Shown here: piece by piece, positions 1 through 64,000 of the stretch
Layout of the letters: the number at the start of each line of letters is the position of its first letter
Numbering within the stretch: position 1 is the stretch's first letter
Assembly: GCA_003171215.1 (NCBI GenBank)
Contig: PMYN01000129.1
Coordinates: 1-64,000, forward strand
Reading direction: 5' to 3'
DNA length: 64,000 nucleotides
DNA from: Gemmatimonadota bacterium
GTDB taxonomy: Bacteria > Gemmatimonadota > Gemmatimonadetes > Gemmatimonadales > Gemmatimonadaceae
Notes under the pieces: model-generated
Told to the model about the DNA's origin: nothing
The model's database searches: none
Seen by the model: the letters and a program-made list of their open reading frames with translations, nothing else
Position numbers and translations under genes: made by a program

Positions 1-2
1 GT

Positions 3-575
3 GGGATGGGCGGCGGGCGGGGCGGTGGGCGAATGGATGACATGGGAGGCCGCGGCGGGCCGCCCAAGGCGCAGAAACTCGCTACTCTCAAGGAGATCGA
101 AGCGCTGAATCCCGCGAAGCTCCTGATCGACAAACGCAAGAAACTGTCGCTGGCCGATTCGCAGGTATCCGCGTTGACGCTCCTTCAGGGCCGCATCTAC
201 GAGCGCAACGCGGACCTTCTTGTCACGTATGACTCGATCAGGAAGGAGATCAAGATTCCCGATGCGCCGGCAGGCGGTGGTGGAATGGGCGGCGGACGGG
301 GTGGTCCTCCATCCGGCGGCGGGGGTGCGTCGATGTCAGATGAAGAGCGGGCGGCATTACAATCCCGTATGCAGGCTCTTATGGCGGTGACCAAGCAGCT
401 TCGGGACCGTCGGCAGGTGGACGTGGCCGAGACGCTCACGCTCGTTGGACACGATCAGCTCAAGAAGGCCAACGAACTTCTCGTCAGCCAGACTGAAGAA
501 TTCGACTCACTCCTTCCTCGCTCCCGTGACGTCGCACCCCGACCACCCGAGTCCTCTGAGCGGGAGAGAAGATGA
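3..575 (+). CDS. Spy/CpxP-like secreted protein, 5' end outside the window
   Basis: The reading frame is open to the left edge, so only the C-terminal 190 residues are visible. The fragment has Gly/Met/Arg-rich low-complexity stretches at its start and around residues 90-110. Between them is a helical region with a Leu-Ser-x-x-D-x-Q type motif, like the LTxxQ motifs of Spy/CpxP periplasmic chaperone/sensor proteins. A second helical stretch follows. The last 50 bases overlap the proposed start of the downstream sigma factor, so the genes are probably translationally coupled. Seen: frame, composition and helical spacing. Inferred: an envelope-located, stress-related role. No catalytic motif is visible, and the missing N-terminus could change the assignment. 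Confidence 0.5.
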   Translation, partial: GMGGGRGGGRMDDMGGRGGPPKAQKLATLKEIEALNPAKLLIDKRKKLSLADSQVSALTLLQGRIYERNADLLVTYDSIRKEIKIPDAPAGGGGMGGGRGGPPSGGGGASMSDEERAALQSRMQALMAVTKQLRDRRQVDVAETLTLVGHDQLKKANELLVSQTEEFDSLLPRSRDVAPRPPESSERERR

Positions 576-1143
576 TGCAGCGCGCGACGAGCTTGAACTC
601 GTCGCACTCGCGCGCGGCGGCGACGCGACGGCGTTCGATCGCCTGTTCGCGCCGCACCTGTCGCGAGCTTTTCTCGTCGCGCGGCGCATCGCGGGATCAC
701 GAGCCGATGCCGAAGATCTGCTGCAGAACGCTTGCCTGCGCGCGATCGAGCAGCTCGACAGGCTCACGCCCGGCCACCCGTTCGGTCCATGGTTCCTCCG
801 GTTGCTCATCAATGTCGGGCTCAATCAGCACAAGGCGGCGCGGGTTCGTGCGACGGAATCGTTCGATGAGGCGCAGCATTCGTCTGCCAATGATCCGCAC
901 CGGGACGCCGAAGCGAGCGAGTTCCGCTCGCGCTTTGCGTTGGCCGTCGAGCGTTTGCCGCCGCGCCAGCGGGTTATTGTGATGATGTTCGATGTGGACG
1001 GGCACTCGGGCGCTGAGATCGCTTCGGCGCTCGGAATTTCCGCCGACACTGTACGGTGGCATCTTCATGCAGCGCGCGCAGCACTGCGTTCCAGCCTTTC
1101 CGAGTTCAATCCCACTGCCAGCATGGAGGGTGACGGCACATGA
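526..1143 (+). CDS. ECF-type RNA polymerase sigma factor
   Basis: The 205-residue protein, read from GTG 526, has the sigma-70 region 2 pattern (DxLFAPHLSRAFLVARRI, then AEDLLQNACLRA) and a region 4 helix-turn-helix (LPPRQRVIVMMFDVDGHSGAE, then ALGISADTVRWHL). This is typical of extracytoplasmic-function sigma factors. An in-frame ATG exists further upstream at 445, but residues before the GTG look like out-of-frame sequence of the preceding gene, so I prefer 526. The stop overlaps the next gene's start (ATGA), which points to co-expression with a membrane-anchored partner that is probably its anti-sigma factor. The family role is to direct transcription of envelope or stress genes; the actual signal is unknown. 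Confidence 0.9.
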   Translation: MTSHPDHPSPLSGREDDAARDELELVALARGGDATAFDRLFAPHLSRAFLVARRIAGSRADAEDLLQNACLRAIEQLDRLTPGHPFGPWFLRLLINVGLNQHKAARVRATESFDEAQHSSANDPHRDAEASEFRSRFALAVERLPPRQRVIVMMFDVDGHSGAEIASALGISADTVRWHLHAARAALRSSLSEFNPTASMEGDGT

Positions 1144-1568
1144 AGCCATTTTGGATGCGTCGTCCGGTCACAGGGGCGGACGGTGCGGCCGGCGATCCTG
1201 CTCGCGATGCCGGGCTTGCACGCCACCTCGAGGAATATGAATCCGCCGCGGAGCGCGAGCCGGGTGCGAAATTTCGCGCGCGACTCTCGCTGGCTATTGC
1301 GCAGGCGGAGCGATTTCAGGGCACTCGTGGATGGATGCTCGCGACGCGTCGCTACGGCCGGGCGGCATTTCGCATCAGTATCGCCGCAGCGGCGGCGGCG
1401 GCGATACTCCTCTCGCGCATGCCGTCACCTGAACAAAATGGCGAGCGGGATGTCGTGCTCGCGGCGGCGGTTGGTGCCGTGTCAACGCGCGACCTGGCAA
1501 GTGCGTGGACCGCTGGTACAGGGGCGGAACGCGACTTTCTAGGGGCGTTCGGAGTGGTGACGCCGTGA
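1140..1568 (+). CDS. putative anti-sigma factor, single membrane segment
   Basis: The 142-residue protein starts at an ATG overlapping the sigma factor's stop. It has a charged N-terminal cytoplasmic part of about 80 residues, an Ala-rich hydrophobic segment at about residues 79-92 (SIAAAAAAAILL) and a short outer part. No zinc-binding HxxxCxxC motif of ZAS anti-sigma factors is visible. The assignment rests on position and topology: a small membrane protein co-translated with an ECF sigma factor. Its 3' end overlaps the next start (GTGA). It could instead be an accessory membrane protein of the operon. Confidence 0.6.
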   Translation: MKPFWMRRPVTGADGAAGDPARDAGLARHLEEYESAAEREPGAKFRARLSLAIAQAERFQGTRGWMLATRRYGRAAFRISIAAAAAAAILLSRMPSPEQNGERDVVLAAAVGAVSTRDLASAWTAGTGAERDFLGAFGVVTP

Positions 1569-2011
1569 ACGAGCAGGCACCTCGTGTTTCCCCGCGTGTG
1601 AGGTGGCTGGCGGTGGCCGCGTTGCTTGGTACCGCGGTCGCCGGAATTCTGGTGGGCGCCGTCATGGATCGCACCCTGCTGATGTGGGGTGTCCCCGGGG
1701 CGCGGGGGATGCCGCTGGCGGCGGGAGGCGAGCCGACGCCCGAAATGCGCAAACGCCTCGCGCGGCGCCTCGCAAGCGACCTCAACCTGTCCGATGCGCA
1801 GCGGGTGAAAGTCGAGGAATTGATGGAACAGCAGATGCCGCGCATGCGCGCAACCGGCGATTCCGTACAGGCGATGGTTGAACGATCGCTTGCGGAATCT
1901 CGCGAACAGATGATGAAGATTCTCACGCCCGAGCAGCAGCGTAAGTTTTCGGCACTCCTGCCGCCCGGACGTCCGCTCGGACGTCCGGGCGGGCGTCCGC
2001 CTGGGCGGTAG
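1565..2011 (+). CDS. Spy/CpxP-like periplasmic protein (LTxxQ family)
   Basis: I start this 148-residue protein at GTG 1565, which overlaps the previous stop. It has an N-terminal membrane segment (WLAVAALLGTAVAGILVGAV) followed by two helical motifs of the LTxxQ type: LNLSDAQRVKVEELM near residue 75 and ILTPEQQRKFSALL near residue 120. This layout matches the periplasmic heavy-metal sensor/CpxP/Spy family, which senses or buffers misfolded envelope proteins. The tail is Pro/Gly/Arg-rich and repetitive (PPGRPLGRPGGRPPGR). As the last gene of a sigma/anti-sigma operon it may provide the signal input. Specific ligand unknown. Confidence 0.7.
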   Translation: MNEQAPRVSPRVRWLAVAALLGTAVAGILVGAVMDRTLLMWGVPGARGMPLAAGGEPTPEMRKRLARRLASDLNLSDAQRVKVEELMEQQMPRMRATGDSVQAMVERSLAESREQMMKILTPEQQRKFSALLPPGRPLGRPGGRPPGR

Positions 2012-2036
2012 CCAAGCTGTACGATTTTCTTCAGGT

Positions 2037-2420
2037 GTGCTGACCGATTCGTGGGGCACGGATCTCAGCCTTTCTCGTGACGCCGAGGCACAGATGGCGC
2101 GTTCGCCCTCTGGACCAGCTCCTCCGGCGTACGGCGATTTCATTGACGCGCTCCAGCGGGCACGCGCCAGGTCGCGTGACACCGCCATGTCGCGCGCCGA
2201 TCTCCCGATGATTCCGGTCGAGCACCTCGATGTCTTCCTCGGAGCCGACATCATTCGGGAAGGAGCTCCGGGCACATATTATCTCACGACTTCCGAGGAG
2301 CGCGCGAGCAAGCTGGCGCGACCGTTGCCACCGTACACACCGCTGCGGGTCACGCTCATGATGGCCGTGTGGTTCGTCATGATTGCGCTGCCGTTCGTCG
2401 TCTGGCTGATCGCACGATGA
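2037..2420 (+). CDS. hypothetical protein with C-terminal membrane anchor
   Basis: I do not recognise this 127-residue protein. Its start is GTG 2037, 25 bases after the preceding gene, on the same strand. The first ~95 residues are soluble and mixed-charge. The C-terminus holds one strong hydrophobic segment (VTLMMAVWFVMIALPFVVWLI, split here by description at about residues 103-123), which predicts a tail-anchored membrane protein. Residues 60-85 read like a compact domain ending in a Glu-Gly-Ala-Pro-Gly-Thr-Tyr-Tyr-Leu turn. It may belong to the upstream sigma operon by proximity only. Confidence 0.55.
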   Translation: MLTDSWGTDLSLSRDAEAQMARSPSGPAPPAYGDFIDALQRARARSRDTAMSRADLPMIPVEHLDVFLGADIIREGAPGTYYLTTSEERASKLARPLPPYTPLRVTLMMAVWFVMIALPFVVWLIAR

Positions 2421-2565
2421 GACTCGACCGCCGATCCAACCAACCGACGCCGCCTCGCTCGTCATCGTCAGCGGATTCCTGCACATCACTGCGGCTGCTG
2501 CCACGCCGATAGCTGCACAATCAACCACGCGCATCAGCCCAACGGAGGCGCTGCGCGCGGAATAA
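2417..2565 (+). pseudogene. possible decayed start of a secreted protein gene
   Basis: An ATG overlaps the stop of the upstream gene (ATGA) and opens a 31-codon frame. A neighbouring frame, entered by a shift near 2447, reads like a signal peptide (AASLVIVSGFLHITAAAA, then TPIAAQ) followed by 14 residues and a stop at 2563-2565. Together they resemble the N-terminus of an exported protein that has suffered a frameshift and lost its body. This is a reading of composition, not homology. Confidence 0.25.
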
Positions 2566-3108
2566 GGCGGTCGGCGTCAGTCCGCCACCGATTCTATTCT
2601 CTGGAATCTTGGGCGGCTCACGGTGGGTCTGCTCGACGAGACGCTCTTTCTGCCACTGACTCTTTCACGTCCAGTTGTAACGCATTGTGCTCAAGAGCTT
2701 TGAGAATGGGGCAAACCACCGATTCTATTCTCGTACGACAAATGTCGCTGGGTCGATGCGGTAAAGGCCTGAAGCCCGCGATGAAACAAGGCAAAGTCTT
2801 GAAAGGACACGGTCGGTCAACGAAAAGCCAATACGGAAAGTCTTGAAATGTTCTCCGAAACTTCGTTGCACGCGCCGTCGGGCGAATCGCCAATCGCGGA
2901 CTTTGGGGGCGCGGTACCTCTTACCCTATCGGCATAGCGCGTCGGCTGAGTTCCCTTTGGGTGAGGCAGGGTTCTCTCTCCGGCGCAGCTATTCGATCAG
3001 CGCAGGAGGAATCGCGATGCCCATCCAAGCCATTGCCGATGATAGTGGGTGCAAAGGTCAAGCAGTCGCTGCCCGAAATGGCGAGCCGCCCCGCCGCGCA
3101 CCGTCGGG
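2566..3108. other. gene-free region with short direct repeats
   Basis: No reading frame here has coding character. A perfect 17-bp direct repeat (ccaccgattctattctc) occurs at 2585-2601 and 2716-2732. A 12-bp repeat (aaagtcttgaaa) occurs at 2793-2804 and 2837-2848. GC content is lower than in the neighbouring genes. It looks like degraded former coding DNA. Confidence 0.5.
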
Positions 3109-3918
3109 TTACCGCTTGCGGGCAGAAATCAGTTCGGGAGCCCAAGTCTGCCAGCTTCCACGTTCTCCTTGCATCGCGATGATTCGCGTGAGCCGTTCGG
3201 CCGCATTGTGCCAGTTTGTCTCAGCCGCGCGTTGCGCAGCATCGGCATCACCCTTGGCGATGCTCCGAGCGATCTTCTCGTGCTCCTTGACGGACGTCGC
3301 GAGCCGATCGAGAAGGACGCTCACGTAGAGGCGCGAGTACCGGTCACTCTGCGGTTTGATAGCCCGGTGGAGTGTGAGTAGCCGAGGTCCGACGACGCCT
3401 TCCACATAGCGGCTGTGAAACTCATGGTCAAGCTCGAAGTAACGATCGCTACTGCCGGGCCGGCGTGATTCGGCTTCGAGTTCCGCATTGGCTTCACGAA
3501 GCTTCTTCACGATTTCGCGTCTGCGCGCCGCGGGGAGCAGCGCAGCGGTGCGCGCGGCGAGCCCCTCAAGATGTCCGACAATGAAGAACACTTCACGCCC
3601 ATCGTCCATCGTGAGTGGGGCGACATAGAGCCGTCGCTCGCGGCCGCGCCCATTCGCGGCAACGAAGCCTTCCTGCTCGAGCCGGTGGAGTGCGCTTCGG
3701 ACGGGCGTTCTACTGAGTCCGAGCCGATCTGCCATGATCCGCTCCGAAATGCGCGATCCGGGAGGCAATTGTCCACTGACGATGACGACGCGCAGCGTTT
3801 GGTAAGCGCGCGTGACGTTGTCCGCCTCGCCATTGACACTCGCCGTTTGATCGAGAGAGGCGCGAGATGCGCGGCGCCTCGCTGGCGCGGCGGCGGAGCG
3901 AGTTGTAGTAGATGCCAT
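3109..3918 (-). CDS. GntR-family transcriptional regulator, FCD (FadR-like) subgroup
   Basis: Read from ATG 3918, this 269-residue protein has an N-terminal winged helix with the GntR hallmark (LPPGSRISERIMADRLGLSR, then TPVRSALHRLEQEGFV). It is followed by an all-helical effector domain with the FCD metal/ligand positions: Asp and His in YFELDHEFHSRYVEG, and a later NWHNAAERL helix. FCD regulators usually repress catabolic genes and release DNA on binding a carboxylate or amino-acid-like effector. The gene is divergent from the CocE-type peptidase, and a GGTATACC palindrome lies in the shared upstream region. The same motif recurs upstream of three other loci in the window, so this protein is the obvious candidate to bind it. 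Confidence 0.9.
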   Translation of the reverse strand: MASTTTRSAAAPARRRASRASLDQTASVNGEADNVTRAYQTLRVVIVSGQLPPGSRISERIMADRLGLSRTPVRSALHRLEQEGFVAANGRGRERRLYVAPLTMDDGREVFFIVGHLEGLAARTAALLPAARRREIVKKLREANAELEAESRRPGSSDRYFELDHEFHSRYVEGVVGPRLLTLHRAIKPQSDRYSRLYVSVLLDRLATSVKEHEKIARSIAKGDADAAQRAAETNWHNAAERLTRIIAMQGERGSWQTWAPELISARKR

Positions 3919-4006
3919 GGCTAAAAAGCTCACTGGTGGCGAACGGCCCCGCAAGCCGTGCGTACTCGTCGTGGTCCATACAAATCAGAATGCCGAGATG
4001 GTTCGC

Positions 4007-4021
4007 AATTGTGGTATACCG
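4007..4021. promoter_or_regulatory. candidate GntR operator, site A
   Basis: AATTGTGGTATACCG, with the perfect palindrome GGTATACC at 4013-4020, lies between the divergent GntR regulator and CocE-type peptidase genes, about 90 bases before the peptidase start. It matches the T-N-G-T...A-C-N-A dyad of FadR/FCD-type GntR proteins and is nearly identical to sites at 18453 and 23833. Confidence 0.55.
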
Positions 4022-4110
4022 ATGCGACCGGTATGTTCGAGCGCAGCGAGCAGGACTTTCAACCGCACAGGCGCGTTCGTGCATTGGCCCTGAGACCCGG
4101 AGGTAGATTC

Positions 4111-5970
4111 GTGCGCCAGTTTCGAGTGACTCTCGGTACCGAATTGTTGCGCGTTCTATTTCTTCTGTTCGCGGCCGTTGAACCGCTCGTGGCGCAAACC
4201 GCGCCAGTCTACGACATTCCAGCCCACTATCAGAAGCGCGACTACACCATCCCGATGCGCGACGGCGTCAAGCTGTTCACGTCAGTCTACTCGCCGCGCG
4301 ACACCTCGGGTCGATACCCGCTGCTCCTCAACCGCACGCCCTATAGCGTTGGCCCCTACGGTACCGATGCGTACCCGCGAAGCCTGGGACCTGCGGTCCG
4401 TTTCGCCGAGTCGGAATACATCTTCGTGTATCAAGATGTGCGTGGTCGGTACCACTCTGAAGGCCACTTCGTTCACATGACGCCGCAGAGAGACGTGAAA
4501 CGTGGAGTCGAGGATGTCGACGAGAGCAGCGACACGTACGACACGATCGACTGGCTCGTAAAGAACATCCCGCACAACAATGAAAGAGTCGGACTTTGGG
4601 GAATCTCTTACGGCGGCTTCTTCGCGGCCGCCGGTCTGATCGATGCACACCCGGCGCTCAAAGCGGTTTCGCCGCAAGCTCCCCAGGTCGACTGGTTCCT
4701 CGGCGACGACACCCATCATAACGGCGCCTTCTTCCTCACGTCGACGTTCAACTTCATGGCCATGTGCGGCCACCTCGGCGCCGGCACCTCGATGCAGTGC
4801 GGGGCACCGTTCGATTTCGGCACCGGGGACGGATACCAGTTCTTTCTCGACATGGGATCCCTGGCGGATGCGGACGCGAAGTACTTCCACGGCCAGGTCC
4901 CCGGGTGGACCGAGATGATGGAGCACGGGACCTACGACCAACTCTGGCGAGACCGGAACATTCTCCCGCACGTCAAACATGTGAAACCCGCGGTGCTGAC
5001 CGTCGGCGGGTGGTACGATGCGAACAACTTCTATGGGGCGCTCCACCTCTTTGAAACGATTGAGCGGCAGAGCCCCGGCACTGACAACGCCATCGTGATC
5101 GGCCCCTGGTCGCACGGCCAATGGGCTCGCGATGCAGGTGCACAGTTAGGCATCCTTCGCTTCGGATCGAACACCGGGATCGAGTATCGCGGTCAGGTGC
5201 TGCTTCCATTCTTCGAGCATCACTTGAAGGGCAAAGAAGGAGGCCCGCCCGCGAAGGCCTTCGTCTATGAAACGGGCGCCAACCGCTGGCGTCGGTTCGC
5301 GTCGTGGCCGCCGAAGGAGACGGTGTCCCAATCCTTCTACCTCGGAGCCCATGGAAGTCTCTCCACGGTTCCCGCCCGCCAGGGTCCCGACACCACAGAC
5401 CAATTCGTGAGCGATCCCAATCACCCGGTTCCGTTTATGGCCGTGCCAAGCACCGGCATGGATCCGGACTACATGGCGCAGGACCAGCGTTTCGGTGCGA
5501 ATCGCCCGGACGTCCTGGTATATCAGGGTGAGCTGCTCACGGAGGACCTGACGATCGCCGGACCGGTATCGCCGACACTCTTCGTGGCAACGACCGGCAC
5601 CGACGGCGATTGGATCGTCAAGGTGATCGATGTGCACCCGGATGGAACCCAGGAACTGGTTCGAGGCGATGTGACTCGCGCGAAGTTCCGGAGCAGCTTC
5701 GAGAAGCCGGAGCCCCTCGTGCCGGGCAAGGTCGCCCAACTCGATTTCGAAATGCCGGATGTGCTCCACACCTTCCGCAAGGGGCATCGAATCATGGTGC
5801 ATGTGCAGAGCAGCTGGTTCCCACTCGTCGACCGGAACCCGCAGGTGTTCGTCGACATCTATCGCGCGTCCGCGGCCGATTTCCGCAAGGCGACCCAGCA
5901 GATCTTTCGGTCTGCCCATCAGAGTTCCCGGGTGACGTTCAACGTCCTGCCGGCACGAATGACGCCCTGA
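4111..5970 (+). CDS. exported CocE/NonD-family hydrolase (X-Pro dipeptidyl-peptidase-like, S15)
   Basis: The protein has 619 residues from GTG 4111, preceded by GGAGGT at 4099-4104; longer upstream starts would run through the operator. A signal peptide (LLRVLFLLFAAVEPLVAQ) predicts export. The alpha/beta-hydrolase core carries the S15 signature: catalytic Ser166 in GISYGG, Asp303 in GGWYDANN and His335 in GPWSHGQW. The C-terminal ~200 residues match the jelly-roll X-Pro DAP C-terminal domain (HIMVHVQSSWFP-like stretch near the end). Family members release Xaa-Pro dipeptides or hydrolyse ester/acyl substrates. A paralogue lies at 29329. The GntR site upstream suggests induction with the peptide-utilisation genes. 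Confidence 0.9.
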   Translation: MRQFRVTLGTELLRVLFLLFAAVEPLVAQTAPVYDIPAHYQKRDYTIPMRDGVKLFTSVYSPRDTSGRYPLLLNRTPYSVGPYGTDAYPRSLGPAVRFAESEYIFVYQDVRGRYHSEGHFVHMTPQRDVKRGVEDVDESSDTYDTIDWLVKNIPHNNERVGLWGISYGGFFAAAGLIDAHPALKAVSPQAPQVDWFLGDDTHHNGAFFLTSTFNFMAMCGHLGAGTSMQCGAPFDFGTGDGYQFFLDMGSLADADAKYFHGQVPGWTEMMEHGTYDQLWRDRNILPHVKHVKPAVLTVGGWYDANNFYGALHLFETIERQSPGTDNAIVIGPWSHGQWARDAGAQLGILRFGSNTGIEYRGQVLLPFFEHHLKGKEGGPPAKAFVYETGANRWRRFASWPPKETVSQSFYLGAHGSLSTVPARQGPDTTDQFVSDPNHPVPFMAVPSTGMDPDYMAQDQRFGANRPDVLVYQGELLTEDLTIAGPVSPTLFVATTGTDGDWIVKVIDVHPDGTQELVRGDVTRAKFRSSFEKPEPLVPGKVAQLDFEMPDVLHTFRKGHRIMVHVQSSWFPLVDRNPQVFVDIYRASAADFRKATQQIFRSAHQSSRVTFNVLPARMTP

Positions 5971-6498
5971 CGACGGTCGGGACCGACGCGTCTGGCCGCA
6001 CCGAATTGGGACTTAAGCTGAGTGAACGTGCCCGCGCCTGGTCCGTTCCACTAATCGACCGCCCGCGCAAAGAACGAGACGCCTCGGATATTCTCATCCC
6101 CACCGCGTACAGCGCCTCCGGCGCGGCGTAGCCGCTCGTGTGCCGCTGCACCGTGCGCGCGACTGCTCGACTGATTCGAGCGGCTCCAATTCGCATCGGG
6201 TCGACGGCGAACGGCGCGTTGGCCAACGATCTTCCGAAGATCGAGACGCTGGTCGTGTAGTCCTTGCGCACCAGATACGACGGTTCTAGCTTCTGGAGGC
6301 CTAAGCGGTATACCAGATTGGTAGTTTGAAAGTGTTGTTCGGCGCCCTGCGGATTGAGCGGCACGTGCCCCGGGAAGAACTTCGCTCGGATGTTGGTGGC
6401 AACCTCGTCCGTACACAAGAACAGCTAGCCATACGTTTCCGGCAGCAGCTACGCTCTCATTTCTTGCGGTTCGTGGGTTGCCGCGGAGGTTCGGTCCC
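5971..6498. other. intergenic region, no convincing gene
   Basis: A minus-strand frame of about 160 codons (6418-5939) is open, but it shows no recognisable domain and overlaps the end of the preceding gene, so I do not call it. The useful content is a GGTATACC palindrome at 6307-6314 and the ribosome-binding site of the next gene. Confidence 0.5.
6305..6316. promoter_or_regulatory. candidate GntR operator, site B
   Basis: GCGGTATACCAG contains the same perfect GGTATACC palindrome (6307-6314) as sites A and C, but lacks their AATTGT extension. It sits about 185 bases upstream of the serine hydrolase start. Confidence 0.4.
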
Positions 6499-8484
6499 AT
6501 GTTGCGAAGTCTGCCCGCGCGCCTTCGAGTGATCAGCATATCGGTACTCTGCGTTGCCGCCGCCCGAGTTGGGTCCGCGCAGGCGCCGAGTTCCGATCGT
6601 CATGCCACGAAGATCGGCACTCCGCCGTCTGTGCAACGTCTTCCGGGAGCAACTCCGGTGCTCACGGCGCAGGACGTGGAGACGTTCTTCGACGGCATGA
6701 TTCCGCTCCAATTGCGGCAGCATGACATTGCCGGCACCGTGATCAGCGTGGTAAAAGACGGCAAGCTCCTTTTCTCCAAGGGGTACGGTTATTCGGATGT
6801 GAAGCGCCGCACTCCGGTGACTAGTGACGCCACGCTCTTTCGGATTGGCTCCACTTCGAAAACGTTCACGTGGACAGCAGTGATGCAGCTGGTCGAGCAG
6901 GGGAAGATCGATCTCGATCGCGACGTTAACGCCTATCTCGACTTTCAGATTCCGGCCCCCTTCGGCAAGCCGGTGACGATGCGTAACCTCCTGACGCATA
7001 CGCCGGGCTTCGAACAGCCAGTTAAAGACATGATGGCGCGCAACTCCGCATCTCTGGTCCCATTGGGGACCTACGTGAAGACGCACCTGCCGTTGGAGAT
7101 ATATGCTCCCGGGACGACGCCATCGTACTCCAACTACGGCGCGACGCTGGCTGGCTATATCGTCGAGCGGGTATCAGGCGTGCCCTTCAATGAGTACATC
7201 CGGAAGAACATCTTGCAGCCGCTTGGCATGACGCGCGCGACGTTCGACCAGCCGCTGCCGAACGACCTGAAGCCGATGATGTCGCAGGGGTACGGCCTGG
7301 CTTCGCAGCCGGCCAAGACTTTTGAGGTGGTACAGGCTTGGCCTGCAGGAAGCATCTCGGCAACCGCAGACGCCATGTCACACTATATGATCGCGCATCT
7401 GCAGGACGGCGAGTACAACGGTGCGCGCATCCTCAAGCCGGAAACGGCACGTCTCATGCACTCGCGCCTGTTCGGCATCAGCCCCTCGCTGAACGCCATG
7501 GCTTATGGCTTCTACGAAGAATCGAGCAACGGGCACCGCATCATCGGACATGGCGGGGATACGCAATGGTTTCATAGCGATATGCATCTCATGCTCGACG
7601 ATCATCTCGGCTTTTTCATTTCGTCGAACAGCGCGGGAAAAGGGGCAGACCTGCGGAGTGTGGTATGGGACGGATTCCTCGACCGGTATTACCCCTATAC
7701 TCCGCCTGCCACGCCCGCATTGCCCACGGCGCTGAGCGATGCCCGGTCCGTGGCGGGCACTTACATCAGCAGCAGGCGCTCGGAGACGGGTATCACAGCG
7801 GTCTTCGGGCTGCTTCAAGAAGACGTGCGCGCGAATGCCGACAGCACGATCAGCAGCGACGAGAGAGATGCTGCCGGCAATCCGAAACGCTTCCGCGAAA
7901 TTGCGCCCCTCGTCTTTCGGGAAGTGAATGGCCAGTCGCACCTCGCCTTTACGGAGGACGAGCACGGTGCTCTCGTCATGAGCGACGACCACCCTTTTAT
8001 CGTCTCCCAGCGTGTGGGGTTGCAAAAAAACGGCCACGTCAACATCGGCATGCTGCTCTTTGCCCTGAGCATTTTCGTGTTGACACTGTTGAGCTGGCCG
8101 GTAGCGGTCCTGCTACGAAAACATTACAACGCAGCTCCCGCGCTCTCGACCGGGTATCGCCGGCTGCAGTGGTTCATACGCGTTGCATCGCTTGCCGGCG
8201 TGCTCTTCGTGGCTCTCTTTGCGATCAAGTTCGTGACGGCGCTGCAATCCGACCTCACGGCCCTCTCGTCGAGCTCAGACCCGTATTTCCATGTGCTGCA
8301 GGCACTCGGGTTTCTCGGTGTGCTGGGGTTGCCGGTCGCGGCCCTCTACAGTGTGGGCTCGTGGCGTACGAGGACGCTCTGGGTTTGGACGAAGGTATGG
8401 AATACGCTCCTGCTGCTGGCCTTCGCTGCCTATGCCGCGTTTCTGTTGAACTGGCACCTGCTGAACGTAAACCTCAGTTACTGA
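6499..8484 (+). CDS. serine hydrolase, beta-lactamase class C fold, with C-terminal membrane domain
   Basis: The protein has 661 residues from ATG 6499, nine bases after GGAGG (6485-6489). A signal peptide ends near GSAQAP. The penicillin-binding/class C fold is complete: Ser118-x-x-Lys121 (STSK), Tyr210-Ser-Asn212, and His351-Gly-Gly353 in place of KTG. After about residue 510 come four hydrophobic helices, so the catalytic domain is probably held on the outer face of the inner membrane. Family members include D-aminopeptidases, DD-peptidases and esterases; the substrate cannot be read from sequence. Together with the preceding CocE peptidase it mirrors the CocE/serine hydrolase pair at 29329-32735. 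Confidence 0.88.
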   Translation: MLRSLPARLRVISISVLCVAAARVGSAQAPSSDRHATKIGTPPSVQRLPGATPVLTAQDVETFFDGMIPLQLRQHDIAGTVISVVKDGKLLFSKGYGYSDVKRRTPVTSDATLFRIGSTSKTFTWTAVMQLVEQGKIDLDRDVNAYLDFQIPAPFGKPVTMRNLLTHTPGFEQPVKDMMARNSASLVPLGTYVKTHLPLEIYAPGTTPSYSNYGATLAGYIVERVSGVPFNEYIRKNILQPLGMTRATFDQPLPNDLKPMMSQGYGLASQPAKTFEVVQAWPAGSISATADAMSHYMIAHLQDGEYNGARILKPETARLMHSRLFGISPSLNAMAYGFYEESSNGHRIIGHGGDTQWFHSDMHLMLDDHLGFFISSNSAGKGADLRSVVWDGFLDRYYPYTPPATPALPTALSDARSVAGTYISSRRSETGITAVFGLLQEDVRANADSTISSDERDAAGNPKRFREIAPLVFREVNGQSHLAFTEDEHGALVMSDDHPFIVSQRVGLQKNGHVNIGMLLFALSIFVLTLLSWPVAVLLRKHYNAAPALSTGYRRLQWFIRVASLAGVLFVALFAIKFVTALQSDLTALSSSSDPYFHVLQALGFLGVLGLPVAALYSVGSWRTRTLWVWTKVWNTLLLLAFAAYAAFLLNWHLLNVNLSY

Positions 8485-8608
8485 GCACGACCATTTCTCC
8501 GGAAGAGAAGCGTGGTGTCATCGCCTTATCATTGCGCGCGGCACTATCAAGTCCCGGCCCGCATCCCGGGCCCTTCGTCCTTCCCGCATACGCTGACTGA
8601 GAGCAACC

Positions 8609-9976
8609 GTGAGTTCTGAACGCATCGTACGTGTGGCCTCAGGACAGGGCTTCTGGGGTGATTGGCTCGACGCGCCCCGTCGGCAGGTGGAAGGCGGTCC
8701 CGTGGACTACCTCATGCTCGATTACCTCGCCGAGGTCACCATGTCCATTCTGCAGAAGCAGAAGGAGCGTGATCCCTCCATGGGATACGCGCGTGACTTC
8801 ATCGGCGCGATGGAAAGCGTGTTGCCGGCCGTCACCGATCGCGGCGTGAAGGTTATCGCGAATGCCGGGGGCGTAAATCCGCTGTCGTGCGCGCATGCCG
8901 TTCTCGATGTGGCAGAGGCCCGCCGCGTTGCGGGCAATGTGAGGGTTGGCGTCGTCACCGGCGACGACTTGCTCCCGCGATTGGATGAACTGCTCGCGTC
9001 CGGCCACGCGCTCGCACACATGGAGACCGGCGAGCCACTGAGCACCGTGCGCGATCGGGTGCTCTCGGCCAACGCTTACATCGGCTCCACGCCGATCGTC
9101 GAAGCGCTCGCGCGCGGAGCCAACGTCGTCGTCACCGGGCGCTCCACGGACACAGCGCTGACCATGGCGCCGCTCCGTTATGAATTCGGATGGGGCACTG
9201 AAGATTGGGACAAGCTCGCGGCCGGCATCATCGCGGGACATATCATCGAATGCGGCGCGCAGTGCTCGGGCGGCAATTGTCTCTATGACTGGCGCAACAT
9301 TCCAGACCTCGCGAACATCGGCTATCCCATCGTGGAAGCGAAGGCCGACGGCACGTTCACAATCGTGAAGCATCCGAACACCGGCGGGCGCATCAACGTG
9401 CAATCCGTGAGCGAGCAGTGCGTGTACGAAATGGGTGATCCGCACAGCTACATCACGCCCGACGTCGTCGCCGACTTCACGACCATTCATCTCGCGGCCG
9501 ACGGCGAGAATCGCGTGAAGGTGTTCGGCATCAAGGGACGCGCCGCCACGGACAAGCTCAAGGTGTCGGTGGCATATCGCTCAGGCTACAAAGCGGTCGG
9601 AACGCTGGTGTATGCGTGGCCGGATGCGCTCGAGAAGGCGCAACTCGCCGACCGCGTGCTTCGTGAGCGCCTCGAGAACATGGGACTGCGTTTTGACTCA
9701 CTGCTGACGGAGTTTGTCGGTGTCTCGTCAACGCATGGTCCCCTCACCGTGCAAACCGGCGAGGCGCCCGAGGTGCAGTTGCGTGTCGGCGTTCGCGCGC
9801 AGGATCGAAAGACGGTCGAGCGCTTCACGCGCGAGATCGCGCCGCTGGTGCTCAACGGCCCACCAAGCGTCACGGGTTTTGCCGGTGGTCGCCCCAAGGT
9901 GGAGGACATCGTGGCCTACTGGCCCGCACTGGTGGACAAGGCCGTCGTCAAGACAATGGTCGAGGTGCTGTCGTGA
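8609..9976 (+). CDS. AtuA-family protein (DUF1446, acyclic terpene utilisation)
   Basis: The 455-residue protein starts at GTG 8609, with a weak AGAGCAACC upstream. It matches the DUF1446/AtuA family throughout: an N-terminal GQGFWGD motif, [12 protein letters not shown], the [10 protein letters not shown] loop near residue 83 and the [11 protein letters not shown] segment near residue 170. AtuA-type proteins occur in operons for citronellol/geraniol and other branched acyl-CoA catabolism beside acyl-CoA carboxylases and dehydrogenases; their own reaction is poorly defined. Here the gene overlaps its small partner (GTGA) and is followed by hydratase remnants and an acyl-CoA dehydrogenase. The biotin-dependent carboxylase subunits usual in such operons are absent from the window. 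Confidence 0.88.
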
Positions 9977-10332
9977 AAGTGAACCTCGTGGACATCGCGC
10001 ACGCGCGCTCCGGTGACAAGGGCGACACGGCGAACGTCGGCGTCATTGCCCTCAGGCCGGAATGGTATCCGTTCATCGCGGAGCAGCTCACGCTCGATCG
10101 TGTGCGAGAACACTTTCGCGGCGTCATCACCGGCGATGTCGAACGCTACGAGTTGCCCAACCTGAACGCGCTCAACTTCCTGTTGCACGGCGCGCTCGAC
10201 GGCGGAGGCACCCTCTCTCTCAAGACGGATGCGCAGGGCAAGGTCTTCTCCACGGCCATGCTGCGAATGGTCCTCGATGTGCCCGACGAGCGCGCCCGAG
10301 CGCTCGGCCTGCCGATGGTCACGGCGGCATGA
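9973..10332 (+). CDS. AtuA-like small partner (C-terminal ferredoxin-like fold)
   Basis: The 119-residue protein starts at GTG 9973, overlapping the AtuA stop. It corresponds to the C-terminal domain that is fused to AtuA in many bacteria ([19 protein letters not shown] at residues 5-23, then the [20 protein letters not shown] segment). It is split off here as a separate protein, presumably forming a complex with the larger AtuA protein. The next start overlaps its stop (ATGA). Confidence 0.85.
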
Positions 10333-10442
10333 GTCGCGTCCGGACGGAGCGAACGGGCACGATTGGCCGCGTCATCCCGGCACGTCTGGAAGCGAAGAAC
10401 GCGCTCAACCGCCAGATGGCCGTCGAAATCGAAGCCGCATAA
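10329..10442 (+). pseudogene. 37-codon stump of an enoyl-CoA hydratase
   Basis: An ATG overlapping the preceding stop opens a 37-residue frame whose sequence is the start of an enoyl-CoA hydratase/isomerase. It begins with a short beta-strand segment (RTERTGTIGRV) and continues with EAKNALNRQM at residues 23-32, the family's conserved Arg-Pro-Glu-x-x-Asn-Ala-Leu region. It ends at TAA 10440-10442, thirteen bases before the acyl-CoA dehydrogenase start. The remaining ~220 residues, including the oxyanion-hole and catalytic glutamates, are missing. Probably an internal deletion of a former operon gene, although translation of the short peptide through coupling remains possible. Confidence 0.75.
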
Positions 10443-10455
10443 CCGAGGCAAGAGC

Positions 10456-11673
10456 ATGGACGACGCGCTGTATTTCTCCGAGCAGCATTTGACGGTCCGC
10501 GAAATGGTTCGCCAGTTCGCCCGTGATGAGGTGGCGCCCGTCGCAGCGAAATTCGACGAGGACTCGACCTTCCCGTGGGAGAACGTGAAGCGCATGGGCG
10601 AACTCGGATTGCTCGGTGTGCCGTGGCCTGAAGAACTTGGCGGCGCCGGATTCGATCTACTCAGCTACATGATCACGATCTTCGAACTCGCCAAAGTCGA
10701 TGCGTCCACTGGTCTCACCGTCTCTGCGCACACGACACTGGGTACTTCCCCCATCGTGAATTTCGGTAACTCCGCGCAAAAGGAACGCTTTGTTCCGATG
10801 CTCGCCAGCGGCAAAGTGATCGGTGGATTCGGTCTCACCGAGCCCGACGCGGGGTCCGACGCAGGCAGCACACGAACCACTGCGGTGCGACGCGGTGAAC
10901 ACTACCTCATCAACGGCCGGAAGCGATTCATCACGCACGGAAGTGTCGGTGAGATTTTCATCGTGACTGCCGTGACCGATCCATCGATGGGCCCCAAGGG
11001 CATCAGCGCCTTCATCATGACGAAGGAGACGTCCGATCTCGACAAGGTGCGAACACTTGGCATCGGACATGATACGTCGCTCGATGTCATGAAGGGCTTT
11101 CGCGCCGGCAAGAAAGAGAACAAACTCGGCTGGCGCGCATCCGATACTGCCGAACTGATATTCGAGGACGTAGAAGTGCCGGTCGAAAACCTGGTCGGCG
11201 AAGAGGGGCAGGGTTTCGTGAATTTCATGAAGACACTCAACTCAGGGCGCATCGGTATCGCAGCGCTCTCGCTCGGCATCGCCGAGGGTGCCTACGAAGA
11301 GGCCGTGCGCTACGCCAGCGTTCGAAAGCAGTTCGGCAAGCCCATTGCCGAGTTTCAGGGCATATCGTTTCAGCTTGCCGACATGGCGACCGATATCGAG
11401 GCGGGGAAGCATCTCGTGTTCCACGCCGCGTGGCTCGCCCAGCACGGCAAGCCGTTCGCAAAGGAAGCCGCGATTGCCAAACTGTTCTGTTCGGAGTTGG
11501 CCATGCGAACAACGACTAAGGCCGTGCAGGTGTTCGGTGGGTACGGCTATACGAAGGACTATCCGGTGGAGCGCATGATGCGCGACGCGAAGATCTGCGA
11601 GATTGGGGAAGGAACATCGGAGATCCAGCGAATCGTGATTGCGCGGCATATCCTGAAGGAACTCGCGCCTTGA
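10456..11673 (+). CDS. acyl-CoA dehydrogenase
   Basis: The 405-residue protein, from ATG 10456, covers the full short/medium-chain acyl-CoA dehydrogenase fold. It has an N-terminal helical domain, the FAD-binding middle domain with GGFGLTEPDAGSDAG near residue 123, and a C-terminal helical domain with VQVFGGYGYTKDYPVERMMRD. The catalytic base is Glu385 in IGEGTSEIQR. It oxidises acyl-CoA to trans-2-enoyl-CoA and passes electrons to electron-transfer flavoprotein. Next to AtuA genes, the substrate is likely a branched or methylated acyl-CoA (inference). The operon has lost the hydratase that would act on its product. Confidence 0.93.
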   Translation: MDDALYFSEQHLTVREMVRQFARDEVAPVAAKFDEDSTFPWENVKRMGELGLLGVPWPEELGGAGFDLLSYMITIFELAKVDASTGLTVSAHTTLGTSPIVNFGNSAQKERFVPMLASGKVIGGFGLTEPDAGSDAGSTRTTAVRRGEHYLINGRKRFITHGSVGEIFIVTAVTDPSMGPKGISAFIMTKETSDLDKVRTLGIGHDTSLDVMKGFRAGKKENKLGWRASDTAELIFEDVEVPVENLVGEEGQGFVNFMKTLNSGRIGIAALSLGIAEGAYEEAVRYASVRKQFGKPIAEFQGISFQLADMATDIEAGKHLVFHAAWLAQHGKPFAKEAAIAKLFCSELAMRTTTKAVQVFGGYGYTKDYPVERMMRDAKICEIGEGTSEIQRIVIARHILKELAP

Positions 11674-11732
11674 TGTGTCTTGCGATGCTCACAGCAAACA
11701 ACAACGCCCGTTGCCAAACTGAGGTGCAGATT

Positions 11733-13259
11733 ATGAAGCCGCGACGCCAGATGCTTCGTGCATGGTGGGCAGTGATGTCTCTGTTGACCCTTTCGCGCTC
11801 TGCGGCTGCGCAGGAGCCGTACGCTGGTTTCGACGCTTATGTCGCGAAATCGCTGCAAACATTGCGGGTGCCGGGAGCGGCTGTCGCGATCGTGCGCAAT
11901 GACTCCGTGATCTATACGAAAGGGTATGGTGTGCTGGCCGCTGGCAGCCACACTCCGGTCAATGAGCAAACGCTCTTCGAGATCGGATCGAGCAGCAAGG
12001 CGTTTACCGCCACCATCGTTGCGATGATGGTCTCAGACGGCAAGATGCGCTACGACGATCTCATCTCGAAATATCTGCCCGATTTCAAACTGTACGATCC
12101 GGTTGCGAGTGCGCAGGTAACTCTCCGTGACGGATTGACGCACCGTAGCGGCATTGGACGAGGAGAGCTCATCTGGGTCGACGCTGGCACTTCGCGCGAG
12201 GACATCCTGCACCGAGTTCGCTTTCTCAAGCCCGAGTCAATATTTCGGTCCAGATGGTCTTATCAAAACATCTTGTATCTCGCCGCAGGCGAGGCGGCCG
12301 GTAAGGCAGCCGGCAGCACATGGGACGATCTCATCCAGCAGCGCATCTTCACGCCGCTCGGCATGACCTCGAGTTCGCCGACCTATCGCGGGGTCAAGAC
12401 AACCAACCTCGCCACGCCGCACGCGATGGACCACGATACCGTGGAGAGAAAGGGCCAGTTCAACGCGGAGAACATTGCGCCGGCGGGAGCCATCCTTTCG
12501 AATGCGGCCGACATGGCACAGTGGCTCCGATTCCAGCTGAACGACGGCGTCGTCAACGGCAAGCGACTGGTGAGTAGCGCAGCGTTGCGCGAAACCCACA
12601 TCCCGCAGATGATCATCGGCGCGGGTGGTCCTGGCGGCGGCGAGCAGACTTTGTTCAATACGTACGGCATGGGTTGGATCGTGCAGGATTATCGGCACGA
12701 GTTGATGTGGCAGCACGGAGGAAACACGCCCGGCATGACAACCGCCGTGGGCATGCTTCCGGAGAAGAAAATTGGTGTGGTCGTGCTGACCAGCATGGAC
12801 CATACTCAGCTTGCCGATTTGCTGATGCGCTACATTTTCGACCGCCATCTCGGCGCGCCGGTGCGCGACTACATCGGAGAAGCCAGTACGCGGGCCAGCG
12901 CTCAGCGCCGACCGCCCGACACGACCGCAGCCCATGTGCCCGTCTCTCCGCCGCTGCCGCTGACGGCGTACGTGGGCACCTTCGCGGATAGCCTGTACGG
13001 CGAGGCCACCGTATCCATCGAGAACGGCCGTCTCGAATTTACGCGCGGTTTGCAGCACGGTCCGCTCGAGTACTGGAATGCCAACAATTTCCGCTGGTGG
13101 AGCAATGGTTCGATCAGCGCAGTAAGCATGTACATCAAATTCGAGGTCACGCCCGACAGCAAAGTGACCGGCGTGTACTTCGGTTTGGCGCCGGATATTT
13201 CTTTGCTCGGCCGCAAAGGCGCGACCGGCGGCCGGGGTGGGCGCGGGGGGCAGCGCTGA
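11733..13259 (+). CDS. exported serine hydrolase (beta-lactamase/DD-peptidase fold, DUF3471 tail)
   Basis: I start this 508-residue protein at ATG 11733, after GAGGTG, rather than at 11670, because a signal peptide ending SAAAQEP follows directly. Active-site motifs are Ser86-Ser-Ser-Lys89, Tyr177-Gln-Asn179 and His328-Gly-Gly330. From about residue 400 there is a small beta domain of the DUF3471 type (YVGTFADSLYGEATVSIENG). Such proteins are usually annotated as serine hydrolases; several characterised relatives are D-aminopeptidases or D-Ala-D-Ala peptidases. The C-terminus is Gly/Arg-rich. It is the closest in the window to the 31227 protein, including the tail domain, and so likely a paralogue. 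Confidence 0.88.
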   Translation: MKPRRQMLRAWWAVMSLLTLSRSAAAQEPYAGFDAYVAKSLQTLRVPGAAVAIVRNDSVIYTKGYGVLAAGSHTPVNEQTLFEIGSSSKAFTATIVAMMVSDGKMRYDDLISKYLPDFKLYDPVASAQVTLRDGLTHRSGIGRGELIWVDAGTSREDILHRVRFLKPESIFRSRWSYQNILYLAAGEAAGKAAGSTWDDLIQQRIFTPLGMTSSSPTYRGVKTTNLATPHAMDHDTVERKGQFNAENIAPAGAILSNAADMAQWLRFQLNDGVVNGKRLVSSAALRETHIPQMIIGAGGPGGGEQTLFNTYGMGWIVQDYRHELMWQHGGNTPGMTTAVGMLPEKKIGVVVLTSMDHTQLADLLMRYIFDRHLGAPVRDYIGEASTRASAQRRPPDTTAAHVPVSPPLPLTAYVGTFADSLYGEATVSIENGRLEFTRGLQHGPLEYWNANNFRWWSNGSISAVSMYIKFEVTPDSKVTGVYFGLAPDISLLGRKGATGGRGGRGGQR

Positions 13260-13271
13260 TGCGATGTCAGG

Positions 13272-14501
13272 TCAACTCCACTTTCTGGTAGCGCGTTTCT
13301 GGGTGTTCAGCTGAACACCTCGACGCCAAACGGCGCGAATAGACAGGGTGTCGCTGATGTTGGTGGTTGGATCGCCGTCGACGAGCAGCAGATCGGCGCG
13401 GGCTCCGGCCACTATACGGCCCCTATCGTTGAGCCCGAAGCGACGTGCGGGAGTGGATGTGGCAGTGCGAAGCGCTTCGATAGGTGTCAATCCTGCAGCG
13501 ACGAGCAATTGCAGTTCGTGGTGCAAACTAGCACCGTGGGCCAGTCCGCCAAGGCTAGGGACTGGCTCCGACACATCGCTGCCTGCCAAGATGTCCACAC
13601 CCGCCTTGTGGAGCGCCAAGACGCTGGAAAAAACATCTTGAAGTTTTCCTCGGGGGTAGACGTTTATGCCGCGGGAAAGGGAATCGAGCCACCTCTGACT
13701 AAGCCTGCACTTGACTCGTGCGTCAGCGGCCAGCGCGGACGCGTTATTGCCGACGGCGGAGGAAATCGTCACCAAGGTGGGGATGACAAACGCGCCGGAG
13801 GATGCAATAGCAGCGACAAATTTGGGGGTGGGCTGACGGTCAAAGAATATATGTGCCAGTCCATCAACTCCGGCCGCAATGGCACGCTGCCCACCTTCGA
13901 CGGTCGTCACATGAGCGATGGCCATCTTATCATACCGATGAGCTTCCTTCACGGTCGCGAGGAGAGTCTCGTCATCTATCGTCGGTAGCCCCGGGAAACC
14001 GACACAGGATCCATCCTCAATAAACACTTTGATGTAGTCGGCTCCTCTGGCGACCTGCTTGCCTACGAATTTGGTTGCCTCGGCAGGGGTCGAGACAAAC
14101 GGATAGTGGTAGAAGAAGCGAATGAACAAGTTGCTGCTCGAACGCACATACTGGGCTGGGTGACCTCCCTTAGCGGTGACACCCATCCCAGGAGAGCGCA
14201 AATCTGCGATATCGGTGCGAACGGATATTGCTTTCCGCTGTTTGGTTGACCAGCGACCATTCATCTCCAGTTCGGTGGTGACACCAAACAACAACGCATC
14301 ATGCAGACCGTCCACGTCGGTATGCACGTGAGAGTCAATCAGACCCGGCATCAGGGTTGCGCCTTGGGCGTCGATGACTGTTGTCCCGGCTGGCGCTACG
14401 CCGCCAACCGAATGGACGTTCGCTCCGTCGATCACAACCATGTGCTCGTCAATGACGCGTTCCCCGTCGAAGATACGCGCATTGGTGATAACAGTGATCA
14501 T
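13272..14501 (-). CDS. amidohydrolase (imidazolonepropionase/prolidase-like)
   Basis: The 409-residue protein belongs to the amidohydrolase superfamily. Metal-binding His-x-His sits in LIDSHVHTD near residue 60, the probable carboxylated lysine in ADYIKVF near residue 155, histidines in AIAHVTT and GLAHIFFD, and the catalytic Asp in AGSDVSEPVP near residue 312. The composite beta-sandwich domain (ITNARIFDGERV and RIVAGARADLLLVDGDP) is complete. There is no signal peptide, so it is cytoplasmic. Relatives include Xaa-Pro dipeptidases and imidazolonepropionases; in this peptide-rich setting a dipeptidase role is plausible but unproven. Codon and base use looks lower in GC than in the neighbours, hinting at a different origin. 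Confidence 0.85.
   Translation of the reverse strand: MITVITNARIFDGERVIDEHMVVIDGANVHSVGGVAPAGTTVIDAQGATLMPGLIDSHVHTDVDGLHDALLFGVTTELEMNGRWSTKQRKAISVRTDIADLRSPGMGVTAKGGHPAQYVRSSSNLFIRFFYHYPFVSTPAEATKFVGKQVARGADYIKVFIEDGSCVGFPGLPTIDDETLLATVKEAHRYDKMAIAHVTTVEGGQRAIAAGVDGLAHIFFDRQPTPKFVAAIASSGAFVIPTLVTISSAVGNNASALAADARVKCRLSQRWLDSLSRGINVYPRGKLQDVFSSVLALHKAGVDILAGSDVSEPVPSLGGLAHGASLHHELQLLVAAGLTPIEALRTATSTPARRFGLNDRGRIVAGARADLLLVDGDPTTNISDTLSIRAVWRRGVQLNTQKRATRKWS
13302..13319. repeat. 18-bp perfect palindrome between convergent genes
   Basis: GGTGTTCAGCTGAACACC is fully self-complementary. It lies just inside the 3' end of the minus-strand amidohydrolase, about 40 bases after the stop of the convergent serine hydrolase. 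It could form a hairpin in both transcripts and act as a bidirectional terminator, although no T-run follows. Confidence 0.4.
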
Positions 14502-14823
14502 GTCCGTATAAAACCTTGATCAGGCGTATCCATGCAGTTTTGTTTTGGTTCGAATTTGGCAATCGGGCCGTGGACACTAGGGTCGATGTTCGAACGACAG
14601 TAGAGTCCGGTCATAAAAACTTCTTAAACTCGGTAGCGCTCGGCAACTCGCCGAGACACTTCTTGTGCGGTACACTCTCGGAATCGAGGCGGCTGCCAGT
14701 CGCCGCGCATAACCCGAGATCGCTGGACCCGCCACGCGCGGCGTGCGGGCATCGAAACCGCCCCCACGCTCATCGCAAAGAGCAGCAGAATTTCGGATCA
14801 CGGTGCGTCTTCCCAGAACGACC
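14502..14823. other. intergenic region, nothing recognised
   Basis: This 320-base gap lies upstream of the amidohydrolase and downstream of the next minus-strand gene. It must hold the amidohydrolase promoter; I see AT-richer sequence near 14505-14535 and 14600-14625 but no confident -35/-10 pair, operator or RNA motif. Confidence 0.4.
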
Positions 14824-15945
14824 TCACTCCGGATTGCTCGCGGGCGGTCGGCGACCCGTGACGGTCGGGGCAGCAGGCGGAAGGCCGAGCGCCGCGCGAA
14901 GAATCTGCCGGGAAAGCAGCCCAGGGTTTCCTCTGAGAGAGTTGGCGAGCACGGTAACGGACAATTCTTCGTCGGAGACCCATGCGTTGGCCGACGTGAA
15001 ACCAGGGATGGATCCTCCGTGTTGAATCAATTTGTGGCCAGCGATGGTGTCGATGATGAGAGCAAATCCGTATCTGCTCGCCGCCGCCGCACCTTCTGGC
15101 GTCGTCATCAATCGGTATGATGCCGCGGAGACCACTTTGCCGGTGTGCAAGGCGAGATTCCAGCGCGCCATATCACCGACCGTCGAACAGATCGCACCCG
15201 CCGAGAACGCCTGCGACACCGAGAAATACGGCGCGTTGACGACTGTATCGTTGAGCAAGTCGTACCCGCGCGCGCGATGGGGAATGATCGAGGCCACGTC
15301 GCATACGCGAGTACTGCTCAGTCCAAGAGGTTTCGCAAACCGCTCGGCGAAATCGACCACCCAGCGCTTCCCCGTGACCCGCTCGATGATCATGCCGAGC
15401 AGAACGTAGCCCTGATTGTCGTACTTGTACTTGGTGCCGGGCGCGAAATCCATCGGAACGTTGAAGGTGGGAGCGATCATCGTATCAGGCGTCATCTCCT
15501 CACCCCAGCGCTGCGGCCACGCGGGCACGGCAGTGTAGTTCGGAATGCCGGATGTGTGATTGAGCAGCTCGTGCACCGTGACCGCACGCCACGCTTCGGG
15601 CAGCGACGGCAGATAAGAACCGATCGACTCGTCGATCTTCACCTTCCCCTGATCGACGAGTTGCATTATTGCAGCCGCAGTGAACTGCTTGGTCGCCGAG
15701 CCCAGTTCGTATACGGAGATCGACGTCGCATCGACGTTTTGCTCGATGTCAGATTTTCCCCACGCACCCATGACAATCGGGTTGCCGCCCCGAGTGATGG
15801 AGATGGCGATGCTCGGCGTGCTGCCTGCCGCGATGAAAGCTCTTGCGAGTGAATCCACTTGATGCACGATCGTCGCATTGGTCGGACGGACTTGCGCTGC
15901 AGCCAGTGCAGGCACAATGATGAGGGTGCTAACAAGACGTCGCAT
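14824..15945 (-). CDS. exported serine hydrolase (class C beta-lactamase fold)
   Basis: The 373-residue protein has a short signal peptide (STLIIVPALAAAQ) and a single catalytic domain. The motifs are Ser83-Ala-Thr-Lys86, Tyr175-Asp-Asn177 and His309-Gly-Gly311, with spacing normal for the penicillin-recognising serine hydrolases. Unlike its neighbours at 6499 and 11733 it has no extra C-terminal domain. It likely acts in the periplasm on D-amino-acid-containing peptides, esters or amides; sequence does not decide which. It is followed on the same strand by no close gene, so it may be transcribed alone. Confidence 0.87.
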   Translation of the reverse strand: MRRLVSTLIIVPALAAAQVRPTNATIVHQVDSLARAFIAAGSTPSIAISITRGGNPIVMGAWGKSDIEQNVDATSISVYELGSATKQFTAAAIMQLVDQGKVKIDESIGSYLPSLPEAWRAVTVHELLNHTSGIPNYTAVPAWPQRWGEEMTPDTMIAPTFNVPMDFAPGTKYKYDNQGYVLLGMIIERVTGKRWVVDFAERFAKPLGLSSTRVCDVASIIPHRARGYDLLNDTVVNAPYFSVSQAFSAGAICSTVGDMARWNLALHTGKVVSAASYRLMTTPEGAAAASRYGFALIIDTIAGHKLIQHGGSIPGFTSANAWVSDEELSVTVLANSLRGNPGLLSRQILRAALGLPPAAPTVTGRRPPASNPE

Positions 15946-16044
15946 GGCGATGCTGAGCTCGAGGTAAGGGACGGTTCTAATGGTCCACTCAATGCGCCTA
16001 AGTTTGCAGCGACGATTCCGGACGCGCGCCGCCAGTGACGACGT

Positions 16045-18336
16045 CTACCGGCCAGCTGGCGGCGTCTGCTTCTCCCAGACGAACCGCCTCAGAAAATCGC
16101 CCGTATGAGCGTACATGTCGATCATCCGACTATGGATTGACACTTCGTGCATATCGTCTGGCACCATGAGCAATTCGAAGTAAATATTTCGTGCTCGCAG
16201 AAGCGGAATCAGGCCGATTGTTTGTGAGGCATCCACGTTCCGGTCATCATCCGCCTGCCACAGCATCACGGGTGATTTCCACGAATCGATCGCGGCGATG
16301 GCGGAAGACTCAAAAGCGACCGAGCTATCGGAGATCGTGCTACCGTACAGGTGCACACCAGCGAGGTCGGCTCCCGCGACGAAAATGTCAGAGTTACGCG
16401 CGAGCGCTTGCGCCGTGAGCAGGCCGCCGTAGGAAATCCCATATATACCGATGCGGGCGGGATCCACATCAGGTCGTGATTGCAAGTATTTCGCGCCCGC
16501 CACGACATCCTGGTATTCAGAGTTACCACTTGCCATTGTGCCTGGGGCGTTTGTGAACGATCGCCCGTATCCAATGCCGCTTCGATAGTTGATGGATATC
16601 ACGACATAGCCCTGATCTGCCAGCCACTGATTGAAGGCGTAGCACCATGAATACGCCTGCATATAGTGGTAGCCCGGCAGCATCTGTCGCGGCGGTCCGC
16701 CGTGGACGTATACGATTGCGGGGCGACGTTCCCCCGGTTTGAGGTTCTTGGGCAGGAACAGCTGATTGTGAATCTCCAAGCCGTCCGCTGCTTTGGTGAG
16801 AACGATCTGCGGGGTGACGTGGGCGGCCGCCGGAAAGTCCGCCGGCAGGGCTGGGAAGATGAGCCTGGTCGCGCCGTCTTCGGCTGACACGATACCCACC
16901 GAGCCCGGCTGCGCGACGCCGTAGGAGAGGATAGCGAACTGCTTGCCCGACGCGACTGGAGTCGGAAACGCCTCGATGTTGCTCCCGCTGGTGATACGGC
17001 GCGGCGTTCCGCCTGTAGCTGACACCGCCCAAACGTGCCGGCGCTCAATGTCACCCGCGTTCGTGTAGTAGTAGAGCGTCTTGCCGTCGGACGAGATCGC
17101 TGAGCCTTCGATCAAACCATCGGTTGTGGTCAGCCGAACTGGCGGCAGGTTGGCGCTGGAGAGATTGATGCTGTAGTAACGGTCCCACTCGTCGCGGGGA
17201 ACTTGAACCGGGAAGACGACATTATCGCCTGCCAGACGGACGTTGTTGATGTTGGCGAAGAGGGGATCCCCCGCCTGGTTGTGCCAGACCTCTCGTGCTG
17301 TCAGCGTGGACACATCGGCGACCATGAACGAAAGCGTGTAGCCGCCCGTGAACGCCGAACTGTACAACCCTGGCGAACGGAGCAGCGGATTATTCGGCGC
17401 CGCACCACCACCTGCACGTCCCTCGCCGCCGCGTCCGCGCCCGCGTCCTCCTCCTCCACAGCCACCATCCAAGCCGCTCCCGCCTGCGCGAGCTGCGGCC
17501 GCGACTCCGAGGGGCCCCGCCGCGCCTCCTGATGCGCCCGCGGCCTGTTGCACTTGCTGTCCGAACGGCGCCCCAGGCCGACGCATGAAGAACAGTCGCT
17601 TCCCGTCCGGAAACCAAGTCGGACTTGCGTCGCAATCGAAACTCGGCGCGATGTAATCGACCGATCGGGTCTTCCCGTCATAGATCCCGATGAGGGAGTG
17701 ATTCATGCGCGAGCTCACAAACGCGATCTTCGAACCGTCGGGTGACCACCGTGGGGACCCATTATTCCCCCACTCTTTAATGAAGGGCACGCCACCGGTA
17801 TCCATGGACGTCGTCGGCACTCCCTGCGCAATCCGAACCCGGTAGATCTGCGCGTCCTTCGCGTAGAGCGCAAAGCGCCCGTCCGGCGAGAGTTCGAATC
17901 CCGAACCTTCCGCGACACGCCATGCCGGTCCGCCATTTGTACGCACGGCCCATGTCGCATAGTCGCCACCGTCCGGATTGTGTGACGGATTTGCGATCCA
18001 TCCCTGCCGGTTTGGAGGAGTGCCACGGACAAAAATTGCGGTGGATCCGTCATCCGACAGCGCCAGCTCAGTCAATTCGACGCCGTCATCCTTTTGAAAG
18101 CGCGTCAGGCGCAGCGGTTTGAAATCCGGCGCGGCCGCCGTGTAGACGTTTCGCATCCCACGATCGTATACGATCCACGCGATTCGGTCGATCTTCTTCG
18201 CCGCCACAAGTTCCGACGGAGATGCGGGACTCAGGAACTGTGCGATGGTGGGTTTCGCCTGCGCGCGAAGTTGTGGCGCAAGGACGACGCTGAACGTCGC
18301 AAGGACAACGCTGAGGGCGCGACGGGAGCGGAGCAT
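16045..18336 (-). CDS. exported prolyl oligopeptidase-family (S9) peptidase
   Basis: The 763-residue protein, from ATG 18336, has GGAGG just upstream and a signal peptide ending QLRAQAKP. The N-terminal ~480 residues form a WD40/beta-propeller-like domain (repeats such as SPRWSPDGSKIAFVSSRM). The C-terminal alpha/beta-hydrolase holds Ser635 in GISYGG, Asp698 in DDDRNV and His730 in DDMHEVS. It would cleave short peptides, often after proline, in the periplasm. A Gly/Ala/Arg-rich insert around residues 265-305 sits inside the propeller region and is probably a disordered loop. The gene is divergent from the GNAT gene, and both may be controlled from the site C region. Confidence 0.9.
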   Translation of the reverse strand: MLRSRRALSVVLATFSVVLAPQLRAQAKPTIAQFLSPASPSELVAAKKIDRIAWIVYDRGMRNVYTAAAPDFKPLRLTRFQKDDGVELTELALSDDGSTAIFVRGTPPNRQGWIANPSHNPDGGDYATWAVRTNGGPAWRVAEGSGFELSPDGRFALYAKDAQIYRVRIAQGVPTTSMDTGGVPFIKEWGNNGSPRWSPDGSKIAFVSSRMNHSLIGIYDGKTRSVDYIAPSFDCDASPTWFPDGKRLFFMRRPGAPFGQQVQQAAGASGGAAGPLGVAAAARAGGSGLDGGCGGGGRGRGRGGEGRAGGGAAPNNPLLRSPGLYSSAFTGGYTLSFMVADVSTLTAREVWHNQAGDPLFANINNVRLAGDNVVFPVQVPRDEWDRYYSINLSSANLPPVRLTTTDGLIEGSAISSDGKTLYYYTNAGDIERRHVWAVSATGGTPRRITSGSNIEAFPTPVASGKQFAILSYGVAQPGSVGIVSAEDGATRLIFPALPADFPAAAHVTPQIVLTKAADGLEIHNQLFLPKNLKPGERRPAIVYVHGGPPRQMLPGYHYMQAYSWCYAFNQWLADQGYVVISINYRSGIGYGRSFTNAPGTMASGNSEYQDVVAGAKYLQSRPDVDPARIGIYGISYGGLLTAQALARNSDIFVAGADLAGVHLYGSTISDSSVAFESSAIAAIDSWKSPVMLWQADDDRNVDASQTIGLIPLLRARNIYFELLMVPDDMHEVSIHSRMIDMYAHTGDFLRRFVWEKQTPPAGR

Positions 18337-18442
18337 AAGGTCCTCCGTGAGCTGGAAGCGAGCCGATCGGAAGTCGAGGGAACACGCGGGTCCGTTGGAA
18401 ACTAAGGGAATAGCGCAAGAGGCACTAGACTGATACTCCTGT

Positions 18443-18466
18443 ATGGTCACCATTGTGGTATACCGA
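18443..18466. promoter_or_regulatory. candidate GntR operator pair, site C
   Basis: ATGGTCACCAT (18443-18453), an odd-centred palindrome, is followed immediately by TTGTGGTATACCG with GGTATACC at 18457-18464. Both halves fit the TGGT...ACCA pattern of FCD-type GntR regulators. The pair sits in the divergent region between the S9 peptidase and the GNAT/racemase operon. Confidence 0.55.
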
Positions 18467-18530
18467 AACTATGCGTAGGTTCGTCCTGCGCGAACTGCCG
18501 ACTGCCTGCAAACCTCTCGAAGCCGATAGC

Positions 18531-19403
18531 ATGAAACAGGATGTTTCGCGTCAAGCAAGCGCTAACACCGCTCCGGCCCTGTTGATCGAACACGGGCCGC
18601 CGGAAGTCCACATCCGGCCGATCACCTCGCTGACGGAGTTTCGCGCGTGCGTGGAGTTGCAGGCGGAGGTGTGGGGCCCCGAGTACACGGACGTCGTTCC
18701 GGCATCCCTCATGCAGGTAGTGACGATGCATGTGGGAGCTGTCGCACTCGGCGCGTTCACCGCAACGGACGAACTGGTCGGCTTCCTTTTCGGCCTAACC
18801 GGCGTTGACGGCGACGAGATCGTGCACTGGTCTCACATGCTCGGGGTCCGTCATGCCGCACGCAACCTCGGCATTGGCCGGATGCTCAAGGAAGCCCAGC
18901 GCGCCGCGCTCGCGGAGCGCGGCGTTCACCGGATATCGTGGACCTTCGATCCACTCGTCGCGAAGAACGCCTATCTGAATCTCAATCGCCTGGGTGCTCG
19001 CGTGGTCGCATACATGCCAAACGTGTATGGCACGACGACCAGTCCTCTCCACTATGGCATCGCGACGGATCGCCTTGTCGTAACGGAGGACACACGTGCA
19101 GCGGCGCCGACGGAGGACGCGCTTGTGGCGGCACCGATTCGTTTACCAGTGCTGACACGGGAGATGCAGGACGGTGACGTCGCAGTGCAGGTCTCCGCAC
19201 CGCCCCCGGAGCTGTGGATAGAGATTCCAACCGATATTCGGCACGTATTCGAGCACGCGCAGACGGCCGCCGTCGCCTGGCGTGAATCAGTCCGCGCGCA
19301 CTTCCAGTGGGCGCTGGGGCTGGGCTATGAGGTCACTGGACTCCAGCGCGATCCTGTGACCTCGCGGTCGTTCTACCTCTTGCGTCGAAAGGAAGGTGTA
19401 TGA
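18531..19403 (+). CDS. GNAT-superfamily acyltransferase (COG3375-like), copy 1
   Basis: From ATG 18531 the protein has 290 residues; an in-frame ATG at 18471 abuts the operator and is less likely. The acetyl/acyl-CoA binding core is visible as HWSHMLGVRHAARNLGIGRM followed by LKEAQRAALAERGV. The subfamily signature FDPL...NAYLNLNRLGARV follows, then a C-terminal extension of about 110 residues. In Geobacillus a D-amino acid N-succinyltransferase of this type works with an N-succinylamino acid racemase; this gene overlaps such an enolase-family gene (ATGA), which supports the same role. Substrate and acyl donor are inferred. A paralogue lies at 24005. Confidence 0.8.
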   Translation: MKQDVSRQASANTAPALLIEHGPPEVHIRPITSLTEFRACVELQAEVWGPEYTDVVPASLMQVVTMHVGAVALGAFTATDELVGFLFGLTGVDGDEIVHWSHMLGVRHAARNLGIGRMLKEAQRAALAERGVHRISWTFDPLVAKNAYLNLNRLGARVVAYMPNVYGTTTSPLHYGIATDRLVVTEDTRAAAPTEDALVAAPIRLPVLTREMQDGDVAVQVSAPPPELWIEIPTDIRHVFEHAQTAAVAWRESVRAHFQWALGLGYEVTGLQRDPVTSRSFYLLRRKEGV

Positions 19404-20578
19404 CCAGTCCCTCTGATAATACGCGTGCCGCTCTGCAGATCGACCGCATAACCATGCGCGAAATTCGGCTTGAACTTCGAGAGCCGTTCCGCATTTCGTC
19501 CGGCCTCATGTCCGCTCGCCGCATCGCGCTGCTCGAGCTGTTCGACGCAAGCGGAGCGAGAACGTGGTCGGAGTGCGTGGCGTTCCAGCTGCCGATCTAC
19601 TCCTCGGAAACAATCGACACCGCGTGGCTGGCGATTCGCGAGTGGCTCGCCCCGCGAATCCTGGGGCGTCGGTTCGAGAGTCCGGAAGAAGTTCACGCCG
19701 TGCTCGAGGAGAGCGTTCGCGGGCACAACATGGCGAAGGCCGCGCTGGAGATGGGCTGTTGGGGGCTTGCCGCAGTGCTGCGAGCAACGCCACTCGCGAC
19801 CTTGCTCGGCGGGACGCGCGATCGCGTCCCGACAGGAATCTCGCTCGGCATTCAGCCCGAGCCAGTGCTGCTGGTGCAACGAGCACAGGCGGCGGTGGCC
19901 GCCGGTTATCGCAAGATCAAGGTCAAAATTCAGCCAGGACAGGACGTCGAGTACGTGCGCGCCGTGCGCGTCGCGCTCGGCGATACCGTGGACATCATGG
20001 CGGACGCGAACTCCGCCTACACGTTGCGCGACATCGAGCATCTCGCGCAACTCGATGAGTTCGACCTGATCATGCTGGAGCAGCCGCTCGGTGACGACGA
20101 TCTCGTTCGTCACGCGACGTTGCAGCGACGCATGACCACGCCGATCTGCCTCGACGAATCGATCACGTCCGTCGATCGCGCCGAAGACATGATCGCGCTG
20201 CGGAGTGGACGGATCATCAACATCAAGCCCGGCCGCGTCGGCGGGTTGAGTGCGTCGAAAACCATCCACGACGTCGCGGCACGCGCAGGAATGCCCGTCT
20301 GGTGCGGCGGCATGCTCGAAAGCGGAATCGGGCGGGCGTACAACGTGGCGCTCGCCTCGCTGCCGAACTTCTCGCTGCCCGGCGATTTGAGTCCAAGTGC
20401 GCGGTACTGGGCCCGTGACCTCGTCTCGCCGGAGTGGACGATGGACTTAGATGGGATGGTGCGCGTTCCGGTGAACCGCCCGGGACTCGGGGTCGCGGTC
20501 GATGAGGATCTCATCGAAGCACTCGCGGTGCGTCGAGAGGACCTACGGCCGGCGCGCGTCGTCGTGGCGGCATCATGA
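19400..20578 (+). CDS. N-acylamino acid racemase / o-succinylbenzoate synthase-type enolase
   Basis: The 392-residue enolase-superfamily protein of the muconate-lactonising subgroup carries all expected active-site residues: Lys174-x-Lys176 in KIKVKIQPG, metal ligands Asp202, Glu227 and Asp252, and Lys276 in NIKPGRVGG, followed by CGGMLESGIG. These are the OSBS/NSAR features. No menaquinone genes are nearby, whereas a partner GNAT, an amino acid permease and a D-aminoacylase-like gene are, so racemisation of N-acyl amino acids is more likely than o-succinylbenzoate synthesis. The start overlaps the GNAT stop. Dipeptide epimerase is an alternative. Confidence 0.88.
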   Translation: MTSPSDNTRAALQIDRITMREIRLELREPFRISSGLMSARRIALLELFDASGARTWSECVAFQLPIYSSETIDTAWLAIREWLAPRILGRRFESPEEVHAVLEESVRGHNMAKAALEMGCWGLAAVLRATPLATLLGGTRDRVPTGISLGIQPEPVLLVQRAQAAVAAGYRKIKVKIQPGQDVEYVRAVRVALGDTVDIMADANSAYTLRDIEHLAQLDEFDLIMLEQPLGDDDLVRHATLQRRMTTPICLDESITSVDRAEDMIALRSGRIINIKPGRVGGLSASKTIHDVAARAGMPVWCGGMLESGIGRAYNVALASLPNFSLPGDLSPSARYWARDLVSPEWTMDLDGMVRVPVNRPGLGVAVDEDLIEALAVRREDLRPARVVVAAS

Positions 20579-20609
20579 AGACTGCACGCCTGTGCTCCAC
20601 GATGGGCCG

Positions 20610-21980
20610 ATGAACACGCCGGCCGCGACCGGTGACCTGCGCCGCACGCTCGGCTTCAGGGATCTCGTGCTGCTCGCCATGGGCACGGTCATCGGCTCGG
20701 GGATCTACCTCGTGCCGGGCGTCGTGTTGCGGCAGACAGGTGGGCACACCGGCTCGGCGATGCTCGTCTGGATCGTCGCCGGAGGTCTTTCGCTGCTCGG
20801 TGCGCTTACGTACGCCGAGCTTGGCGCGATGAAGCCCGACGCGGGCGGCTTGTATGCGTTCATTCGCGATGCCTTCGGCCCGCTCCCGGCGTTTCTCTTT
20901 GGATGGACGAGCTTCTTCGTCATCGCGAGCGGATCCGTGGCGACGCTCGCTGTCGCATTCTCCGGATACGTCGCGCAGATCGTTCCGATTGCACCGATCG
21001 CATCTCGGGTCATCGCGATTGCCGTGATCGTACTCACCGCCGCGATCAATGTTCGAGGAACGCGCGAGAGTGCCACGGTCCAGAACTGGACGACGGGGCT
21101 GAAAGTTGGCGCGCTGCTCGTGATGGGAATTGGGCTGATCGCGTTCGGTCATCCGCCTCGCGACGCCGCGACGACGCTGTGGCCATCGTCGGTGACTCCG
21201 TCTGTCCTGACTGGCTTCGGCACGGCGATGATCGGCGTGTTGTGGGCGTATGAAGGCTGGCAGTACGTGACGTTTTCCGCTGGTGAGACGCTCGATCCGC
21301 AACGCACGTTCCCGCGCGCGATCACCGTGGCGACTGCCGCGCTCATCGTCACGTATTTGCTGGCGAGCTTCGGGTACATTGCCGCACTCGGGCCGGATGC
21401 CGCCGCTCAGTCCGATCACATCGCGGCCGACGCTGTGGGCGCGTTGCTCGGTCCGATCGCGGGCAAGCTGGTCGGCGCGCTCATTCTTGTCTCGATCTTC
21501 AGCGCGGCGAATGGATTGCTGCTCACCGCGCCCCGGATGTACTACGCGATGGCGCGCGACGGCCTGTTCTTCAAGCGTCTTGCCGTCGTCGACAAGCGAT
21601 TCGGCACGCCCGCGTTCGCGATATCTGCGATCGCCCTATGGGCCGCGGTGCTCGCGGTGAGCGGGACGTTCGAGCAACTGCTCACCTATGTCGTCTTTAC
21701 CGGCTGGATCTTTTACGGGCTCGGCGGGCTGGCGGTCTTGCAGCTACGGCGCAAGGAGCCCGATGCGAACCGGCCATTTCGAGTACCGGGCTATCCCATC
21801 ACGCCGCTGCTGTTCGTTGCGTCGGCGGCGTTGCTCGTGGGCAACACGGTGATCGCGCAGCCGGTCCGTGCGGCGGCCGGCATAACCGTGATGCTGGCCG
21901 GCATGCCGGCCTTCTATCTCTGGCGCGCGAAGTCACACCGCGCGCTGATTGTTCTCCCACCTGAACCGATGGAGCGCTGA
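20610..21980 (+). CDS. APC-family amino acid permease
   Basis: The 456-residue inner-membrane protein is read from ATG 20610. It has the family's unwound first helix (VLLAMGTVIGSGIYLVPG) and about 12 hydrophobic segments. The conserved LGALTYAELGAMKPDAGG segment follows helix 2, and IFSAANGLLLTAPRMYYAMARDG lies between later helices. It is probably a secondary importer or exchanger for an amino acid. Its stop shares a base with the next start (TGATG). Placed between the racemase and the deacylase-like gene, it likely brings in or exchanges the amino acid they process. Confidence 0.9.
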   Translation: MNTPAATGDLRRTLGFRDLVLLAMGTVIGSGIYLVPGVVLRQTGGHTGSAMLVWIVAGGLSLLGALTYAELGAMKPDAGGLYAFIRDAFGPLPAFLFGWTSFFVIASGSVATLAVAFSGYVAQIVPIAPIASRVIAIAVIVLTAAINVRGTRESATVQNWTTGLKVGALLVMGIGLIAFGHPPRDAATTLWPSSVTPSVLTGFGTAMIGVLWAYEGWQYVTFSAGETLDPQRTFPRAITVATAALIVTYLLASFGYIAALGPDAAAQSDHIAADAVGALLGPIAGKLVGALILVSIFSAANGLLLTAPRMYYAMARDGLFFKRLAVVDKRFGTPAFAISAIALWAAVLAVSGTFEQLLTYVVFTGWIFYGLGGLAVLQLRRKEPDANRPFRVPGYPITPLLFVASAALLVGNTVIAQPVRAAAGITVMLAGMPAFYLWRAKSHRALIVLPPEPMER

Positions 21981-23764
21981 TGCCGATTCCCCGGCAGTTC
22001 GATCTTCCATGGGCGCGCCCGCACGACCGTCTCGCGAAGGTCCGGCGCGCCGTCCTTCATGGAAGTAGGGTGCTGGGGCTTGCACTGGCGACTGCCTGCG
22101 TCGGTGTGCACACCACGACCATCGGTGGCGGCGGTGCGCCGGCGGAGTCCAGCTACGATCTCGTCATCGCCAATGGGCGTATCGTGGATGGCGCGGGTAA
22201 CGCGTGGTTCTACGGCGACGTGGCGATTCGTGGCGATCGCATCGCCAAGATCGTGCGACGGGGGTCGCAAGCACAACTCCCTGCACTCCGGCGTATCGAC
22301 GCAACCGGCATGGTGGTCGCGCCCGGTTTCATCGACATACAGGCGGGTGGCAACTACCTCTCGGGCGACGGACGCGATGTCAGTAAAGTCACGCAGGGAA
22401 TCACGACGGAGATTTTCGGTGAGGCGTACACCGGCGCGCCGATCAGCGAGCTCTCGCTTGCGAATGCGTCGCCGGCGGCAGCGTCCGCCGCGCGCCAATT
22501 CATGGGACCACATGGATTCGACGCTTGGCTGCGCGCGATGGAGTTGCACGGCATCTCGCCGAACGTCGGATCGTTCGTCGGCGCAAGCACCGTGCGGCAG
22601 TTCGGCATGGGGATGCGCATGGGTCCTGCGACGAGCGTGGCGATGGACGCCATGCGCGGCGCCATGCGCAACGCAATGGAAGACGGCGCTTTTGGTCTCG
22701 GCACCGCGCTCATCTATCCTCCGGGCAATTACGCGAGCACGGAAGAGCTAATCGAGCTCGCAAAGGCGATGGCACCGTATGGCGGCATCTACATCACGCA
22801 CATGCGGTCCGAGGCCGACAAGGTACTTGAAGGAATGGACGAAGCGATTCGGATCGGTCGTGAGGGCGGCGTCCCGGTGGAGATCTATCACCTCAAGGCG
22901 GCGGGCACGGCGAACTGGAGCAAGGAAACGGAGATGATCGCGAAAATCGATTCGGCGCGCGCCACCGGATTCGATGTCCAGGCGAACATGTATCCGTACA
23001 CCGCGGGCGGCACGGGCCTCGCCGCGTGCCTGCCGCCTTTCGCGTCTGCGGACGGAAAACTGTATTCGAATCTCGCCGATGACGCTCAGCGCGCGAGGAT
23101 CCGCGCAGAAGTCGCCCACCCGACGAGCTTCTGGGAGAGTCTCTGCGAACAGTCCACACCGCAGGGCGTGCTGATTACCGTCCTGCGCAGCCCCGCCAAT
23201 CAGCAGTGGTCCGGCCACCGCCTCTCGGAGATTTCGGCGGGAATGGGAAAAGATTGGCTCGAGACCGTGATGGATTTACTGCGCGCCGAACAGCGGGACA
23301 TTGGGACGATCTACTTTCTCATGAATGAGGACAACGTCCGCCTGCAACTGAAGCAGCCGTGGATGAAGATCGGTACCGATGCCGGTGGCAGCGATCCCGA
23401 CAGCACGAAGTCGCTGGTGCATCCGCGCTCGTACGGGACGTATCCGCGCATACTCGGCAAGTACGTTCGCGACGAGCACGTGATCCCGCTCGAGGACGCG
23501 GTGCGAAAGATGACGGGCGCCGTCGCGGCACGGCTGCTCATTGCGGATCGCGGGCTGCTTCGACCCGGCATGTATGCGGACGTCGTGGTCTTTGATCCCC
23601 AGCGCATACAAGAGAATTCCACGTATGAGAAGCCACTGCAACTCTCGACCGGGATGCACGTGGTGCTCATCAACGGCGTCGAGGTCGTGCACGACGGCCG
23701 GCACACCGGGGCGAAACCCGGGCGCATCGTGCGCGGGTCTGGGTGGCGCGCCGCTGGTCATTGA
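21980..23764 (+). CDS. D-aminoacylase-like amidohydrolase (N-acyl-D-amino-acid deacylase family), altered metal site
   Basis: The 594-residue protein has an N-terminal hydrophobic segment and Cys40, possibly a lipoprotein signal. The family framework is clear: APGFIDI near residue 115, QGITTEIFGEA near 139, ITHMRSEAD with His274, EIYHLKAAG with His304, the MYPYTAGGTG loop near 337 and GTDAGG with Asp467. Two features depart from characterised D-aminoacylases: the His-x-His after GFID is replaced by Gln121-Ala-Gly123, and the Cys metal ligand position is Glu148. So at most one metal site remains in the usual arrangement. I expect a hydrolase acting on N-acyl-D-amino acids or D-containing peptides, but the altered site makes activity uncertain. 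Confidence 0.8.
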   Translation: MPIPRQFDLPWARPHDRLAKVRRAVLHGSRVLGLALATACVGVHTTTIGGGGAPAESSYDLVIANGRIVDGAGNAWFYGDVAIRGDRIAKIVRRGSQAQLPALRRIDATGMVVAPGFIDIQAGGNYLSGDGRDVSKVTQGITTEIFGEAYTGAPISELSLANASPAAASAARQFMGPHGFDAWLRAMELHGISPNVGSFVGASTVRQFGMGMRMGPATSVAMDAMRGAMRNAMEDGAFGLGTALIYPPGNYASTEELIELAKAMAPYGGIYITHMRSEADKVLEGMDEAIRIGREGGVPVEIYHLKAAGTANWSKETEMIAKIDSARATGFDVQANMYPYTAGGTGLAACLPPFASADGKLYSNLADDAQRARIRAEVAHPTSFWESLCEQSTPQGVLITVLRSPANQQWSGHRLSEISAGMGKDWLETVMDLLRAEQRDIGTIYFLMNEDNVRLQLKQPWMKIGTDAGGSDPDSTKSLVHPRSYGTYPRILGKYVRDEHVIPLEDAVRKMTGAVAARLLIADRGLLRPGMYADVVVFDPQRIQENSTYEKPLQLSTGMHVVLINGVEVVHDGRHTGAKPGRIVRGSGWRAAGH

Positions 23765-23832
23765 GCTTCTGAGAAGCGTTGTGAGGTGTGGAAGTAGCAG
23801 AGGCAACGCGACGCCTATGTGCGCGCGCCACC

Positions 23833-23850
23833 AATGTGGAATACCAAACT
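23833..23850. promoter_or_regulatory. candidate GntR operator, site D
   Basis: AATGTGGAATACCAAACT differs from the core of sites A and C by one base (GGAATACC) and shares the AAACT seen right after site C. It lies upstream of the second GNAT gene and the SusC/SusD genes. Confidence 0.45.
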
Positions 23851-24004
23851 AGTACACTCTTGCGGTATGCGAACCGAAACTCTACTTTCTGCCACGTATC
23901 AGTCATGTCACGGTCGGTCGTCCAGCTCCCGGAGCCACCACGTGTGTGCTCGTCCCTCTGCTGCAGCCGCTAGGTCGGCGCCAGATAGTCCACATCCGGT
24001 CGTT

Positions 24005-24805
24005 ATGTCGGACGTGACGCTCCGTCGGCTCGGGCTCGCTGAGGAGTTTCGAGCGTGCGTGGCGTTGCAGGAGTCGACTTGGGGACGGGACGGCGAAACG
24101 GTGCCGGTTTCGCTACTCGTGAGCGCGACGCACGTCGGCGGACTGGTGCTTGGCGCCTACGATGCCAGCGAGACGTTGCTTGGCTTCGTCTTCGGCCTCG
24201 CGGGTGCAGATGCGCGGGGCGCCCTTCATTGGTCGCACATGCTGGCAGTGCGTGCCGATGTTCGCGGTGCCGGCATCGGGCGCGCGCTCAAAGAACGTCA
24301 GCGTGCCGAGCTCGCCCTCCAAGGCGTGGACCGAATCGCCTGGACGTTCGATCCGCTGCAATCCCGGAATGCGCATCTCAACATCAATCGTCTCGGAGCC
24401 CGCGTCGTCGAGTACGTCGACGACATGTACGGTGTGACGCGCAGTCCGTTGCACCTTGGAATGGCGACGGATCGCCTGGTCGTCATGACGGGCCCAGGTG
24501 CCATCGCGGTGCCGGTGCAGGCCGTCATCCATGCCGACGGACTGCCAGTCCTTACGCTGTCAGAACATACCGGCGCCCCGGTCGCCGAGCCAATGGCAGC
24601 CGCGTTGCTCGTGGAAGTGCCTTGGGAGATCCAGGAGATCGTCGCATCGGATGCCGCACTGGCCGTGCGTTGGCGCAACTCGATGCGCCGGCATTTTCAC
24701 TTTGCACTGGAGCATGGCTACGGAGTCAGCGGTTTCGTCCGCGACAGGGCCGCGCTCCGGGCCTACTACTACTTCACACGCACGCCCCCGCCCGAGGCGG
24801 GCTGA
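24005..24805 (+). CDS. GNAT-superfamily acyltransferase (COG3375-like), copy 2
   Basis: From ATG 24005 the protein has 266 residues; an in-frame ATG at 23867 would add an Arg/Ser-rich leader that looks non-native. It aligns end to end with the copy at 18531: EFRACVALQ, HWSHMLAVRADVRGAGIGRA, WTFDPL, NAHLNINRLGARVVEY and SPLHLGMATDRLVV. The N-terminal half is the most similar, while the region after residue 170 diverges, so the two paralogues may use different amino acids or acyl donors. It precedes SusC by 61 bases and is probably co-transcribed with it. Confidence 0.78.
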   Translation: MSDVTLRRLGLAEEFRACVALQESTWGRDGETVPVSLLVSATHVGGLVLGAYDASETLLGFVFGLAGADARGALHWSHMLAVRADVRGAGIGRALKERQRAELALQGVDRIAWTFDPLQSRNAHLNINRLGARVVEYVDDMYGVTRSPLHLGMATDRLVVMTGPGAIAVPVQAVIHADGLPVLTLSEHTGAPVAEPMAAALLVEVPWEIQEIVASDAALAVRWRNSMRRHFHFALEHGYGVSGFVRDRAALRAYYYFTRTPPPEAG

Positions 24806-24866
24806 TCACGCTATGCCCCGTCCCAGCGCCGCTGATTCCACGTCCCTTCCTCGAGAGGAGCTTCGC

Positions 24867-27800
24867 ATGCGAATGACCTGTCACCCGCTGTTCCCATGGA
24901 GAGCGTCTCGCGCCATCCGGATGCTCTCCGGCGTGCTATTGCTCCTCGCTCCGGGTGTCATGCTGGCGCAGGTGACGGCTTCTGGCGCTATCGCCGGGCG
25001 CGTCACCGACGCGCGTACGCAGCAGCCGGTCCTTGGCGCGACCGTGAGCGTTGACGGCACGCTCGTCGCCGGCTCGACCGGCTCCGACGGTCATTACCGT
25101 CTCGCAAACGTCCCGTCAGGGCCACAGACAGTAAGCGTGCGCCGCATCGGCTACGCGAGCGAAAAGAAGACGGTCACGGTCATCTCGGGGCGCGATACGA
25201 CAGTCGACTTCGAGTTACAGACTGCGGCGATCTCTCTCGACCAGGTTGTCGTCACTGGCGCGGCCGGCGGCGAAACCCGGCGCTCCGTCGGCAACTCGGT
25301 GGCGACCATCGACGCCGCCGACGCGCTGTCGAAGTCCGAGGCGCCGACCCTGAGCAACTTGCTCCAAGGCCGCGCGCCGGGAGTCGTCGTCACCAGCGGC
25401 TCGTCGCGACTCGGCGCCGCGCAGGCCATCGAGATCCGCGGCCGTTCCAGTCTCTCTCTTGATAATTCGCCGCTGATCTACATAGATGGCGTGCGGGTCA
25501 ACAGTGCGACAGGCTTGGGTGTTTCGGCAGGCGGCTACTCGGGACAGAACTCGTCCGTCGGCGGCCGGCTCAATGACATCAACCCGGAAGACATCGAGAG
25601 CATTGAGATCATCAAGGGACCGTCGGCTTCGACGCTCTATGGAACCGAAGCCGCAAACGGCGTCGTCCAGATCATCACGAAGAAGGGAGCTTCCGGCGGC
25701 AAGGCTCACTTCGACATGCAGGTCAAGGAGGGAACGATTTCCTTCGCGGACGCCGCCAGCCGCATGCCCACCAACTTCGCCAAGGACGCAAACGGCAACA
25801 TCGTGCCCTGGAACGGCGTCGCGCAGGAAGCCGCACGCGGCACTCCGCTATTCGAGACGGGCATCACACGTGAATTCACGGGGGCGGTATCGGGCGGCCG
25901 CGACGCCGTGTCCTATTACGTCTCCGGAGCGTTCGAGAACGACCACGGCGTTGAACCGAACAATACGTTGCGCCGATTCACGACACATGCCAACCTGAAC
26001 CTCGTCGCCACGCCCGAGTTGACGCTCAACACGAGCCTCAACTACGTAGACCAAATCGGTCACCTCGGCGTCGACAACGGCGCGTCCGCGATGTTGGGTG
26101 CGGAGCTCGGACACAGCCTGCTTTTCCCGACATCGCGCGGGTTCTACCCGAATTGGTTGCCCGGCGTATTCCAAACGCTTTGGGACACGCCGCAGGCCGT
26201 CAATCGATTCACCGGGAGCGAGACGATCACGCACCACCCGTATAGCTGGTTGACGCAGCGACTGGTCGTGGGAATCGACTACACGAACGAGGACGACCGC
26301 GACCTCGAGCAGTTCGCGACGCCGGACTTGGCGCCTGGGCTTTCGCCGAGTACAGCGGCGGGCCGCATCGCGCAAACGCTGCGCAACACCGCGTTCGTGA
26401 CGGGGGACTATTCCGGCACGGCGCAGTTTAATATCACGCCGGCGATCAGTTCGGCGACGTCGATCGGCGCGCAATACTACCGTTCCGAGTTCAACGCGAG
26501 CACACTCGGTGGCCTCTCATTCCCGGCCCCAGGAGTCTCGACGATCTCAGCGACGGCGACTCCGATCACGCCGTCACAGACCTACACATTGAACACAACG
26601 ATCGGCGGCTATTTCCAGCAGCGTTTCGGCTGGCGCGATCGACTGTTCCTGACGGCCGCCGTACGCGTAGACAACAACAGTGCCTTCGGCACTGACTTCA
26701 AGTGGGTCACCTACCCGAAGGTGAGTGGAAGCTGGGTGATCGATGAGGAATCATTTTGGAAAAAGAACCGCGTCGTCGACGCGCTTCGATTGCGAGCCGC
26801 CTACGGCGAGTCCGGCCGCCAGCCTACCGCATTCTCCGCGTTGCAGACCTTCACGCCGGTGCCGGGTCCGGGCGGCACGAACGCGGTCACGTCCGGCTCG
26901 ATTGGTAACGCCAACCTCAAACCGGAGCGCGGCAAGGAGTTGGAGGCCGGCCTCGAGGGAAGCTTGTTCGGACGCCTGACGTTTGATCTTACATACTGGA
27001 ACAAGCGCACGCTCGACGAGATCGTGGCCCGAGGAATCGCGCCGTCCTCCGGATTCGCCGGTACACAGTTCGCAAACCTCGGTGAGGTCGACAACGCCGG
27101 CGTTGAGATGCTTCTGACGTTGCAGGCGATCAGCAGGAAGAACGTCGACTGGCAGATCACCGGCACCCTCGCGACAAATGGCGACAAGGTCAAGAGCCTC
27201 GGCGGTGTTCCGTCGCTCGTCTCGGCCGCGGGGCAGTTCAACGTGGTCGGCTATCCGATCGGAGGCATCTGGTCGCGGCGCGTCGTCTCGGCAAGCCAAG
27301 ACCCGACCACCGGTCTCGCCACAAGCGTATTGTGCGACGGTGGGCCTGGGAAGGCGCCAGTGGCGTGTGCCGGTGCACCATTTGTCTACCTTGGCTCCCC
27401 CACGCCATCGCGGTCCGGAACGATCTCCAACACGCTCACGCTCTATAAGCGGCTTCGCCTCTACGCGCTCGTGGACTTCCGCGGCGGTAATAAGCTCAAT
27501 AACGGTGTCGAACAACTCCGCTGTCAGGGCCTGGTTGGTGTGGGCCTCTGCGACGTGAACTACAATCCGAAGAACTACGACCCCAAGTACGTCGCCGAGA
27601 CAAACGTGACGGCCTATAGCAGCTATGAATGGGATCAGTTCTATCAGGACGCGTCGTTCGTGAAGCTGCGCGAGATCTCCGCAACGTATTCGCTGCCGGA
27701 ATGGCTGAGCGGGTTATCCCGCGCCTCGGTCACGCTCGCGGCACGCAACCTACATACGTGGACGAATTACCGGGGCGTCGACCCCGAGGTCAACGTTGCC

Positions 27801-27887
27801 AATGCCGCAACGTCCACCTCGGCGGTGGATCAGGGCGTTGTGCCGCCGCTGCGGCAATACGTCCTCTCATTCAACTACAAGTTCTGA
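24867..27887 (+). CDS. SusC/RagA-type TonB-linked outer-membrane transporter
   Basis: The 1006-residue protein starts at ATG 24867, seven bases after GAGAGGAG. A signal peptide (LLLLAPGVMLAQ) is followed by a carboxypeptidase-regulatory-like beta domain (SGAIAGRVTDARTQQPVLGA), the plug domain (SPLIYIDGVRVN, then IEIIKGPSASTLYGTEAANG) and a long beta barrel ending in Asn-Tyr-Lys-Phe. With its SusD partner it would import a bulky ligand across the outer membrane using TonB energy. The surroundings hold peptidases and no glycosidases, so the ligand is more likely a peptide than a glycan. Confidence 0.93.
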   Translation: MRMTCHPLFPWRASRAIRMLSGVLLLLAPGVMLAQVTASGAIAGRVTDARTQQPVLGATVSVDGTLVAGSTGSDGHYRLANVPSGPQTVSVRRIGYASEKKTVTVISGRDTTVDFELQTAAISLDQVVVTGAAGGETRRSVGNSVATIDAADALSKSEAPTLSNLLQGRAPGVVVTSGSSRLGAAQAIEIRGRSSLSLDNSPLIYIDGVRVNSATGLGVSAGGYSGQNSSVGGRLNDINPEDIESIEIIKGPSASTLYGTEAANGVVQIITKKGASGGKAHFDMQVKEGTISFADAASRMPTNFAKDANGNIVPWNGVAQEAARGTPLFETGITREFTGAVSGGRDAVSYYVSGAFENDHGVEPNNTLRRFTTHANLNLVATPELTLNTSLNYVDQIGHLGVDNGASAMLGAELGHSLLFPTSRGFYPNWLPGVFQTLWDTPQAVNRFTGSETITHHPYSWLTQRLVVGIDYTNEDDRDLEQFATPDLAPGLSPSTAAGRIAQTLRNTAFVTGDYSGTAQFNITPAISSATSIGAQYYRSEFNASTLGGLSFPAPGVSTISATATPITPSQTYTLNTTIGGYFQQRFGWRDRLFLTAAVRVDNNSAFGTDFKWVTYPKVSGSWVIDEESFWKKNRVVDALRLRAAYGESGRQPTAFSALQTFTPVPGPGGTNAVTSGSIGNANLKPERGKELEAGLEGSLFGRLTFDLTYWNKRTLDEIVARGIAPSSGFAGTQFANLGEVDNAGVEMLLTLQAISRKNVDWQITGTLATNGDKVKSLGGVPSLVSAAGQFNVVGYPIGGIWSRRVVSASQDPTTGLATSVLCDGGPGKAPVACAGAPFVYLGSPTPSRSGTISNTLTLYKRLRLYALVDFRGGNKLNNGVEQLRCQGLVGVGLCDVNYNPKNYDPKYVAETNVTAYSSYEWDQFYQDASFVKLREISATYSLPEWLSGLSRASVTLAARNLHTWTNYRGVDPEVNVANAATSTSAVDQGVVPPLRQYVLSFNYKF

Positions 27888-27922
27888 CCATGCGCCATCA
27901 CCTCATTGGGAGAACGCGCTCG

Positions 27923-29221
27923 ATGACCAGGTCTCATCACACCTCTCGCACGCGCAGCACGCTCACCCTGTTGGTGGGGTGCAGCATGCTTGGCGCCGCG
28001 GCGTGCTCCGAACTTAGTACGCTGGAGCAAGCGAATCCCGGCCAGCTGCAGACGTCGACGCTCTATGTGCCGACGAATGCCCAGCTGCTGGTCAACGGCG
28101 CCATCGGCGATTTCCAGTGCGCCTTCTTGCGCTACTCCGTCGGCAGCGGCGTGCTCATGGACGAACTGTCGAATGCCATCTCGAACTCGGCCAATTTCGA
28201 CTACGACCGGCGTACGCTGCCCACGAACGCCACCTATGGAACCAATACCTGCAACAGCACTCTCCAGCAGCCTGGCGTGTACACGCCGCTCTCCACGGCG
28301 CGTTCGTCGGCCGACACGGTCGCGGCCAGACTCGAGGGCTGGACGGACGCCCAAGTCGCGAATCGGACCAAGCTCATTGGGCAGTCCTACGCCTATGCGG
28401 GCTACAGTCTCGTGCTGCTCGGCGAGGGGATGTGCTCGGCCGCCATCAATCTCAGCCCCGAGATGACGCCGGCCCAGCTCTTTGCCGCAGCGAAGACGCG
28501 CTTCGACAAGGCGATCACGGCGGCCACGACGGCCAGCGATGCCGCCACAATCAACTTGGCGACGCTGGGCCGCGCACGCACACTGCTCGACCTCGGCTCC
28601 CTGTCCGCGGCCGCGACGGACGCCGCGACGATCACGGACCCTACGTACGTCGCGAATGTCGCCACCGATGCGACGGACGCTCGGCGCCAGAACTCCGTAT
28701 ACGTCGTGACGGTGTTGAACTTCTTCTATACCGTGGATCCGTCGTTCCGCGGCCTCACGTTCGGCGGGGTCGCCGATCCGCGCGTCTCCGTCGTGAACTC
28801 AGGCAAGAGCGGCACCACAGGCGCGGCGATCTGGCAGGCGAGCAAGGGCCTGACGGCAACCGCGCCGATGGCCATCACGCGCTGGTCCGAGGCGCAACTC
28901 ATCCAAGCGGAGAACTTTGTCTCTACCGGGAATTTGAACTCCGCCGTTGCTATCATCAACGCCTTGCATACGAAGGCCGGATTGCCGGCGTACGACGCCA
29001 CGGGCCAGACGGCGGCGCAGGTGCTCGCGCAGGTCATCGAGGAGCGCCGCCGCGAGTTCTTCCTCGAAGGACACCGGCTTGGCGACATCCGTCGGTATAG
29101 CATTCCGCTGAATCCAGCGGCAGGCACGACGTTCCCGCAAGGTGGGACGTACGGCACGCAGGCGTGTTTTCCGCTGCCCGACGTTGAGCGCATCAACAAC
29201 CCGAACATCGCAACTCCGTGA
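27923..29221 (+). CDS. SusD/RagB-type surface lipoprotein
   Basis: I start at ATG 27923, nine bases after GGGAGA; an upstream ATG at 27890 is also in frame. The 432-residue product has a lipoprotein signal ending GAAAC, followed by helical TPR-like repeats. The family's characteristic C-terminal segment is present: VIEERRREFFLEGHRLGDIR, then RYSIPLN and the closing LPDVERINNPN. It would cap the SusC barrel and capture ligand at the cell surface. It lies 35 bases after SusC. A strong hairpin follows its stop. Confidence 0.92.
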   Translation: MTRSHHTSRTRSTLTLLVGCSMLGAAACSELSTLEQANPGQLQTSTLYVPTNAQLLVNGAIGDFQCAFLRYSVGSGVLMDELSNAISNSANFDYDRRTLPTNATYGTNTCNSTLQQPGVYTPLSTARSSADTVAARLEGWTDAQVANRTKLIGQSYAYAGYSLVLLGEGMCSAAINLSPEMTPAQLFAAAKTRFDKAITAATTASDAATINLATLGRARTLLDLGSLSAAATDAATITDPTYVANVATDATDARRQNSVYVVTVLNFFYTVDPSFRGLTFGGVADPRVSVVNSGKSGTTGAAIWQASKGLTATAPMAITRWSEAQLIQAENFVSTGNLNSAVAIINALHTKAGLPAYDATGQTAAQVLAQVIEERRREFFLEGHRLGDIRRYSIPLNPAAGTTFPQGGTYGTQACFPLPDVERINNPNIATP

Positions 29222-29243
29222 TCGCTCGTGAGATCGGTCGGGT

Positions 29244-29269
29244 GGGGCGCCGCCGGTTGGCGGCGCCCC
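29244..29269 (+). terminator. strong stem-loop after susD, possible attenuator
   Basis: GGGGCGCCGCC (29244-29254) and GGCGGCGCCCC (29259-29269) form a perfect 11-bp stem around a GGTT loop. No T-run follows, so it may attenuate transcription or stabilise the susCD mRNA 3' end rather than end it fully. It argues against starting the next gene at GTG 29218. Confidence 0.55.
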
Positions 29270-29328
29270 CTCGTCCGGAGTGCTCTAGCCATCCCCTCTT
29301 GCGACTCATAACAAGATGGTTCCCCGAT

Positions 29329-31230
29329 GTGTCGCGGGTTGCGCGGGCTGCGATCCTCGGCACCGGCCTCGTCGTAAGCGTCTCAGTCCTCGCCTCCGCC
29401 CAGGAGGTCGCGGCTCGCGACACGATACCCAGCGCCGCATGGTTCGACCGCTCCGAGGAAATGATTCCGATGCGGGACGGCGTGGCTTTGCACACGTTCA
29501 TTTTCGTCCCGAAGGACCGCGCTGGCGACCTGCCCATCCTGCTCACGCGGACACCGTACGGCATCGCCGCCTCGAACGGCGTATTCGCCTCATCGTACGC
29601 CGAGTTGGCGCGCGACGGATACATCTTCGTCTTTCAGGACATCCGCGGCCGATTTGGAAGCGAAGGGCAGTTCGTGATGCTCCGCTCGCCTCGTGACAAG
29701 CGCGATCCGAAGGCGATTGACGAAAGCACCGACACATACGACACCATCGAGTGGCTGCTGCGGCACGTGCCGCACAACAACGGCCGCGTGGGGCAGCTCG
29801 GGGTGTCGTATCCCGGCTGGCTCACGGTCATGTCGATGCTCGACCCGCATCCGGCACTGAAGGCAGTCTCGCCGCAGGCTTCGCCAGCCTCGATGTTCCT
29901 CGGCGACGACTTCCATCACAACGGGGCGTTTCGGCTTGCGTACGGCTTCGAGTACGTGGCGATGATGGAGGCGTCGAAGGACATCTCACCTTTTGCGTTC
30001 GACCAGTACGATGGCTACAGCTGGTTCCTGGACGTTGGCTCGCTCGCGGAAATTCCCGCCAGGCTGCACGGCAAATTCCCAACCTGGACCAATTTCTCGA
30101 CGCACCCGAATTTCGACGCGTTCTGGCAGAGCGAGGCGCTGATGCCGTATCTGACGCGCGTGACGGTGCCGACGCTAAACGTCGCCGGCTGGTGGGATCA
30201 GGAGGACTTCTACGGCCCGGTGAAGATTTACGAGACGCTGGAGTCGCACGATTCGCAGCATCTGAACTATCTGGTGGTGGGGCCGTGGAACCATGGCGGC
30301 TGGCGTGGCGCGAGCGGCCAGAAACTGGGGAACATCGATTTCGGTGGACCCACCGCGCGCGATTTCCGTGCGAATATCGAGGCGCCCTGGTTCGCGTATT
30401 GGCTCAAGGGTCGCGGCACGCTCCATCTCGCAGAGGCGACGGTCTTCGAGGCTGGAACGAACCAGTGGCGCTCTTATGACAGTTGGCCGCCGAAGTCAGG
30501 CGTCGCCCCACGTCGACTGTACATCGGGGCAGGCGGAGCGCTTTCGTTTGGCCAGCCGGTTCGCGCGGCGACTGGCGCGACGGCCGGTACGTACGACGAG
30601 TTCGTCAGCGATCCGAACCGGCCCGTGCCCTATCGCGCTCGCCCGATCCCCGCGACGTTCGGTCGGGGCTCCACTTGGTCGACCTGGTTGGCGGACGACC
30701 AGCGGTTCGTGCAGGATCGGGTGGACGTGGTGGCATGGGAGACGCCACCGCTCACCGAGGACGTGACGGTCGCCGGCGCGATCAGCGCTCATCTGTTCGC
30801 GTCCACGACCGGCAGCGACGCTGACTGGGTGGTGAAGCTCATCGATGTCTACCCCGAGCCCAACACTGCTGACGCGAAAATGGGAGGTTACGAGTTCATG
30901 GTTTCTAACGACGTGTTCCGCGGCCGATTCCGGGAGAGTTTCGAGCACCCCAAGGCGCTCGTGCCGGGCCAAGTGAACGAGTTCACCATCGACCTCCACA
31001 CGCAGGATTACCGCTTTCTGAAGGGGCACCGCATTCGAGTGCAGGTGCAGAGCAGTTGGTTTCCGCTCATCGATCGCAATCCGCAGACGTTCGTTTCGAA
31101 TATCTTCGCCGCGCGAGCCAGCGACTTTCAGCGCGCGACGCACCGTATCTGGCGGGCACCCGGCCGGGCGTCGTACGTCGAGCTGCCGATCGCTTCGGCT
31201 GGTGACATTGGACGAGGGGGAAAACCATGA
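29329..31230 (+). CDS. exported CocE/NonD-family hydrolase (X-Pro dipeptidyl-peptidase-like), copy 2
   Basis: The frame is open from 29218, but the hairpin at 29244-29269 would fall inside, so I place the start at GTG 29329; it gives a clean signal peptide (AILGTGLVVSVSVLASAQ) and 633 residues. There is no strong ribosome-binding site, so the start is uncertain. The triad is Ser160 in GVSYPG, Asp290 in AGWWDQED and His322 in GPWNHGGW. The C-terminal jelly-roll domain ends with QVQSSWFPLIDRNPQTFV, as in copy 1 at 4111. The protein probably trims proline-containing peptides in the periplasm for the SusCD system. Confidence 0.88.
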   Translation: MSRVARAAILGTGLVVSVSVLASAQEVAARDTIPSAAWFDRSEEMIPMRDGVALHTFIFVPKDRAGDLPILLTRTPYGIAASNGVFASSYAELARDGYIFVFQDIRGRFGSEGQFVMLRSPRDKRDPKAIDESTDTYDTIEWLLRHVPHNNGRVGQLGVSYPGWLTVMSMLDPHPALKAVSPQASPASMFLGDDFHHNGAFRLAYGFEYVAMMEASKDISPFAFDQYDGYSWFLDVGSLAEIPARLHGKFPTWTNFSTHPNFDAFWQSEALMPYLTRVTVPTLNVAGWWDQEDFYGPVKIYETLESHDSQHLNYLVVGPWNHGGWRGASGQKLGNIDFGGPTARDFRANIEAPWFAYWLKGRGTLHLAEATVFEAGTNQWRSYDSWPPKSGVAPRRLYIGAGGALSFGQPVRAATGATAGTYDEFVSDPNRPVPYRARPIPATFGRGSTWSTWLADDQRFVQDRVDVVAWETPPLTEDVTVAGAISAHLFASTTGSDADWVVKLIDVYPEPNTADAKMGGYEFMVSNDVFRGRFRESFEHPKALVPGQVNEFTIDLHTQDYRFLKGHRIRVQVQSSWFPLIDRNPQTFVSNIFAARASDFQRATHRIWRAPGRASYVELPIASAGDIGRGGKP

Positions 31231-32735
31231 AGCCGCGCCGTGCTTTGCTCGCACTCTGCCTCGCATGCGTCGCGTCTGACGCGCGCGCGCAGGCGCCGAC
31301 GCCGCAGCGCGTCGACCTCTCGGCCTTCGACGCGCTCGTCGCGAAGGCCGCTCGCGATTGGCGCGTCCCCGGGCTGGCCATCGCCGTCGTGAAGGACGAT
31401 TCGCTCGTCTTCGCAAAAGGGTACGGCGTGCTGGAGGTCGGAAAGCCAGCGCCGGCCACCGCGCACTCGCGTTTTGCCATCGGCTCGACGACCAAGGCCA
31501 TGACCACTGCCGCGCTCGCGATGCTGGTCGATGAGGGGCGGTTACGTTGGGACGATCGGGTGATCGACTACCTGCCCGAGTTCCGACTATACGATCCGTG
31601 GGTGACTCGGGAGCTCACGATCCGGGACGTGCTGACGCATCGCAGTGGACTGCCGGGTGTCGATCTCCTCTGGATGCGCGGCGACCTCACGAACGCGGAG
31701 ATGATCACGCGGCTGCGGACCGTGCGGCCGGCGTCATCCTTCCGGTCCAGCTGGGAGTACAACAACGTCGTCTACACCATCGCCGGTGCCATCGTGGCGA
31801 AGGTTTCCGGCATGCCGTGGGAGCAGTTCGTCCGCACGCGCATCTTCGGGCCCCTGCAGATGCGCGAGTCGCTGACGCTGGTGGCCGATCTCCCGGGGCA
31901 GTCCGACGTCGCCACTCCGCACGCGCTGTCGCGCGATACCGTTCGCGTCGTGCCGGTTCGCAGCACGGACGGCGTGGCGGCGGCGGGCTCTGTGTGGTCG
32001 AGCGTTTCCGACATGTCGCGGTGGATGCGATTCATGCTCGACAGTGGACGCGTGGGCACGACTCGGCTGATTACGCCGGCGACCTTCAGTGAGATTGTCG
32101 CGCCGCAGATTCGCGCGCCGAAGGAGGAGTATCCGGCCCTGCGCCTCGCGCGACCGAACACGTTCAGCTATGCGCTCGGCTGGTTCGTTCAGGATTATCA
32201 CGGCGAGACCGTTTGGATGCACACCGGTAGCATCGATGGAATGAGCGCTATCATCGGGCTCATGCCCGATCGGCGCTTGGGTGTGTACGTGCTCGCGAAT
32301 CTCGATCACGCCGAGTTGCGTCACGCGCTCATGTATCAGGTTTTCGATTTGTACACCGGGGCCGCGCCGCGCGACTGGAGCGCCGAGTTGCGCGCGCTGT
32401 TCGAGGGTGCACGCGGAAGGCCGGCAATGTCGGCGACGGGACAAGCGCCGCCCGCACCCTCGGTGCCGTCGCTGCCACTCGAGCGATACGTCGGGACGTA
32501 CGCGGACTCGACGTATGGTGAGGTCGTGGTGTCGCTCGCGGATGGCGCGCTCAGCGCCCGCTTCGGGCCTCGCGAATTCGGGCGCCTCGATGCAGGGCCG
32601 TACGATACGTTTCGGCCGCACACTCCTACGGCAACGTTGGGTGGCGCACCACTCACGTTCGTGCCGGACGGCGCTGGTGGCGTGGCGTCGCTGCGCGTGT
32701 TCGGCGTGACGTTTGCGAGGATTCGAACGAAGTAG
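31227..32735 (+). CDS. exported serine hydrolase (beta-lactamase fold, DUF3471 tail)
   Basis: The 502-residue protein starts at an ATG overlapping the CocE stop. It has a signal peptide (LLALCLACVASDARAQ), the active-site motifs Ser87-Thr-Thr-Lys90, Tyr178-Asn-Asn180 and His332-Thr-Gly334, and a C-terminal beta domain (YVGTYADSTYGEVVVSLADG). Motif spacing and the tail make it a paralogue of the 11733 protein; note HTG here versus HGG there. Direct overlap with the peptidase implies the two act on the same substrates, for example removing D-residues after dipeptide release (inference). Confidence 0.9.
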   Translation: MKPRRALLALCLACVASDARAQAPTPQRVDLSAFDALVAKAARDWRVPGLAIAVVKDDSLVFAKGYGVLEVGKPAPATAHSRFAIGSTTKAMTTAALAMLVDEGRLRWDDRVIDYLPEFRLYDPWVTRELTIRDVLTHRSGLPGVDLLWMRGDLTNAEMITRLRTVRPASSFRSSWEYNNVVYTIAGAIVAKVSGMPWEQFVRTRIFGPLQMRESLTLVADLPGQSDVATPHALSRDTVRVVPVRSTDGVAAAGSVWSSVSDMSRWMRFMLDSGRVGTTRLITPATFSEIVAPQIRAPKEEYPALRLARPNTFSYALGWFVQDYHGETVWMHTGSIDGMSAIIGLMPDRRLGVYVLANLDHAELRHALMYQVFDLYTGAAPRDWSAELRALFEGARGRPAMSATGQAPPAPSVPSLPLERYVGTYADSTYGEVVVSLADGALSARFGPREFGRLDAGPYDTFRPHTPTATLGGAPLTFVPDGAGGVASLRVFGVTFARIRTK

Positions 32736-32775
32736 GCGTCGCGTGCTTCGGTTAACCACGATGGGAGATTCGCTC

Positions 32776-35700
32776 ATGATTCGTAGACCATTGCTCATTG
32801 TTGGGGCCCTCCTGTCACTCGTGGCATCGCCTCTGAAGGCGCAGGGCACGCGCCTCTTGCGCCATCCGACAGTCTCCAAGAACGCGATTGCATTCGCCTA
32901 TGCTGGCGACCTGTGGGTGACGTCGCGCAACGGCGGCGAGGCGCGGCGGCTCACATCGACGGCAGACGTCGAGACGCATCCGTACTTCTCCCCCGACGGT
33001 TCCATGATCGCGTTTACGGCGACCGTGGGCGGCAGCACGAACGTCTATGTCGTGCCGACGGAGGGCGGCGACGCCCGGCGCCTCACCTGGCGTCCCGGAA
33101 TGGACCTGGTTCGAGGCTGGTCTCCCGATGGAAGGCGTGTGCTGTTTGCGTCCAACGGCATTAGCGCGCCACAGGCGGCGTTCATGCGGCTGTTCAGCGT
33201 GTCGGTGGACGGCGGCCTTCCAGAGCCCCTACCGCTGCCTCGTGCGTGGTCGGGCGTCTACTCACCGGACGGACGGAGTCTCGCGTACGAGGAGGTTTCG
33301 CAACAAATCTTTCCTCAATGGTACGAAACGAGTGAGTGGCGCCGCTACCGCGGCGGCCGTACCCACCCGATCTCGGTGATCGATCTCGCCGCGCACACCG
33401 TCCAGAAGCTTCCGTGGACCGACAGCAACGACCACGACCCGATGTGGGTCGGCAACACGATCTATTTCATTTCCGACCGAGACCGGGTCTCGAATCTGTA
33501 CGCCTATCGCACCGACACGAAGGTGCTCCGGAAGCTCACGAACTTCACGGATTTCGACGTCATGAACGCGACGGCGGGGGCGGACGCAGTCGTGTTTGAA
33601 CAGGCTGGCTTCATCCACTTGTACGACATCGCCAGTGGGCAAGTACGGCAGCTCACTGTGAACGTTCGAGGGGACATGCCGTGGGCTCGCGCGCAGGTCC
33701 GGTCGGTCGCCTCCATGATCCATGCATCCGCGCTGTCGCCCACTGGCGTGCGCGCCGCGTTCGAGGCACGTGGCGAGATCTTCACCGTCCCTGCTGAGAA
33801 AGGGGACACGCGAAACCTCACGCGCAGCCCCGGCGTTCACGATCGCAATCCCGCTTGGTCACCGGACGGGACACAACTCGCGTGGCTCTCCGACGCCAGC
33901 GGCGAGTACCAACTCATGATCGGCGACCAGTTTGGTCTCTCCGCGCCGCGGATCGTGGCACTGCCGACTTCGGCATACTTTTCCGGCGTCGTGTGGTCTC
34001 CCGACGGCAAGCGCCTCGCGCTGACCGACAATCACCTGAATCTCTGGACGATCGACGTGGCCACGGGACGCGCGGCCAAGGCAGACTCGGATACCTACGC
34101 CGATCCCGGGCGTGCGATGTCGCCCGTGTGGTCGCCGGACTCACGTTGGTTGGCTTACTCCAAGAGCATCGACAACCATATGAGGGTTGTGATGCTTTAC
34201 TCGCTTGTCGACGGCAAGGCATCTCAGCTCACCGATGGCATGAGCGACGCGATCTCGCCCGCGTTCGACGCGAGCGGAAGATATCTGTATTTCCTCGCAA
34301 GTACCGACTTTGGGCCACATACCGGATGGCTCGAGATGAGTTCGCTCGATCGCCCGGTGCGACGCGCAATCTATCTGGCTGTGCTGCGTGCGTCCGAACC
34401 ATCACCTCTCCTCCCAGAGGCAGGCGATGAACCCGGAGTAGCCGCAGCGCCCGCGAATAGGGTGAAGACCGACAGCGTCGGGAGTGTCGTCGGCGTCGAT
34501 CTGGCGAACATCGGTCAGCGCATTATCGCACTCGGCGTGCCGGCCGGTGACTACGCCGAGCTCGCGGCTGGAGTTGCAGGCACAGTGTTCTATCTCGAGG
34601 CCGGTAGCAGTGCCGCATCGCCACCGCGCCTCGACAAGTACGACCTGAAGACGCGTTTGAGTGCGCCATTTCTCGATGGCGTGCGCACGTTTTCGCTGAG
34701 CGGCGACCGCAAGAAACTCCTCTACTCGATGGGGGCCGGACCCGCGGTGCGTTGGGGCATTGTCTCGACGACGGGGCCGGCGAAGGCCGGGGACGGGGTG
34801 CTCGCTCTCACCCAACTGCAAACCTTGGTCGATCCACGAGCGGAATGGGCCAACATCTTCCGAGAGACGTGGCGCATCCAGCGTGAGTTCTTCTACGACG
34901 CGAAGATGCACGGCAATGACTGGGACGATGTCTATAAGCGGTACGCAGCCATGTTGCCCTTCGTGTCGCACCGTGACGATCTCGGATACCTGATCGCGAT
35001 GGCTGCTGGTGAACTCACGGTCGGGCACTCGTATCTGACTGGACCCGGCGATAACGGCGCGAGCGCGCCGGTCAATGTCGGCCTGCTTGGGGCGGACCTC
35101 GTCGTGGAGAACGGCCGGTATCGCCTAAAAAAGATTTACAGCGGTGAGAACTGGAACCCTGAGTTGCGAGCGCCGCTTAGCGCGCCGGGCATCGACGTAC
35201 ACGAAGGCGACTATCTGCTCGAGGTGAACGGACGACCGCTCGTGCCTCCCACGAATCCGTACTCGGTGTTCGAGGGCACGGCTGGCCGTCAGGTGTCCAT
35301 TCGCGTTGGCGCCGCACCGAACGGCGAGGGGTCGCGGCTGGTTACTGTCGTGCCAGTACCGAGTGAGGACGGCCTGCGCACGAGAGCCTGGATCGAGCAC
35401 AACCGGAGGGTCGTGGACTCGCTCTCTCACGGACGCCTGGCCTATGTCTGGCTGCCCAATACCGGCGGACCGGGCTATACGTCGTTCACCCGCTACTTCT
35501 TCGCCCAGCAGGACAAGCCCGGCGCGATCATCGATGAGCGGTACAATCAGGGCGGCATGGTGGCCGACTACATCGTGAATGAGCTCGACCGCAAGGTGAT
35601 GGGCTGGTTCGCGCAGCGCGATGGGAAGGTCGTGACGTCACCAGCTGCCGGCATCTTCGGCCCGAAGGTGATGCTCATCAACGAGTCGGCCGGTTCGGGC

Positions 35701-36045
35701 GGTGACGCGCTCCCGTACTACTTCCACTCGCGAAAGATCGGCACGCTCGTCGGGACGCGAACCTGGGGCGGGCTCGTCGGCACGCTCGGGGTTCCAGAGA
35801 CTATCGACGGCGCCGGCATCACGGCGCCCGCGCTCGCGTTCTACGACACGCAGGGGAAATGGGCCGTCGAAAACGAAGGCGTGGCGCCGGACATCACCGT
35901 CGAGTATACGCCGGCGGAGGTGCTCGCCGGACACGACCCGCAGCTCGAGCGTGCGGTGCAAGTCGCACTTGAACAGTTGGAGAAGAACCCGGTACCGCGT
36001 GTGCCTCGCCCGGCGCCCATCGACCGAGTGAGGAAACCGTTGTGA
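32776..36045 (+). CDS. tricorn-like S41 protease with beta-propeller and PDZ domains
   Basis: From ATG 32776 the protein has 1089 residues and a signal peptide (LLIVGALLSLVASPLKAQG). The first ~650 residues are WD40-like propeller repeats (HPYFSPDGSMIAF, PAWSPDGTQLAWLSDASGEY). Next come a tricorn C1-like helical region (WRIQREFFYDAKMHGNDWDD), a short PDZ-like domain and the S41 catalytic domain. The catalytic Ser lies in NESAGSGGD, and a His in LTVGHSYLTG matches tricorn's histidine. Tricorn-type proteases degrade oligopeptides to small fragments. It lies 40 bases after the serine hydrolase and closes the SusCD peptide-processing operon. Confidence 0.9.
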   Translation: MIRRPLLIVGALLSLVASPLKAQGTRLLRHPTVSKNAIAFAYAGDLWVTSRNGGEARRLTSTADVETHPYFSPDGSMIAFTATVGGSTNVYVVPTEGGDARRLTWRPGMDLVRGWSPDGRRVLFASNGISAPQAAFMRLFSVSVDGGLPEPLPLPRAWSGVYSPDGRSLAYEEVSQQIFPQWYETSEWRRYRGGRTHPISVIDLAAHTVQKLPWTDSNDHDPMWVGNTIYFISDRDRVSNLYAYRTDTKVLRKLTNFTDFDVMNATAGADAVVFEQAGFIHLYDIASGQVRQLTVNVRGDMPWARAQVRSVASMIHASALSPTGVRAAFEARGEIFTVPAEKGDTRNLTRSPGVHDRNPAWSPDGTQLAWLSDASGEYQLMIGDQFGLSAPRIVALPTSAYFSGVVWSPDGKRLALTDNHLNLWTIDVATGRAAKADSDTYADPGRAMSPVWSPDSRWLAYSKSIDNHMRVVMLYSLVDGKASQLTDGMSDAISPAFDASGRYLYFLASTDFGPHTGWLEMSSLDRPVRRAIYLAVLRASEPSPLLPEAGDEPGVAAAPANRVKTDSVGSVVGVDLANIGQRIIALGVPAGDYAELAAGVAGTVFYLEAGSSAASPPRLDKYDLKTRLSAPFLDGVRTFSLSGDRKKLLYSMGAGPAVRWGIVSTTGPAKAGDGVLALTQLQTLVDPRAEWANIFRETWRIQREFFYDAKMHGNDWDDVYKRYAAMLPFVSHRDDLGYLIAMAAGELTVGHSYLTGPGDNGASAPVNVGLLGADLVVENGRYRLKKIYSGENWNPELRAPLSAPGIDVHEGDYLLEVNGRPLVPPTNPYSVFEGTAGRQVSIRVGAAPNGEGSRLVTVVPVPSEDGLRTRAWIEHNRRVVDSLSHGRLAYVWLPNTGGPGYTSFTRYFFAQQDKPGAIIDERYNQGGMVADYIVNELDRKVMGWFAQRDGKVVTSPAAGIFGPKVMLINESAGSGGDALPYYFHSRKIGTLVGTRTWGGLVGTLGVPETIDGAGITAPALAFYDTQGKWAVENEGVAPDITVEYTPAEVLAGHDPQLERAVQVALEQLEKNPVPRVPRPAPIDRVRKPL

Positions 36046-36470
36046 GTCTTGCCTGCACGAGAATTGAGACCGATGAGCAGCGGCAAATTGTACTCCGGCG
36101 GAGCGGTCATTCCGGTGGCGGAGGTGGGGCCGCACCCGTTGATGAGGATAACGCGCTCCGCCGGAACGCCGTGCCCTCACTTGGCTTCCCGAATGGGATC
36201 CAGGTGGGGTGAGGGTCCCATTCGCCACGGGATCACGCAGATCGACGCGTTGGTGCGTCCCCCTACCTCCGGCTTCGTGAAATCGTCTACGACTCCGTCC
36301 GTCGCGGCGCCCTCGTAGGCGCCGTTGTGGGTGTCATCGGCAGGGCTCGGCCGCAGAGTTGCCGTAATCCGGACGCCTCGTGAGTGCCGCAGAGCTACCC
36401 GAGAATCCGGGGCGCACCAATCGGTCGAGGGACTGTTTGCATAAACGTCATCCTCGCATTTCTATCAGTG
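36046..36470. other. intergenic region upstream of serA
   Basis: This 425-base gap contains no frame with coding character or recognisable domain. It includes small inverted repeats around 36310-36330 (GCGCC...GGCGC) and should hold the serine operon promoter near 36430-36465, where the sequence is AT-richer. I recognise no riboswitch or operator. Confidence 0.4.
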
Positions 36471-38081
36471 ATGCAATTCCGAATTCTCGTGACGGACGGT
36501 GTCGACGTGGAGGGCACCGCGCTCCTTTCTGCGGTCCCGGAGTTCCAAGTTGATGAAGTGCCGACGCTCCCCGCCGAGGAGCTGCTTGCGCGCATCGGTG
36601 CCTACCATGCGATCGTGGGACGGAGTGCCACGAAGATCTCGGAGAAACTTCTGCACGCCGCGACGAATCTCAGGGTCGTTGGCCGCGCCGGCGTCGGCGT
36701 CGACAACGTCGCGCTGGAAACCGCGACGGCCCTTGGCGTGGCGGTCATCAACGCACCGGCGGGCAACACGATCGCCGTGGCCGAGCTGTTCTTCGCGTCG
36801 CTCATCGGGCTCGTGCGACAAGTGCCGAGAGCCGACCAGTCGCTGCGCGAAGGACGCTGGGAACGCGCGCAATTGATGGGGAGCGAAATTCACGGAAGAA
36901 CACTTGGCATCGTCGGCGTCGGACGAATCGGCGGCGAGGTCGCCACCCGCGCCCGCGCATTCGGCATGACGCTCACGGGCTACGATCCCTACGTGAGCGA
37001 TGAGCGATTTGACGGCCTGCGAGTCCATCGTTGTGCCACGCTCGTCGAACTGCTCGACGGTTGCGACGTGCTGACGGTGCATACGCCGCTCACTGAAGAA
37101 ACGATGGGGATGATCGGCCGGGCCGAGCTCGCGCGCCTCAAGCGCGGGGCCATCGTCGCCAATCTCGCCCGCGGCGGAATCGTGGACGAGGCCGCCCTCA
37201 TCGAAGCGCTCTCCTCGGGCTACCTGGGCGGCGCCACGATCGATGCATTCGCCAACGAGCCGCTCACGGGCGATCACGCGTTCCGCCGTGTGCCCAACGT
37301 GCTGCTGACGCCGCACATCGGCGCGAACACGGCGGAGGCGCAGCGAAATGTTGCCGTCGACGTCTGCGCCGCCGTTCGCGACGCGTTGCTCAACGACGAC
37401 GTCTCGCGGTCGCTCAACGTGGCGGAGTCGGGCGCGAACTGGCAAGCGCTGCAGTCGGCGATGCTGGTCGCGCGTCGGGCGGCGGCGATGGCCAGGGCAC
37501 TGCTGGTCGAGCGCGGTGCGTCCGTGATTTCGTCGATCACCGTTCGGCTGGGAAACGATCTTGCACACGGGCGCGGTCCATTGCTTGACGCAGCGGCGCT
37601 TGGCGCCCTTGAAGGGATTCTCGAGCGCGGACGCCTGAATCTCATCAACGCCCGCAGCGTGGCGACGTCGCGTGGCATCGAGCTGCGACTTGCTGAAGGT
37701 GGTGTGCCGCCGCACGACCGCGCCGTTGAGGTGCGCCTCGAGGCCGGCGGCCAGGAGATGCGGGTCGGCGGCGTGGCCACGCTCGATGCTCCGCCACGCC
37801 TGACACGCATCGGCGACTTCCACGTGGATGTCGCGCCACGCGGCACGCTCATCGTGTTGACCAACCGCGACGTGCCGGGAGTGATCGGGCGTGTCGGCAC
37901 GGCGCTCGGCGACGCCCGCGTGAACATCGCCGAGTACCATCAGTCGCGCCTCGCGCAGGGTGGCGACGCGCTGGCCGTGATCTCGGTTGACGGCGCGGTC
38001 AACCCCGACGTGCGTCGCGTGCTGCTCGCGCTGTCCGACATTCATTCGGCGACGGTCGTGCAGTTCGAGAGCGCTTCGTGA
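36471..38081 (+). CDS. serA: D-3-phosphoglycerate dehydrogenase, long form with ACT domain
   Basis: The 536-residue protein matches the long PGDH type. It has an N-terminal substrate domain (ILVTDGVDVEGTALL), a Rossmann NAD domain (GIVGVGRIGGEVA), the signature NLARGGIVDEAALIEAL, and the catalytic His in TPHIGANTAEAQ. A substrate-binding intervening domain and a C-terminal ACT domain (LTNRDVPGVIGRVGTALG) allow serine feedback. It oxidises 3-phosphoglycerate to 3-phosphohydroxypyruvate. It is the first gene of an operon with an FAD dehydrogenase, serB and a class V aminotransferase; the next gene starts four bases after its stop. Confidence 0.95.
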   Translation: MQFRILVTDGVDVEGTALLSAVPEFQVDEVPTLPAEELLARIGAYHAIVGRSATKISEKLLHAATNLRVVGRAGVGVDNVALETATALGVAVINAPAGNTIAVAELFFASLIGLVRQVPRADQSLREGRWERAQLMGSEIHGRTLGIVGVGRIGGEVATRARAFGMTLTGYDPYVSDERFDGLRVHRCATLVELLDGCDVLTVHTPLTEETMGMIGRAELARLKRGAIVANLARGGIVDEAALIEALSSGYLGGATIDAFANEPLTGDHAFRRVPNVLLTPHIGANTAEAQRNVAVDVCAAVRDALLNDDVSRSLNVAESGANWQALQSAMLVARRAAAMARALLVERGASVISSITVRLGNDLAHGRGPLLDAAALGALEGILERGRLNLINARSVATSRGIELRLAEGGVPPHDRAVEVRLEAGGQEMRVGGVATLDAPPRLTRIGDFHVDVAPRGTLIVLTNRDVPGVIGRVGTALGDARVNIAEYHQSRLAQGGDALAVISVDGAVNPDVRRVLLALSDIHSATVVQFESAS

Positions 38082-38085
38082 ATCG

Positions 38086-39453
38086 ATGAGCGTCGTTCTG
38101 GGGCGCGACGAGGCCGTGCGGGAGAGCTACGCCCGCGATGCGTCGGGGCTGCACCTCGTGCCCGACGCCGTCGCGCGGCCGGTGGACGTTCAGGAGGTGG
38201 TGGAAACCGTGCGGTCCGCCGCAGGCAGTCGCACACCCATCACCGCGGCCGGGGCCCAGACCAGCACGACGGCGGCGTCCATCTGCAGCCGCGGAATCCT
38301 GCTTTCCACGCGTGCGATGTCGCGCGTGCTCGACTTGGACGAACGGCATGGCACGGTGCGTGTCGAACCGGGAGTCCTGCTCGGCGATCTTCAGCAGTCG
38401 CTCGCCTCGCACGGACTGTTCTTCGCACCCGATCCGACCAGCCAGGAGGAATGCACCGTGGGCGGCGCGATCGCCTGCAACGCATCCGGCCCGCGGACTC
38501 TTCGCTACGGTTCGACGCGGGCACACGTCCGCGCGCTGACCGTCGTGCTGGCCGATGGCGAGATACTCGAGGTGCGCCGTTCGTCGCTGGAGAAGAACAC
38601 CGCGGGCTTCGCACCCGTTCAAGACTTGGTGGACTGGTTCATCGGGAGCGAGGGAACGCTCGGTGTGATCGTGGCGGCGGAGCTCGGGTTGCTGTCGCGC
38701 CCGGCCCGCGAGATCGGGCTGGCGATCCCGTTCGCCGACGAAGCGCACGCGCTCGCCTTCGTGGTGGCGGCTCGGGAATCGGCTCGCGTGCGGCCGCGCT
38801 GTCTCGAGTACTTCGATGCGGAATCGTTCGCGATCGCCCGATCGAGTGCTGAGGAGCCCGCGTGGGCCGCGGGAGCAGGTGCGATGGTCTACGCGGAGGA
38901 GACCTCGGACGGCGAGGAGGCGCCGCTGGACGAATGGCTCGCACTGAGCGAACGCTTCGGCGCGCGAGATTCGGACGTGCGCGTGTTCGAAGGCGACGCG
39001 GCAATCCGCGAGGCACGGCGACTGCGCCATGCGGTGCCGGCAACGATGCACGAACGTGTCGCACCGTATTTGGTCGCTGGTGGTCGTCGCGTCTCGACTG
39101 ACTGGGCCGTGCCTTGGAGACGTGCTGCGGAGGCTGTCGCGCTCGCCCGACGTCACGCTGACGAGGCGCGAATTCCGCAGGGGATCGTTTATGGGCACCT
39201 TGGCAACGGACATCCCCACCAGAACTTCATCGCGCGCTCGCCGGACGAGGTGCGCACCATCGAGGCCGTGGTCGAACGCACGCTCCGCGACGTCATCTCC
39301 ATGGGGGGAACGGTTGCCGCGGAGCACGGCATTGGAAAGCTCAAATCCCGCTGGCTGCCGCTGCAGCTTTCGCCACACCAGATCGGGTTGATGCGGGCGA
39401 TCAAGGCCGAACTCGACCCGTTCGGTCTGCTTGCACCAGGGAACATCCTGTGA
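38086..39453 (+). CDS. FAD-linked D-2-hydroxyacid dehydrogenase (GlcD/D-2-hydroxyglutarate dehydrogenase family)
   Basis: The 455-residue protein is read from ATG 38086. It has a PCMH-type FAD domain (TPITAAGAQTSTTAA, then DPTSQEECTVGGAIACNASG) and the FAD-linked oxidase C-terminal domain (YGHLGNGHPHQNF, then EHGIGKLKSRWLPLQ). The usual class includes D-lactate, glycolate and D-2-hydroxyglutarate dehydrogenases. Inside a serine operon, D-2-hydroxyglutarate is the attractive substrate: bacterial SerA can reduce 2-oxoglutarate to it, and its removal helps pull the first step forward. That role is inferred from context, not from residues. It overlaps serB (GTGA). Confidence 0.85.
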   Translation: MSVVLGRDEAVRESYARDASGLHLVPDAVARPVDVQEVVETVRSAAGSRTPITAAGAQTSTTAASICSRGILLSTRAMSRVLDLDERHGTVRVEPGVLLGDLQQSLASHGLFFAPDPTSQEECTVGGAIACNASGPRTLRYGSTRAHVRALTVVLADGEILEVRRSSLEKNTAGFAPVQDLVDWFIGSEGTLGVIVAAELGLLSRPAREIGLAIPFADEAHALAFVVAARESARVRPRCLEYFDAESFAIARSSAEEPAWAAGAGAMVYAEETSDGEEAPLDEWLALSERFGARDSDVRVFEGDAAIREARRLRHAVPATMHERVAPYLVAGGRRVSTDWAVPWRRAAEAVALARRHADEARIPQGIVYGHLGNGHPHQNFIARSPDEVRTIEAVVERTLRDVISMGGTVAAEHGIGKLKSRWLPLQLSPHQIGLMRAIKAELDPFGLLAPGNIL

Positions 39454-40139
39454 CTGGGCAGGCGGACCAGTCGATGTCGACGCCGCGCTTCTTGACGGTT
39501 GTGCTCGACGTGGATTCGACGCTGTCCGCTGTCGAGGGCATCGACTGGCTTGCCGAGCGGCGTGGCGGGGAGACGGCATCGTTCGTGCGCCGGCTCACGG
39601 CGGACGCCATGAGCGGACGACAGGCGCTACAGGACGTATACGAACTCCGGCTCGAGCGCATCGCGCCGGCGCTCGAGGATGTGCGCGCACTGTCCGACGC
39701 ATACCGGGCGAATGTCGCTTCGGGTGCCGACACGGCGATTGCGCGGCTCCGGCGCTCCGGCGTCCGCGTCATCGCGATCAGCGGTGGCTTGCGACAGGCG
39801 ATCATGCCGCTCTGCCGAGCACTGTCGTTCGTGGACGAGGATGTATTCGCCGTCAATTTGCAATGGGATGCGAAAGGCAGGTATGCCGGCTTCGATCGCG
39901 CGTCGCCACTCGTCTCGCAGGACGGAAAGGCCGCGGTCTTGCGATGTCTTGTGCTTCCGCGACCCATCCTCGCGGTCGGCGACGGCAGCACCGATCTCGC
40001 CATGAAGGCCGGCGCTGCGGCCGACACCTTCGCTGCGTACACTGAGTTCGTGAACAGGCCGTTAGTGGCCGCGGCTGCCGACCACGTCCTGACTTCGTTT
40101 GACGAGTTGCTCACATTCGTCCTTCCCCCATTGGAATGA
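39450..40139 (+). CDS. serB: phosphoserine phosphatase (HAD family)
   Basis: The 229-residue protein has the HAD motifs: nucleophile Asp20 and acid Asp22 in DVDST, motif II in IAISGG, lysine in SQDGKAAVLR and motif IV in AVGDGSTDLAM. The cap between residues 30 and 90 is of the SerB type. It releases serine from O-phosphoserine. The start is GTG 39450, overlapping the previous stop; ATG 39474 is an alternative nearer the catalytic core. It overlaps the following aminotransferase (ATGA), which makes a complete serine pathway with serA. Confidence 0.9.
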   Translation: MTGQADQSMSTPRFLTVVLDVDSTLSAVEGIDWLAERRGGETASFVRRLTADAMSGRQALQDVYELRLERIAPALEDVRALSDAYRANVASGADTAIARLRRSGVRVIAISGGLRQAIMPLCRALSFVDEDVFAVNLQWDAKGRYAGFDRASPLVSQDGKAAVLRCLVLPRPILAVGDGSTDLAMKAGAAADTFAAYTEFVNRPLVAAAADHVLTSFDELLTFVLPPLE

Positions 40140-41242
40140 CCGAAGCTCTTCAGTTCGACACGTTCTTCCTGCCCGGTCCAACCGAGGTGCCCAGCGACGT
40201 CCTCGCCGCTATGTCGCGTCCGATGATGCCGCATCGCGGTGCGGAGTTCGAGTCGCTATTCGCCCGGATCCAAAGCGGACTCCAATTCGTCTTCCGCACC
40301 CGTCGTCCGGTGTATGTCAGCTCGAGCTCCGCGACAGGGCTGATGGAAGCCGCGGTGCGCTGCGCACCACCAGGGCCCGTACTCGCCCTGGTGAACGGCG
40401 CCTTTTCGGCGCGCTTTGCGGCGATCGCGCGCGCGTGCGACCGCGACACGCAGGTGCTCGAGGTGCCGCCCGGCAGCGTCCATGAGCACTCGGCGATCGA
40501 CGAAGCTCTTGCGGCACGCACGTTCGCTGCGATGACGGTGGTGCATTCCGAGACGTCGACGGGAGCGCTCGCTGACATCGCGACGCTCGCCCGAATCGCG
40601 CATGCGCACGAAACCATCATCCTCGTCGATAGCGTCTCGGGCGTGGGTGGCGCACTCGTCGAGACCGACGAGTGGGATCTCGATTTCGTGCTCACCGGAT
40701 CGCAGAAGGCGCTCGCACTCCCGCCCGGCCTGTCGTTCGCCGTCGCGAGCGAGAGCTACGTGCGGCATGCCCGCGTCTCGTCCGCGCGCGGGGTCTACTT
40801 CGACGTCGTCGAGATGGAAGAGTTCGCGAAGAAGAACCAGACCCCAAGCACACCGGCGATCTCCCTTCTCTATGCCGCGGACGTGCAACTCGAGCGCGTG
40901 CGTGCCGAAGGAATGGAGGTGCGATGGGCCAGGCACCAGGGGATGCGGGATTCTGTGATCCGCTGGACGATCGAGTGTCAGAACGCCGGCTTAGCCGTCG
41001 CGATCTTGGCCCCGGAGGACGCGCGCTCTCCGACGGTGAGCGCCATCACGCTTCCAGTTAGGATCTCGGGCGATATGATCGCGAACAAGGTTGCGGAGCG
41101 GGGCTTCGTCGTCGGAAATGGTTACGGAGCATTGAAGGATCGCACCTTCCGAATTGGGCACATGGGGGAGCACCGACCGGAGGGACTGGCGCGGTGCCTT
41201 GACGCGTGTGGGTGGGCGCTCGCAGAATGTAGCCGGGTTTAG
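40136..41242 (+). CDS. class V aminotransferase, probable phosphoserine aminotransferase
   Basis: The 368-residue PLP enzyme of aspartate-aminotransferase fold type I, class V, has the N-terminal LPGPTEVP, a VDSVSGVGG segment with the cofactor Asp near residue 165, and the Schiff-base Lys191 in TGSQKALALPPG. Sequence alone would also fit alanine-glyoxylate or serine-glyoxylate aminotransferases. In this operon it is the missing step between SerA and SerB, converting 3-phosphohydroxypyruvate and glutamate to phosphoserine, so I favour a SerC role while leaving the symbol blank. The downstream gene is convergent. Confidence 0.85.
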   Translation: MTEALQFDTFFLPGPTEVPSDVLAAMSRPMMPHRGAEFESLFARIQSGLQFVFRTRRPVYVSSSSATGLMEAAVRCAPPGPVLALVNGAFSARFAAIARACDRDTQVLEVPPGSVHEHSAIDEALAARTFAAMTVVHSETSTGALADIATLARIAHAHETIILVDSVSGVGGALVETDEWDLDFVLTGSQKALALPPGLSFAVASESYVRHARVSSARGVYFDVVEMEEFAKKNQTPSTPAISLLYAADVQLERVRAEGMEVRWARHQGMRDSVIRWTIECQNAGLAVAILAPEDARSPTVSAITLPVRISGDMIANKVAERGFVVGNGYGALKDRTFRIGHMGEHRPEGLARCLDACGWALAECSRV

Positions 41243-41399
41243 TCCCGGCGCTGAGCAGTTCTTTTGGGTGCCTTCGGCGATTTCAGGACTTTAGCTCGTT
41301 CAGCTCAGCGACTCCCGTGCGGCCTAGCTCCAGGCACGCAGCCGCCCGCGTGTTAGCGCTACGGCTCATCGCGGGTGGAACCCCCTCGCCCGCCGCGGC

Positions 41400-43103
41400 T
41401 CACTCCGTCCTGCTGACGTTCCCCGACAGCCCGTCAATCGCGGAGAGCGCATCCGCAACCAATGACTCCGGATACCGCATCAGCCTCAACAGTGCGATGG
41501 CGTTGCGTGTGGACGACGGACCCGACTGAATGAGATAGTCGAACGTGAGGCCATCGTCGACGATCTGTTCACGGAAGTGGTGCATGGCGTAGGTGCCGCG
41601 AAGGAGCTCGAGCAGCTCGAGATCGTGCGTTGCGGCGACCACGAGATCGTCTCCCTTGTTCAGATGCGCCAACACCGCGTAGGCCGCCGCGACTCGCTCC
41701 GTCGTGTTCGTGCCGCGAAAGACCTCATCAAGCAGAAAGAGGTGCTGTCGAGCGTCGTCCTTTGCGCGCACGAGCGCCAGAACCGACTCGACCTCCGCCA
41801 GGTAATAGCTCTTTCCGTCCACCAGGCTGTCCGCGCGTCCGATTGAAGTGCGTACGCTCAGCAACGGAGCACGCCACGCGCCGGCGCACGTCGTGCACAA
41901 CGTTTGAGCAAGCACGGCGTTGACGCCGAGCGTGCGAACGAAGGTGGTCTTCCCCGACATGTTCGAGCCCGTGATGAGCACGCTTCGGCCGTCGACATCG
42001 AGCGAGTTCGGCACGGCGTTCGCGAGGAGCGGGTGTGTCACGTCTTCCACGTGCAATGACTTGCGCGCGGAGCTGAACTCCGGCCTCGACCATCGGGATA
42101 GGCTCTTTCGCCACGTTGCGATGGACTGCGCGGCGTCGATGTAACCGAGCGCGTCGAACATTCCCCGGGTAACGTCGCGTGAGTCGCGCAGTATCGAGGT
42201 GGCAAACACGAACGCGTTGACGTCGAGCAGGAACAGAAGATTGAAGTACTCGTAGACTGTTCCGGCGAGGTCGCTGGCCTGTCCCGACTCGAACGCGAGC
42301 CAGCGGGTGGCGAGGCGCAGCGCGCCAAGTCGCTTCCGTCCCTCGCGCAGAATCCGGGTCTCGTTATCTCCGTGAACGATCTTCAGCTCACCAAGAGCGC
42401 CTGCGACGCGAAGAAATGCCGGCACTTCGTGAATCGCCGGAATGAAGCGTCTAACGGTCGGCTTATACAAGACTTGAACGCCGACATTCAACACGCAGAT
42501 GCCGAGCCACACCACGAACAGCGGTGGCCAGATTGCGACGAACAGCAGGCAAGCGACTGCTGAGGCCGTGAGCAGGGGAAACAGCCACCAGGCGCCTGGG
42601 CGCGACGGGATGTCGCCGAAGAACAGTTCGTGGAGATAGGCCGCTCGCGAGTCGCGCAGTTGGGCGAGTGCGGCGCGGGCACGCTGCCGGGTCATCTCGT
42701 CGTCTGCGAAGGTGTTTGCGACGCGGTCAAATCGCGCGAGCGTTTCTGTGTCGAAGGACGGGCTGCGCAGGAGATGGTAGAGATACTGCCGACCAGGCTC
42801 GCTTGCAGTGTGGTCGAGCGAAAAGTAGACATCGTCGAGATCGAGATCCTTCCACGTGTGATCATCTATCGAATCGGCGCGCGAGCTCGGCGGCAGTTGC
42901 GCGTGATATGCGCCAATGAGCGAGACGTCTGTATGTCGTGCGGCTCGCTCATCGCGCAGCGTGCGAGCGATCCGAACGGAACTCCGCGCTTGCGACAGAT
43001 ATCGCGGCAAGAACAGGACGACCGCGGTGAGAACGACGAAAGCAAGTAACAAGAGAGCAAGCTGCGGCATTTTGGCTCGAAGAGACCTGCGTGGGTTCGG
43101 CAT
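41400..43103 (-). CDS. MutS-like ATPase with N-terminal membrane segments
   Basis: The 567-residue protein opens with a hydrophobic segment (LALLLLAFVVLTAVVLFLP) and has a second membrane pair around residues 170-210. A MutS core-like helical region follows, then the MutS ATPase domain: Walker A GSNMSGKTT, the LVDGKSYYLAEVES segment, Walker B HLFLLDEVFRGTN and the ATHDLELLELL switch. It lacks the mismatch-recognition and connector domains of MutS. Such membrane-bound MutS paralogues are widespread in Bacteroidota and relatives and have no assigned function. Convergent with the serine operon and transcribed alone. Confidence 0.85.
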   Translation of the reverse strand: MPNPRRSLRAKMPQLALLLLAFVVLTAVVLFLPRYLSQARSSVRIARTLRDERAARHTDVSLIGAYHAQLPPSSRADSIDDHTWKDLDLDDVYFSLDHTASEPGRQYLYHLLRSPSFDTETLARFDRVANTFADDEMTRQRARAALAQLRDSRAAYLHELFFGDIPSRPGAWWLFPLLTASAVACLLFVAIWPPLFVVWLGICVLNVGVQVLYKPTVRRFIPAIHEVPAFLRVAGALGELKIVHGDNETRILREGRKRLGALRLATRWLAFESGQASDLAGTVYEYFNLLFLLDVNAFVFATSILRDSRDVTRGMFDALGYIDAAQSIATWRKSLSRWSRPEFSSARKSLHVEDVTHPLLANAVPNSLDVDGRSVLITGSNMSGKTTFVRTLGVNAVLAQTLCTTCAGAWRAPLLSVRTSIGRADSLVDGKSYYLAEVESVLALVRAKDDARQHLFLLDEVFRGTNTTERVAAAYAVLAHLNKGDDLVVAATHDLELLELLRGTYAMHHFREQIVDDGLTFDYLIQSGPSSTRNAIALLRLMRYPESLVADALSAIDGLSGNVSRTE

Positions 43104-43169
43104 GCACTGCCTTCGGAGCGTATTACATATATCGGCAGTCGATCGGCTTTGGTTTCGCCTGGAATATCA

Positions 43170-43349
43170 TCAATTGATCGCGAGTAGTTCTCCTGCACGT
43201 TTCACGAGTGCGGTGAATGCCGCCTCGTCGACCGTCCTTGCTTCCGAGTCGCTGCGGGGTCGGTTGGTGCTGCCGTAGGCGCGACAGGTCTGGCCATCGA
43301 GTGTCGCACGGACCGGCAAGCACCGCACGCTGTGATCGCCCGCACTCAA
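43170..43349 (-). CDS. possible small protein or gene remnant, 59 residues
   Basis: A minus-strand frame from TTG 43349 to TGA at 43170-43172 reads as a balanced sequence ending TVDEAAFTALVKRAGELLAIN split by function into a helix of about 20 residues. Third-position GC is moderate, and a stop lies just upstream of the TTG, so either it is a short gene with a rare start or the end of a lost one. I do not recognise a family. Confidence 0.22.
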   Translation of the reverse strand: MSAGDHSVRCLPVRATLDGQTCRAYGSTNRPRSDSEARTVDEAAFTALVKRAGELLAIN

Positions 43350-43400
43350 TCCGTACTATCCCGGATTCCATTGCGTCCGTGCATTGGATAATCTGGCCCG

Positions 43401-45203
43401 ATGCTCACTCGAACCGTTCGACGCTTCGCGCGCACCACCACCGTCTGTTATCTCGCCGTCACAGCGACCGCCGCCGCGCAGGGTGCGGCCAACCCCCTCG
43501 ACACTGTCACCGTCGTCGCCTCGCGAACGCGACTGGGCGATGCCGCGCGTGCGGTGGATGTCATCACTCGCGAAGACATTGCCCGCTCCACCGCCCGCAA
43601 CGTTGCCGAATTGCTGAGCGAGCGGATGGGAGTCGATGTCTCTGGCCGTTCCGCCGCACAAGCGGATATCTCGCTGCGCGGCAGCACCGCCGAGCAAACA
43701 CTCGTCCTGGTGGACGGCATCCGAGTCAGCGACGCGCAGTCGTCGCACTATGCGCTTGATCTCGCCGTGCCGCTGCAGGCGATCGAGCGCGTGGAGATTC
43801 TGCGCGGTGGCGGATCAGCCCTCTACGGGACCGACGCCGTGGGCGGCGTCATCAATATCATCACGCGTCGCGGCGCGGCCGAAACGGACGTTCGGACCCG
43901 CGCCGGCGCGTTCGGCACGGCCGGCGGCGCGGCATCCGGATCGACCCAGCACGGCACGTTCGCGGTCACCGGCGCAACGGAGTACGAGAAGAGCGATGGG
44001 TACCGCGCGGGCACGGACTATCGCATCGGCCAGGCGCGCGCCACCCTGAGCGGTCCCGTGGGCATCGGCCAGATCGAGAGCCACCTCGGCGTCGGCGTGC
44101 GGGACTTCGGCGCGAACGAATTCTACGGACCCTACAATTCCACGGAGCGCACCGGAACGATCACGGGCGACGTGCGGTGGACCGCGCCGCTCGGCGACTG
44201 GGTCCTCTCGACGACCGCCAGCACCCGTCGACATACGGACCGGTTCACGCTCATCCGCGACAATCCTGCGATTTACGAGAATCTGCACACGAGTTGGCAA
44301 AGCACGGGAGAGTTGGTGGCCCGAACGACTGCGGGGGGCGTCTCCCTCGCGGTCGGAACCGACGCAGTCAACGCGCAGCTCACGAGCAATCGCCTCGGGA
44401 GCCACGCCGAGTGGCGCGACGCCGCATTCATGGAAGCCTCCGTGGGAACTTCCACGTCGCCGACGGCGAACCTCGGCGTCCGCGGCGACCAGTCTAGCAT
44501 CTATGGCGGTTTCCTGTCGCCCTCACTCGCGGTCGCGATTCCGGTCGTCGACGGACTCCGCCTGCGCGCGAGCACGAGCCGCGGCTTTCGCGCCCCCACG
44601 TGGACCGAGCGCTACTACTCGGATCCAACGAGCCAGGGCAACCCCAACCTTCTTCCGGAACAGTTCTGGAGCGGTGACGTCGGGGCGCGCATCGGTCGCG
44701 CGGGGGCGGTCACGGTCGATGTCGGAGTGTTCGCCCGTAACGCACAGAACCTGATCGACTGGGTGAAGCCCGCCGCCGCGGGCGCCGGCACACCGTGGGT
44801 GGCGACCAACATCGGCGACGCCCACTATCGCGGGATCGAGACATCGCTGGCCTTCCCGTCGTGGCGGGGCATCGAGTCGTCACTGACGGCGACCGGCTTG
44901 ACGTTCGACGACGTCCAAGGCGCAGGGCTCAACGGAAAGTATGCATTGCGTCCGGTCACGCGGCAGCTCACGGCGCGTGCATCGTACGCACCCTGGGCAT
45001 CGGTACGCGCGACGGTGGAGGTGATGGACGCGCGGCGCGCGACGGAGGACGGCTACGTCACGGGCAACGTGCGCATGGAGTGGAGCCACCGGCGGATGGG
45101 AGTGACGCTCGACGTGAACAACCTGACCAACGCGACATGGCTGGATGCATCGGGGGTCGGCGCAACTGGACGTGCAGTATACGTGGGCGTCGAGTGGCAC
45201 TGA
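43401..45203 (+). CDS. BtuB-like TonB-dependent receptor
   Basis: The 600-residue outer-membrane protein has a signal peptide (TVCYLAVTATAAAQG), a TonB-box-like stretch (LDTVTVVASRT), a plug domain (EQTLVLVDGIRVSD, then IERVEILRGGGSALYGTDAVGG) and a 22-strand-type barrel. Its size and layout are those of BtuB-like cobalamin or small siderophore receptors rather than SusC. I looked for a cobalamin riboswitch in the upstream ~300 bases and saw none, and no periplasmic binding protein is nearby, so the ligand is open. Confidence 0.88.
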   Translation: MLTRTVRRFARTTTVCYLAVTATAAAQGAANPLDTVTVVASRTRLGDAARAVDVITREDIARSTARNVAELLSERMGVDVSGRSAAQADISLRGSTAEQTLVLVDGIRVSDAQSSHYALDLAVPLQAIERVEILRGGGSALYGTDAVGGVINIITRRGAAETDVRTRAGAFGTAGGAASGSTQHGTFAVTGATEYEKSDGYRAGTDYRIGQARATLSGPVGIGQIESHLGVGVRDFGANEFYGPYNSTERTGTITGDVRWTAPLGDWVLSTTASTRRHTDRFTLIRDNPAIYENLHTSWQSTGELVARTTAGGVSLAVGTDAVNAQLTSNRLGSHAEWRDAAFMEASVGTSTSPTANLGVRGDQSSIYGGFLSPSLAVAIPVVDGLRLRASTSRGFRAPTWTERYYSDPTSQGNPNLLPEQFWSGDVGARIGRAGAVTVDVGVFARNAQNLIDWVKPAAAGAGTPWVATNIGDAHYRGIETSLAFPSWRGIESSLTATGLTFDDVQGAGLNGKYALRPVTRQLTARASYAPWASVRATVEVMDARRATEDGYVTGNVRMEWSHRRMGVTLDVNNLTNATWLDASGVGATGRAVYVGVEWH

Positions 45204-45248
45204 CGCCCCGCTGACCTCGGAGGGGAAGGCTATCGCCAGCCGGTTCCA
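45204..45248 (-). pseudogene. fossil of a carboxymuconolactone decarboxylase C-terminus
   Basis: On the minus strand this 45-base piece reads WNRLAIAFPSEVSGA, which matches the C-terminal signature of CMD/AhpD-like proteins and of the larger remnant at 63436 (WNRLAIAFQSEVGG). At DNA level 45213-45250 and 63478-63515 agree in 35 of 38 bases. No flanking CMD sequence remains here. Confidence 0.55.
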
Positions 45249-45325
45249 TCGTCTGCACGGTGACAACGGAGATCCGGAGAGCAGTCGCCGGACATACGAC
45301 TCATTCCATTGAATCCAGGACAGCC

Positions 45326-45940
45326 ATGCGCGTCGCAATCGTCGGCGGACCAGGGATCGGCAAGAGCACGCTCGTGCGTCAGTTGGGCGACCTCTACCAC
45401 AACGGGTCCTATGGAGAGGGCGAGAAAGGCGTCTGGCATCCCGATGTGCTCGAAGACATCGCGATGGGACGCAACCCTGTCGGCGTCACGGCGTACTTTG
45501 CCTCACTCTACGACGCGAATTATCGTGACGCCGCGGATCGCGATCGGCCCGACAGAGTCACCTTCTTCGAGGGCGCACGCATCACGCTCGAGGCGCACAT
45601 CGCGGAGTACCCGGAGGAGTACCACGCCGGCCTCCGGAAGGTGTTGGCGATGGGGGACCGCTGGAATCCGGATCGCGTGATCGTCCTCACGTCGAGCACC
45701 GCGACCATCGAAAAACACATCAGGCACCGGAACCGGCCGTACGAGCTGGCCGAAAACATGGTTCGCCGCTTTCGCCTGATCGACGCCGCCTTCCGCCGCC
45801 TCGCACCGCAGTACCCGAACGCGATCGTGATCGACCGCGATGGCATGGAGTTCCACGAGCGCGCCGGCCTCCTCGGCATCATCAGTGCCGCGCGACTGCC
45901 GATGTTCCACGAGATCCCGTACGAGCGGCCGGATCGCTGA
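45326..45940 (+). CDS. P-loop kinase-like protein, copy 1
   Basis: The 204-residue protein is read from ATG 45326, after CCAGGA. It has Walker A GGPGIGKST (residues 7-15), a FFEGARITLEAH segment that resembles the acidic substrate-binding motif of deoxynucleoside kinases, and a lid-like EKHIRHRNRPYELAEN helix with paired arginines. This suggests a small NTP-dependent kinase of the deoxynucleoside-kinase or related AAA family; I cannot name the substrate. A near-identical copy lies at 55301 (8 of 615 bases differ; 2 residues, Arg/Trp in the DRDRPD segment and Pro/Leu near the end). The genes upstream and downstream differ between the copies. Confidence 0.8.
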   Translation: MRVAIVGGPGIGKSTLVRQLGDLYHNGSYGEGEKGVWHPDVLEDIAMGRNPVGVTAYFASLYDANYRDAADRDRPDRVTFFEGARITLEAHIAEYPEEYHAGLRKVLAMGDRWNPDRVIVLTSSTATIEKHIRHRNRPYELAENMVRRFRLIDAAFRRLAPQYPNAIVIDRDGMEFHERAGLLGIISAARLPMFHEIPYERPDR

Positions 45941-45949
45941 TCGCACTCT

Positions 45950-46010
45950 ACTATGAGCATAGTTGACAACAGGAACCAAAGGGTATAGCGTACTACTACC
46001 AACGTAGTAG
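45950..46010 (+). promoter_or_regulatory. blaI promoter with two inverted repeats
   Basis: TTGACA (45963-45968) and TAGCGT (45986-45991), spaced 17 bases, form a sigma-70-like promoter. ACTATGAGCATAGT (45950-45963) is a perfect dyad touching the -35 box. CTACTACCAACGTAGTAG (45993-46010) is a second dyad with 7-bp arms, just after the -10 box. The second has the TAC/GTA character of BlaI/MecI operators and lies directly upstream of blaI, so autorepression is likely. Confidence 0.7.
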
Positions 46011-46037
46011 CAGTTCACACCTGTGAGGTGACTCCGC

Positions 46038-46421
46038 ATGGATGGCGCAACCCTCGGTGATCGCGAGCTCGACGTGATGGCCGTCCTCTGGGAGATCGGT
46101 TCAGGCACGGTCGGCGAGGTGCGCGAGCGATTGCCCGCCAAGCTCGCCTACACCACCGTGCTCACCATTCTCCGGAATCTCGAGGCGAAGGAATTCGTCT
46201 CGCACGAGGAGGAGGGCAGGGCACATCGGTATTCGCCGCGCGTCGAGCAGCGCTCGGCACGACGCACCGCGCTCTCCCGCCTTCTGGACACGCTCTTCGA
46301 AGGTTCGCCCGAACAGCTGCTCGCGCACCTGGTGGACGATCGCGCGCTGGACGCCGAGGAGCTGAAGCGCCTCGCACGGCGCGTGCGGGGTCAGGAAAAG
46401 AAGAAGCGAGGTCCCCGATGA
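46038..46421 (+). CDS. BlaI/MecI/CopY-family transcriptional repressor
   Basis: The 127-residue protein has the family's winged helix (LGDRELDVMAVLWEIGSGTV, then LAYTTVLTILRNLEAKEFV) and a C-terminal dimerisation helix. The scissile region between residues 100 and 115, where BlaR1-type proteases cleave, is present but has no strict consensus. It would repress its own operon through the adjacent dyads and be inactivated through the co-encoded M56 protein, whose start overlaps its stop (ATGA). No beta-lactamase of class A is adjacent, so the controlled response may be broader envelope stress. Confidence 0.92.
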   Translation: MDGATLGDRELDVMAVLWEIGSGTVGEVRERLPAKLAYTTVLTILRNLEAKEFVSHEEEGRAHRYSPRVEQRSARRTALSRLLDTLFEGSPEQLLAHLVDDRALDAEELKRLARRVRGQEKKKRGPR

Positions 46422-47953
46422 TCGCCACCTGGATGTTCGCCGCAACGGTGTTCGCCGCACTGCTCGGTGTCGCTGCGCTCGCCGCCGAACGTGCGTCGCG
46501 CACGCTGGGCCGCCAGGCGCGCGGACCGTGGATCGCCGCGCTCGCTGCGGCGGTTGGCTGGCCGGCAATCGCCCCCGCCCTCTCGTCCGCACTCGCGAAG
46601 CTCACCCGCGGCACAGCTCACGGGCCCGCCACGCTCGCGCAGTCGCTGGTCACAACCGTCAACTCCCCAGCGCCCGCCGCGTCACGGGGGTGGGTCCCCT
46701 ACGCCGACGTCGCGCTCATCGCGCTCTGGGCTCTGATGTCCGCCGTCCTGCTCCTCAGGCTCGCGCGGGCCATGCGCGCGCTCTCCCGCGTGGAGCGCTC
46801 GGCCGATCGCGACGTCATAGACGGAGTGCCGGTGCTCGTCACGCCCTCGCTCGGGCCGGCGGTGTTCGGGACGCGGCGCACTCACGTGGTCGTGCCGCGC
46901 TGGTTGTTCGAGCTGGATGCGCCGCTCCGAACGCTCGTCATGAGCCACGAACAGGAGCATTGCCGCGCGCGCGATCCCCAGCTCACGCTCATCGTCGCCG
47001 TCGCGCTCGCACTCGTGCCCTGGAACGCCGGCGTCTGGTGGATCGCGCGCCGTCTGCGGCTCGCCATGGAACTGGATTGCGATGCCCGCGTCCTGCAACA
47101 CGCCGGGCACGCGGAGCGGTACTCCAGGCTCCTGTTGTTCATCGCGCAACGCCAGTCGCTCGTGCGGCTCGCGCCCATGCTCGCCGAATCGAACTCTCAC
47201 CTCAGTTGGAGGATCGCCGCCATGAACTCTCCGCGCCCAAGACGTCCTCACCTTCGCACCGTGGCGTTCGCGATCGTCGCGGCAGGAGCGCTCGCATATT
47301 CGGCGAAATTCGCGAGTGCGCTGACCACTGCGCCCGTGGTATCGCTCCCAGGTCTCCGGGACGGCGCGCGCGCGACGACGCAGGCCGTGACGTCGGCGGC
47401 GAACCAGCCGATCGCTCCGGCCGCCGGTGCGCCCGCCCCACGCGTGGAGGTGCCACGTCGCGAGTCGCCGAGCCCGGACGCACAGCGCGCCGGAAGTCCT
47501 CATGCTGAAGTCTCAATGGGCGCCATGGAGCTCAAGATCCCGGCCGCGCCGCAGGACAGCGACCGATCGGTCAGGGCCGTCCCGGGCTCTGCTGCGCCGC
47601 GCTATCCGGATATCCTGAATAAGGCGGGCGTCGAGGGCGCGGTACTCGTCTCGTTCGTGGTGGACAGGACCGGCGACGTGGTCCCGGGGAGCATCAAGAT
47701 CTTGCGCTCGACGCATAAGCTCTTTGCCGAGGCGGTTACGACCGCGCTGCCGCAAATGCATTTCCTGCCGGCGATCTTGCACAACGAGGTTGTGAGGCAG
47801 GCTGTTCGCCTGCCGATCACCTTCAGCATGATGGGTTCGCCGCTGGCCACCGCCGAGGGGCAGCGCGCTGTGCTCGAGAAGCTGTTGGCGGATGCACCGC
47901 TCGACAACTTCGTGACGCTCTCGCCGGTCGTCGTCACGGCTGTGGTGCCCTGA
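46418..47953 (+). CDS. BlaR1/MecR1-like M56 metallopeptidase with TonB-type C-terminus
   Basis: The 511-residue membrane protein has three to four hydrophobic helices in its first ~300 residues and the M56 zinc site His-Glu-x-x-His in SHEQEHCRARDPQ near residue 178. Another helix near residue 285 precedes a Pro/Ala-rich linker. In place of the penicillin-binding sensor of BlaR1, the last ~110 residues are a TonB C-terminal-like domain (YPDILNKAGVEGAVLVSFVVDR). Seen in many Gemmatimonadota-type genomes, this architecture links regulated proteolysis of BlaI to a periplasmic domain of unknown partner. It overlaps blaI by four bases. Confidence 0.85.
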   Translation: MIATWMFAATVFAALLGVAALAAERASRTLGRQARGPWIAALAAAVGWPAIAPALSSALAKLTRGTAHGPATLAQSLVTTVNSPAPAASRGWVPYADVALIALWALMSAVLLLRLARAMRALSRVERSADRDVIDGVPVLVTPSLGPAVFGTRRTHVVVPRWLFELDAPLRTLVMSHEQEHCRARDPQLTLIVAVALALVPWNAGVWWIARRLRLAMELDCDARVLQHAGHAERYSRLLLFIAQRQSLVRLAPMLAESNSHLSWRIAAMNSPRPRRPHLRTVAFAIVAAGALAYSAKFASALTTAPVVSLPGLRDGARATTQAVTSAANQPIAPAAGAPAPRVEVPRRESPSPDAQRAGSPHAEVSMGAMELKIPAAPQDSDRSVRAVPGSAAPRYPDILNKAGVEGAVLVSFVVDRTGDVVPGSIKILRSTHKLFAEAVTTALPQMHFLPAILHNEVVRQAVRLPITFSMMGSPLATAEGQRAVLEKLLADAPLDNFVTLSPVVVTAVVP

Positions 47954-47983
47954 GGCGCTCGGGCGGCCGGTGCCCGCGACCGA

Positions 47984-48040
47984 TCAGTCGTACCGAAGCG
48001 CCTCCACCGGATCGACTCTCAAAGGTTTGCGCGGCGTGGA
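47984..48040 (-). pseudogene. fossil C-terminus of an ADOP/FtsX permease
   Basis: The minus strand reads RKPLRVDPVEALRYD and a stop codon at 47984-47986. This is the conserved ending of ADOP-type permeases (compare ASRVDPVDALRAD at the end of the 48161 gene). Upstream sequence on that strand has no matching frame, so only the last ~20 codons survive. Confidence 0.6.
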
Positions 48041-48160
48041 TTCGGAGCCGGCCCTCGAGGGACCAACCGTAACAGTTGCACGAGAGGCCACCCGCCGGCT
48101 CCGCGAAACCGCCGGGTCTCGCGAGCCGTACGTGAGCGCGCACCCACCGTCGAGCGCCAG

Positions 48161-50671
48161 ATGTCAATGTCCCAGCCGATTCGTCACGCATGGAGATCGC
48201 TGCTTCGCACGCCGGTCTTCTCCGTCACCGCCATCCTGACGCTCGTGATCGGCATCGCCGCGTCGGTGATGATCTTCGCGCTCGTGAACGGCGTCCTCCT
48301 GCGGCCGCTGCCGTACGGCAATCCCGACCGGCTCGTCGGCGCCTGGTTCGACTTGCCTCCGATTCACATGATGCACGCGCAGCAGACGCAGGCCACGTAC
48401 TACACGTTTCAAGGGCTCGCGCACACGATCGACGGGATCGGGCTGTACCAGGAAAGCTCGGCGGATGTCTCGGACGCCGGCGGGAGATCGGAACCGCAGC
48501 ATCTCGCGGTCGCGCGAATGACCGCCACGCTCCTTCCCGTCCTCCAGGCCTCGCCGATGCTTGGCCGCAACTTCACCGGCGAGGAGGACACTCCGAACGG
48601 CGGCCGCATCGCGCCGGCGGCCGGCGACGAGGGGCCGACCGTGGTGATCATCGCCGAGGGGCTGTGGCGCACGCGCTTCGGCGGCGATCCAAACATTCTC
48701 GGTCGCACCATCGAGGTAGGCGGCCGCACCCGAACGATCATCGGCGTCCTGTCGTCACGGTTCCGCTTTCCGTCCGCCGCGACGCAACTCTGGATGCCCC
48801 TGGGACTGGATCCCAACAACGAGTATCCCGGTGGATTCAACTACAACTCGGTCGCGCGTCTCAAACCGGGCGTCACGGTCGCCGACGCGCAGCGCGATTT
48901 CACCGCGGCCCTCACGCACATGGTGGAGCTGTATCCCGGTTTCGCGCCGGGAGTGTCGACCCAGATGTTGATGGACGAGGCCAGGCCAAAATCCCTGCTC
49001 GTCCCCATGCGCGAAGACCTCACCGGCGGCATCGCGAAGACACTCTGGATGCTCGCCGCGGCCGCGGGGCTCGTGCTCCTCGTCGCCTGCGCGAACGTCA
49101 GCAACCTGCTCCTCGTGCGCGCCGACGGCCGTCAGCGCGAGCTCGCGGTACGCGAGGCGCTTGGTGCAGGTCGCGTGCGCATCCTCTCGCATTTCTTCGC
49201 GGAGTCGGTGGTGCTCAGCGCCATCGCGGCCGTCGCCGGCACGAGCATCGCGGCGATGGCGATCCGGCTGCTCGTGAACGCCGGTCCGGCGAGGATTCCC
49301 CGCCTCGCGGAGGTCGGCGTGGACGCATCGGCGCTGCTGTTCGCCGCGGCGCTCGCCGCGCTCATCGCGCTGTTCTGCAGCGTGATTCCCGCGTGGCGGA
49401 TCGGGCGCCTGGATCTGTCCAGCGCGCTTCGGGAGGGCGGACGGAGCGGTACGGCCGGACGCGTGCAGCACCGCGTGCGCGGCGCCCTCGTCGCCGCCCA
49501 GATCGCGATCGCGCTCGTCGTGCTCGCGGGTTCCGGCCTGCTGGTGCGTACGTTCGAGCGCCTGCACGAGGTGCGTCCGGGATTCGACCCGCAGCACGTC
49601 GCGACCTTCTGGATGTCGTTGCCCCGCGCCAGATACAGCAGCGACTCCGCGGTGGCCCGCTTCTACGAGCGCCTCGAGGCGCGGATGACGGAACTCCCCG
49701 GAGCGCGGTCGGTCGGTCTCTCGTCGCGCCTTCCACTCGGCACCAACGGGATGAACCAGAATCCCCTGTTCCCGGAAGACGATCCGACGTATGAAACAAG
49801 GATCCCGCCGTTGCAGATCAACACGATTGTCGACGGCGGATACTTCGGCACCATGAGCATCCCGATCATCGCCGGTCGCGCGTTCTACCGCCTGGGCTCC
49901 CAGCACGAGGGCGAAGCGATCGTCAGTCGGCAGACTGCGCTGCAATTCTGGAAGGACTCGACGGGACAGGCGGCCTTGGGGAAGCGATTCCGTCAGCTGC
50001 CCAAGGGCACGCTGTACACGGTGATCGGAGTCGCCGGCGATGCGCGCGACACGGCCCTCGCCGCGCCCCCGACGCAGACCGTGTATTTCCCGGAAGTCGC
50101 CGAGAAGGACACGATGTTCTCGCACACGGCGCGCACGATGGCGCTGGTCGTGCGAACCCGGGGAGAGCCGGCGGCGATCGACGGCGCGGTGCGGCTCGCC
50201 GTGCGCGAGCTCGATCCGGCGCTGCCGGTCTTCGACGTGAAGGCGATGACGACGGTGTTCGATGCCTCCATGGCGCAGCTGTCGTTCATCATCGTGATTC
50301 TCGGGGGAGCGGCGATCGTGACGCTGATCCTCGGCGGGATCGGGCTGTACGGCGTGATGGCGTACGTGGTGACGCTGCGCACCAAGGAGCTTGGCGTCCG
50401 CATCGCGCTCGGGGCGGAGCCGCGCGCCGTCGCGGCGATGATGACGAGGCAGGGACTCGCGATCACGGCGATCGGCGTGGGCGTCGGCCTGGCGCTGTTC
50501 GCGCTGGTCGCGCGGTTCCTGCGGTCGTTCCTCTACGGGGTGGCGCCGGGCGATCCGCTGACGGTCGCCGCGGCGGTGTTGATGCTCGTGTCGATCGCAG
50601 CGCTCGCGAGCTGGATTCCCGCGCGGCGGGCGTCGCGCGTCGATCCGGTCGACGCGCTCCGCGCTGACTAG
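48161..50671 (+). CDS. ADOP-type ABC permease (MacB/FtsX-like, acidobacterial duplicated orphan permease)
   Basis: The 836-residue inner-membrane protein has an N-terminal helix (VTAILTLVIGIAASVMIFA) and a MacB-type periplasmic core domain. Two FtsX permease modules follow, one near residues 290-420 (LWMLAAAAGLVLLVACANVSNL) and one near 690-830, which ends with RRASRVDPVDALRAD. This is the tandem ADOP layout. Such permeases lack their own ATPase subunit and none is adjacent here. ATG 48167 is an alternative start. Role unknown; possibly macrolide-type or lipoprotein export. Confidence 0.88.
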   Translation: MSMSQPIRHAWRSLLRTPVFSVTAILTLVIGIAASVMIFALVNGVLLRPLPYGNPDRLVGAWFDLPPIHMMHAQQTQATYYTFQGLAHTIDGIGLYQESSADVSDAGGRSEPQHLAVARMTATLLPVLQASPMLGRNFTGEEDTPNGGRIAPAAGDEGPTVVIIAEGLWRTRFGGDPNILGRTIEVGGRTRTIIGVLSSRFRFPSAATQLWMPLGLDPNNEYPGGFNYNSVARLKPGVTVADAQRDFTAALTHMVELYPGFAPGVSTQMLMDEARPKSLLVPMREDLTGGIAKTLWMLAAAAGLVLLVACANVSNLLLVRADGRQRELAVREALGAGRVRILSHFFAESVVLSAIAAVAGTSIAAMAIRLLVNAGPARIPRLAEVGVDASALLFAAALAALIALFCSVIPAWRIGRLDLSSALREGGRSGTAGRVQHRVRGALVAAQIAIALVVLAGSGLLVRTFERLHEVRPGFDPQHVATFWMSLPRARYSSDSAVARFYERLEARMTELPGARSVGLSSRLPLGTNGMNQNPLFPEDDPTYETRIPPLQINTIVDGGYFGTMSIPIIAGRAFYRLGSQHEGEAIVSRQTALQFWKDSTGQAALGKRFRQLPKGTLYTVIGVAGDARDTALAAPPTQTVYFPEVAEKDTMFSHTARTMALVVRTRGEPAAIDGAVRLAVRELDPALPVFDVKAMTTVFDASMAQLSFIIVILGGAAIVTLILGGIGLYGVMAYVVTLRTKELGVRIALGAEPRAVAAMMTRQGLAITAIGVGVGLALFALVARFLRSFLYGVAPGDPLTVAAAVLMLVSIAALASWIPARRASRVDPVDALRAD

Positions 50672-50685
50672 TACCGCGTCGCCGG

Positions 50686-51330
50686 CTATCGCAGCTTGTC
50701 GAGCTGCGCCCGCTGTTCCGCCGTGAGCTGGTTCTTGATGCGCACGAGGAGCGTCATCTGCGCTCGTTTCACGTCGCGCTCGAGCGCCAGCATCTCGTCG
50801 ATCTGCTGGAGCACGGCCGCTTCGTCGACACTGGCGCGAGCGAGCATGCTCTTCAGCCTGTCGCCGGCCGCCGCAAGCTTGAACTGCGTTTCGGTCATCA
50901 CCTTGGACTGGATGTCCTTCACGGCATCCATGATCGCTGTGCGCTGGCGGTCGGTGAGACCGATCGCCTCCTGGTGCGACATCACGAGCTCGGGAGAGTA
51001 GAGGATCTTCGCGAGGGGATCGGCGTCGGACTTCGTCGACGCCTTGCACGTGCTCGGCGAGACGATGGTGCCTTTCTTCGTCGTCACCTGGATCACGCCG
51101 TTCGTGGCGTCGGGCCCAAACTGCTTTATGGCTGCCTCGCCCTTGAGCACCTCGACACTCTCGATCGCGGCCGGGTCGATGTCGCCGAGCGGAGAACGTG
51201 CGGTGCCCGCGGGAACTTCGCATGCCGCCATGCGAACGCCGTTGATGATGACCATCGGGCGCTGCGCGAGTGCCGCGGGCGCCAGGCAGAGCGACAGGCA
51301 AAGCAGGAACGTCGGGTTTCTCATGTTCAT
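50686..51330 (-). CDS. exported TonB-plug/Spy-CpxP-like fusion protein
   Basis: The 214-residue protein, from ATG 51330, overlaps the upstream stop. It has a signal peptide (LLCLSLCLAPAALAQ), then about 75 residues that match the end of a TonB-receptor plug (PMVIINGVRM, IESVEVLKGEAAIKQFGPDATNG, VIQVTTKKG). The remaining part is helical with two LTxxQ-type motifs (IGLTDRQRTAIMDAV and NQLTAEQRAQLDKL), as in Spy/CpxP sensors. There is no barrel, so this is not a transporter. Its place as third gene of a sigma/anti-sigma operon parallels the Spy-like gene at 1565 and suggests an envelope-stress sensor or chaperone. Confidence 0.75.
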   Translation of the reverse strand: MNMRNPTFLLCLSLCLAPAALAQRPMVIINGVRMAACEVPAGTARSPLGDIDPAAIESVEVLKGEAAIKQFGPDATNGVIQVTTKKGTIVSPSTCKASTKSDADPLAKILYSPELVMSHQEAIGLTDRQRTAIMDAVKDIQSKVMTETQFKLAAAGDRLKSMLARASVDEAAVLQQIDEMLALERDVKRAQMTLLVRIKNQLTAEQRAQLDKLR

Positions 51331-51695
51331 TTTCCTTCGCGTTGAGCGAGCATGGTGGTCAGGTGGTCCAGCGCGGACGGAATGAGTGAGGGCGAGGCGA
51401 GCAGCTCGAAGCCGGGAGTCCTGAGCAGGCTCGCCGTAGGCGACCTCCACGTGGAGAGCGGTTGGGCGACGAAACTGCGCCGGCGGGACGTTCGCGAGAC
51501 TCCGACCGCGAGCACGATCGCCGCCGCGATCGAGAGCGCCACGCCCAGGCGCCGGCGGCGACGGCGATGCGTCCGATCCGGCGTCGCGAACCTGGCGCGA
51601 GCGAGGACGGCGCCGAAACCGGGCGCGCCCTGCTCGTCGGCGGCGCGCAGCTCGTCGAATCGCGCGCGCAGCTCGTGGTCCGGAAGCCCGGTCAT
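51327..51695 (-). CDS. putative anti-sigma factor, single membrane segment
   Basis: The 122-residue protein starts at ATG 51695, overlapping the sigma gene's stop. It has a ~50-residue N-terminal domain, an Arg-rich stretch (HRRRRRRLGV), one membrane helix (ALSIAAAIVLAVGVS) and a ~50-residue periplasmic tail. No zinc motif is visible. Topology and strict co-translation with an ECF sigma factor on one side and a CpxP-like protein on the other support an anti-sigma role. Confidence 0.65.
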   Translation of the reverse strand: MTGLPDHELRARFDELRAADEQGAPGFGAVLARARFATPDRTHRRRRRRLGVALSIAAAIVLAVGVSRTSRRRSFVAQPLSTWRSPTASLLRTPGFELLASPSLIPSALDHLTTMLAQREGK

Positions 51696-52240
51696 GGGCT
51701 GACGTCGCGTGGAGTCGTTCGTGCGCTCGAGCGCAGCGGCGCCAGCGCGAATGCCAGCGCCTTCTTGCCGCGATCGTAGTGCGTGCGCGCCGACCCGAGT
51801 GATATGTGCATTACCTGTGCGGCCTCTTCGATCGTCATGCCGTGATAGAACACGAGCTGCAGCACTTCCCGCTGGCGCGCCGACAGCGTACTGAGCGCGG
51901 CGACGAGCGCCGCGCGCTCCTCGGAGCGCTCCGCCGCTTCATCGGCGCCGGGCGCGGGGTCGGCGGCGAGCCCTGCTTCGGCGTCGTCACCCGGCTCACG
52001 CGCGTGAATGGTTCGTTGCCGCCGAAGTTCCTCGATCGCCGTCAGTCGAACGACGCCGAACACCCACGTGCGCACGGACGACCGGCCGTCGAATCGCGCC
52101 TGTCCGGACACGATCTTGAGATACGCCGTCTGCAGCGCCTCCTCCGCCGTATCGTGATCCCGTCCGCAACACGCGAGCGCCCAACCCCAGCACGCCGTGT
52201 GCAGTCGCTCCAGTTCGTGTTCCAGCTTTGCTCTTTCCAT
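51692..52240 (-). CDS. ECF-type RNA polymerase sigma factor
   Basis: From ATG 52240 the protein has 182 residues; in-frame ATGs further upstream add residues before the first sigma helix. Region 2 is seen as WGWALACCGRDHDTAEEALQ followed by TAYLKIVSG, with the -10 recognition stretch SSVRTWVFGVVRLTAIEELR. Region 4 is LSARQREVLQLVFYHGMTIE followed by ISLGSARTHYDRGKKAL. The gene heads a three-gene overlapping operon with anti-sigma-like and plug/CpxP-like genes, the same plan as the operon at 526-2011. Confidence 0.9.
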   Translation of the reverse strand: MERAKLEHELERLHTACWGWALACCGRDHDTAEEALQTAYLKIVSGQARFDGRSSVRTWVFGVVRLTAIEELRRQRTIHAREPGDDAEAGLAADPAPGADEAAERSEERAALVAALSTLSARQREVLQLVFYHGMTIEEAAQVMHISLGSARTHYDRGKKALAFALAPLRSSARTTPRDVSP

Positions 52241-52368
52241 GGATAGGCCCGTGGCTGGAACACTGATGATCATAGGTGACCGGAGCGCCGGCGCCATATG
52301 ACAGCGGTGGACCATGGCAGGGTCGGAGGCCGGGCGGGAGCCTCTGAAACCTCGGGACGGCGGCTCCC

Positions 52369-52711
52369 GTCATATTGTAGTGGGCGCTGTGCGTGCGGTT
52401 TCGCCAGCGGGAGGGCATTGAATGGAGCCGAGCATCCTCAAGTTCGCGCAGATGGCGGGCATCTTCATTACCATGTGCGCTGCGCTGGCGGTCATCATGT
52501 TGGGCTTCAATGTCGCGACTCGCCTCGTGCGACGCGTATCGTCCCAGCTGCCCGCGCCGCGATTCGACGACCAGCGCCTGGCCAGGCTCGAGCAGGCCGT
52601 GGACGCCATCGCGATCGAGGTCGAGCGAGTCTCGGAGTCTCAGCGATTCATTTCAAAGTTGCTGGGCGAGCGGAGCCAGGAGTCCTCGCGGCTGCTGCCC
52701 TGAGCGGGCAG
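52369..52711 (+). repeat. direct repeat, intact copy containing a small gene
   Basis: This 343-bp unit begins at GTCATAT and ends at GAGCGGGCAG. It recurs in shortened form at 59039-59273. A run of 34 bases ending in the ATG of the small membrane protein is almost unchanged between the copies. Confidence 0.8.
52422..52703 (+). CDS. small membrane protein with coiled-coil tail
   Basis: The 93-residue protein has an N-terminal membrane helix (MAGIFITMCAALAVIMLGFN at residues 11-30). A charged linker and a heptad-like helix follow (RLARLEQAVDAIAIEVERVS, then ESQRFISKLLGERS), typical of small inner-membrane proteins of unknown role. Upstream bases GGGAGG serve as ribosome-binding site. A decayed copy lies at 59093, which shows this sequence has been duplicated locally. 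Confidence 0.65.
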   Translation: MEPSILKFAQMAGIFITMCAALAVIMLGFNVATRLVRRVSSQLPAPRFDDQRLARLEQAVDAIAIEVERVSESQRFISKLLGERSQESSRLLP

Positions 52712-52732
52712 CGCCGGCGCCCGCCATCGGTG

Positions 52733-53128
52733 TCATGAAGCGCGGACGGAGTCGGAGACGGCGCTCTCGGGTCCCAAATACAGCACGGTGAGGAGAAACA
52801 CGCCGCCCGTCGCCGAGCGCGCCTCGTGCTCCACATTGGGCGCGAAGATGAGCACGTCGCCGACGTTCAGCGTGTACTCGCGGTCGCGAGCCGTGAACGT
52901 CACCTCGCCCTCGAGCAGATGGATCGTCACGTGCGCGTCCGTGCGATGCGTCGGCAGCACGCCGCCGGCGGCGATGCCCATGATGGTGAGGCGGAGTGGC
53001 CCTTCCTTGACGAGGGTCCGCGCGGTGCGGCCATGCCGGACGAGAAGTTCTGGGTCGAGCGTCCGTTCGTCCTGCGTCAGGTGATGGACGAGCACCTCGC
53101 CGTCCAGAATGCGATGCATTGATGACAT
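52733..53128 (-). CDS. cupin-domain protein
   Basis: The 131-residue single-domain cupin contains motif 1 (HRTDAHVTIHLLEGEVTF) and motif 2 (VGDVLIFAPNVEHEA), with His-x-His-type metal ligands partly kept. It could be a small metal-dependent enzyme or a ligand-binding protein; nothing in the sequence selects one. ATG 53119 is an alternative start. It lies 49 bases downstream of the Rieske-FAD reductase gene on the same strand and may share its transcript. Confidence 0.75.
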   Translation of the reverse strand: MSSMHRILDGEVLVHHLTQDERTLDPELLVRHGRTARTLVKEGPLRLTIMGIAAGGVLPTHRTDAHVTIHLLEGEVTFTARDREYTLNVGDVLIFAPNVEHEARSATGGVFLLTVLYLGPESAVSDSVRAS

Positions 53129-53176
53129 GTGGGCTCCGTTACAAACTTGCGAGGAAGCAGGACACGATGACCTGCC

Positions 53177-54700
53177 TCAGTTTGCGTTCTCGAACTCGAC
53201 TTCAGCGTTCAGGCCCTCCAAGTCGCGGTGCACGACCGCCACGGCCAGAGTCTTCGTCCCTTGGCGATAGCTGATCGCGCAGTCCTGCGTGGCAGCGTCC
53301 AACTTTCCGTCGAGCCTGGCCTCGTCCCATCGCTCGGCGTGACCCACGTACGCGAGACTGAAGTCGTATTGATCGGTCCAGAAGAACGGCACGGCATCGA
53401 ATCTCTCCCGTGCGCCGAGGATGTTCCGCGCTGCGGCCTGACCCTGGCGCTCCGCCACGACCCAGTGCTCCACACGAATGCGTTCGCCAGTGCGCCGGTC
53501 GGGCCAGCGCGCAATGTCGCCGGCGGCGAAAATGCCCGGAATGCTCGTCTCGAGGAATTCGTCCACCGCGACGCCGCGATCGATGGCGAGGCCCGCTTGC
53601 TCCGCCAGCGCGACGGCCGGACGAACACCGATGCCGACAACGACGAGGTCCGCCGGCAGCTGTTCGCCGTTCTGCAGCGTGACGTGGCCATCGTCGATTG
53701 CCGTTGCGGTCGTGCCGAGATGGAACGTCACCCCGTGTCGTTCGTGGAGCCGACGGATGAAGGTGCCGGCCTCCTCGCCGAGGATCTTCGACATTGGCAC
53801 GACATCCGGCGCCACCACATCAACGGCGATGTTCCGTGCGCGCAGCGACGCCGCCACCTCCAGCCCGATGAAGCTCGCGCCAATCACCACGGCCCGCCTC
53901 GACGTCAGCGCCTTCGCGACAAGCGCGCGACCGTCGGCGAACGTGCGCAGATAATGGACGTGCGGGAGATTCGCGCCAGGCACGTCGAGGCGCACCGGCT
54001 CGGCGCCGGTGGCGAGCAGGAGCGCATCGAAGGCGTGGCGAGTACCGTCGACGAGCTGCACGTGGCGACCCGCCGTGTCGATCGTGGCGACTCGGGCGTC
54101 CAGCTTCAGCTCGATGCGACGTTCTACATAAAACGACGCGGGTCTGAGTGGCATGGACTCCGCTGCCGCAGTGCCCGACAGGTAGCCCTTGGAAAGACTG
54201 GGGCGATCGCAAGGCGCGGACGAATCGGCGCTCAACATGGTGATGCGGCCGGAATAGCCCAGGCGCCGGAGCATTTCGGCCGCGGCGTTGCCGGCCGCAC
54301 CTCCACCCACGATCACGACCGATTCCGGAATCTCGCTTCTTGTCCGGAGTGACGGCGGCGCCGCGGCTTCGATCTTCGTTCCCACGCGCACGATGCCTTC
54401 GCGCTGCTCGACGTGCCAGCAGGAAACAGAATCCAGCGCCGGCGCGCGGAGCGCTTCGCCGGTGCGCAGGCTGAAGCAGGCGTGATGCCAAGGGCAGCGC
54501 ACGGTATCGCCGACCAGCGATCCGTCGGCAAGCGGTGCGCCGTAGTGCGTGCAGACGGCCCCGATCGCGAAGAACTCATCTCCACGGCGCACGAGCAGGA
54601 CCGGTTCGCCGAGCGCGTGCCCGAGAATCATCGAGCCGTCGGCGATCGTCGAGACAGTGATTCCCTTCGTCAGGTCAGGCCCGGCGAGCGTGTCGTTCAC
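53177..54700 (-). CDS. Rieske-domain FAD-dependent oxidoreductase
   Basis: The 507-residue protein starts at GTG 54700, after GGAGATC and overlapping the DUF488 stop. The N-terminal Rieske [2Fe-2S] domain has Cys50-x-His52 and Cys69-x-x-His72 (CTHYGAPL and CPWHHACF). A pyridine-nucleotide-disulfide reductase module follows, with VVIVGGGAAGNAAAEML near residue 127 (FAD), VVIGASFIGLEVAASL near 265 (NAD(P)H) and IFAAGDIARWPD near 395. The C-terminal domain is of the ferredoxin-reductase type. This architecture matches apoptosis-inducing-factor-like (AIFM3-type) and rubredoxin/ferredoxin reductases. It likely transfers electrons from NAD(P)H to an unknown acceptor in the cytoplasm. Confidence 0.88.
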   Translation of the reverse strand: MNDTLAGPDLTKGITVSTIADGSMILGHALGEPVLLVRRGDEFFAIGAVCTHYGAPLADGSLVGDTVRCPWHHACFSLRTGEALRAPALDSVSCWHVEQREGIVRVGTKIEAAAPPSLRTRSEIPESVVIVGGGAAGNAAAEMLRRLGYSGRITMLSADSSAPCDRPSLSKGYLSGTAAAESMPLRPASFYVERRIELKLDARVATIDTAGRHVQLVDGTRHAFDALLLATGAEPVRLDVPGANLPHVHYLRTFADGRALVAKALTSRRAVVIGASFIGLEVAASLRARNIAVDVVAPDVVPMSKILGEEAGTFIRRLHERHGVTFHLGTTATAIDDGHVTLQNGEQLPADLVVVGIGVRPAVALAEQAGLAIDRGVAVDEFLETSIPGIFAAGDIARWPDRRTGERIRVEHWVVAERQGQAAARNILGARERFDAVPFFWTDQYDFSLAYVGHAERWDEARLDGKLDAATQDCAISYRQGTKTLAVAVVHRDLEGLNAEVEFENAN

Positions 54701-55272
54701 GCGATCTCCTCCGTTGAAGGATAGCGAAGCGTCCGTTCCGAGTTGATGATCGCGCCCGGTGTGAGCGTCGCGGCGACGACCTGGCCCGGTCCCATGATGT
54801 GATCGACATGCGTGCCACCGGCCAACAGGTAGTCGGTGATGATCCGGCGATGACAGCGCCACCACACCGCCTCCGCACACATGATGGCGCATCGGTCATC
54901 GCGGACGAGTTCGCGCAGCACGCGTAGCCCGGCACGGAATTCGTCGGTCTCCGCGTAGTCGGCATAATTCCGGAATGCCGTCACGCGCCAGTACACGTTG
55001 AGCGAGGGCGGTGTGCCCTTGCGATGATGGCGCCGTCCGCCGAGCGCGCGCAGATGCCGGTAGCCGATGCCCACCTCGGCAAGCGCGCCGGACAGCGTGT
55101 CGCTGTTGAATTGCGGCGTCGTCCGCGAGCGCGGGATCGAACGCACATCCACGAGCAGCGTGATGTCAACCTGCCGCAGGAGCGCCACGAATTCGTCGAG
55201 CGTTCGTGTGGAATGACCAATGGTGAAAATCGTGCCGCCGCCCGGGAGTTTCATTTCGGGAGTTCCATTCAC
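54697..55272 (-). CDS. DUF488-family protein
   Basis: The 191-residue protein matches DUF488: FTIGHSTRTLDEFVALL near the start, LLVDVRSIPRSRTTPQFN near residue 40, and CAEAVWWRCHRRIITDYLLA near residue 130, with the conserved Cys and paired Arg. The family is common and lacks an assigned reaction; the conserved Cys/His/Arg set suggests a small enzyme. It overlaps the Rieske-FAD reductase, so the two are probably made together. ATG 55254 is a possible alternative start. Confidence 0.85.
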   Translation of the reverse strand: MNGTPEMKLPGGGTIFTIGHSTRTLDEFVALLRQVDITLLVDVRSIPRSRTTPQFNSDTLSGALAEVGIGYRHLRALGGRRHHRKGTPPSLNVYWRVTAFRNYADYAETDEFRAGLRVLRELVRDDRCAIMCAEAVWWRCHRRIITDYLLAGGTHVDHIMGPGQVVAATLTPGAIINSERTLRYPSTEEIA

Positions 55273-55300
55273 GCCACATTCAGCATAATTCAGAACTTAT

Positions 55301-55915
55301 ATGCGCGTCGCAATCGTCGGCGGACCAGGGATCGGCAAGAGCACGCTCGTGCGTCAGCTGGGCGACCTCTACCACAACGGGTCCTATGGAGAGGGCGAGA
55401 AAGGCGTCTGGCATCCCGATGTGCTCGAAGACATCGCGATGGGACGCAACCCTGTCGGCGTCACGGCGTACTTTGCCTCACTCTACGACGCGAATTATCG
55501 TGACGCCGCGGATCGCGATTGGCCCGACAGAGTCACCTTCTTCGAGGGCGCACGCATCACGCTCGAGGCGCACATCGCGGAGTACCCCGAGGAGTACCAC
55601 GCCGGCCTCCGGAAGGTGTTGGCGATGGGGGACCGCTGGAATCCGGATCGCGTGATCGTCCTCACGTCGAGCACGGCGACCATCGAAAAACACATCAGGC
55701 ACCGGAACCGGCCGTACGAGCTGGCCGAAAACATGGTTCGCCGCTTCCGCCTGATCGACGCCGCCTTCCGCCGCCTCGCACCGCAGTACCCGAACGCGAT
55801 CGTGATCGACCGCGACGGCATGGAGTTCCACGAGCGCGCCGGCCTCCTCGGCATCATCAGTGCCGCGCGACTGCCGATGTTCCACGAGATCCCGTACGAG
55901 CGGCTCGATCGCTGA
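55301..55915 (+). CDS. P-loop kinase-like protein, copy 2
   Basis: The 204-residue protein is nearly identical to the product of 45326 and keeps all its motifs (Walker A at residues 7-15, FFEGARITLEAH, RHRNRPYE). Similarity between the copies begins at the ATG and stops at the TGA; flanking bases are unrelated. The bases just before this copy (TTCAGAACTTAT) give a poorer ribosome-binding site than copy 1, and there is no obvious promoter in the 28 bases separating it from the divergent DUF488 gene. It may be the younger insertion, although no target-site duplication is visible. Confidence 0.8.
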   Translation: MRVAIVGGPGIGKSTLVRQLGDLYHNGSYGEGEKGVWHPDVLEDIAMGRNPVGVTAYFASLYDANYRDAADRDWPDRVTFFEGARITLEAHIAEYPEEYHAGLRKVLAMGDRWNPDRVIVLTSSTATIEKHIRHRNRPYELAENMVRRFRLIDAAFRRLAPQYPNAIVIDRDGMEFHERAGLLGIISAARLPMFHEIPYERLDR

Positions 55916-55921
55916 GTCCGA

Positions 55922-56803
55922 CTACTTGTCTTCAGGCACTCCCAGCTGATCGAACCTCGCGCGGAACTGCGCGAGTTGGTCCAATTCCATCTTGTAAATG
56001 TGCGCCTCGGTTGGGAATCGGTGCGACCGCACGTCCCGCGCGTACGTGCGCACGCCCGAGACCATCGGCTCGAACAGCGCCGCATACTGCTGCACGAATC
56101 GTGGGATTCGCGCGCCGCTCAGACCCACGAGGTCGTGGAACACGAGCACCTGCCCATCGGTGGCCCGACCGGCGCCGATGCCAATCGATGGGATCCGCAG
56201 CCTCGCGACGATCGCGGCGGTGATCGCCTCGGGGACGGCTTCGATCACGATCGCGAAGCATCCCGCGCGCTCGAGCTCGAACGCCGCGCGCGCGATGGCC
56301 AGCGCCTCGTCCGCACCACGTCCCTTCACCTGAAATGCGCTGCCGGGCTCCACCTGTTGCGGCAGGAGACCCACGTGCGCCATGACCGCGATTCCTGCAC
56401 CGACGATCGCGCGCGCGCGGTCGGCGATCACCCCTCCGCCCTCGATCTTCACGGCGTCGCAATCCGCTTCGGCCACGAACAATCGTGCCGTGGCCACGGC
56501 TTGGTCGTCGGACAGCTCGTATGAGCCGAAAGGGAGATCGCACACGAGAGGCAGCGTCGGGGCGCCACGGCGCGCGGCGCGCGCGAGAACGAGCAACTCG
56601 TCCACGCTGACCTGCTGGGTCGAGTCATAGCCGAGCACGACGTTCGCGGCGGAGTCGCCGACGAGGACGATATCGACGCCCGCCGCTTCGGCGACGCGCG
56701 CCGACACGACGTCGTACGCGGTCACCATCACGATCGGTGCGCCGTCGCGCTTGAGCGCCGCCAGCCGCGCGATGGCGCGCCCCAGCGAGTTCGCGCCCGT
56801 CAT
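55922..56803 (-). CDS. panB: 3-methyl-2-oxobutanoate hydroxymethyltransferase
   Basis: The 293-residue TIM-barrel enzyme, from ATG 56803, transfers a hydroxymethyl group from 5,10-methylene-tetrahydrofolate to 2-oxoisovalerate, giving ketopantoate. Recognisable segments are VMVTAYDVVSARVAEAAG, VLVGDSAANVVLGYDST with the metal ligand Asp, AVKIEGGG, MAHVGLLPQQV, the catalytic Glu in VIEAVP and IGIGAGRATDGQVLVFHD. The start overlaps the panC stop (ATGA), so panC and panB are co-translated. The cofactor ties it to folate, whose folK gene opens this operon. Confidence 0.95.
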   Translation of the reverse strand: MTGANSLGRAIARLAALKRDGAPIVMVTAYDVVSARVAEAAGVDIVLVGDSAANVVLGYDSTQQVSVDELLVLARAARRGAPTLPLVCDLPFGSYELSDDQAVATARLFVAEADCDAVKIEGGGVIADRARAIVGAGIAVMAHVGLLPQQVEPGSAFQVKGRGADEALAIARAAFELERAGCFAIVIEAVPEAITAAIVARLRIPSIGIGAGRATDGQVLVFHDLVGLSGARIPRFVQQYAALFEPMVSGVRTYARDVRSHRFPTEAHIYKMELDQLAQFRARFDQLGVPEDK

Positions 56804-57654
56804 GTAGGCGGCACGCGAATGACGACGTTGTCGATCAACCGGACCGATCCCACGTGCGCCGCAACGGCGACGAGGATCTCGCCCGCCAGCGGTGTCATCG
56901 GGCGCAAGTGCTCGGCGGACACCAGTTCGACGTACTCCGCCTCCACTCCGCGATCGTGCATGGCGGTGCGCGCGAGCTCGGCGATGCGCGTCCCATCGCG
57001 CGCTCCGTTCTCGATCGCCGCCGTTGCCACCTGGAGCCCGTATTGAAGCGCGAGGGCACGCACGCGCTCCTGGGTACCGAGCCGCACGTTGCGACTCGAC
57101 ATCGCCAGTCCGTCGCTCTCGCGCACCGTTGGACACACCTCAACGCGAACCGGCAAGTCGAGATCACGGACGAGTCGGCGCACGATCACCGCCTGCTGCG
57201 CGTCCTTCTGGCCGAAGAACGCCACATCGGGCGTCACGATGTTGAAGAGTTTCGTCACGACCGTGGCAACGCCCTGAAAGTGCTCGGGACCGCGGAACGC
57301 CCCGCAGAGCGGCTCATTCAGTAAGGCCACCATGACGGCGGTGGCGAATCCGGCTGGATAAATCGCATCGGCAGTCGGTGCGAAGAGCACGTCAACGCCT
57401 TCAGCCGCCGCCATCGCGGCGTCGCGCGCTTCATCGCGCGGATACGCAGCCAGGTCCGTTGGATCGTTGAACTGCGCAGGATTCACGAACAGGGATACGA
57501 TCACGAAGCCGGTCTGCATCCGCGCCGCGCGCATGAGCGACAAATGGCCGGCGTGGAACGCGCCCATGGTGGGCACCAATCCGACCGTTGCTCCTCGTGC
57601 ACGGGCCTCGCGCACCGCGCGCCGCACATCGGCAATCGTTCTGACGACGATCAT
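56800..57654 (-). CDS. panC: pantothenate synthetase (pantoate-beta-alanine ligase)
   Basis: The 284-residue enzyme joins pantoate and beta-alanine using ATP. All class I motifs are present: PTMGAFHAGHLSL (HIGH-type), SLFVNPAQFNDPTDL, FFGQKDAQQAVIVRRLVRDL and the KMSKS-equivalent AMSSRNVRL. The first motif has Phe where Leu or Tyr is usual (GAFHAGH). The start at ATG 57654 overlaps the stop of the folK-DUF2520 gene, and the end overlaps panB, forming a three-gene overlapping operon. panD for beta-alanine is not in the window. Confidence 0.95.
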   Translation of the reverse strand: MIVVRTIADVRRAVREARARGATVGLVPTMGAFHAGHLSLMRAARMQTGFVIVSLFVNPAQFNDPTDLAAYPRDEARDAAMAAAEGVDVLFAPTADAIYPAGFATAVMVALLNEPLCGAFRGPEHFQGVATVVTKLFNIVTPDVAFFGQKDAQQAVIVRRLVRDLDLPVRVEVCPTVRESDGLAMSSRNVRLGTQERVRALALQYGLQVATAAIENGARDGTRIAELARTAMHDRGVEAEYVELVSAEHLRPMTPLAGEILVAVAAHVGSVRLIDNVVIRVPPT

Positions 57655-58910
57655 GCGGTCCGCGGCCCGGCGGCGAGCTCGGTCGTGTGGAGGACGAGCG
57701 CATCCCAGAGCGCGAGAAGCTCCGGCTCCCGTGCATCGATCGCCGCACGCTGGCGCTCGACCGTTTCCATATCGCCCCTTGCGATCGGACCGGTCAGCGC
57801 GTCGCGTCCAAGCGCGATCCAATTCTCCAGGCTCGCACGGGCGAGCGGCGCGAGCATCTCGCGCGAGACGCCCACGCGTCCGGCGAGCCGTTCCGCCATG
57901 CACTCCAGCGTCACGACGTAATTCGACGCCATGGTCGCGGCGGCGTGGTACAACGCGCGATCTCCGTCGGCGATCTCCACCGGCTGCATTCCAAGCATCC
58001 GAACAAGCGCATCCGCGACGGCACGGGCAAGAGGCGTGGTTCCCGCCACGGCACAACCCGCGCCGCGGAATTGGGGCGCGCTCTCGCGCACCACCGTCAT
58101 CAGCGGATGCATGGAGAACGCCTCGTGCGGCGCGAGCGGTTCCAGCGTGGCGGCACCGCTGCAGTGACCGACGAGCCGGCCGGGAGCGATGGCCGCCGCG
58201 GCACTCGCGATCTCGCGGTCGGGCACGCAGAGGAGGACAATCGCGGCGGTGTCCCCGGTCGCACCACGGCCCAGCGGACCGGTCACCGTGACGCCGGCCG
58301 CTCGCAGCTCTTCGGCCAGGGCGGAACCGAGTCGCCCCCGTCCGACGATCGTGACGCCGTGTGCGATGAGACCGGCGGACCTTCCGACCGCCCGCAACGT
58401 TTCCGCGGTGGCGAACGGCTCGCACGCCTGCCAGACGAGGCCCGGCAACAGACTTTCCAGCGGCCCGACGCCGTCGATGCTGAGACCGGGATCGAGATCC
58501 ACGAGCGGCCGGAGCACGAACGCGCGCTCACACATGCGGGCGTGAGGCACCGTCAGCTCGGAGGTGGCGATGCGCTCGTCGCCAAACAGCACGAGATCGA
58601 TGTCGATCACGCGCGATTCCCATCGTCCGTGCTCGCCGCGCCCCATGGCGTGCTCGATGCGCTGCGTTTCGGCGCGCAGTGCTCGCGCGCTCAGTTCCGT
58701 TTCAATCAAGACCGCGCAGTTGAGGTAGGCCGGCTCCGTGGCGACGACGATGCCCTCCGGGCCAAGCGGGGCCGTTTGGTAAACCGGCGATACGTCGACC
58801 ACCGTTGTGTTGTGTGCACCCCCCAACGCGCGCACGGCGTCGGCCAGGTTCGTCAGCCGGTCGCCGAGATTCGTGCCCAGCGACAGGTAAGCGCGTGTGT
58901 GCGTGGTCAT
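57651..58910 (-). CDS. folK: fusion of HPPK (FolK) with a DUF2520 Rossmann oxidoreductase
   Basis: From ATG 58910 the protein has 419 residues. Residues 1-160 are 6-hydroxymethyl-dihydropterin pyrophosphokinase: LSLGTNLGDRLTNL, VSPVYQTAPLG, and the signature RWESRVIDIDLVLFG, then ELTVPHARMCERAFVL. Residues 175-415 are a Rossmann domain (GVTIVGRGRLGSALAEEL, LLCVPDREI, VGHCSGAATLEPL, SMHPLMT) with a helical DUF2520 dimerisation domain. As I recall, DUF2520-type proteins include the PanG class of ketopantoate reductases, which would supply the missing step between PanB and PanC. The fusion thus joins folate and pantothenate synthesis; the second activity is inferred. Confidence 0.85.
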   Translation of the reverse strand: MTTHTRAYLSLGTNLGDRLTNLADAVRALGGAHNTTVVDVSPVYQTAPLGPEGIVVATEPAYLNCAVLIETELSARALRAETQRIEHAMGRGEHGRWESRVIDIDLVLFGDERIATSELTVPHARMCERAFVLRPLVDLDPGLSIDGVGPLESLLPGLVWQACEPFATAETLRAVGRSAGLIAHGVTIVGRGRLGSALAEELRAAGVTVTGPLGRGATGDTAAIVLLCVPDREIASAAAAIAPGRLVGHCSGAATLEPLAPHEAFSMHPLMTVVRESAPQFRGAGCAVAGTTPLARAVADALVRMLGMQPVEIADGDRALYHAAATMASNYVVTLECMAERLAGRVGVSREMLAPLARASLENWIALGRDALTGPIARGDMETVERQRAAIDAREPELLALWDALVLHTTELAAGPRTA

Positions 58911-59038
58911 GAGGCTGATCTCACCGGGCTCGTCGGCCATCGTAGAGCTGCAAATCTACTCGGCCGCAAGCAAAGCGGCGCTCAGGCTGCCACTCGAATG
59001 CGGTCGTTCCGAACTGAAACCCCGCGCCGCCAAGTTGC

Positions 59039-59273
59039 GTCATATCTTGCAGTGGTCTTGGACGTGCGGTTTCGCCAGCGGGAGGGCATTGAATGGACCC
59101 GAGCATCCTCAGGTTCGCGCAGATGGCGGCCGTCTTCGTGACGACGTGCGCTGCGCTGGCGGTCGTCATGCTCGGGCGACCCGCCTCGTGCGGCGCGTAG
59201 CCTCCCAGGCGCCCGCGCCGCGATTCGACGAGCGGAGCCAGGCGTCCTCGAGGCTGCTGCCCTGAGCGGGCAG
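59039..59273 (+). pseudogene. decayed copy of the 52422 small membrane protein (repeat copy 2)
   Basis: The first 25 codons from ATG 59093 match the 52422 gene. Then about 11 bases are missing near 59174 and the frame runs into TAG at 59198-59200. A further ~100 bases of the coiled-coil part are deleted. The last 40 bases again match, up to GAGCGGGCAG. The copy includes the upstream GTCATAT...CGGTTTCGCCAG segment, so promoter and gene were duplicated together. The downstream MFS gene starts exactly at the repeat end. Confidence 0.8.
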
Positions 59274-60464
59274 GTGCCGCGCACGCGCACGGCGACAGCG
59301 CAAGGCCGAATCCTTGGCCTTCCCAAGAACATATTCCTTCTCGGGCTGACCAGCTTTTTCAATGACTTCTCGTCCGAGATGGTCTTTTCCGTCTTCCCTG
59401 CTTTTTTCACTTCGGTGCTCAAGGCTGGTGCCGGGTCGCTCGGGCTTGTAGACGGCATCGCGGAAGCGGCGTCGAATCTCTTCAAAGTCTACTCCGGCAG
59501 TCTTTCGGATCGATTTCAAAAGCGAAAACCGCTGGTGGTCGCGGGATACGCCCTGTCCGTCGTGACGCGCCCCTTTTACGTCCTTGTCTCGACCGTCGGC
59601 GGCGCGCTTGGCCTGCGCGTCATGGATAGAGTGGGCAAGGGCCTTCGAGATTCGCCGCGCGACGCGATCATTTCGCTTTCGACGCCGCGCGAGGAGCTCG
59701 GACGATCGTTCGGTTACCATCGCGCGATGGACACGACGGGAGCGATCCTCGGTCCTCTCGTCGCGTACATGCTCCTGAGCTACTTCCCGCTGCGATTCAA
59801 CGTCGTCTTCCTGACGGCTTTCGTCGTCGGAATCGCTGCACTCCTGACGCTATTTGCCATTTCGGATGTCGTAGCGTCGGGCGCACACACACGAGCGGGT
59901 CTCGTCACGTCCTTCAAGGAACTGTCGCCGCAGTTCAAGCTCTTTCTCCTGTCGGTGTTCGTTCTGTCGGTCGGAAGTCTCCCGGTTGCGGTCGTGCTTC
60001 TGAAAACAGAATCGATCGGGTTGGTGATCGCCGACATCCCGCTGTTCTACATGGTCTACAACATTTCCTACGCCGGGCTCTCGTTCTCGGCGGGCAAGAT
60101 GAGCGATCGCATCGGCGCTCGAACGACGATATTCATCGGCTATTCGTTCCTGGTCTTGAGCTACGCCGTCCTCGGTTTCGCGCAGTCGATATGGACACTC
60201 CTGCTTGGCTTCCTGCTGCTTGGCTTCTTCCCCGCGCTCACTGACGGCGTGCAGCGCTCCTTCGCCGCGCAGCTGACCGACGAGAGACTGCGCGGCGGCG
60301 GATTGGGATGGCTCAACGCAGCCGTCGGATCCGGGGCACTCCTCGCCGGAGTGGCTGGAGGATATGTGTGGCAAGCGTACAGTCCAGCCGCCGCATTTGC
60401 CGCAGCGTCAACGGTCGTCTTTCTTGGGCTGCTGCTGTTTGCTTTCAGCGCACGACGCGTGTAG
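59274..60464 (+). CDS. MFS transporter
   Basis: The 396-residue protein, from GTG 59274, has 12 hydrophobic segments. Near the N-terminus it carries the LTSFFNDFSSEMVFSVFPAF motif of a prokaryotic MFS subgroup, and the loop 2-3 signature (GSLSDRFQKRKPLVVAGY) is repeated in the second half (GKMSDRIGARTTIFIGYSF). A VMDRVGKGLRDSPRDAIISL segment with charged residues follows helix 4. Substrate unknown; relatives are annotated as drug or metabolite exporters. The GTG start abuts the 3' end of a direct repeat and no clear ribosome-binding site precedes it other than GAGCGGG. Confidence 0.85.
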   Translation: MPRTRTATAQGRILGLPKNIFLLGLTSFFNDFSSEMVFSVFPAFFTSVLKAGAGSLGLVDGIAEAASNLFKVYSGSLSDRFQKRKPLVVAGYALSVVTRPFYVLVSTVGGALGLRVMDRVGKGLRDSPRDAIISLSTPREELGRSFGYHRAMDTTGAILGPLVAYMLLSYFPLRFNVVFLTAFVVGIAALLTLFAISDVVASGAHTRAGLVTSFKELSPQFKLFLLSVFVLSVGSLPVAVVLLKTESIGLVIADIPLFYMVYNISYAGLSFSAGKMSDRIGARTTIFIGYSFLVLSYAVLGFAQSIWTLLLGFLLLGFFPALTDGVQRSFAAQLTDERLRGGGLGWLNAAVGSGALLAGVAGGYVWQAYSPAAAFAAASTVVFLGLLLFAFSARRV

Positions 60465-60543
60465 TGCTCCCCGGTCGCATACGTCGAGGCTCGGCGAGAG
60501 ATGCAGCACGTACGTCGTGTGCGACTTCAGCGGTGGGATGAGA

Positions 60544-63332
60544 TCACTCCGGATGCGGCTCGGCGTCGAGGACATCGCGCACCCGTTGTGCGAGGTCACC
60601 CGGCGTGAACGGTTTCTGTAGAAAGGCCACGCCCGGTTCAAGCACGCCGTGGCGGGCGATCATCTCGTCCGTGTAGCCTGACACGTAGAGAACGCGCACC
60701 TCGGCGTGTGCGGCATTCAGCCGATCGGCCAACTCCCGGCCGCTCATGCCCGGCATGATGACGTCCGTCAACACGAGGTGTATCGCGCTCTCGTGCTCCG
60801 CTGCCAGCGCCAGGGCGTGCTCGCCATTCTCCGCGACGAGAACCGAGTACCCTCGGGCCGTCAGAATCGTCCGGGTGAGGTTGCGAATCTGTTCATCGTC
60901 TTCGACGACAAGCACCGTCTCCGTGCCTCGCAGTGTCGCCTGCGGCCCGGACGCCGATTCCTTGACGACCGCAGCGCGCTCCACCACGGGCCAGTAGAGT
61001 TTGAAGGTGGTGCCCGCACCCGCTTCGCTCTCCACGCGGATGAACCCGCCGCTCTGTTGCACGATCCCGTATACCGTGGCCAGCCCTAGTCCGGTGCCTT
61101 TCCCAACCCCCTTCGTCGTGAAGAACGGTTCGAACAGATGCGCCTGCGTCTCGGCGTCCATGCCCACGCCGGTATCGCCGACGGCCACCATCACATATCG
61201 CGCCGCACGGGGACCTTCACCAAGGTGTACCGGTTCATCGCGCATATCGGCATTCGCCGTTCGGATCGTGAGAGTGCCGCCATTGGGCATGGCATCCCGC
61301 GCGTTCACGACGAGATTCATGATCACCTGCTCAACCTGTCCCGGATCGGCCAGCGCCGTGCCGAGCCGGGGACGAGTACCGTGCGGAGTGCAATGTCTTC
61401 CCCGATGAGGCGGCGCAGGAACTTCTCCGTATCGGCGATGAGCGCGTTCAGGTCGAGCACGCGCGGCGCGAGCACCTGTTTCCGGCTGAACGCGAGGAGT
61501 TGCCGAGTGAGGCCCGCGGCGCGTTCACCGGCCGAACCGATCTCCCTCAGCATCTCGAGTTCTTCTCCATCCTGTCCACGCTTCTCGAGCAGGATGGCGG
61601 TCCAGGAGAGGATCACCGTGAGCAGGTTGTTGAAGTCGTGGGCGACGCCTCCCGCGAGCCGCCCCACTGCCTCCATCTTCTGCGCCTGCACGAACTTCTC
61701 CTGCACCTGCCGGATCTCGGTGATGTCGCTGGCGACGCCGACCATTCGGTAGACGCGTCCCGTGTCATCCCGAACCGGGAAGCTCCGACTGAGCACCCAG
61801 CGAAGCGAACCGTCGGGACGAATCACGCGAAAGGTGAGGACGGACGTCTCACCGCGCATGACGGCCTGCTGGCTCGCCCTCATCGCTGCCTGATCGTCTG
61901 GATGGATGCTGTGGAACCAGATGGCGGGATCGCGCCCGTCCTCGATGGGACGCCCCCAGATAGTCGCCCAAGTCGGACTGATGTAGAGCAGTACTCCGCT
62001 CGCGAGGTCGACGACGAAGAACGCCTCCTGAATGTGCTCGGCCATCTGGCGAAAACGTTCCTCGCTTTCCCTGAGCGTCACCTCGGTCTGTCGTCGCTCC
62101 GTCACGTCGTTGACCAGCACGAGACGTGCATGACGGCCGTCGAATTCGAGTGCGCGGGAAAAAATCTCGACCTCCATCTCGGAGCCGTTCTTGCGGCAAT
62201 GACGCCACAACTGCCCCTCGACCCGTTCCGGTCCACGCAGGCGATTCACGCTCTGGAGCAGCGCCGGCACGTCTTCAGCGGGTCGGATGTCCTTGATCGT
62301 CAAGGACCGGAACTCCTCGCGGGAATACCCATACTTCTCGACTGCGGCCTGGTTCACGGCCAGGAAGCCCAAGGACTCGAGGTCGTACCCCCACGTCGGC
62401 TGCGGAATGGCCTCGAACAGCTCGCGATAGCGGTCCTCGCTGGAGTGCAGATGCGATTCTGCGGCCCGCCGTTCTCGAAGCACCGCGGCGGGAATCAATG
62501 ATGTGAGGCTCGCCACGGTCAGATAGACGTACACCTGCACGGCGACCCCGAGACCGGACGTACCCGCGGAGGCGAACGGACCCACGCCGAGGGCCGCATT
62601 CCACAGCGCCACGGCGGCGAGAATCAGCGACGCCGTCGCGGCTCCTGGGGGGCCGAAGCGCAACGCGGCCCAGATGAGCAGGGGAAAGATCGCGTATGGT
62701 CCGGGTTGCACCGGCCACGCGTGCTGTGGACCAAGCGCAATCACCGCCGTAAAAACGAGAAGGGCGATGAGCACGACGGCCTCGAGCACGACGGGCCATT
62801 TCATCGACTTCAGCCGCACGGCGACACCGGCCCACCCGAGCAGTACTGGCGCGACGATCAGCATGCCGAGTCCGTCTCCGACCCACCACACGATCCATGC
62901 CTGACCGAGCGGTCCCGCGACACCGTGGTTGTCCACCAACGCGCCGAGGACTGCGGTCACGGCGTTCGAGACAAGCACCGCGCCCCCCATGAACACCAAT
63001 ACCGCACGGAGACTCGAGAGCCGGACGTGCGGGCCCAAACGCCAGGTCACCAGCCAAGCCGCAAGGAGGCTCTCGGTGCTGTTGGCGACGGCGGCCGCGA
63101 GGGCGAACGCCGGGGTAGCTCCTGAGAGCAGGTCGGACGCAGTGCCGCCGACGAAAGCCCCGATGACCAGCGCCGCCCAATGCCGGCGCTCGCTCAGCAG
63201 GAGCAAGCCGAGGATGACGCCGCTGGGGGGCCAAAGCGTGACTATTCCCTGCGGAATCTCGAAGGCGTACCCCAATCGGGCACTGGCGAAGTATGCCAGC
63301 GCCGCGAGTCCGGCACGGAGCAGGTTCTCCAT
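60544..63332 (-). pseudogene. hybrid sensor histidine kinase/response regulator, split by a frameshift
   Basis: The first part (63332-61323) holds a MASE1 membrane sensor (eight or so helices), two PAS domains (near residues 285 and 410) and the HisKA box VGRLAGGVAHDFNNLLTVIL. The second part (to 60544) starts in the middle of the ATPase domain: VIMNLVVNARDAMPNGG, GVGMDAETQAHLFEPFFTTK, GTGLGLATVYGIVQQSGG. It ends in a receiver domain with the phospho-acceptor Asp in LVLTDVIMPGMSG. In the second frame the sequence LGTALADPGQVEQ continues the first part exactly, so one base is missing near 61363-61370. Either a real inactivating mutation or a sequencing error in a C/G run. Confidence 0.8.
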
Positions 63333-63435
63333 TCAAGTCAATGTATACTCTACCGGCCGGGCAGGGCCGGGGCGCGGGGTCGGGAAGCCGGGTACAGCGA
63401 GCTGTTTCGCCCGACGCCGGCGTGAGCGATCCGCG

Positions 63436-63690
63436 TTAGGGCTTCACCGGTCCAGCATGACGGGGCTGGTAACCGCCGACCTCGGATTGGAACGCTATCG
63501 CCAGCCGGTTCCATCCGTTGATCGTGATGATCGCCATCGTGAGATCGACCAGCTCGCATTCCGTGAAACGTTCGCGAGCACGCAGGTACAGATCGTCGGC
63601 CACTCCTCCATGGCCGATCTGCGTGACGGCGTCCGTCCACTCAAGCGCCGCTCGTTCGCGGGGGGTGTAGAACGGCGCGTCGCGCTGGGG
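63436..63690 (-). pseudogene. C-terminal half of a carboxymuconolactone decarboxylase/AhpD-like gene
   Basis: The frame reads FYTPRERAALEWTDAVTQI, FTECELVDLTMAIITINGWN and RLAIAFQSEVGGYQP. This is the second half of the CMD/AhpD family, including its conserved NxWNR ending. The first half with the redox ExxCxxCH site is absent: upstream the sequence runs straight into the 3' end of the MarR gene. A shorter piece of the same ending is at 45204. Without the cysteine site it cannot be an active peroxidase-type enzyme. Confidence 0.7.
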
Positions 63691-64000
63691 CGAGCTCGAA
63701 GAGCATCGTGACTTTCGACGGTGGTAGGTCGAGGGCGCGGACAAGGGCATCCATGCCGGCGGCGAGCGAGCGCGCCTCGCGGACCGACAGTGCCTCGATC
63801 GCACGCAGGAGCGCCGAGGCCGGCGGTGCCGGCGCGTGCGTGAGCAGGCGTCGGCCCTTCGGTGTGAGCGAGATGACGGCGATGCGGCGGTCGTCCGCCG
63901 ACTTGCGCTTGGCGGCGAGCCCCGCGCGCACGAGACGAGCGACCACGATGGAGACCGTGCTCTGCTGCGTCCGGGCTCGCACGGCGAGCTCGTTCACCGA
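63641..64000 (-). CDS. MarR-family transcriptional regulator, 5' end outside the window
   Basis: The frame continues past the right edge; 118 or more residues are visible. It shows the MarR recognition helix and wing (LAVRARTQQSTVSIVVARLV, then RAGLAAKRKSADDRRIAVISL, TPKGRRLL). A C-terminal dimerisation helix follows. The last ~15 residues (RAVLHPPRTSGA) overlap the CMD-like remnant in another frame, so the native C-terminus was probably replaced where the two genes were joined. MarR proteins commonly respond to phenolic or oxidant signals. Confidence 0.82.
   Translation of the reverse strand, partial: SVNELAVRARTQQSTVSIVVARLVRAGLAAKRKSADDRRIAVISLTPKGRRLLTHAPAPPASALLRAIEALSVREARSLAAGMDALVRALDLPPSKVTMLFELAPARRAVLHPPRTSGA

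Follow-up and report, generated by a model that had tools for sequence, protein, structure and literature searches.

The locus lies in a 64-kb stretch of Gemmatimonadota DNA, which we call the window. Five real, co-directional genes encode a GNAT acyltransferase (GNAT1), an NSAR/OSBS enolase, an APC permease, a D-aminoacylase-like amidohydrolase and a second acyltransferase (GNAT2), with the families and order that an initial annotation had described. The operon sits in an island, at about 3-32 kb, that is probably under GntR control and encodes D-peptidase-like hydrolases and SusCD proteins. No tRNA or Rfam match marking a mobile element was found in the window. The features are as follows.

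3109-3954, minus strand: GntR/FCD-family regulator, which would probably control the island (Pfam GntR 48.8 bits, FCD 64.1 bits)
3958-5970, plus strand: open reading frame of an S15/CocE-type hydrolase, the real start being downstream of the operator, possibly at 4126 (Pfam Peptidase_S15, 186 bits)
4009-4037, plus strand: promoter-operator copy 1, TTGTGGTATACC...TATGTT (TTGTGG-N17-TATGTT), upstream of the S15 hydrolase gene and of the divergent GntR gene
6307-6318, minus strand: operator-like palindrome GGTATACC, lying between the S15 and the S12 gene and matching imperfectly
6478-8484, plus strand: S12 (beta-lactamase fold) serine hydrolase (Pfam PF00144, 209 bits)
14824-15945, minus strand: S12 hydrolase, most like alkaline D-peptidase (best PDB match 4y7p, 1.7e-40)
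16045-18453, minus strand: open reading frame of an S9 prolyl-oligopeptidase-family peptidase, the real start lying inside it (Pfam PF00326, 106 bits)
18453-18481, plus strand: promoter-operator copy 2, TTGTGGTATACC...TAGGTT, upstream of the GNAT1 operon, with the exact core and aligned with the GNAT promoters of relatives
18531-19403, plus strand: GNAT1, probable amino acid N-acyltransferase, COG3375-like (start common to homologues; AlphaFold2 model)
19400-20578, plus strand: NSAR-type enolase, putative N-acyl amino acid racemase (TIGR01928, PDB matches, catalytic residues)
20579-20609, plus strand: NSAR-APC junction, the site of M20 in relatives, from which M20 was lost here (L103, L104, L107, L148 and L105 compared)
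20610-21980, plus strand: APC-family amino acid permease (AA_permease_2, 202 bits)
21980-23764, plus strand: D-aminoacylase-like amidohydrolase with a lipoprotein-type export signal and GTG 22070 as the other candidate start (PDB 1rjp)
23834-23845, plus strand: operator-like site ATGTGGAATACC, upstream of GNAT2
24005-24805, plus strand: GNAT2, a GNAT1 paralogue, with 23867 as the other candidate start (tree, invariant GNAT columns)
24813-27887, plus strand: SusC-type TonB-dependent receptor (Pfam CarbopepD_reg_2, Plug, barrel)
27914-29221, plus strand: SusD/RagB-type lipoprotein (Pfam SusD_RagB, 53 bits)
29218-31230, plus strand: S15 hydrolase, alpha-amino acid ester hydrolase-like (TIGR00976, 270 bits; PDB 1mpx, 1.9e-149)
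31227-32735, plus strand: S12 hydrolase with DUF3471 (Pfam PF00144, 228 bits)

Gene starts in the operon had been described as overlapping. This holds for GNAT1 and the enolase, which share 4 bp (19400-19403), and for the permease and the amidohydrolase at 21980, provided that the first ATG is taken. The overlap of enolase and permease, however, was an artefact of the first-ATG choice, as the permease would most likely start at ATG 20610, 31 bp past the enolase stop. The GNAT1 gene is real, but the start proposed at 18443/18453 falls on promoter-operator bases, and ATG 18531 is the start common to homologues.

Among the flanking enzymes, the S12 hydrolase at 6478-8484 has a PBP-related beta-lactamase as its best PDB match, and relatives of alkaline D-peptidase (4y7p) and of an amino-acid ester hydrolase (1mpx) hint at D-substrates. 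The S9 peptidase gene is divergent from GNAT1, a pair that recurs in the related loci L035/L106, L103 (as a fragment) and L105. Homologues of the GntR regulator (49-53%) are encoded divergently beside or near GNAT-NSAR genes in L103, L104, L107, L108, L109 and L148. Genome-wide statements refer to targeted searches of the 4.14-Mb genome, in which the exact core TGTGGTATACC occurred only twice, both times in the island; in the same genome search, it was not found at a second NSAR locus on contig C34. The same promoter-operator core precedes GNAT in nine related loci. The GntR protein would probably act on the island by way of the TTGTGGTATACC operator.

The enolase scored 326.7 bits against TIGR01928 (cut-off 200.65), which places it in the NSAR/OSBS subfamily, and its nearest PDB entries were NAAAR/NSAR enzymes (1e-92 to 1e-85). 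The KxK acid/base motif, DxN, the D/E/D metal ligands, the second catalytic lysine and the arginine of K-P-G-R are all present; K174, K176, D202, N204, E227, D252, K276 and R279 were invariant in an alignment of 17 sequences, the Deinococcus NAAAR among them. R279, three residues past the second catalytic lysine, we take to be the NSAR-linked arginine. Judged by score, structural neighbours and residues, the protein is an NSAR-type enzyme of this subfamily, and we infer that it racemises N-acyl amino acids. From two alignments, the rows of MAG loci with stop codons were left out.

The AlphaFold2 model of GNAT1 showed a GNAT fold (pLDDT 90.2), and a structure search for a hint to its substrate returned only generic GNAT proteins, with no succinyltransferase among the matches listed. 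GNAT2 was sister to the GNAT1/L035/L036 clade in the tree (SH-aLRT 98), and the alignment showed that all invariant GNAT columns are kept. By tree and alignment, GNAT2 is a lineage-specific paralogue of GNAT1; that it might be an enzyme of another kind was discarded on the same two grounds.

In a synteny survey, proposed with the initial annotation, 51 of the 55 loci of the order had a same-strand GNAT at most 350 bp from NSAR. Neighbourhood comparison also revealed GNAT-NSAR pairs in Acidobacteria, Chloroflexi, Acetothermia and Bacillota; thus, the pairing of GNAT1 with the enolase is not due to chance. An M20 deacylase gene lies directly downstream of NSAR in 40 of the 51 order-level loci. 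In the closest relatives (L103, L104, L107 and L148), M20 is located between NSAR and APC, and GNAT-NSAR-M20-APC-D-aminoacylase-SusC-SusD forms one operon; in L105, M20 directly follows NSAR. Read from these gene orders, GNAT-NSAR-M20-APC-amidohydrolase-SusC-SusD is the ancestral operon, and M20 would later have been lost at 20579-20609, as represented in one draft assembly. A search of the window for M20 bore out its annotated absence, so the window does not have the Geobacillus-type arrangement with M20 in the same cluster. The genome nevertheless encodes a same-clade M20 (C34:49058-50224), in an intact GNAT-NSAR-M20 locus on contig C34, and this enzyme would most likely supply the missing step in trans. 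Several M20-less loci are scattered among relatives. Those of genomes G064, G116, G042 and G093 have an M20 elsewhere in the genome, in G042 only ~22 kb from the NSAR locus and inside an APC-amidohydrolase-GntR cluster. Genome G007 has an NSAR with neither GNAT nor M20 near the enolase, and the searches gave no M20 match in it, showing that the GNAT-NSAR-M20 set is not universal.

The amidohydrolase is a homologue of the D-aminoacylase 1rjp in overall sequence (1.7e-83). Two His and the Asp are kept, whereas HxH is lost and the metal Cys is replaced (by GE) in 30 of 30 Gemmatimonadota sequences, so the protein has neither the HxH motif nor the metal-binding Cys, which we take to be metal-site elements of the Alcaligenes enzyme. 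As the metal site is altered, its substrate may differ from that of D-aminoacylase. An export-type signal was predicted on the amidohydrolase and none on GNAT or NSAR. This signal and the altered metal site suggest that the protein is probably a periplasmic feeder rather than a cytosolic desuccinylase. An amidohydrolase gene also lies near GNAT-NSAR in the Chloroflexi loci L155 and L161, a further hint at D-substrates.

All together, these observations suggest, with a probability of roughly two in three, that the locus serves D-peptide and D-amino-acid utilisation and feeds the known NSAR pathway, with the deacylase provided in trans. Exported hydrolases of the S12, S15 and S9 families, together with the D-aminoacylase-like enzyme, also exported, would free D-amino acids or small D-containing products, SusCD would move material across the outer membrane, and the APC permease would import the amino acid. 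N-acylation by GNAT1 and GNAT2, probably with succinyl-CoA as donor, would follow, the NSAR enolase would interconvert the N-acyl-D and N-acyl-L forms, and an M20 deacylase, most likely that of C34, would irreversibly free the L-amino acid. The regulator at 3109-3954 would probably govern the island via the TTGTGGTATACC operator.

That the enolase is instead an OSBS of the menaquinone route or a dipeptide epimerase is very improbable, even though TIGR01928 carries the name o-succinylbenzoate synthase and promiscuity occurs in the family. A profile search of the genome found no MenD above cut-off and a futalosine-route gene of the MqnA/D family is present (183.6 bits); the enolase would thus not be a menaquinone OSBS, and the MenD and Mqn searches led us to reject this role. 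Moreover, the genome has two enolase paralogues with GNAT/M20 neighbours, and the dipeptide epimerase model NF041118 stayed far under its cut-off (63.7 bits against 500). We give equally small odds to the proposal, made in the initial annotation, that the D-aminoacylase-like protein stands in for the M20 desuccinylase, completing a variant pathway. The window indeed has no M20 and the amidohydrolase shares the operon, but M20 and the amidohydrolase coexist in one operon in the closest relatives, and the export-type signal sets the amidohydrolase apart from GNAT and NSAR; relatives' gene order and this signal were the grounds on which the replacement was discarded. An intact GNAT-NSAR-M20 set on C34 also provides an M20 partner, and D-aminoacylases, as is generally known of the family, use N-acyl-D-amino acids, the wrong enantiomer for release of an L product.

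It is unlikely, though less so, that the module without M20 is decaying or superfluous, the C34 locus covering its function. The loss of M20, the second, complete locus and the several scattered M20-less loci would fit such a reading; nevertheless, NSAR and both GNATs have all their conserved residues intact, the promoter-operator is conserved, the open frames are long and without stops, and a GNAT was gained, not lost. Slightly less probable again is a module that serves other N-acyl substrates, racemising imported ones or making them as products, with no need of deacylation. M20-less GNAT-NSAR genes adjoin SusCD in genomes G064, G042 and G116 and in MAG loci L108, L112 and L135, and the GNAT donor is not readable from sequence, yet most genomes checked have a same-clade M20 elsewhere, at the ~22 kb already mentioned in G042.

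D-amino-acid utilisation through the NSAR pathway would follow a route known from Geobacillus kaustophilus, for which Sakai et al. in 2006 reportedly described a GNAT N-succinyltransferase, NSAR and an M20 N-succinyl-L-amino acid hydrolase. Our analysis supports the earlier view of a related D/L amino acid conversion module of the NSAR type, to which a permease, a relative of D-aminoacylase and another acyltransferase are linked. As in G. kaustophilus, GNAT adjoins NSAR, and M20 comes next in the ancestral and most related loci and is present in the genome. In contrast, the operon here has no M20 and adds the permease, the exported D-aminoacylase relative and the second GNAT, together with SusCD, peptidases and a GntR-type operator. 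A direction and acyl donor beyond the known pathway had also been claimed; nothing in the analysis shows either as different, and the locus is probably an interesting variant, not a new pathway.

The N-acylamino acid racemases of Deinococcus and Amycolatopsis (1r0m/2ggg, 1sja) are the closest solved structures and have the same catalytic lysines and metal ligands, whereas the enolase here belongs to a Gemmatimonadota clade and is embedded in an uptake operon. In the DgcN-DgcA D-glutamate pathway (PMC12363236), N-acylation likewise precedes racemisation by an enolase-superfamily enzyme; the acyltransferase family differs, however, and our enolase falls short of the DgcA model NF042940 (92.7 bits, cut-off 400). 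The amidohydrolase resembles Alcaligenes D-aminoacylase (1rjp), N-acyl-D-glutamate deacylase (3gip) and OngB (PMC9537276) in overall sequence and retains both metal histidines and the catalytic Asp as well as the Lys/Tyr/HPR motifs, but differs by the replaced HxH and metal Cys (GE at the Cys) and by its export-type signal. Marine gammaproteobacteria have TonB-receptor loci beside a D-aminoacylase, with predicted uptake of N-acyl-D-amino acid derivatives (PMC3400609); this predicted uptake is the shared feature, whereas GNAT, NSAR and GntR are not described in that source. No description of the locus in Gemmatimonadota was found in the literature searched.

In soil and sediment, D-amino acids and D-peptides form a pool of nitrogen that is degraded slowly. 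The case cautions against inferring a variant pathway when only one locus is considered: the enzyme missing here was lost from the operon, but the genome encodes it elsewhere. For the Gemmatimonadota, a widespread and little-cultured phylum, the locus provides a concrete gene set (uptake, hydrolysis, N-acylation, racemisation, deacylation, a regulator and its operator) for possible D-amino-acid use. More tentatively, members of the phylum may have dedicated GntR-controlled D-peptide loci, resembling polysaccharide-utilisation loci. Their exported D-specific hydrolases would, with SusCD, supply an NSAR pathway, and some copies would drop M20, so that one deacylase may serve two NSAR modules with different acyltransferases.

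All five genes of the putative N-acyl amino acid operon were found, co-directional as the initial annotation had proposed. Its gene starts have to be corrected, the bases taken as the start of GNAT1 being promoter-operator sequence. GNAT1 begins at 18531, a start common to its homologues, the APC permease most likely at 20610, and GNAT2 at either 23867 or 24005. The family calls are well supported for the permease and the amidohydrolase, and both GNATs are divergent yet recognisable.

18531-19403, forward strand: GNAT1
19400-20578, forward strand: enolase of N-succinylamino acid racemase (NSAR) type
20610-21980, forward strand: APC permease
21980-23764, forward strand: D-aminoacylase-like amidohydrolase
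24005-24805 (from 23867 with the alternative start), forward strand: GNAT2
3109-3954: GntR/FCD regulator, with homologues near GNAT-NSAR in most of the related loci L103-L110 and L148

The window covers positions 1-64000 of contig C151 in a draft genome (4.14 Mb, 162 contigs, 98.8% complete) that has Gemmatimonadaceae/Gemmatimonadetes MAGs as its closest named records. With TIGR01928 the window enolase reaches 326.7 bits, above the cut-off of 200.65, and N-acylamino acid racemases head its PDB matches. When it is aligned with the Deinococcus enzyme as well as 15 relatives, K174, K176, D202, N204, E227, D252, K276 and R279 are all invariant; R279 presumably corresponds to the arginine that the literature ties to NSAR activity. 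DgcA and dipeptide epimerase were also considered, and the models for both failed. The genome encodes two NSAR-like enolases, and a role in menaquinone synthesis is unlikely for both, since MenD stayed below cut-off in genome searches and the MqnA/D family was found.

In the tree, GNAT2 sits on a long branch next to the group formed by GNAT1 and the L035/L036 relatives of GNAT1, as its sister (SH-aLRT 98), and retains all columns invariant over 36 GNAT sequences. The predicted structure of GNAT1 (pLDDT 90.2) is a confident GNAT fold with an extra C-terminal element; a structure search with this model gave no substrate indication.

We compared 55 enolase loci of the order, the window included, mapping partner genes by tblastn. 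In 51 of the 55, the enolase has a GNAT within 350 bp on its own strand. The sequence extends far enough downstream to look for an M20 deacylase in 51 loci, and in 40 of these one directly follows the enolase. Of the closest relatives, L103 (85%), L104 (82%), L107 (75%) and L148 (78%) share the order GNAT-NSAR-M20-APC-amidohydrolase-SusC-SusD, as does L105 (78%) with APC not detected. The APC gene of L103, the closest relative, looks internally deleted (10453-11067), possibly through a MAG assembly fault. Compared with this order the window lacks M20, has GNAT2 in addition and otherwise matches. Just 31 bp separate the NSAR stop from the APC start, and the short frame MKTARLCSTMGR in this gap might conceivably be the scar of an M20 start. 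M20 was probably lost repeatedly, since M20-less loci are scattered across the enolase tree and are also found among the nearby MAG loci (L108, L109, L112 and L135).

It had been proposed that the D-aminoacylase-like protein stands in for the absent M20 desuccinylase. This is unsupported, as the relatives' operons hold both proteins. A second locus of the same genome, on contig C34, encodes a GNAT, an NSAR (65% identical), an M20 and a divergent amidohydrolase. Four other genomes with M20-less NSAR loci (G064, G116, G042 and G093) encode a relative of the C34 M20 at another site, with 56-68% identity; in G042 it lies about 22 kb away, inside a GntR-amidohydrolase-APC-M20 cluster. In G007, no related M20 was found in the genome, and the GNAT near its enolase is also absent. 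The window operon may have been horizontally acquired, because its NSAR groups with G086 and G022, from other genera, and the C34 NSAR with genomes of its own genus.

The amidohydrolase is homologous to Alcaligenes D-aminoacylase, to which the residue roles below refer. The 30 Gemmatimonadota homologues from these loci have all lost the HxH motif and carry GE at the position of the metal-binding Cys; wherever the sequence is complete they keep the two metal His, the catalytic Asp and the Lys/Tyr/HPR motifs. By analogy, this suggests a site with one metal, as in E. coli NagA. The N-termini resemble secretion or lipoprotein signals. Judged from gene neighbourhood, the protein is tied to the pathway, as a putative feeder, because it lies near NSAR in 20 of 55 loci (and at both NSAR loci of its own genome), against a chance of about 2% of falling within 9 kb, a simple density estimate from the roughly four full-length copies of this genome that would rise to several per cent in some other genomes, with up to about 20 matches. 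At L183 (G050, same genus; 8937-10649) a copy 84-87% identical to that of the window adjoins SusC/SusD-like and S12 genes without GNAT-NSAR; the feeder part can therefore travel separately.

The genome has just two exact copies of TGTGGTATACC, at 4010 and 18454 of the window, with near matches at 6307 and 23835. None of 100 shuffles gave five matches, two of the five observed overlapping on the palindrome. The two exact copies conform to TTGTGG-N17-TA(T/G)GTT, and a composite site of this form, sometimes with 1-2 changes, precedes the GNAT in L103-L110 and L148.

The operon is surrounded by S12 hydrolases, one of which is most similar to alkaline D-peptidase, an amino-acid-ester-hydrolase-like S15 enzyme, an S9 peptidase and SusC/SusD. 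Three consecutive genes of the island (8609-11673) encode an AtuA-family protein, an AtuA ferredoxin-like protein and an acyl-CoA dehydrogenase. An amidohydrolase akin to Xaa-Pro dipeptidase lies at 13272-14501 on the reverse strand (NF051886, 103 bits, below cut-off). Immediately downstream of the island is a Tricorn-like S41 protease (32713-36045), whose L036 homologue (64%) sits upstream of GNAT, and then a serine-biosynthesis-like run (36384-41242: 2-hydroxyacid dehydrogenase with ACT domain, FAD-linked oxidase, HAD phosphatase, class V aminotransferase). A 300-bp direct repeat (45296-45595 and 55271-55570; 95% identity, 10 kb apart) spans the starts of two ATPase-like genes; with further repeats at 52392-52735 and 59063-59297, it suggests segmental duplication.

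The locus is best explained as a GntR-controlled island for D-peptide/D-amino-acid utilisation that feeds the known NSAR pathway, with enzyme activities, acyl donor and direction inferred. M20 having been lost locally, the deacylase would act in trans; the island hydrolases and the amidohydrolase would act as feeders, and the GntR regulator would control the island.
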